From IMG/VR virus record IMGVR_UViG_3300042935_000263, positions 1 through 23,556 of that record: a DNA stretch of 23,556 bases, one strand, 5' to 3'. How positions within the stretch are numbered: position 1 is the stretch's first letter; each line of letters starts with the position of its first letter. Of this stretch, positions 1 through 23,556 are shown piece after piece. The stretch comes from a virus. The position numbers and the translations under genes were made by a program. The notes below the pieces were generated by a model that searched no databases, was not told where the DNA came from, and was given only the letters and a program-made list of their open reading frames with translations.

Positions 1-44
1 AAGATGATTACGGCAAATGTTCTACGTGCAATGTCTAGCCACAT
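1..44 (-). CDS. Possible holin or small membrane protein (5' end only)
   Basis: An ATG lies 2 nt after the lysin stop codon and opens a frame that runs off the left edge of the window. The 14 visible residues are MWLDIARRTFAVII, a short amphipathic start turning hydrophobic, as in many small actinophage membrane proteins that follow the endolysin. A GTGAG sequence about 7 nt upstream could serve as ribosome binding site. The position straight after the endolysin gene, in the same direction, suggests a lysis cassette in which this protein permeabilises the membrane. Only the reading frame and start are seen; the membrane segment and holin role are inferred because the rest of the gene is missing. 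It could equally be an unrelated small ORF. Confidence 0.4.
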   Translation of the reverse strand, partial: MWLDIARRTFAVII

Positions 45-46
45 AT

Positions 47-688
47 TTAGCTCACTTTCAATATTTGGCCAACGCTAATAAGGTTGGCGTTTTTTATTTC
101 GTTTAGTTCTACCAGCTTGGCAACAGTGGTGTTGTTAGCTTTGGCAATCTTTGTAAGGTTGTCACCCTTTTTGACTGTGTAAGTTCCAGTAGCAGCAGGC
201 TTAGGAGCAACAGGCGCTTTAGGGGCAACAGGGGTAACAGGTGCTTTAGGTGCAGCAGGTGCAGCACCTTGCTGGGTTAAGAATGCTTCGTAGTCAAGAT
301 TGCCAGCGCCCATTGTAGGTCTTCCGCCAACACGGAATGAAAAATGAAGATGTGGGCCATAGCCATATTCTTTACCCAAGCCTGAAGCTCCGGAAAGTCC
401 AATAATCTGACCCTGCTTTACTTCCTGGCCCTGTAGCACGTCTATGCGGGATAAGTGAAGGTAGTCAGCTCTGTGTCCAGATGGAAAGTCTAGAAAGATC
501 ATGCGACCACCAGAACCAGTAAAGGTCGATACGATGCCAGAAACGACACCATCAGCAACAGCTTTTACTCCCGTACCAAAAGCAACGCCGTAGTCAATAC
601 CTGGGTTTACTGCAGGCTTTGCTCTATTTTTGTGACCCTCAAAGCTGTCGGTAATTTTACCTTCTACGGGCCTGATCCATGTTGACAT
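47..688 (-). CDS. Endolysin: M23 metallopeptidase domain plus C-terminal LysM
   Basis: 213 residues. Residues about 5-120 match an M23 (LytM/lysostaphin-type) zinc endopeptidase, which cuts peptide cross-links in peptidoglycan. Visible motifs are NPGIDYG (28-34), the catalytic-type His78 in YLHLS, and HLH at 113-115. The usual first zinc ligand, His of HxxxD, is Asn28 here, while Asp32 and His115 are present. An Ala/Pro/Lys-rich linker (about 140-167) leads to a single LysM module (about 168-213, [13 protein letters not shown]...) that should bind cell-wall glycan. There is no signal peptide, so export would need a holin, and a likely one begins just downstream. The ATG lies 1 nt after the previous stop, with no clear Shine-Dalgarno sequence, so translation is probably coupled. 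It could alternatively be a virion-associated wall hydrolase, given its place at the end of the tail-fibre unit. Confidence 0.88.
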
Positions 689-689
689 T

Positions 690-884
690 TTACAGTGTCG
701 CTATTTCGTCTTCACTAAGTCCAAGTAGGGCAAGTTTAGCCAAAGCTGATTCTTTAGCTTGGATTTTTGCCAATTCCCCAGCCTCTCTAATGGAGACTTC
801 CTCTTGGTCAATTAAATAAGCTTCGTATTCCTCGTCTGTCATTTCACGAACAAGGTCATCTATTTGAATATTTGGTCTAGTCAT
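690..884 (-). CDS. Small acidic tail-associated hypothetical protein
   Basis: 64 residues, very acidic and predicted helical. The N-terminal half is rich in Glu/Asp ([13 protein letters not shown]) and the C-terminal half reads [21 protein letters not shown]. This AKLA-LGL-EDEI ending is a common signature of short proteins beside phage tail-fibre genes and of tail-fibre assembly-type C-termini. A chaperone or assembly role is therefore plausible but not shown. AAAGG lies 5 nt before the ATG. The start codon shares its A with the stop of the preceding fibre gene (TAATG), and the stop is 1 nt before the lysin start, so all three are probably translated together. No catalytic motif or membrane segment is visible. 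Confidence 0.72.
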
Positions 885-1684
885 TATACCTTTCTGTATC
901 CGTAAACTACTATTGTTCCGCCTGTAAGAGTTCCAGCGCTGGGGGAAATTGTAAAAGCAGTATGTGAAGCGCCGTCAAGTATGAAGCCCGTGTAATTACC
1001 AGCAGCGACATTCGTGAAAAAAGAAGAAGAAACCTTGGTTGATCTTACCAGAAATGGATTGAAAACATCTACGAACAGCTCGTTACCATGACCTGCCCGA
1101 TTGAAACGGGAAACGTTGTTGTCCCAAAGGGAAGAAACACCTCCAGTTGAAAACAGGGTCTGTATCCCACCGCCATAGTAGGAAGCACTCGAACCAACAA
1201 ATTGAAGCCTTAAGTCTGGAGCAACAGCTGAATGCGATGAGGCTATTGTCATTATTCGGTAGTGGTCATAAGTAGAGTTAAAAATGTTTGACACCGTAAC
1301 GCTAGCAACGGCGGTTCCAATAGCGGTGGAGCTAATAAACTCCAAGCCTGGAGCTGCAGGCGCTGCTGGCGTGACCCATCCAGTAGCGTAATCTGTGCCG
1401 CTCGACTTAGCCAATACCTGACCAGTTGCTCCACCGGCTGGCACAAGCGTAGTCCACTGAGTAGCGTGATCTGTAGAGCTCGACTTGGTTAACGCCTGAC
1501 CAGCAGTTCCGCCAGTTGGTACGCGTGTAGAGTATGGCAGCGAATTCCACGCAGTTCCAGTTCCAATTTTGTGCTTACCAGTATCGGTTTCAAAGCCTAT
1601 TTCACCAGCAACTAGAGTAGGGTTAACACTTGTCCAGTTAGCAGCAGTATCCCTGCGTACTTGGATTTGGTTTACTCTAGGCAT
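884..1684 (-). CDS. Tail fibre / receptor-binding protein with Mtd-type N-terminal domain
   Basis: 266 residues. The first ~52 residues (QVRRDTAANW, NPTLVAGEIGFETDTG, KHKIGTGTAWNSLPY) match the N-terminal attachment domain first described in the Bordetella phage major tropism determinant and widespread in phage fibres. Two short repeats follow (GGTAGQALTKSS-TDHATQW and GGATGQVLAKSSGTDYATGW, about 58-105), which are common fibre-shaft modules. Residues about 112-266 are rich in Ser, Gly and aromatics, predicted beta, and end in GTIVVYGYRKV, as expected of a trimeric receptor-binding tip. GGAG precedes the ATG by about 6 nt. The fibre at 3659-5812 shares the N-terminal domain, so the two probably use the same docking site or form a branched complex. 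The receptor is unknown. Confidence 0.82.
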   Translation of the reverse strand: MPRVNQIQVRRDTAANWTSVNPTLVAGEIGFETDTGKHKIGTGTAWNSLPYSTRVPTGGTAGQALTKSSSTDHATQWTTLVPAGGATGQVLAKSSGTDYATGWVTPAAPAAPGLEFISSTAIGTAVASVTVSNIFNSTYDHYRIMTIASSHSAVAPDLRLQFVGSSASYYGGGIQTLFSTGGVSSLWDNNVSRFNRAGHGNELFVDVFNPFLVRSTKVSSSFFTNVAAGNYTGFILDGASHTAFTISPSAGTLTGGTIVVYGYRKV

Positions 1685-1720
1685 GAAATACTCCCGTAAT
1701 GATTATTGATCTAAGCCCCA

Positions 1721-1963
1721 TTATAGCGCATCTGGTGCAGTAAGTGGGGCAATAAACTCATCAAGCGCTTCATCGTAGGTATATCCAATGCCAGCGTAAC
1801 GACCTCTAATATTACCATTATACGAAGTACGCTTACATACTTGGCCTCTAAAGTTGCCGTACCAAGTTTCAGTATCCAGCCCTTCAATAAGCTCAGTTTC
1901 GTCAATGCCAGTAATAACTTCAGTTACTACATTGTTTTCATCTAAAAAAGCGTAATGTGCCAT
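1721..1963 (-). CDS. Small tail-associated protein of the MAHFA-LDENN-VV type
   Basis: 80 residues beginning MAHYAFLDENNVVTEVI, with SYNGNIRGRYAGIGYTYDEALDEFIAP near the end. This layout (start, Tyr-Asn-Gly-Asn-x-Arg, AGIGYTYD) is recognisable from short proteins in fibre/tail regions of aquatic phages, including cyanophages, where they are annotated as tail or hypothetical proteins. The function is unknown; an accessory fibre subunit is the simplest idea. The ATG at 1963 was chosen because homologues start with MAH and a GGGA box lies just upstream. The longer frame to 1990 would need a TTG start inside the preceding gene. A 36-nt gap without a gene separates it from the next fibre gene. One Cys is present, and there is no membrane segment. 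Confidence 0.75.
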   Translation of the reverse strand: MAHYAFLDENNVVTEVITGIDETELIEGLDTETWYGNFRGQVCKRTSYNGNIRGRYAGIGYTYDEALDEFIAPLTAPDAL

Positions 1964-1976
1964 TTTTTCCCATCTG

Positions 1977-3659
1977 TCAAAAATTAACAATTCCAGTGCC
2001 AGCCGTTATTGTCGTTACTTTAAATCCACCTGAAGGCGCGGCAGTTGTACCCGTTAACCCAGCACCAATTGTAATAGTGTAAATGTCTGGATATTTAAGA
2101 ATAACTACGCCAGAACCGCCTGCACCACCAGCAGCAGCAGCGTTTGTACCACCACCTCCACCACCACCCCCTCCACCGCGGTTTGCGGTTCCAGGCAGGC
2201 CAGCTACACCCGATCCTGATCCACCGTTTCCACCAACACTTGATCCACCAACACCGCTGTTTGAGCCACCACCTCCACCAGCATAAAATAATGAAGTTCC
2301 AGTTATTGAAGAAGCAAGTCCTATACCGCCAGCACTGGTTCCTTGCGAGCTAGAGGTTGAAGAGTTTCCTAGCCCACCAGCTCCACCTCCTCCACCACCT
2401 CTCCTAAAGGTAGAGCCATTAGAACCACCAGAACCACCATTGTTACCTTGTGAGGGGCTTGTTGCAGGAGTGTTGCCAGCACCTCCAGCAGCGTTAAAAG
2501 TAGCATTACCTCCACCACCTCCACCACCAGAACCACCAGAGCCACCCAAAGCGCTTGTAGAGTTATGCCCACCGCCCAGACCGCCCCCTGTTGCTGTAAT
2601 AACCGAGCAAACAGAGTTGGTTCCCTTTGTTGCTGATGCCCCTCCTGCCCCAACCGTAACCGTAAATAAACCAAGATCAGGCAAATTACCAGTAAGAAAA
2701 CCACCAGCTCCACCACCTCCAGCGCGGTCAGAGTTTGCGCCGTTTGTTCCTCCGCCTCCACCCCCAGCAACCACAAGGTACTCAGTAGCAACTCTTGCGG
2801 CAGATGAAAAACTTACATTCCCAGTTCCCGAGGTAATTGTTGTTACTCTATTGGTCCCTACGGCTGTAGTAGTGCCAACTAAGCCTGAGCCAATAATAAT
2901 AGTAAAAGTATTTGGGTACCTAAGAACCACTACACCAGAACCACCAGCACCTCCATTAAATACATCTCCAGATGCACCACCACCTCCACCAGTATTGACT
3001 GTTCCCGCGGTGTTTCCAGCTGAAGAAGTTCCAGTACCTCCACCAAAAGCATTTGTAAAAGGTCCACCTGTTTGAGTACCTCCACCACCTCCTCCACCAA
3101 CGCTTAATGAAGCGCCAGTAATGGTTGTAGTTATTCCTACACCGCTTGTTCCGTTACCTCCAACGCCTCCAGCACCACCACCACCACCTCCACGGTCAGT
3201 AGTAGGAGAGTTTCCTAATCCTCCAGCAAAACCTTGATTAGCAGTTCCTGCTCCACCGCTTTTAAAGGTTGAGGTATTATAACCAGAACCACCACCACCA
3301 GAACCACCAGTGCCAGCAGCACTTGTTCCAGAAACGGTTCCACGTCCTCCACCACCTCCACCGCCAATGGCAGTTAGAGAGGCAAAAACAGAGTCGCTGC
3401 CATTTGCGCCTTTATCGTTATCAACGGTAGATCCAGCACCACCTACGCCTACAGTGACCGTATAATTTACGCCAGTGTTGGCAAGAATTGGTAACTCGAG
3501 TGAACCTCCTCCACCAGTTTGCCCAACCGTACAACGAACACCACCAGCACCACCACCTCCAGCGTTGTTTCTACCTGCGCCTCCTCCCCCAGCAACAATT
3601 AGGTAGTCTAGGCTAAATGTCGATGACGAGCTAAGGGCTGCGCTCAGAATACCGCCCAT
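1977..3659 (-). CDS. Glycine-rich tail protein with two tandem domain copies
   Basis: About 560 residues, extremely rich in Gly with Ser/Thr/Asn/Ala. It consists of two homologous copies (about 18-284 and 293-559). Each opens with YL(I/V)VAGGGG, continues through poly-Gly tracts, and closes with GGSGVV(V/I)L(R/K)YP followed by a (T/I)IGxGL(V/T)GTT-VTTIT-GTG-V-F segment. This is the glycine-rich phage tail domain that forms bundles of polyglycine-II-like helices in some fibre tips, so a receptor-contact or fibre-tip role is likely. The ATG at 3659 overlaps the upstream stop as TAATG and is preferred over an in-frame TTG at 3689. On the DNA level the + strand shows dense CCACCACC tracts, which give spurious poly-Pro frames. 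No transmembrane or catalytic motif is visible. Confidence 0.82.
   Translation of the reverse strand: MGGILSAALSSSSTFSLDYLIVAGGGGAGRNNAGGGGAGGVRCTVGQTGGGGSLELPILANTGVNYTVTVGVGGAGSTVDNDKGANGSDSVFASLTAIGGGGGGGRGTVSGTSAAGTGGSGGGGSGYNTSTFKSGGAGTANQGFAGGLGNSPTTDRGGGGGGAGGVGGNGTSGVGITTTITGASLSVGGGGGGGTQTGGPFTNAFGGGTGTSSAGNTAGTVNTGGGGGASGDVFNGGAGGSGVVVLRYPNTFTIIIGSGLVGTTTAVGTNRVTTITSGTGNVSFSSAARVATEYLVVAGGGGGGTNGANSDRAGGGGAGGFLTGNLPDLGLFTVTVGAGGASATKGTNSVCSVITATGGGLGGGHNSTSALGGSGGSGGGGGGGNATFNAAGGAGNTPATSPSQGNNGGSGGSNGSTFRRGGGGGGAGGLGNSSTSSSQGTSAGGIGLASSITGTSLFYAGGGGGSNSGVGGSSVGGNGGSGSGVAGLPGTANRGGGGGGGGGGTNAAAAGGAGGSGVVILKYPDIYTITIGAGLTGTTAAPSGGFKVTTITAGTGIVNF
1980..3608 (-). repeat. Tandem duplication inside the glycine-rich tail gene
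   Basis: Two diverged copies of about 800 nt each (approximately 2808-3608 and 1980-2783) encode the same domain order: YL(I/V)VAGGGG start, poly-Gly body, GGSGVV closing strand and VTTIT tail. Differences are spread along the length, so the duplication is not very recent. Edges are approximate because they were set from the protein. Confidence 0.7.
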
Positions 3660-5812
3660 TAGGACAGTCCGTTTCCTGAAATGTACCAAAGAGTTGATGT
3701 GGTTTTTATAGCGGTAGCAATACCATGAGGTGCTAGCGTTCTGGAAACTCCAGCTCCACCAGTTCCAGAACCAGCCATAAGTAGAGTATCCGTAGTTATT
3801 GCAATGGTCATAGTTGCACCAGCGCCAGCAATAAATACAATGGTTGTTCCAACTGCTAACGGCACCGATCCATTGGCGGGGATGGTTACGGTCCTAGTGG
3901 CAGAAGCGTAAATACTTTCGCCAGCATCGGTTGCTGCAATAGTATAAGCGCCAGTAGTTCCAGCACCTGAGCTCTGCGGAATACCCATAAAACCAAGGCC
4001 ATTTGCTGCGCTTGTGTTTGTTCCGTCTGCGGGGGTTCCAGTTACTGTGCCAGTAAAGACAGGAGAAGCTACAGGAGCTAGGCCAGCTTCAGCAGGAGTT
4101 TGGTTTATCCACAATGAACTTGTGCTATCCCACGCTAAAACCTCATTGTCGGCAACGCTACCAACGCTAATGTCTACGTCATGGAGCTCGTCTATCTCAT
4201 AGCCGTTTTGAACTTTTACAAAAATCTCGCCATTGACGCTTTGAACACGAGTAACAACACCAAGATAAACGCTGTGAGCTGGCTTAGCTGGCGGAGATCC
4301 AAATACAAACTCACCTGCGGTAGAGGACAACCACACTGCTTGCCCAGCTGTAGCAGCATTAGTATTTAGCCCGTAAAGCAAACCCTCAGTAACAACATAG
4401 CCAATATCACCAGTGGCTAGGGCAGCCTCCAAAAGACCCATAGTTTTTGACGATGTAGCTTCGCTGTCAGCATCAGCAAGCGACACGTTCATGTTTGTTC
4501 CGCTAGCTGAAGATACGTAAACAACAGAGCCTTTTGGCATTGTTACGCCAGTGTTGTTCTTTACAAGGTGCTTGACCTGACCTGTGTAGTTATCAATCCA
4601 TTCAGCGTCATAGTTTGTTGCAGAGTTCTTGGCAAGAATCTGCCCCTCAGTACCCCCGACGGGGATACCATTTGCAGCGTTTGGAGCGTTAACCCACTGG
4701 GTGTTGTAGTCAGTGCTGTCGATCTTTGCTAGAAGTTGGTTAGCGGTTCCGCCAGTCTGGACTCCAGGGCCAGTTGCACCGGTTGCGCCAGTAGCACCAG
4801 TTGCACCGGTTGCGCCAGTAGGACCAGTTGCCCCAGTAGGACCGACTAAGGAAGTCGCAGATCCCCAGGCGCCTGCAGTCTTTGGGCCATAAATGTTGTT
4901 TGCTGCCGTATCAATGTAAAAGTCGCCATTTACACCAAGGCCAGCTGAGGGAACGCCCGAACCGCTCAGAACAGTCTTACCGTCTATTCCGTTTGTACCA
5001 TTTGTTCCATTCGTACCATTTATACCGTTTGTGCCGTTAGTTCCTGCTGCACCCGTGGCACCCGTGGCACCTGTGGCACCAACCGCACCAGTAGCACCAG
5101 TTGGTCCAGTTGGGCCAACTAAAGAAACTGAAGATCCCCAGGCACCTGCAGTTTTTGGGCCGTAAATTGCAGTCGCCGTTGTGTCTAAGTAAAAATCTCC
5201 ATCTACACCAGTACCTGCTGATGGGGCACCAGAGCCATTTAAAACGGTTTTACCATCTGTACCGTTGGTTCCATTTGTACCATTTGTACCGTTAGTACCA
5301 TTTGTCCCGTTAGTACCCGCCGCGCCAGTTGAGCCAGTAGCACCCGTTGCTCCTGTGGGGCCAACAATGGAGGTTGCGGCACCCCAGGCACCTGCTGCTT
5401 TTGGTCCGTAGATGTTATTAGTAGCAGTGTCAATGTAGAAGTCACCGTTTACGCCTAATCCAGCTGAAGGCACGCCAGATCCGTTTAGTAAAGTCTTACC
5501 GTCAATACCGTTGGTACCATTAGTACCGTTTGTTCCGTTAGTGCCAGCTGCACCCGTTGAACCTGTGGCACCTGTGGCACCAGTAGCACCAGTTGGGCCA
5601 GCAGCACCAGTAGCACCAGTTGGGCCAGCAGGGCCAGTTGCTCCAGTAGCGCCCTGAGTAAAGTAAGCTAGCGACGTCCAGACTGTAGAGCCGTTACCGA
5701 TCTTGATCTTGAGGGTATCGGTCTCAACGCCCATTTCACCCTGAGCAAGGGTGGGGTTGGCGGCAGTCCATTGCGCGGCTGTGCCACGTCTAAGCTGTAA
5801 GATTACTGCCAT
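3659..5812 (-). CDS. Collagen-like tail fibre with Mtd-type N-terminal attachment domain
   Basis: 717 residues. Residues 1-52 (ILQLRRGTAAQWTAANP, LAQGEMGVETDT, KIKIGNGSTVWTSLAY) form the same attachment domain as the fibre at 884-1684. Residues 54-350 alternate Gly-X-Y collagen-like tracts (GATG, GPTG and GTNG units) with three near-identical ~48-residue modules starting DGKT(L/V)L and ending GPK-AGAWG--S-VG. Two GG(T/E)-Q-LAK shaft repeats follow (~353-405), then a beta-rich region with an ELHDVDIS segment and a C-terminal tip rich in Thr/Ala/Gly (~600-717). It should trimerise as a long fibre. The ATG at 5812 has a strong GGAGGAG 5 nt upstream and overlaps the preceding stop (TAATG); a TTG 21 nt earlier is in frame but unnecessary. 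Host receptor unknown. Confidence 0.87.
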   Translation of the reverse strand: MAVILQLRRGTAAQWTAANPTLAQGEMGVETDTLKIKIGNGSTVWTSLAYFTQGATGATGPAGPTGATGAAGPTGATGATGATGSTGAAGTNGTNGTNGTNGIDGKTLLNGSGVPSAGLGVNGDFYIDTATNNIYGPKAAGAWGAATSIVGPTGATGATGSTGAAGTNGTNGTNGTNGTNGTNGTDGKTVLNGSGAPSAGTGVDGDFYLDTTATAIYGPKTAGAWGSSVSLVGPTGPTGATGAVGATGATGATGAAGTNGTNGINGTNGTNGTNGIDGKTVLSGSGVPSAGLGVNGDFYIDTAANNIYGPKTAGAWGSATSLVGPTGATGPTGATGATGATGATGATGPGVQTGGTANQLLAKIDSTDYNTQWVNAPNAANGIPVGGTEGQILAKNSATNYDAEWIDNYTGQVKHLVKNNTGVTMPKGSVVYVSSASGTNMNVSLADADSEATSSKTMGLLEAALATGDIGYVVTEGLLYGLNTNAATAGQAVWLSSTAGEFVFGSPPAKPAHSVYLGVVTRVQSVNGEIFVKVQNGYEIDELHDVDISVGSVADNEVLAWDSTSSLWINQTPAEAGLAPVASPVFTGTVTGTPADGTNTSAANGLGFMGIPQSSGAGTTGAYTIAATDAGESIYASATRTVTIPANGSVPLAVGTTIVFIAGAGATMTIAITTDTLLMAGSGTGGAGVSRTLAPHGIATAIKTTSTLWYISGNGLS
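4844..5506 (-). repeat. Three interspersed modules between collagen-like tracts
   Basis: Three copies of a ~144-nt module (approximately 5363-5506, 5117-5257 and 4844-4987) each encode DGKT-L-GSG-PSAG-GV-GDFY-DT, then IYGPK-AGAWG--S-VG. They are separated by Gly-X-Y tracts, mostly GTN followed upstream by GAT/GPT units. The number of GTN units differs between tracts, as expected from slippage or recombination. Confidence 0.85.
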
Positions 5813-6078
5813 TAGACTCCTCCGCCATCCCAAGCTGGAATTGGCGTATAAATTGTGCTAGGAATACCGCCGTCGATATTCCACAAGCCGCCTTCAATGT
5901 CTGAAAAACTTATTCTCTTAGATGTCTTACCATCGTGTACGTGATCTCCAGGGCTAGCCTGATTTGGGTTAGCTCCTAGTGTATGATGAGTAGCAAGCGG
6001 GTTTTCGTCAACATCAGAGTTAAGGTGAAGTTCCTTAACTTCCTGATATGTTAGTTGTGTACCGCCTGAAAAACCCAT
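5812..6078 (-). CDS. Small HxH-motif tail protein, first gene of the leftward unit
   Basis: 88 residues from the ATG at 6078 (MGFSGGTQLTYQEVKELHL...). It contains ATHHTLG-NPNQASPGDHVHDG (about 48-69), a motif seen in many phage tail and fibre proteins. Its HxH pairs can bind metal in trimeric tail tips and fibres, but that is not shown here. The C-terminus ends IPAWDGGGV. The frame extends to 6135 through an ATG at 6129 and a GTG at 6135, but those starts lie inside the divergent gene. The -10-like TGGTATTCTA just upstream places transcription start at 6078-6079, so the ATG at 6078 would be leaderless. The stop overlaps the collagen-like fibre start (TAATG). A connector between tail tip and fibres is a reasonable guess. 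Confidence 0.68.
   Translation of the reverse strand: MGFSGGTQLTYQEVKELHLNSDVDENPLATHHTLGANPNQASPGDHVHDGKTSKRISFSDIEGGLWNIDGGIPSTIYTPIPAWDGGGV
6018..6040. promoter_or_regulatory. Perfect 8-bp inverted repeat at the divergent control region
   Basis: AGTTAAGG (6018-6025), a 7-nt spacer, and CCTTAACT (6033-6040). It lies inside the 5' part of the leftward gene and directly upstream of a weak extended -10 (TGATATGTT, 6044-6052) facing right. It could be an operator, or a chance palindrome in coding sequence. Confidence 0.35.
6044..6052 (+). promoter_or_regulatory. Candidate rightward promoter (extended -10)
   Basis: TGATATGTT has the TGn extension and a TAnnnT-like core, and would start transcription near 6059, about 50 nt before the nuclease gene. 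There is no convincing -35 element at 17 bp. It overlaps leftward coding sequence. It is supported mainly by the need for a rightward promoter at the divergence point. Confidence 0.25.
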
Positions 6079-6084
6079 AGCTAA

Positions 6085-6094
6085 TAGAATACCA
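6085..6094 (-). promoter_or_regulatory. Extended -10 promoter of the leftward tail/lysis unit
   Basis: On the minus strand this reads TGGTATTCTA, i.e. TGn followed by TATTCT. The hexamer ends 7 nt before the ATG at 6078, so the predicted start of transcription is at or 1 nt before the start codon and the message would be leaderless, as is common in actinobacteria. The identical 10-mer precedes the capsid gene at 11807-11816. TTTACT occurs 20-21 nt upstream of the TATTCT core in both places and may be part of a shared promoter. Confidence 0.5.
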
Positions 6095-6097
6095 GAG

Positions 6098-6103
6098 AAG
6101 GAG
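6098..6103 (+). promoter_or_regulatory. Ribosome binding site that fixes a TTG start
   Basis: AAGGAG sits 6 nt before the TTG at 6110, an ideal spacing. No in-frame ATG or GTG exists nearby, so this site decides the start of the nuclease gene. Confidence 0.7.
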
Positions 6104-6109
6104 ACACTC

Positions 6110-6541
6110 TTGAGTAAATCTAAAGACATTGGCACACGTGCCGAGACCGCCGTTAGAAACTACCTTTTATCAGTTGGCTATGATCCAATGACAGCTCACC
6201 GTAACGTATTGAAAGGATCAGCCGATGAAGGAGACGTTTGGCTACGTGAAAGCTATGGCCTTATTGTATTTGAGATCAAAGGCGGGAAGTCTGCCAAAGA
6301 CGCCAGCCACGAACAAATAAGGAAATGGTATGAAGAAGCCGAAATTGAAAAAGCTAACGCTGATGGCAAGTTTGGTTTTCTTGTTACTCAGCGTGCTGGT
6401 GTTGGGTACCCCAGAGCCGGCGAATGGTGGGCCTACGCAAAGCTTAGCGATCTCATCTACCTAAGAACCAACATAGGCACCAATAGCGACACGCTAGTTC
6501 GCTTAACCCTTAAAGAGCTTGTATCATTAATTCATGGCTAA
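6110..6541 (+). CDS. PD-(D/E)XK nuclease, Holliday-junction-resolvase-like
   Basis: 143 residues with a TTG start. The N-terminus SKSKDIGTRAETAVRNYL carries the helix with Glu12 typical of resolvase-like nucleases. Asp42 (in EGDVW) and Glu55-x-Lys57 (in IVFEIKGG) complete a PD-(D/E)XK active site on the expected beta strands. Residues 77-91 (EAEIEKANADGKFGF) match the conserved helix and strand of small actinophage resolvase-like proteins. It probably cuts branched DNA, resolving replication or recombination intermediates so that the terminase can package a linear template. Its stop overlaps the terL start by 8 nt, which supports a packaging role. An HJ resolvase, VRR-type nuclease and other fold members cannot be separated by eye. 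Confidence 0.75.
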   Translation: MSKSKDIGTRAETAVRNYLLSVGYDPMTAHRNVLKGSADEGDVWLRESYGLIVFEIKGGKSAKDASHEQIRKWYEEAEIEKANADGKFGFLVTQRAGVGYPRAGEWWAYAKLSDLIYLRTNIGTNSDTLVRLTLKELVSLIHG

Positions 6542-8069
6542 GGAGACGTACGATGTGGCTTCCGTTCTTCTTCAACTCGGGGAAGGCCTCAGTGAGGCAA
6601 GCCGACAGCCTAATCTCTATGACTATATCCCGAGTGATAAGCAGAAGCAGTTCCACAGTGACGTACACGCGGATCGTCTTTACATTGGAGGAAACCGATC
6701 TGGTAAGTCACTTGGTTCGACTATTGAAGCAATCTGGTGGCTCACCGCCTCACATCCTTTTAGAGACGTGCCCGATGGACCAATACGAGGACGAGTAGTA
6801 GCCGTTGACTTTCTAAACGGTGTGGATAAAATTATCCTACCGCTTTACAAACAATGGCTACCCAAGAGCTTTTTGATCAACGGATCCTGGGAGCAGAGCT
6901 ACTCTAAAGAGCGCCACGTACTTACCCTAAACAACGGTTCATTCGTAGAGTTTATGTCCCAGGACCAGGACCTAGACAAGTTTGCCGGATCCTCTAGGCA
7001 CTTTATCCACTTTGACGAAGAGTGCCCACAGTCAATCTTTAAGGAATGTCTTGCCCGACTGGTTGACACCGGAGGTGTTTGGTGGATGTCCCAGACTCCA
7101 GTTGAAGGTATGGAGTGGATCTTTGACGAAATCTACACGCCAGCTAAAGAAGGTAAGAAGAACATCGGCATCACCGAAGCCGAGATCTACGACAACCCCT
7201 CATTATCTAAAGAAGCTATTGAGAAGTTCCTTGACATGCTTTCTCCGGAAGAACGAGAGGTTAGATCCAAGGGTCAGTACGTTCACTTAGGTGGCGCTGT
7301 ATTCCCGGACTTCTCACCGGTGACTCACTGCATCCCCAAGGGCGTCTTTATGCCTAAGCAGGGCTATCGAATTGTACGTACCATGGACTCTGGCTGGACT
7401 AACCCCACCGTCTGGCTATGGCTAGCTATTGCACAAGATGGCACAATCACAGTATTCCGGGAGCACTATGCTGCCAAGAAAACCGTGGCTGAACACGCCG
7501 AGATAGTCAACAAGATAACCAAGGAGATTGAGGATGACTATGGCTGTGACGTTTGGCTGACTACGGGAGATCCGGCAATCAAGCAGACCAAGGAGCATAG
7601 CGGTACGTCGATCTTGCAGGAGTATCAAAAGGCCGGCATTTACATCTCTGTTGACTCTATTCCGACGGATCGTAGGGTAGGCTTAGAAAGGCTTCAGAAG
7701 TACTTCAAGATCAACCCTAAGACAAAGAAACCGTTCTTGATGATTACTGATGATTGCCCTCATCTGATAGCTGAGCTGCCAAAGCTTAAATGGAAGAAGT
7801 GGGCATCTGCTAAGATGGCAGAGCAACACAATAAACAAGAAGACATTAGAGACGTGAACAACCACTGCTATGATGCTCTTAAGTATGCAATGACTTTCAT
7901 GGACGACCTGACCCCAGACAAAATGGCCGGCCGCGAAGTTGACGAGAGGTTCCATAGCATTTTCCAGGAACGGTTCTCTCCCGTCACCCCCATCTCCGAT
8001 ACTGACGACAGCGATTCTTGGGGAAGAAGCTGGAGAAATTTCGGCACGACGCAAAACTTAGAAGGATGA
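6534..8069 (+). CDS. terL: Terminase large subunit (packaging ATPase and nuclease)
   Basis: 511 residues, a normal TerL length. The N-terminal ATPase shows Walker A GGNRSGKS (52-59), Walker B FIHFDEE (157-163) and a coupling-type SQT (186-188). The C-terminal RNase H-like nuclease shows Asp285 in MDSG, TTGDPA (about 350-355) and the last acidic residue in the HCYDALKYA helix (about 456-464). It pumps DNA into the procapsid at the portal and cuts the concatemer. The ATG overlaps the nuclease gene end and has only a weak ribosome binding site, so translational coupling is likely. No small terminase subunit was recognised in the window, though one is usually next to terL. The C-terminal ~40 residues are Asp/Ser-rich and probably flexible. 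Confidence 0.95.
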   Translation: MAKETYDVASVLLQLGEGLSEASRQPNLYDYIPSDKQKQFHSDVHADRLYIGGNRSGKSLGSTIEAIWWLTASHPFRDVPDGPIRGRVVAVDFLNGVDKIILPLYKQWLPKSFLINGSWEQSYSKERHVLTLNNGSFVEFMSQDQDLDKFAGSSRHFIHFDEECPQSIFKECLARLVDTGGVWWMSQTPVEGMEWIFDEIYTPAKEGKKNIGITEAEIYDNPSLSKEAIEKFLDMLSPEEREVRSKGQYVHLGGAVFPDFSPVTHCIPKGVFMPKQGYRIVRTMDSGWTNPTVWLWLAIAQDGTITVFREHYAAKKTVAEHAEIVNKITKEIEDDYGCDVWLTTGDPAIKQTKEHSGTSILQEYQKAGIYISVDSIPTDRRVGLERLQKYFKINPKTKKPFLMITDDCPHLIAELPKLKWKKWASAKMAEQHNKQEDIRDVNNHCYDALKYAMTFMDDLTPDKMAGREVDERFHSIFQERFSPVTPISDTDDSDSWGRSWRNFGTTQNLEG

Positions 8070-8070
8070 G

Positions 8071-8547
8071 ATGACTAACATATTTGATAGAAGTTACAGA
8101 TTTTATGAAGCCGGAGCACCATTTCCTGGTGTTTGCCTTGCTTGCTCAAATGTTAACAAGCTGTGGGATCTCGGCATGATTAGCGGAACAAATCGCGGGG
8201 CTTACCTTTGCGACATGTGCCTACAGGATCTAGCGCTTTTTGCTGGGTTTATCCTCAAGGCAGTTTACGAGAAAGAAACTTCTGATCTAAAGGCAGAGGT
8301 TGCAAAACTAGAAGATCAGATCCAAGCATCACCGAGACTAATAAAGGAGCTAACCCATAATGTCAACTCTCTACTTGGCGAGTTTATCACTAGCCTTGCT
8401 AGCGTCGCTAGCCCTAGTAAGCCTATTCAATCTGAAGGTAATCAAGCCGACGCTGGAGTCCTTGCAGACGTCGCTGGAGCTACAAATACAATCAGCAAGG
8501 GAACAGCAAAGGTTACTAAGCCAAGCGTTAAATCTGCTAGCAAGTAA
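8071..8547 (+). CDS. Hypothetical protein with CxxC...CxxC zinc motif
   Basis: 158 residues. Cys22-x-x-Cys25 and Cys47-x-x-Cys50 (VCLACS, LCDMCL) form a likely four-Cys zinc site in the first 55 residues. A hydrophobic helix and a charged coiled-coil stretch (about 66-85, EKETSDLKAEVAKLEDQI) follow. The last ~60 residues are Ser/Ala/Lys-rich and probably disordered. This tail is exactly the part overlapped out of frame by the next gene (8360-8547). AAGGA lies 5 nt before the ATG, and the start is 1 nt after the terL stop. Position between terminase and portal suggests a packaging or head accessory role, but no family is recognised and the function is unknown. Confidence 0.75.
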   Translation: MTNIFDRSYRFYEAGAPFPGVCLACSNVNKLWDLGMISGTNRGAYLCDMCLQDLALFAGFILKAVYEKETSDLKAEVAKLEDQIQASPRLIKELTHNVNSLLGEFITSLASVASPSKPIQSEGNQADAGVLADVAGATNTISKGTAKVTKPSVKSASK

Positions 8548-8713
8548 AGACCCAATAGCTTATCAAATGATTCAGGCTGCTACACCGGAGCCAATCAAAG
8601 ATGTAGGCTATAATGGACCATATGTATCGGGCGAAGAATACGAACAACTTCTGGCCGACGAAAAGCGTATGAAAGACCTCTGGAAAGATTTGGATATAGA
8701 CAATGGCAACTGA
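8360..8713 (+). CDS. Small membrane-anchored protein overlapping its upstream neighbour
   Basis: 117 residues. Residues about 4-24 are a strongly hydrophobic Leu/Ala/Ser helix, a single N-terminal membrane anchor. They are followed by a helical, Gln/Glu/Leu-rich stretch (30-62, likely coiled coil) and a soluble end with YNGPYVSGEEYEQLL. The start lies inside the preceding gene, in another frame, with a 188-nt overlap. AAAGGAG 10 nt before the ATG and the protein-like C-terminal part beyond the overlap argue that it is real. The stop overlaps the portal start by 11 nt. A membrane anchor with coiled coil could fit a lysis accessory or spanin-like protein, or a superinfection or DNA-entry factor; none can be chosen from sequence alone. 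Confidence 0.68.
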   Translation: MSTLYLASLSLALLASLALVSLFNLKVIKPTLESLQTSLELQIQSAREQQRLLSQALNLLASKDPIAYQMIQAATPEPIKDVGYNGPYVSGEEYEQLLADEKRMKDLWKDLDIDNGN

Positions 8714-10865
8714 CGAACTCGGCAAGGAAATTACCGTAGCCGATCAAGCCCTCTACCAAAAGGATCCAGCCATGCCTGGTGAACTTGTCGAAGACAGTAT
8801 CCTTAATAAGTTTAAAAAAGACCAAGACTCAAAGAAGCTAGTAGCTTGGATCAAGGCTGAATACGAGAAGTGCAAGTCAGCCCGTAAGAACGAAGAGATC
8901 GACTGGTACCTACAGATTGCTTTTTACAACGGTAAGCAGTACCACAACTGGGCAACGATCAATGGTAAAGAAGGCCTTATGGAGGAGCCTAACCCGGCTA
9001 ACCTTCCACGTATCACCATCAACCGTATTGAGCCAGTAATCCGTACAGAGATCGCTAAAACAACATCTCAGCAACCATCTGCAGCAGTAGTCCCAGCATC
9101 TAACGATGAGGAAGATCTACTAAGCGCTACTGCCGGAGAACAAGTCTGGCAGGCCGTATACGACAAAAACAACTTCCAGACTGAGATTTTGCAGAAGGCA
9201 GAGTTCTGGCGTGCGGTATGCGGTAACGGATTCATCAAATGCTTCTGGGATCCAACCATTAAGCACTATGAAAATCAGACACTTGTAGACCCGATGACTG
9301 GAAACAAGACAGTACGCAGGGCAGTTTCTACTACTGGTGACGTCAAGTTTGAAGTAGTCTCTCCATTTCACTTGTTTATCCCAGATCTATCTCAAGAGGA
9401 CCTAGAACAACAGCCTTATATTTTCAACGTGTACACAAAGAGCGAGCAGTGGGTAAAGCAGAACTTTAAATCTGTACTGCCTAAAGACTTTGTTCCAACA
9501 AAGGTAAACGCAAGCGAGATTCAGGATGCAGCAATTATGGATCTTCGTGGCGTTGACACCTCTAAGCCAGATTCAGTATTGGTTATCGAGGCTTGGATCA
9601 AGCCAAACCAGGTTTCCTACCTACCTCAGGGTGGCCTTGTAACAATCGTAGACAGCGAGATAGTTCAGTTGTCCAATACTGGTATTCCTTACCACCACGG
9701 ACAATACCCTTTTGCTCACCTACACGGCATCCAGAACGGAAAGTTCTACCGTCGGTCAGTTATAAAGACGCTAATCCCGTTGCAGCGTGAGCTTAACCGT
9801 ACAAGATCACAGATCATTCATGCAAAGAACTTGATGGCTAAGCCACAGATGATGTATGCAGAAGGTTCTGTAGACCCAAAGAAGATCACAGCTCGCGCTG
9901 GTATCTGGATCCCAGTACGCCCAGGATTCTCTATGCCTACCCCTGTTCCTATTCAGCCACTACCTAACTACGTGCTTCAGGAAGTTACCCAGCTTCAGCA
10001 GGACTTTGAGGATATCTCAGGTCAGCATCAGATTAGTCGTGGAGAATCCGGATCTGGAGTTACAGCAGCAACTGCCTTGGCTTACCTTGGCGAGCGCGAT
10101 GACGCTTACCTAACAACAATCTTTAACAGCATTGAAGCTGGTGTCGAAAAGATAGCACGCCAAGCTCTATCGCTGTTTGTTCAGTACGTAGAAGAAAAAC
10201 GTATGATCAAAATCACCGGCTCTGATGGATCATTTGATGCCATGATGCTTTCCGGATCTGACGTTGCCTCTGGTACCGACATTAAGATTGAGTCAGGCTC
10301 TGCTCTTCCAACTAGCAAGTCTGCTCGCCAGGCCCTAGTTACCGAATGGATGAAGATGGGCTTCATTAGCCCAGAGGACGGTCTACGTATCCTAGAGATG
10401 GGTATGCTCAAGCAGTACTACAACGTAATCAAGATTGACGAAAACTCTGCTCAGCGCGAGAACTTGATGATGAAGAAGATTACTGATGAAATTGCACAGC
10501 AGGTTGAACAGGCTTGGAACGCTGGAGCCGAGAATGGCGACATAGACAAGGTTGACCCAACAACTGGTGCTCCACTTCAGGTACCACCTGTTGTTCCTGT
10601 TAACGGCTGGGATAACCACGCAGTTCACATTGAAATCCACAACAGGTTCCGTAAGAGCCAGGCGTACGAGATCTTGCCAGATATTGTTAAGAAAGAATTC
10701 CAGAAGCACATCTCAATCCACGAGAACGCTTTGATGTTAAAGCAACAGCAAGAAGCTATACTTAGTGGTGTTGCGCCAGAACAGCCAGCTGATGGAATGC
10801 AGCAAGAACAATCACCAGGAACACAGCCGGAACAATCTGGCTTCACTCAAGAACAGTTAGGATAA
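8703..10865 (+). CDS. Portal protein, P22-like
   Basis: 720 residues, close to the size of P22-type portals. Recognisable stretches are INRIEPVIRTEIAKTTSQQP (106-125), the region AFWRAVCGNGFIKCFWDP-like around 168-185, the RELNRTRSQIIHAKN helix (about 363-377) and SGSGVTAATALAYLGERDD (about 447-465). Together these are the portal wing, stem and clip layout of podovirus-type portals. It forms the dodecameric ring through which terminase fills the head and to which the adaptor binds. The C-terminus (about 677-720) is Gln/Glu/Pro-rich and probably disordered. The ATG overlaps the preceding gene; the ribosome binding site is weak. The next gene, scaffold, follows 7 nt later, as is usual. Confidence 0.92.
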   Translation: MATDELGKEITVADQALYQKDPAMPGELVEDSILNKFKKDQDSKKLVAWIKAEYEKCKSARKNEEIDWYLQIAFYNGKQYHNWATINGKEGLMEEPNPANLPRITINRIEPVIRTEIAKTTSQQPSAAVVPASNDEEDLLSATAGEQVWQAVYDKNNFQTEILQKAEFWRAVCGNGFIKCFWDPTIKHYENQTLVDPMTGNKTVRRAVSTTGDVKFEVVSPFHLFIPDLSQEDLEQQPYIFNVYTKSEQWVKQNFKSVLPKDFVPTKVNASEIQDAAIMDLRGVDTSKPDSVLVIEAWIKPNQVSYLPQGGLVTIVDSEIVQLSNTGIPYHHGQYPFAHLHGIQNGKFYRRSVIKTLIPLQRELNRTRSQIIHAKNLMAKPQMMYAEGSVDPKKITARAGIWIPVRPGFSMPTPVPIQPLPNYVLQEVTQLQQDFEDISGQHQISRGESGSGVTAATALAYLGERDDAYLTTIFNSIEAGVEKIARQALSLFVQYVEEKRMIKITGSDGSFDAMMLSGSDVASGTDIKIESGSALPTSKSARQALVTEWMKMGFISPEDGLRILEMGMLKQYYNVIKIDENSAQRENLMMKKITDEIAQQVEQAWNAGAENGDIDKVDPTTGAPLQVPPVVPVNGWDNHAVHIEIHNRFRKSQAYEILPDIVKKEFQKHISIHENALMLKQQQEAILSGVAPEQPADGMQQEQSPGTQPEQSGFTQEQLG

Positions 10866-10872
10866 GAGACAT

Positions 10873-11742
10873 ATGTCTGAGACAGAATTCGATATAAATC
10901 CAGAGGCGCCCATTGAAGACGCTCCTGCAATTGAAACCCCAGATGCCCCAGCCGTAGAGCCAGTTAGTGATTCTAAGGTTCACCCGGCATACGATGGATT
11001 GCTTGCTGAAATACCGGAAGCATGGCACAACAAGGTAATCCCTCACCTTCAGGAACAAGACCGTAACTTCCAGCAGCAGCTAGAGAAGTTCACCCCGTTC
11101 AAGGAGTTCATTGATAACGGGCTACAGCCTGACATCATCCGTGACAGCCTTCGACTAGCAGATGTTGCGCTAAACGATCCTGTTTACTTGTACCGCACTC
11201 TTGCAGAAAACCTACGTCAGCAGGGCTTACTAGAAGAAGCCGATGCTGTAGAAGAGCAGGCTGATGCTATTGAAGATGGCGACGATGAGAACTACGAGCT
11301 AAACCCTGCAATTAGAAAAGAGTTTGAGGCTCGCGATCAGCTAATCTCGCAGCAGCAAGAGTACCTAGAAAGCATTCAGTTTGAAGCTGAAGTGGCTCAA
11401 GAGCAAGAAATACTAAGCGAACAGCTTGAAGATCTAAACTCTAAGTACGACATTTCTCCTCAGCTTCAGAACCGCATTCTGGGCTTAATGGAAATCCAGC
11501 TAGAGCGTGGCGAAGATGCAACCGTCTACACTGCGGCACGTGAGCTTGCTGAAATTACCGGCATTCGATACAACGAAAAGGGCCAGCTTCCAAGCCAGCC
11601 AGCCCCCACAGTGATCGGAGCAAATGGTGGAAACTCCATTCAGACAACCCCTCTTTCTATTCCTAAAGACTTTGCGGATAAGAAAAACATGCTAATTCAG
11701 ATGTTTGAAGAGCAGTCTAAGGCCCAAAGAAACTCTATTTAA
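10873..11742 (+). CDS. Capsid scaffolding protein
   Basis: 289 residues, strongly acidic and helical. An acidic, Pro-rich N-terminus (1-40) is followed by helices, an Asp/Glu-rich linker (about 120-140) and a long Gln/Glu coiled-coil stretch (about 150-190). The end is basic and helical (DFADKKNMLIQMFEEQSKAQR, about 266-287), as needed to bind the coat N-arm. It lies between portal and coat genes, the standard place for scaffold. It would direct procapsid assembly and leave before or during packaging. No protease signature is visible, so removal is probably by exit or by a protease encoded elsewhere. A terminator-like hairpin begins 5 nt after its stop. Confidence 0.88.
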   Translation: MSETEFDINPEAPIEDAPAIETPDAPAVEPVSDSKVHPAYDGLLAEIPEAWHNKVIPHLQEQDRNFQQQLEKFTPFKEFIDNGLQPDIIRDSLRLADVALNDPVYLYRTLAENLRQQGLLEEADAVEEQADAIEDGDDENYELNPAIRKEFEARDQLISQQQEYLESIQFEAEVAQEQEILSEQLEDLNSKYDISPQLQNRILGLMEIQLERGEDATVYTAARELAEITGIRYNEKGQLPSQPAPTVIGANGGNSIQTTPLSIPKDFADKKNMLIQMFEEQSKAQRNSI

Positions 11743-11747
11743 TACAT

Positions 11748-11790
11748 AAGTAAACCCGTCCGTTAGCGAAAGCAGTGGACGGGTTTACTT
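11748..11790 (+). terminator. Hairpin terminator between scaffold and capsid genes
   Basis: Perfect 14-bp stem AAGTAAACCCGTCC / GGACGGGTTTACTT with a 15-nt loop containing GCGAAAGC. The 3' arm is only modestly T-rich and no long U tract follows, so read-through or an mRNA-end stabiliser is possible. Confidence 0.7.
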
Positions 11791-11806
11791 GTATCTTAAG
11801 GTTTTA

Positions 11807-11816
11807 TGGTATTCTA
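11807..11816 (+). promoter_or_regulatory. Extended -10 promoter for the capsid gene
   Basis: TGGTATTCTA is identical to the motif in front of the leftward unit (6085-6094, minus strand). Transcription would start near 11822 and give a leader of about 80 nt before the capsid ATG. The rest of the 159-nt gap (11743-11901) holds the hairpin upstream and the GGAG ribosome binding site at 11890-11893. Confidence 0.48.
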
Positions 11817-11901
11817 AATATGTCAATGGTACAGCCGATTCCGAGTCAGGGCCAGATGATACAAACAATCCCCCCTTTCTTAATTTATAGGAGTCATTCA
11901 C

Positions 11902-13134
11902 ATGGCAGGAACCTCAATTCTGACCTTTGCGTCAGAAGCAATTAAGTTGGTTTATGGAGATCTACACGAGCAGCTAAGGGACAAAAACCCAGCGCTACAG
12001 CTCATCGAGTCTTCATCAGCTAACATTACACAAAACGGTAAAGAAGTAATCTTCGATACTCACATTGGACGTAACCAGGGAATCGGTGCACGTGGCGTTC
12101 GCGAGAAGCTACCTGTTGCTGGAGCCCAGAAGTACAAGCAAGCTCACCTATACCTTACAAACCTATACGGTTCTATTGAGGTTGACGGACAGCTATTCGA
12201 GCAGGCATCCGAGAACTACCAAGCATTCATCAACGTTGTTGACAACGAAATCAAGGGCCTAAGAAAAGACCTAGCTAACGATCTAAACCGTCAGGTTTAC
12301 GGAGATGGCTCAGGTAAGTTGGCAGTAGTTACTGCACAGCCTTCTTCTTCTACTTTGACCGTTGACACCGACCACTACCTACAGGTCGGAATGACCTTTG
12401 ACGTGGTTGACCCAACAACTGGTGTAAAGCAGCAGTCAGGTGCAGCAAGCTCACTAGAAATCACAGCAATTAACGAAACAACCAACGTAATTACAGTGTC
12501 CGGTACCCTAGGTACCTTCAGCACTAACATCAGCGCTGGTGACTTCATCGTTCGTTCTTCCAACGGAGTAAACTCCTTCGGTAAGGAATGGACTGGTCTA
12601 GGTGCAATCGTTAAGGCAACCGGATCTCTACACGACATCGACCCAGCTAGCTACCCAGTATGGGCAGCAACAGAGGTGGCTCTTGGAACTCCAGGAACCG
12701 CAACTGGCGCTCTAACTGAGCTAGCTTTGATCAACCTAGTACAAAAGGTTGACAAGCAGGGTGGAGATGTAGACGTAATTCTTGCATCCCCAGGCGTTTT
12801 CAACGCTTACTGGGACTTGCTACAGGGTCTACGTCAGTTCACCAACGGTGCAACCCTTGAGGGTGGTCAGCGTGCATTCTCATTCGATGCAGTTGGCAAG
12901 CCAATCAAGTTCGTATCGGACTACGCAGCTCCACCAAGCACCTTGTACGCGCTAAGCTCGAAAGAGATTGTGGTTAACCGCAAGCGCGACTGGGCATGGA
13001 TGGACCGCGATGGTTCTATGTGGTCACGTGTCGCAGACACCGACGCATACGAAGCACGTTACTACCAGTACTCTCAGCTAGGTACCTACCGCAGAAACGC
13101 ACACGCGGTACTATCTAACATCACCGAGAAGTAA
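11902..13134 (+). CDS. Major capsid protein, HK97 fold
   Basis: 410 residues. The N-terminus (ILTFASEAIKLVYGDLHEQL), KKEVIF-type strand, GARGVREKLPVAG loop, LYLTNLYGSIEVDG strand and NEIKGLRKDLANDLNRQVYG spine helix (about 115-134) fit an HK97-fold coat, probably of the SU10-like/podovirus coat group. Residues about 138-219 look like a beta-rich inserted domain (repeated TVDTD--V-GMTFDVVD and GDFIVRSS) that may decorate the capsomer surface. The C-terminal P-domain ends with RYYQYSQLGTYRRNAHAVLSNI. GGAG sits 8 nt before the ATG. Leucine codons are dominated by CTA, as in a highly expressed gene tuned to its host. It has its own putative promoter and is flanked by hairpins. Confidence 0.92.
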   Translation: MAGTSILTFASEAIKLVYGDLHEQLRDKNPALQLIESSSANITQNGKEVIFDTHIGRNQGIGARGVREKLPVAGAQKYKQAHLYLTNLYGSIEVDGQLFEQASENYQAFINVVDNEIKGLRKDLANDLNRQVYGDGSGKLAVVTAQPSSSTLTVDTDHYLQVGMTFDVVDPTTGVKQQSGAASSLEITAINETTNVITVSGTLGTFSTNISAGDFIVRSSNGVNSFGKEWTGLGAIVKATGSLHDIDPASYPVWAATEVALGTPGTATGALTELALINLVQKVDKQGGDVDVILASPGVFNAYWDLLQGLRQFTNGATLEGGQRAFSFDAVGKPIKFVSDYAAPPSTLYALSSKEIVVNRKRDWAWMDRDGSMWSRVADTDAYEARYYQYSQLGTYRRNAHAVLSNITEK

Positions 13135-13148
13135 ACAGTAAATAATTG

Positions 13149-13185
13149 CCCGTGGGGATAGACCCGTCTCATCTATCCCCACGGG
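13149..13185 (+). terminator. Terminator after the capsid gene
   Basis: Perfect 14-bp stem CCCGTGGGGATAGA / TCTATCCCCACGGG with a 9-nt loop, followed by TTTTACTTT. It is a good intrinsic terminator 15 nt after the capsid stop. The loop repeats CCCGT, which could pair alternatively with the ACGGG of the 3' arm. Confidence 0.82.
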
Positions 13186-13193
13186 TTTTACTT

Positions 13194-13199
13194 TATAAT
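13194..13199 (+). promoter_or_regulatory. Candidate -10 box after the capsid terminator
   Basis: A consensus TATAAT directly follows the terminator and precedes GGAGG-CAGGAG and the ATG at 13217. A start near 13206 would leave a very short leader. No -35 is visible because the matching region lies in the terminator stem, so this may be chance or could restart transcription. Confidence 0.3.
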
Positions 13200-13216
13200 G
13201 GAGGCAGGAGATTATT

Positions 13217-13639
13217 ATGAGCTATATAGAATTTGACAAAATAGACGGACTTTATTCACCGGATCACCGTAGAGTGGCTGAGGTTATCAGCGATCTTTTC
13301 CCTACAGTGAGATTGATCCGAGTAGACTCGCTACACCCAAGTTTTGACCCAGAACGACCATTTGCGCTAATAGATGAGCCACACATGCTACCGCCGTATG
13401 TAATCAGATATATGCGGGAGTCCGAAGTAGACCAGAGACTTGTTGCTTGGCTTGTAGAAAACAACATGCACGACGCGAACTCAAAGGTCAATAGACTCCA
13501 GATTTTAGAAATGGCAGAAGCCGCCATGAAAGCCAAGCGTGAGCTAGAATGGATGGAGGAAAAGAAGGACATGATGAAGTCCGTTATAAGTTCCCGTAAG
13601 AACGAATACCGCCACAATGGAAAGGTAATTAGGAAGTAA
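13217..13639 (+). CDS. Hypothetical protein between capsid and adaptor
   Basis: 140 residues. The N-terminal half is mixed alpha/beta (YIEFDKIDGLYSPDHRRVAEVI, then FALIDEPHMLPPYVIRYMRES). The C-terminal half is a long, highly charged helix, probably a coiled coil (about 95-125, ILEMAEAAMKAKRELEWMEEKK), with a basic end. AGGAG lies 6 nt before the ATG, and the stop overlaps the adaptor start (TAATG), so it is co-translated with the connector genes. Position suggests a head completion or head-tail joining role, but no family is recognised. There is no signal peptide, membrane segment or Cys cluster. Confidence 0.72.
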   Translation: MSYIEFDKIDGLYSPDHRRVAEVISDLFPTVRLIRVDSLHPSFDPERPFALIDEPHMLPPYVIRYMRESEVDQRLVAWLVENNMHDANSKVNRLQILEMAEAAMKAKRELEWMEEKKDMMKSVISSRKNEYRHNGKVIRK

Positions 13640-14301
13640 TGCCAGCAGAACTATTTACTAAAACTGCTCTAGATGTCATAACCCGCGTCAAGACTCAGTT
13701 CGGAGACTCCTCCGGAGCTCAGATCACAGATAGCGCTATTCTGCGTTGGATCAACGACGGCCAGCAGGAAATCGTAAACAACAACGCAATCCTAAAAGAC
13801 CTTAAGTACTCAAACGTTGTAAAGGGCCAAGCTGAGTACAGCTTCCCAACTGACAAGGTTCAGTACATCGAGGCTGTTTCAGTAAACAACAGGCCAGTAA
13901 GAAACCTTTCTGCTCAGGGAGCTAGAGAGTACATTCTTCAGCAGGATCCTCAGGCAGAGCAAAAAGCAGACATGCCTCTTATTTGGTACGAACGTGCCGG
14001 CATTATTACTTTTTACCCAGTTCCAGACAAGGATTACACAAACGGTCTAAAGCTTGAATATGTCAAGATGCCTAATGATGTAACCACCTCAGGAAGCGCT
14101 TTATCTATTCCAGACCGCTACCTAAACGAGTTAGTTAATTACTGCATGATTCAAGCTCTTGAGTTTGATGAAAACTACGCAGCTGCGCAGGCAAAGGCTG
14201 GACAGTTCAGAGAAGGCCTGGACCGCATGTACCTAAAGGAGAACCTGTCACAGAACGATCTGTACGAGCAGATCCTACCGGACCCGCTGGATTATGTCTG
14301 A
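13639..14301 (+). CDS. Head-tail adaptor (SU10/T7 gp11-like)
   Basis: 220 residues. The pattern ALDVITRVKTQFGD--G-QITDSAILRWINDGQQEIV (about 10-47), then YSFPTDKVQYIEAVSVN (68-84), ITFYPVPDKDY (about 118-128) and LNELVNYCMIQALEFDENYAAA (about 154-175) is characteristic of podovirus adaptor proteins. These bind under the portal as a dodecamer and hold the nozzle. The gene is translationally coupled to its upstream neighbour (TAATG) and overlaps the nozzle gene by 8 nt. The order portal, coat, adaptor, nozzle matches SU10-like and other podovirus connectors and supports a short tail. Confidence 0.85.
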   Translation: MPAELFTKTALDVITRVKTQFGDSSGAQITDSAILRWINDGQQEIVNNNAILKDLKYSNVVKGQAEYSFPTDKVQYIEAVSVNNRPVRNLSAQGAREYILQQDPQAEQKADMPLIWYERAGIITFYPVPDKDYTNGLKLEYVKMPNDVTTSGSALSIPDRYLNELVNYCMIQALEFDENYAAAQAKAGQFREGLDRMYLKENLSQNDLYEQILPDPLDYV

Positions 14302-15931
14302 TATAGTACGGGAACGCTCTGCCGTATTAAACAACTTTTCTGGAGGTCTAAACAACTTCTGGGATCCTTCTGCAATCGCTGACACTGAAGTTCCATTCCT
14401 ACAGAACCTAGAGTTTTCACCAACTGGTGCCCTATCTTCTAGGCCTTCTATATTTGACACTGGTGCAACTTTTCCTGAAGCCAGCACTTTTTTTAATATT
14501 CTAGGTTTTTACGTAGCTCAAAACGGTACACGATCTGCAATAGTCGTGTCGCCTACAAAGACTTATATCTGGAACTTAGCTAGCACTTGGACTGAAATTT
14601 GGAGCCACCCGGCAGCAGACTTTGTGCAGTATCAAGACTACGTAATCATGTGCCGCATCAATGGAGCTGGTGCATACTGGAACGCAAACGGAGCGCCGGG
14701 CTATAACGCTGGTACTGGCCTATGGACTGTAACTGGATCAAACACCTCCACCATTGCAACCATGCCCGCCGGTAGAGGAATTGAGCTTCACCAAGAACGC
14801 CTATTCTTGTTTGGCCCACTAGACAGCGCTTCTCAGTCCATTATGTACTGGTCAAACATCTCGGGTGAAATAGATGGTTTCCCTGGCAAAGACTGGCGCT
14901 GGTGGGAGCCTGCAACTAACCTGGTATCTGTAAACGGCGGAGATGGCCAATGGATCACTGGACTTGTTGCTGGATATAACGACATTACTATTTTTAGAAA
15001 CGCTTCGACTTTTAGATACACATTTAGCGAACTCCCAGAAGAAGGTACGATTGCTAAGGTTCAAGACGGCATTGGAGCTGAGAACCAATACTGTATAGCG
15101 CGTTACGAAAACAGCCTTTTTGTACTCAGCGCTGATCAGCTGTACCTTTACAATAACGGAAACTTTACATCGCTTAATGACCAGAAGGTTAGGTTTGAAG
15201 AGCAGGCTGGATCAGGTAACTTAAAGATACGTTACTCGGTGTCGATACTTGGCTCTCGAGCAATAGTTAACTACGGTGGTTCTCTCTACGTTGCGCAGCT
15301 TAAAACGGGAACATGGTCTACTTGGAAGTCCAGTACTGAAATTGGTAGATTAGTGCAGCTCCCAACTCCTGCAAACAATATTGGTGAGGCTAAGTTTGCC
15401 TACGGTGTTTCAGCTAGCGCAACAGCGGCAAAGTGGAAGATGTACAAAATGCTTGATCACGTTCACGATGATAGCGATCCTGAAGCCATTGAGTGCATTC
15501 TGCGCACAAAGATTTACGACTTTAATTCGCCCACCGAATGGAAAAGAATGTACTGGTGGTCTGCAGATGTCATGGCGTCTAATACGGTAATTGCAAAAGC
15601 GTTCCCTGTGTCTCTTTCGGCTATTCAGACAAGCTGGGATGCAATGGATTATTCAGGACCTGGTGACACTGAGTATGTTGATTGGGATAAGGAGAACGAT
15701 ACTTGGGATAACCCTACAGCCACAGCGTCCTTTGCGTCTACCACAGTAGACACCGGCTATACCTATAAGCAGCGTCTAAGCCTCAAACTGGACCATGGAC
15801 TACGCTTCCGTAGGGTATACTTTGAATTGTACTTAACCTCTGACGGGACGGTTAATACGTCGCCAGCCCAGATATTTAGCCTTACGCCAATGATTGGAAC
15901 AAAGGCTAAGACTTCAGATAGGATAACTTAA
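14294..15931 (+). CDS. Tail nozzle / stabilisation protein (T7 gp12-like)
   Basis: 545 residues, beta-rich with many Trp, Tyr and Gly and no membrane segment. The N-terminus VLNNFSGGLNNFWDPSAI--TEVPFLQNLEFSPTGALSSRP is the classic start of podovirus nozzle/stabilisation proteins. Repeated blade-like strands follow (QYQDYVIMCRINGAGAYWN, GLVAGYNDITIFRNASTFRY, YENSLFVLSADQLYLYNNG), consistent with a beta-propeller platform. It would form the hexameric nozzle closing the adaptor channel. The C-terminal ~130 residues (about 410-545) look like a separate beta sandwich. The start overlaps the adaptor by 8 nt and the stop overlaps the next gene (TAATG). Confidence 0.82.
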   Translation: MSDIVRERSAVLNNFSGGLNNFWDPSAIADTEVPFLQNLEFSPTGALSSRPSIFDTGATFPEASTFFNILGFYVAQNGTRSAIVVSPTKTYIWNLASTWTEIWSHPAADFVQYQDYVIMCRINGAGAYWNANGAPGYNAGTGLWTVTGSNTSTIATMPAGRGIELHQERLFLFGPLDSASQSIMYWSNISGEIDGFPGKDWRWWEPATNLVSVNGGDGQWITGLVAGYNDITIFRNASTFRYTFSELPEEGTIAKVQDGIGAENQYCIARYENSLFVLSADQLYLYNNGNFTSLNDQKVRFEEQAGSGNLKIRYSVSILGSRAIVNYGGSLYVAQLKTGTWSTWKSSTEIGRLVQLPTPANNIGEAKFAYGVSASATAAKWKMYKMLDHVHDDSDPEAIECILRTKIYDFNSPTEWKRMYWWSADVMASNTVIAKAFPVSLSAIQTSWDAMDYSGPGDTEYVDWDKENDTWDNPTATASFASTTVDTGYTYKQRLSLKLDHGLRFRRVYFELYLTSDGTVNTSPAQIFSLTPMIGTKAKTSDRIT

Positions 15932-16143
15932 TGCCTAACACAGGTCAATATAATCCTTATGCTGCTGGTCAAAAGGTTTACGGATCAGGTCGTTACAACC
16001 CAACAATGGGTCCAGTTGACAAAGCCGGATACGCAGATAGAGACAGAAAAAGAAAAGTTAAGTTGAACGCTCTTAGGGCTAAAAACAAGGCAAGTCAAAA
16101 AGGCGCCTTTGCTAGCTCTAGTGTCTTAAGGTACGGTAAATAA
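15931..16143 (+). CDS. Small basic virion-associated hypothetical protein
   Basis: 70 residues, very basic and Gly/Tyr-rich. The N-terminus has GQYNPYAAG and GRYNPTMGPVDKAGYADRDR, followed by a Lys/Arg helix (about 36-59) and SSVLRYGK at the end. The GPVDP-GY--RDR style resembles short structural-region proteins of actinophages of unknown function. Basic charge could suit DNA or capsid binding. It is linked by TAATG overlaps to both neighbours, so it is stoichiometrically coupled to the nozzle and next gene. No known domain is recognised. Confidence 0.72.
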   Translation: MPNTGQYNPYAAGQKVYGSGRYNPTMGPVDKAGYADRDRKRKVKLNALRAKNKASQKGAFASSSVLRYGK

Positions 16144-16637
16144 TGGCAACCACAGGAAAGAAAGCTACTGGAGCTGATCCAATGGCTAGCATTCTTAACG
16201 ATCCTCTATACCAAGAGGCTTTAAAGTCTTACTACAACGAAACTTATGTTCCTGGTTTAACTCAGAGTCAGTACAACATTGGACAGGCAAGAAACAACCT
16301 AGTTCAAAACGACTTAACTCGTGGTCAGGCTCAGAAAGAAGCCATTCAAAGGACCGCTGGTGGGTACGCTTCTCGTGGTTTTAGATCTCCAAAGATGGTT
16401 ACAAAAGACTTTGCGGCCATTCAGGGTAAGACTGCAGCTCAGCGTAGAGAAGAGCAAAACGTTATAAACTCTCAGCAGAATCAGCAAGATGTTCTTTATG
16501 GAGCAAACCCAGACCTAGGTGGTTTCTTTAAAAACCCTGCTGGCTATGGATCAATTGGTGCTGGTGCTCGTCGTGCATCTTTGGCCGAGCTGTTTAGCTT
16601 AACTGACAAATACAAAGACCTAGGAATGGGATACTAA
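16143..16637 (+). CDS. Helical virion-associated hypothetical protein
   Basis: 164 residues. Gln/Asn/Ala-rich and mostly helical (about 18-115), with a Gly-rich turn (about 120-145, NPDLGGFFKNPAGYGS) and a final helix. It has no Cys, signal peptide or membrane segment. It starts at a TAATG overlap and ends 1 nt before the next gene, within the run leading to the giant internal protein. Composition (Gln, Ala, Arg) is similar to small internal/ejection proteins of podoviruses, which exit the head with DNA. This is inference from context and composition. Confidence 0.68.
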   Translation: MATTGKKATGADPMASILNDPLYQEALKSYYNETYVPGLTQSQYNIGQARNNLVQNDLTRGQAQKEAIQRTAGGYASRGFRSPKMVTKDFAAIQGKTAAQRREEQNVINSQQNQQDVLYGANPDLGGFFKNPAGYGSIGAGARRASLAELFSLTDKYKDLGMGY

Positions 16638-16638
16638 C

Positions 16639-17868
16639 ATGGCCAAAGCACCCTACAACCCAGCTGATCCATTTAGAATAGGGGAAACTCTACGCTCTAT
16701 TGGCATTAACCCAAACATTTTTGTTCCTCAGGGGACAAAGCCTAAGCTTCCTACGCCACAAACAAGAGGTAGAGGTTACTACCTAGGACCAGAAAGTATT
16801 GACGTTGGAGTAAAAAAACCAACACCCAAGGCTACTCCTGGTGTTGGTTTTGGCTCTGGCCCAAGAAGCGCTGACGGCCGCGATGGATGGGATGGTAAGC
16901 GAGGACCTAGTGCTACACCTACTCCTGATGGCGGTGGGGGCGGTGGCTATGGAGCGCCTGCAGGAGATCCAACTGCTGCAATGTTTGACCCATTATTTGA
17001 TTTAATTAGAAGGCAAAGAGAGGCAGCAAACAACCGCTATGCAGCAAACAAGGGTGAAATTGAAAACATATTTGGCCAGCTAAGCAGCGCACGTAGAAGT
17101 GACGTAGCTAGCACAACTACTGCATACAACGCTCTTTCAAGTGCCGCTGCATCGAGATCTAACGCCGTTAACACAAACATTGATGCATCTGAAGCTGCAA
17201 GGCTTTCAGGTAACGAGTCAGTTTTGCAAAGCCTAGGACTTGGCGATGTTTCTTCTGCTCGTCTTGGTGACGTAGCTTCAGAGCAAGCAGCAACTGCAAA
17301 GAATGTTGAAGGTCTTAACTCTGCAAACTGGCAAGGATTGCTCAGCGCAATGGGAGCAAACGCTCAGGACATTATTTCTCAGGATGTTCAGAGCTATGGA
17401 TACCAGCAAGGAAGAGACGTGCAGGATCTTCAGCGCAGTCTTCAGAACTACCAGCAGGGCTTGGACACTCAGGAATTCCAAACTACAGCTAAAGCTGCTG
17501 AGGCTAAATTCCAGTACGGCGAATCTCAGAAAGCCGCACAAGCTTCTGCTGCAGCAGCATTTGCTAATGCAAAAAACGCAGCCGATAAGTTTGCTGCTGA
17601 GCAAGCTCAAGAACTACTTAAGAATGCTGACCCGCTTACTAGAGCAATTGCTCGCGGAACACAGGCAGGGTACCCTAACTTCAACCCTACAAAAGTTGAG
17701 CAGGCCTACTTTAACTGGATGTCTACTCGCGGAACTAGCCCAACCTCAGCCGGATTGACACAGTGGAACAAAGTAGCGGCTACTGCCGATGCTACAAAGT
17801 ATGCGGGTGGTCAGCTGTCTGAACGGGAAATGGGCGCACTTATCGAAGCCATCGGTAGTAGCTTTTAA
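16639..17868 (+). CDS. Ala/Gln-rich internal (ejection) protein candidate
   Basis: 409 residues. Residues 1-115 are Pro/Gly-rich and extended (FVPQGTKPKLPTP, GGGGGGYGAP). Residues about 120-330 are a long Ala/Gln/Ser helical region with coiled-coil character (RQREAANNRYAANKGEIENI, LQRSLQNYQQGLDTQEFQ, KAAQASAAAAFANAKNAADK). The last ~75 residues form a compact domain ending GGQLSEREMGALIEAIGSSF. This arrangement is typical of podovirus internal core proteins injected ahead of the DNA. Its position just before the 1836-residue protein supports that. No enzymatic motif is visible. The ATG follows the previous stop by 1 nt. Confidence 0.7.
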   Translation: MAKAPYNPADPFRIGETLRSIGINPNIFVPQGTKPKLPTPQTRGRGYYLGPESIDVGVKKPTPKATPGVGFGSGPRSADGRDGWDGKRGPSATPTPDGGGGGGYGAPAGDPTAAMFDPLFDLIRRQREAANNRYAANKGEIENIFGQLSSARRSDVASTTTAYNALSSAAASRSNAVNTNIDASEAARLSGNESVLQSLGLGDVSSARLGDVASEQAATAKNVEGLNSANWQGLLSAMGANAQDIISQDVQSYGYQQGRDVQDLQRSLQNYQQGLDTQEFQTTAKAAEAKFQYGESQKAAQASAAAAFANAKNAADKFAAEQAQELLKNADPLTRAIARGTQAGYPNFNPTKVEQAYFNWMSTRGTSPTSAGLTQWNKVAATADATKYAGGQLSEREMGALIEAIGSSF

Positions 17869-17885
17869 TATAGTAGGATTTAGCT

Positions 17886-20800
17886 ATGGCCCTAAACCCT
17901 GAGATACTCAAAGCGCTTGCTGGCGCTTCCGGAAAAACATCCGGTGCTTTTAACGCCGAAGCAGCTAATGCCGGCATGGCTACCAATCAAAAAACGGGGG
18001 CATGGAACCTTGGCCAGTCAATCATCGACATTCTTTCAACTGGTGGATACGCGTCTGCTGGTATTACTAGAAAGGTAGGAGAAAATGTTGCCTCTATCCA
18101 GCGTGGCGATCTTGGTGGCCTTCTTGATCTTCTTAATCCGCTATCTGTTCCCGGGGCAGCGGTAAAGGGTGTTCAGGAACGCAGAACTTACAGTGAAAAC
18201 TTACGCGATCTTGGCGTAGACAAAAACGTTTCAACATGGTTAGGTCTTGCGCTTGACATTGGTCTAGACCCAACAACTTACATTACTGGCGGAACTATTG
18301 CTGGTGTAAAAGGTGCTGCCGCCGGAGCTCGTTTGGCTTCTGCTGCAAATAAAGCAAATGCTGTAGTTGTTCGCTCTGCAGCTGAAGCTGCTGCGATGAA
18401 TTTGCCGGATGTTTCCCGCGCTTTTGTTCCTGTTGTTGAGCCGCTTACTCAAGGACAAAAACTTGGAAACTATTTAACTGGCGTTCTTCGTGGTTATGAT
18501 TTTAAACGCGCTGAGCGTGCTGCCGACATAAGCAATAAGAAAATAAATAAAGAGGCTCGTAAATACGCAAAAGAAACCGGTGACGTCACCTATGCTATTG
18601 GTGCAGTAAAAGCTGGAGGAAACCTAGGTAAGGCTGCTACTAGTGCAATTAAGAACGAGACTGCTTTAATAAACAGAGATAAGTTTATGGAGGCTGTTGC
18701 AAAAAGTCCTGTCTTGCAAGAGCGATACGCTAAGCGTTTTGAAAAACTTCAGGCTCAAACTAAAACTTTGAAAGATACCCGTTTTATCGATCCAAAAACC
18801 GCAAAAAAGGTTAATGCTGTCGAAGCCAGCGAAGCCGCTAAAGTTGCCCAACTTGAAGAGGCTGCACAGATCACTCCACCACCCGCAGCTGCAATTGAAG
18901 AAATTTCGCCTGCTGTTCCAGGCAGCGTGCGGGACGTGCAAGAAACTGTTGTTGCGGCTAATAGCCTTAAAAGCGAAGAATTGCTTAATGCAATAAACGC
19001 TGACAAAAAAGCCCGTGCTGCGGTAACTCGTCAGGCAAACAAGATTAAGAGTTCTTATTCTCAAATAGAAACCGAAATTCTTGATTACGCAAACAAGGTT
19101 GTTGATCCCGCAACTGGAAAAAAACTTGCCGAATCCGCGGGCACAAAAGAAGAACTTTTAGATTACATAGCAGAAGGCTTAGGTACAAATAAATTAAAAC
19201 CTACTGCAAATAGACTTGAAAGATTTGCTAAAGCAATCGGTACCACTAACGATCCAGCGCAAACAAAAGTAGAGCTAGTAAGAAAGACCTTAATTAGCCT
19301 GTCAAAGGATCTTAAAAAACTAGGAGATCTAGAGGAAAAAGCTGGAGCATACGCCAAGTTCCTTGAGAGCGGCGGTATAAATGCAACTACTGAAAACATT
19401 GCTGCTGCAATTGGAATAGTAAACTCTGCCGAAGTGGGCAAGCTTGTCGAAGAAGCGATAGACCTTGAGGGTGAGGTCAGCAAAAACATCTCAGACATTA
19501 TTGATGAGGTTGCAACCGGTACACCTGGTACAAGCGCAAAAACAACCGAAGAACTTGCTGACGACGCCACAAACTTAAGACTAAGCTCCGCTGAAGAGCT
19601 CATCGGCTATTTGGACTTTATTGAAAAAAGCGGATCTACAAGCGCTGACTTCAGAATTGAATCTATTCTTAGAAACGCCATTGAGTATGGGCCGTATGCA
19701 AAATTAGAAAAATTTGCGAAAAGAAAAGGTCAGTCCGTAAAAGAGTTAATTTGGGATGCGATAAACGGCGACAAGAGTGTCATTAACGACCCTAACTTCT
19801 CCATATCCCCAGAGGCAGTAAAACTTGATTTCTTTAGTTCCGAGGCGCGTTTTTCCGTACAAGACCTTATTGTCAATAAAGAACGAAAGCTTGTAGCAGG
19901 AAAGAGTAGGACGCCAGCAGAGGCGATTGCGGAAGAATCTGCGTTGTCTGGTATTCAAGAAAGCACACTTAGATTACTAGGCGTGCAAGTTGGTACTGAA
20001 GAAAACTTATTAATGCAACTTCGCAGGGGTGGCGTTAAGAAAATTGGCGAAAAGCTAAGTAAGAATTTTGTACCACAAAGACTTCACCTAACACTCTCCG
20101 ACATATTGCAATCAGCAATTAGGTCAGGCAAGGGAGACGCTTTTGCTGCTATTCGCTACCCTGGCGGTAAGTATCAAAACATTATGCCTAGCAACATTGA
20201 GTATGCATTTTTAACCTTAACAAGATACAAATCTCTTGGCCAGGAAATTAAACCAGGCACTGAAGCTTGGGAAGCAATTAAAAAGAGCCTTAATGAAAAC
20301 TACAAACTTCCTGATGCAAAAGATGGCGTAATTGTCAACAAAGATGTTGACGATTTCTTTATCCCAGCACCACATCTTAACCCTAAGCCGATAGAGGTTG
20401 ACGGTAAAACAATAACTCTTAAAAAAATACCAGATCTAGATAAAAAAATTGATAATGTAATTCAAGTAATGGCCGACACCTCAGATGAGCTGTTGTCAAT
20501 TCATGGGGCAAGAGCTGCTTCCGTTATGGCCAATGAGGCGTCTGATGCAATGCAAAAGGGTAAGGAGTTTTTCCTTGAGTTATTTGAACTGCTTGATGCT
20601 AGAAGCGGATTCCTAAAAAATCTTCCCGACCTAGTTAAAGCATCTCCCGGAAACCCCACGAAGTTCCTTGGGCCAGGTGTCCCAGCAAAAAACGTCAGTG
20701 GATTAAACAAAATCACTGGTCTTATGAAATCGCTTATTTTGTCATCTGCAAAAAGCGCTGGTAAATTTAAAGACCCTAAAGTGGCTGACGAAATTAAAGA

Positions 20801-23396
20801 ACTTATTATTAACATGTTTATGAAAAACCTTGTTAATGAAAACGACAAAAAGTTAATAGCAAAAATTGGGGCTAACGCGGCTGCGCAAGTAGCTTCGGAG
20901 GTAAGACACCAGTTTGACGAAGTTTACAAGGCTGTTAAAAAAGAAATTAACATGACCGATGCAATGGGTGCTACTAAGCGAACCGTTAAAGTAACACCTG
21001 CTCAAAAGGCAAAAGGTAAAGAAGCTAGATTTAGGTCTACCAAAGAAGAGTATAAAAAAGCAGAGTCACTTGTTCCGCAAACCTTAAAAGCGCAAGAACC
21101 AAGACTTGCAGAAGAAATTGCAAATCCTGCACCACTGGGAGATGAGGATAGCAACATATTCACCAACCTAGCATCCGGTGACGAGCTAGAAGATATTTTA
21201 ACTGTTGCTATAGGCGAGGTCACTGACAATAGGCTGAGTGCCCGCTACATGACTGCAATGAGTGGTCGGTTTGGAATTGGTCTTGGCGGAAAAACTATTA
21301 TTGGTGGTGTTGAATATAAAAACATTACATCAAGCACACATTACTTTACTCTTTCGTTAAAGCGCTTGGCTGAAAAGCACGGAGGCGATATAGCTAAAAT
21401 TGACGACGCCTTTAAGCTTGTGCAGCAATGGGGTAAAGAAATGTACCAAAACTTTGAAGCTGGAAGATCCGAGATTCCATTTTCTCAGTGGTTACAGACT
21501 GCAAAGACCGGCAATGTTGATCTAGAAATTGCAGACGATCTATCTTTTATGGTCGACGCGTTATTTGGTGTAGACCCTTCCGATGTGCCAGTGGGTGTGT
21601 TTAGTCAGAGCTTTAAGCAGCCTTATTTTGCTGATGAACTAAACAGAATTTTTTCGGTTAAGGGATTCTTTGATATTGGTGAAGAGCAAGCATTTAAGTT
21701 ACCAGGCGACATTGGTCCAATGGGCGTTAAATATTCTTGGGCTAGGGCTGACGTTGACACCCTTAAACAAGGGGCTAAGGGTAAGCCGTTTAACTCTCTT
21801 ACATTCTTAGCTAACTACGCACAATCCTTGCACGCAGTGCAGACTCGAATTGGTATTGGTCAGTCCTACAGTTCCGCTATGGGTAGGACTCTAAAAGAAC
21901 TTAAAGATGAAGGACTCACCCCTTCTGAAATAAGTAAGGGTTTTATAAAAGTTGATCCCGAAGATGAATTTGGTAAGTTCCTTGATCCAGAGATGCTTTT
22001 TGATGCTAGTGAACTTGAAAGAATGAAGTACATTAAGAAGTATCTTACGTACGAGCGTTCGTTTAGTAATGAGACTGTACAAGAAGTAGTCAACATGGTT
22101 GACATGATAACTAGCATTCTAAAGGCGTCTCAAACAACTTGGAGAATGGGACACCACGTAACAACCTCTGTTGGTGAAGGTCTTATGAACACCCTTGCTG
22201 GTGTAACCCCTAAGTATTACAGCAATGCTTTCGAGATTCTCACTAAGTACGATTCAACAACATACAAGCCAGGCGACAATCCTTTTAAGCAATACATGGA
22301 TTATGCTTCGCCAAAGGGTATGCAACTTAAATACGATCAGGTCGGCACAATCAGCTTTGTTAACTCTACAACAGGCTCTGTTACCCTTGCTCCAGAAAGC
22401 GCAGTCATGGCTCTTGCAGATGAGCTTGGCATAATTATCCGAGGAGGTGCCGGTGCGGTAGAAGATATTGACATGCGCGGAGTGGGCGCACTTTCTGGTG
22501 GCTTTGTTGGTGGAGTAAGTAAAGTAAACGACAAGCTTTCTGGCATCAGCGCAGCCCGTGATAATTTCTTCCGCTTGGCGCACTTTATTAAAGAGATTGA
22601 AAAGGGTGGCGTCTACGGATCGCTAGAAGAAGCTGCGGTTGCAGCTGCACAGGTAGTAACGACTTATCACCCAACAGTTTATGGATTGTCTGCTTTTGAG
22701 CGTAAGTACATGCGTCGCGCTGTTTACTTCTACACTTGGCAGCGAATTGCGGCAACTAAGGTATTCCAACTAATTGTGCAACAGCCAGGCACCATTACAA
22801 TTCCATCTAAGATCCAATATGCGTTCTCAGAGGCAAATGGTTTCAACCCAGAGTCATTTGGAGATCCATGGGATCCTAATGGCATATACGCTTCATGGAA
22901 CACAGGCAACCTATACGGTCCACAGTTCCAGGGTCCAAATGGTCCAGGCGACGCATGGGGCTTTGGGCCTGCTGTACCACAGCTAGACATCCTAAACAGC
23001 TTGTTCAGCGGCTACACCGTACAGCCTGGCCAGACGGGCCTAGACGCCGTTACAAGGGGCACACAGAACCTTGCAGGCCAGAACCTATCGCCAATGCCTA
23101 AGTGGTTTGCTGAGCTCACCACGGGCAATAGGGTGGGTACTGGTGGCGACATCAGGAACCCACTAGAATATGCTATTGATCAGGTTGGTGGTATTAACAC
23201 AATATCCAAGATAACTGGGCTAGGTCAGGAGCCAGAAAAGACTCTTACTCCTACTGAACAGGCCGAAAAGAAGACTAGACTATTGATCAACTGGTTACTT
23301 GGTCAGAAGCTGCAGGATTACTCAACTTCACAGACACAGAAACAGTGGTCTTTTGATCAAAGCAAAGCACTAAAGAACATGTTCCCAACACCATAA
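17886..23396 (+). CDS. Giant internal/ejection virion protein
   Basis: 1836 residues in one uninterrupted frame, with AGGA 7-8 nt before the ATG. The N-terminal part has WLGLALDIGLDPTTYITGG (118-136), a motif shared by large phage internal proteins, followed by Ala/Gly-rich and long charged helical regions (about 200-700) and a mixed middle. Near the C-terminus are WRMGHHVTTS...GLMNTLAGV (1419-1440), DNFFRLAHFIKEIEKGG (from 1559) and E1605...FYTWQRI (1615-1621). This run of motifs recurs in giant virion proteins of many aquatic phages. It probably leaves the head during infection and helps DNA cross the envelope. No transglycosylase, protease or polymerase signature was seen. The last ~150 residues are Gly/Pro/Trp-rich and then helical. 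A scaffold-like core role is also possible. Confidence 0.82.
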   Translation: MALNPEILKALAGASGKTSGAFNAEAANAGMATNQKTGAWNLGQSIIDILSTGGYASAGITRKVGENVASIQRGDLGGLLDLLNPLSVPGAAVKGVQERRTYSENLRDLGVDKNVSTWLGLALDIGLDPTTYITGGTIAGVKGAAAGARLASAANKANAVVVRSAAEAAAMNLPDVSRAFVPVVEPLTQGQKLGNYLTGVLRGYDFKRAERAADISNKKINKEARKYAKETGDVTYAIGAVKAGGNLGKAATSAIKNETALINRDKFMEAVAKSPVLQERYAKRFEKLQAQTKTLKDTRFIDPKTAKKVNAVEASEAAKVAQLEEAAQITPPPAAAIEEISPAVPGSVRDVQETVVAANSLKSEELLNAINADKKARAAVTRQANKIKSSYSQIETEILDYANKVVDPATGKKLAESAGTKEELLDYIAEGLGTNKLKPTANRLERFAKAIGTTNDPAQTKVELVRKTLISLSKDLKKLGDLEEKAGAYAKFLESGGINATTENIAAAIGIVNSAEVGKLVEEAIDLEGEVSKNISDIIDEVATGTPGTSAKTTEELADDATNLRLSSAEELIGYLDFIEKSGSTSADFRIESILRNAIEYGPYAKLEKFAKRKGQSVKELIWDAINGDKSVINDPNFSISPEAVKLDFFSSEARFSVQDLIVNKERKLVAGKSRTPAEAIAEESALSGIQESTLRLLGVQVGTEENLLMQLRRGGVKKIGEKLSKNFVPQRLHLTLSDILQSAIRSGKGDAFAAIRYPGGKYQNIMPSNIEYAFLTLTRYKSLGQEIKPGTEAWEAIKKSLNENYKLPDAKDGVIVNKDVDDFFIPAPHLNPKPIEVDGKTITLKKIPDLDKKIDNVIQVMADTSDELLSIHGARAASVMANEASDAMQKGKEFFLELFELLDARSGFLKNLPDLVKASPGNPTKFLGPGVPAKNVSGLNKITGLMKSLILSSAKSAGKFKDPKVADEIKELIINMFMKNLVNENDKKLIAKIGANAAAQVASEVRHQFDEVYKAVKKEINMTDAMGATKRTVKVTPAQKAKGKEARFRSTKEEYKKAESLVPQTLKAQEPRLAEEIANPAPLGDEDSNIFTNLASGDELEDILTVAIGEVTDNRLSARYMTAMSGRFGIGLGGKTIIGGVEYKNITSSTHYFTLSLKRLAEKHGGDIAKIDDAFKLVQQWGKEMYQNFEAGRSEIPFSQWLQTAKTGNVDLEIADDLSFMVDALFGVDPSDVPVGVFSQSFKQPYFADELNRIFSVKGFFDIGEEQAFKLPGDIGPMGVKYSWARADVDTLKQGAKGKPFNSLTFLANYAQSLHAVQTRIGIGQSYSSAMGRTLKELKDEGLTPSEISKGFIKVDPEDEFGKFLDPEMLFDASELERMKYIKKYLTYERSFSNETVQEVVNMVDMITSILKASQTTWRMGHHVTTSVGEGLMNTLAGVTPKYYSNAFEILTKYDSTTYKPGDNPFKQYMDYASPKGMQLKYDQVGTISFVNSTTGSVTLAPESAVMALADELGIIIRGGAGAVEDIDMRGVGALSGGFVGGVSKVNDKLSGISAARDNFFRLAHFIKEIEKGGVYGSLEEAAVAAAQVVTTYHPTVYGLSAFERKYMRRAVYFYTWQRIAATKVFQLIVQQPGTITIPSKIQYAFSEANGFNPESFGDPWDPNGIYASWNTGNLYGPQFQGPNGPGDAWGFGPAVPQLDILNSLFSGYTVQPGQTGLDAVTRGTQNLAGQNLSPMPKWFAELTTGNRVGTGGDIRNPLEYAIDQVGGINTISKITGLGQEPEKTLTPTEQAEKKTRLLINWLLGQKLQDYSTSQTQKQWSFDQSKALKNMFPTP

Positions 23397-23406
23397 CGGA
23401 GATACT

Positions 23407-23556
23407 ATGAGCCTCAACCCAACATTCGATGATGTATTAGCACTAACATTTGGCACGCTAGATGCAGTGTACGCGCTACACGCGCCAGAGAAGCCAGAAG
23501 ATGATAATGATCCAGGCAAGTGCCTTCACTGCGAAGTGGAGTTTCCTTGCGAGACT
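23407..23556 (+). CDS. CxxC-motif protein, 3' end outside the window
   Basis: An ATG with GGAG 5 nt upstream (23398-23401) opens 50 codons without a stop, to the window edge. The protein begins MSLNPTFDDVLALTFGTLDA and contains Cys39-x-x-Cys42 and Cys48 in KCLHCEVEFPCET. The CxxC...(W/F/Y)PC-T ending is a common short motif in actinophage and actinobacterial small proteins, probably a zinc or metal site. It lies 10 nt after the giant protein gene, in the same direction, so it belongs to the same transcript. Function unknown. Confidence 0.7.
   Translation, partial: MSLNPTFDDVLALTFGTLDAVYALHAPEKPEDDNDPGKCLHCEVEFPCET

Follow-up and report, generated by a model that had tools for sequence, protein, structure and literature searches.

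What role does a viral protein of 1836 residues play when no enzyme can be recognised in it? The window, the whole stretch of 23,556 bases analysed here and probably a virus fragment, contains an ATG-initiated ORF of 1836 codons at 17886..23396 (+). An earlier note, made from the letters of this DNA, had held that the gene takes almost a quarter of the window, carries family motifs near both ends and encodes no recognised enzyme. The ORF accounts for 5511 of the 23,556 bases (23%), the motifs are present and conserved among relatives, and searches of Pfam, PHROGs and NCBIfam gave no enzyme family match for the protein, in agreement with these statements. The product matches the phrog_36598 profile (1.4e-44), which also matches 50 of the 62 representative ORFs of the family (25 of 26 and 25 of 36). 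The family is already listed as this PHROG, of unknown function, and as hypothetical proteins in Arthrobacter phage Jasmine and relatives. From the ORF, its homologs and the profile match, the product was annotated as the probable largest ejection (pre-ejectosome) protein.

The gene is the last of a podovirus structural block, with the same order as in Jasmine: portal, scaffold, capsid, SU10-type adaptor, nozzle, and proteins of 70, 164, 409 and 1836 aa. The P22/SU10-type portal (8703..10865, +) was assigned by PF16510 and PF23899, the SU10-type major capsid protein (11902..13134, +) by phrog_14242 and PF17236, and the SU10-type adaptor (13639..14301, +) by PF24175 (8.7e-29). The nozzle-type tail protein (14294..15931, +) matches phrog_33544 and phrog_3287 and is a homolog of Jasmine gene 25, the term nozzle being inferred from position. 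It is followed by a conserved small protein of 70 aa (15931..16143, +), at 41-55% by blastp to its syntenic counterparts in Jasmine, Shocker and DS1, a probable small ejection protein of 164 aa (16143..16637, +), conserved in position with a size of 164-247 aa, and a probable second ejection protein of 409 aa (16639..17868, +), conserved in position and size. The 409-aa protein has no PHROG or Pfam match, and neither it nor the 164-aa protein gave a blastp or phmmer match to its counterparts in Jasmine, Shocker and DS1. Adaptor, nozzle and 70-aa protein match all three of these phages. For portal, capsid and scaffold there are matches in Jasmine and Shocker, the comparison with DS1 having covered only part of its record. 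The window also carries a terminase (PHROGs/Pfam) and a separate fibre-type gene (Pfam).

The order adaptor, nozzle, 59-86 aa, 164-247 aa, 409-441 aa and 1743-1836 aa is found in the window, Jasmine, Brad, Shocker and DS1, and Casserole has the same order from the nozzle onward. Jasmine has podovirus morphology according to the available text of PMC5513430. In Jasmine and its named relatives an endolysin gene follows the large gene, whereas the window stops 160 bases after it. PF24175 was detected in 48 of 50 family contigs, and in 47 of the 48 the adaptor precedes the large ORF on the same strand, at a distance of 3576-6183 nt; in the exception, L057, it lies at the opposite end of the record. 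The interval mostly contains a nozzle-sized ORF followed by ORFs of ~160-390 and ~335-575 codons. In one locus (L088), which also has the adaptor, the gene directly upstream of the large ORF has an N-terminal transglycosylase match (phrog_4602, 3.2e-12).

A tblastn search of 50,697 phage records yielded 11 with a match, from phages of Arthrobacter (Jasmine group), Microbacterium (Shocker) and Cellulosimicrobium (DS1). The product of Jasmine gene 29 and its homologs in Brad, Casserole, Shocker and DS1 share 22-24% identity with the window protein over a full-length alignment with conserved ends, and the tblastn alignment to the IMG/VR copy of Jasmine spans residues 44-1832. In the phage-collection search, the alignments cover just 14-29% of the query, at its C-terminal end, the middle being hardly alignable. 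Members were also found in two Paenibacillus isolate genomes, one with an SU10 adaptor (L102; PF24175, 9.6e-17) and the other with a nozzle-type match (L100); the remaining genome members sit in MAG contigs. Of 15 related contigs, 12 encode WhiB, among them those of the two close relatives searched, L003 and L004; in 14 control genomes it matched only in the actinobacterium C. glutamicum. This distribution, together with the actinophage relatives, indicates that the host is probably an actinobacterium; that it lives in freshwater is a guess. Arthrobacter and Paenibacillus have no outer membrane. For such hosts the two-membrane ejectosome model does not apply, and an ejection cassette in their phages would be of note.

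The family was collected with a nine-sequence alignment as query and comprises at least 76 viral loci, the best 80 of 116 confirmed viral candidates having been kept, and 18 genome loci. A profile search of the ORFs revealed two modules conserved in most members, at profile positions ~35-190 and ~1300-1835; the most distant members keep only positions ~137-170 and ~1400-1660. In the window protein, the N-terminal module comprises residues ~40-200 (18003..18485, +) and includes the LDPTTY motif at residues 127-132 (18264..18281, +). Around this motif, in 26 sequences, D124 is invariant and G120, L127, D128 and P129 are conserved in at least 90%. The C-terminal module comprises residues ~1300-1806 (21783..23303, +) and includes the FYTW motif at residues 1615-1618 (22728..22739, +), whose Y and W are invariant in 52 aligned C-modules. 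Between the two modules lies the helical middle, residues ~201-1299 (18486..21782, +), which varies in length. Landmarks in the two modules were surveyed in 71 complete ORFs, after removal of 17 duplicate or near-duplicate loci, and both were called in 49. The LDP landmark falls at residue 91-210 (sd 21) and the PFYTW landmark 199-284 residues before the C-terminal end (sd 14), and the distance between the two is 464-1707 residues (sd 396). The pattern was misplaced in 5 of the 49 ORFs, on the N side in L051 and L065 and on the C side in L078, L009 and L084; both extremes of the C-terminal range are such cases, and the extremes of the distance are not. Relatives thus share N- and C-modules that flank a middle of very different length. 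Four cases (L030, L031/L071, L032 and L057) have the modules split between two ORFs that adjoin or overlap. The split in L030 is a possible frameshift.

The earlier note had described the middle as charged, helical, less conserved, richer in A/T and less codon-biased than the ends, and hence possibly a variable cargo region. An alignment of relatives, one of its proposed checks, was carried out and gave conserved ends and a divergent, length-variable middle, with identity along the gene U-shaped in three alignments. In an alignment of five close relatives, one of them identical to the window, residues 1-200 and 1601-1836 have a mean identity of 0.95-0.99 and residues 201-1300 one of 0.76-0.91; in the 26-member alignment the ends have 0.30-0.47 and the middle 0.14-0.23. 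This low identity, together with the strongly varying length, supports a variable middle. In eight blocks of 150 codons spanning codons 151-1350, dN/dS is 0.056-0.239 (six pairs, four sequences), which indicates that the middle is constrained rather than relaxed.

The proposed sliding-window check of GC and codon usage gave a divided answer: the GC dip is real, whereas codon use is nearly even along the gene. Codons 1-150 and 1501-1800 have a GC of 0.48-0.51, codons 151-1500 one of 0.39-0.44 and the final 36 codons one of 0.42, and separate GC windows agree with these figures. The residues K, R, D and E account for 27-29% of codons 151-1200, 22-23% of codons 1201-1500 and 15-19% at the ends, so that the middle is charged and its drop in GC goes together with charged helical sequence. 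The drop is about equally large at codon positions 1 and 2 (middle 0.455, ends 0.514) and at position 3 (middle 0.327, ends 0.381). The CAI relative to the other genes of the window is 0.711 for the ends and 0.693 for the middle, and circular shifts of the boundary reached the observed difference in 305 of 1835 cases for GC3, 402 of 1835 for CAI and 295 of 1835 for GC at positions 1 and 2. The boundary is not singled out, weaker codon bias in the middle is not borne out, and codon bias as an argument for a cargo middle was rejected.

A first lead to the identity of the C-module was a weak phmmer match of L082 (E 0.01), and of the alignment A4 profile (0.062), to PDB entry 9K3A. The sequence of 9K3A is that of gp26 of Anabaena phage A-4L. 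In hhalign, the C-module aligned with the four-member A-4L gp26 family at 98.5% (E 2.9e-15) over 428 columns, and two other alignments of our family gave 98.7 and 97.4%. With a single gp26 sequence the values were only 72.1 and 49.4%, and the HMMER C-profile matched A-4L gp26 with an E of only 0.08. A search of the PDB with the C-module profile (A5) did not recover 9K3A; a PDB sequence search with the 1836-aa protein gave no match, and the A3, A4 and A5 profiles matched there only with E >= 0.028. Because the single-sequence, HMMER and PDB-profile searches were weak or null, the link to gp26 needs profiles. A further alignment (A7) gave 0.2% against gp26 and was rejected.

An AlphaFold2 model of residues 1100-1836 was obtained with pLDDT 82.4 and pTM 0.83. 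The best row in VIA-align was 9k3a_A, titled 'Cyanophage A4 pre-ejectosome with C1 symmetry', with a Z of 4.8, below the tool's safe level, and an rmsd of 4.9 over 139 residues; it sets model 320-525 against 510-745 of the chain. The sequence profiles pair model 320 with 510 and 520 with 746, so that fold and sequence share their register at the start and are about six residues apart by the end. It is this agreement of two methods, profile and fold, that argues for the relation, as a Z of 4.8 would not suffice alone: the C-module is homologous to A-4L gp26 by sequence profile, with a nearly agreeing fold register. A Foldseek search of the PDB with the same model gave no match with E <= 0.001, and 9K3A was not among the 50 matches listed. 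In BFVD, the A-4L tail protein was matched with E 1.8e-6 and a TM of 0.50 by query. Among the 12 rows of the same VIA run, phiM1 ejectosome chain A had Z 3.1 and the A4 pre-ejectosome 9k2v Z 2.1, with unrelated proteins between them.

A low Z, and the wide range of matches that long helical proteins produce, could mean that the protein is an unrelated large helical protein with a chance likeness to ejection proteins. The sequence controls collapse against the real 98.5% over 428 columns (reversed targets <=0.3%; block-shuffled targets, 45 in all with 15 per alignment for three alignments, <=2.7%) and the fold and sequence registers are nearly equal; a chance likeness is largely refuted by these controls, and we regard it as barely credible. 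More plausible, yet still improbable, is a static part of the internal core or tail, such as a tail fibre, that stays in the particle. RefSeq and PHROG name the A-4L gp26 family 'tail fiber protein; host specificity', and ejection of the 1836-aa protein is itself a prediction; against this stand the pre-ejectosome title of 9K3A, the fibre-type gene encoded separately in the window, and the fact that the large gene follows the adaptor in 47 of 48 contigs.

The N-module may also have a counterpart in A-4L, where gp27, encoded by the gene preceding gp26, carries WAGFGLDTILDP. A four-member gp27 profile matched the N-module weakly, at the LDP motif (15.4%; 20 shuffles <=0.2%), and the neighbouring gp26, gp28 and gp29 profiles gave <=0.1%. 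This suggests that gp26 and gp27 of A-4L, two genes (1717 + 1114 aa) in a phage of another host phylum, may be a split form of the protein that is encoded here by a single gene.

Compared with BFVD, the C-module model matched 44 entries at E <= 0.001 (TM by query 0.16-0.67), the top ones being GurgleFerb, Shocker and one unnamed protein, with TR020 also matched. The names of 15 of the 44 are those of large polyvalent proteins (best 8.6e-11), and single matches are named Zeta toxin, ART-PolyVal, LT_GEWL and type I methylase. The Pfam HMM of LPD38 (PF18857) was found in none of 50 related records at E <= 1 and is absent among the families listed for the 62 representative ORFs; the same search detected it in 9 of the 299 genomes taken from one phylum, seven of them over the cut-off. 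An alignment was built from ORF fragments of 757-870 aa of the seven proteins over the cut-off. By hhalign, the C-terminal part of these seven proteins aligns with the C-module at 94.4% (A6, E 8.4e-8), 96.1% (A4, E 2.8e-9) and 64.1% (A3), and with the A-4L gp26 family at 85.0%. Controls gave 0.8% when reversed and <=1.1% in 20 shuffles, and the N-module and three other cyanophage families gave <=2.5%.

These matches raise the alternative that the protein is a polyvalent effector carrier, in which the middle (~200-1300) is cargo delivered against the host or its defences and the ends are a frame for packaging and ejection, a view that is compatible with an ejection protein. It would fit the LPD38 relationship and the polyvalent and effector names in BFVD, the wide variation in middle length, and the predicted fold of residues ~500-1030 (19383..20975, +), largely confident with a pLDDT mostly of 70-97 per 10-residue block and dips to 42-62. 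Elsewhere LPD38 ends proteins that carry enzymes: in podovirus JC1, as described in the available part of PMC9144972, it stands at the end of a protein that also has LT-like, YtxK, HepA-type and LPD3 matches. In the 1836-aa protein, by contrast, no effector domain was found in Pfam, PHROGs or NCBIfam; Pfam gave two matches below the cut-off, DUF643 and SAP_new25. The 62 representative ORFs were chosen greedily at 60% identity from 104, with the window protein replacing L002, and cover 58 loci, four of which give two ORFs; five ORFs are cut by contig ends. Pfam returned only weak single-member matches for them (5 and 14 families listed), the best being YPEB_N (E 0.0002), DUF7739 (0.00026) and CBM_15 (0.00029), and NCBIfam gave one weak match in 26 ORFs.

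One of these weak Pfam matches offers a lead on cargo. A RelA_SpoT match below the Pfam cut-off (E 0.0073; 17 bits against a cut-off of 27) was traced, by scanning nine ORFs, to residues 352-459 of L086, a distant member of 1243 aa from a UBP3 MAG. The stretch lies between an N-module at residues 16-230 and C-module matches from residue 798, and reads GYRNIH and VEIQIG, which we take to resemble RelA/SpoT synthetase motifs. It gave no match to PDB sequences and only unnamed families in PHROGs (E >= 0.014), and RelA_SpoT was absent in 26 other records. The RelA/SpoT-like stretch is a lead on possible cargo, not a result.

The structure prediction by segments that the earlier note had called for bore out the helical character of the middle in the predicted models and gave a confident C-module and a largely folded stretch at ~500-1030, and gave no clear fold match for the middle. 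The AlphaFold2 model of residues 1-1110 has a mean pLDDT of 58; residues 1-205 are under 50, and we therefore make no claim on the fold of the N-module. Foldseek gave no PDB match with E <= 0.001 for this model, and the top VIA rows were common helical arrangements (ESX-3, 8.6; a designed cage, 8.0), with no clear fold match. The phiM1 ejectosome chain E (Z 6.2, rank 16) and the N4 mini-vRNAP (Z 5.3) were set aside as within helical noise. With a middle that resembles only common helical arrangements and a single sub-threshold lead in another member, delivery of an effector by the middle appears unlikely, though less so than a static part.

Returning to the ejection protein, we put forward tentatively, and with slightly more doubt than confidence, that a single domain for ejectosome assembly recurs as the C-module, as A-4L gp26 and as the C-terminal domain of LPD38 proteins. 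On this reading, phage polyvalent proteins would act as subunits of the ejectosome, in which the part from N-module to domain is exchangeable cargo, as perhaps in the RelA/SpoT-like stretch of L086, and the actinophage version would be a giant subunit across a monoderm envelope. The domain would then be in use in podoviruses that infect actinobacteria, cyanobacteria and Bacillota and, going by MAG titles, bacteria of candidate phyla. LPD38 is listed among phage-only domains in the polyvalent-protein paper (Iyer et al.), and the link, by prediction and homology, suggests a job for it. Among the papers listed in a literature search, with subscription papers outside its scope, none joined LPD38 with ejection or tied the family to 9K3A and LPD38. 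Ejection proteins diverge fast, and gp15-type homologs have mostly been matched by size and synteny, according to the available part of PMC8954989; a C-terminal domain common with a solved pre-ejectosome chain may provide a sequence handle on ejectosomes in actinobacterial and other phages.

Taken with the synteny with adaptor, nozzle and ejection-type genes, the homology between the C-module and one chain of the A4 pre-ejectosome supports the suggestion of the earlier note that the protein is internal, likely ejected and perhaps part of a channel. We consider it likely that this is the largest ejection (internal virion) protein of a podovirus, in the place taken by gp16 in T7 and P22; packaging, ejection, a part in the conduit and the role of the middle are inferred. 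Inside the capsid, the 1836-aa protein would belong to a pre-ejectosome seated on the portal. Once the phage adsorbs, this protein would be threaded out together with the partners of 409 and 164 aa and then refold, to become the envelope or cytoplasmic end of a DNA conduit. The C-module would serve as the assembly domain common to A-4L gp26 and LPD38 proteins, the N-module with LDPTTY as a second fixed element, and the long helical middle, by analogy with T7 gp16-C, as a constrained, exchangeable spacer or ring domain.

The known systems resemble this arrangement in outline. T7 gp14/gp15/gp16 and P22 gp7/gp20/gp16 likewise have a small-medium-large gene order with the large protein last, as given in the available part of PMC8954989. 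The same passages describe T7 gp16 as a periplasmic transglycosylase with putative membrane regions at 243-410 and 1119-1290 and residues 411-1118, between them, placed in a cytoplasmic toroid; the fixed-variable-fixed plan of the present family is comparable to it by analogy. The N-terminal transglycosylase of T7 gp16 has no Pfam or PHROG counterpart in the 1836-aa protein. The putative membrane regions likewise find no clear transmembrane segment in a simple hydropathy scan of the window protein: transmembrane modules are not supported, with one KD segment of 1.34 at residue 1507. Single sequences of T7 gp15 and gp16 and of SU10 gp23 and gp24 gave no match to the family profiles, the best value being 8.9% for SU10 gp24 against the N-module, a chance-level similarity that was rejected; T7 gp16 reached at most 3.8% against four profiles. 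Ejection proteins are reported as absent from phi29-like podoviruses of Gram-positive hosts, in a passage of PMC8954989 that lists Mycobacteria among the hosts; the present phages are not phi29-like. Since it has no clear transmembrane segment, no transglycosylase and no match to T7 gp16, the protein is better described as one that may work like gp16 and is related to A-4L gp26 than as a gp16.

Synonymous divergence is uneven along the gene for the large protein, the 1836-residue probable ejection protein. Across six sequence pairs, dS was 0.26–0.60 in codons 1–150 and 1651–1800 (window 17886–18335 and 22836–23285), and 0.52–2.04 in codons 151–1350, above the dS of both end blocks. Low dS at the gene ends is the pattern expected from recombination at conserved ends or from extra synonymous constraint, as either would give it. 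Elsewhere in the window, Pfam families PF01391 and PF18454 match the product of 3659–5833 (− strand), a collagen-like tail protein that has an Mtd N-terminal domain.

In L030, L031, L032 and L057, the N-module (LDPTTY) and C-module (PFYTW) are carried on separate ORFs, adjacent or overlapping, with a split point that differs among the loci and falls within the variable middle. A distant family member (L086, ORF 2490–6218) has a RelA/SpoT-like stretch in its middle, at residues 352–459; the match is sub-threshold, and the stretch is possibly effector cargo.

Shorter family members of 937–1066 aa (L088–L091, L093–L096, L098) all derive from MAG contigs, several of which bear candidate-phylum titles (Parcubacteria, Magasanikbacteria, Nomurabacteria, Yonathbacteria, Vogelbacteria). 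The L088 member, on a 1.5-Mb contig, adjoins an SU10-type adaptor and a gene bearing a transglycosylase. These MAG loci are candidate podovirus-like proviruses, or else binning errors. Two Paenibacillus isolate genomes (L100, L102) each contain podovirus-type structural genes and a family member.

In phage SU10, gp24 (L104, 25674–30095) is a 163-kDa hypothetical protein, for which PMC4281155 records 116 peptides by proteomics of a PEG-concentrated phage preparation; its profile match to the N-module of the large protein was at chance level only. Cyanophage A-4L gp26 (L106, 6859–10203; phrog_19395), a C-module homolog by profile, is publicly named 'tail fiber protein; host specificity', at odds with the title of PDB 9K3A, 'Cyanophage A4 pre-ejectosome', and this name is probably a misannotation spread across cyanophages.
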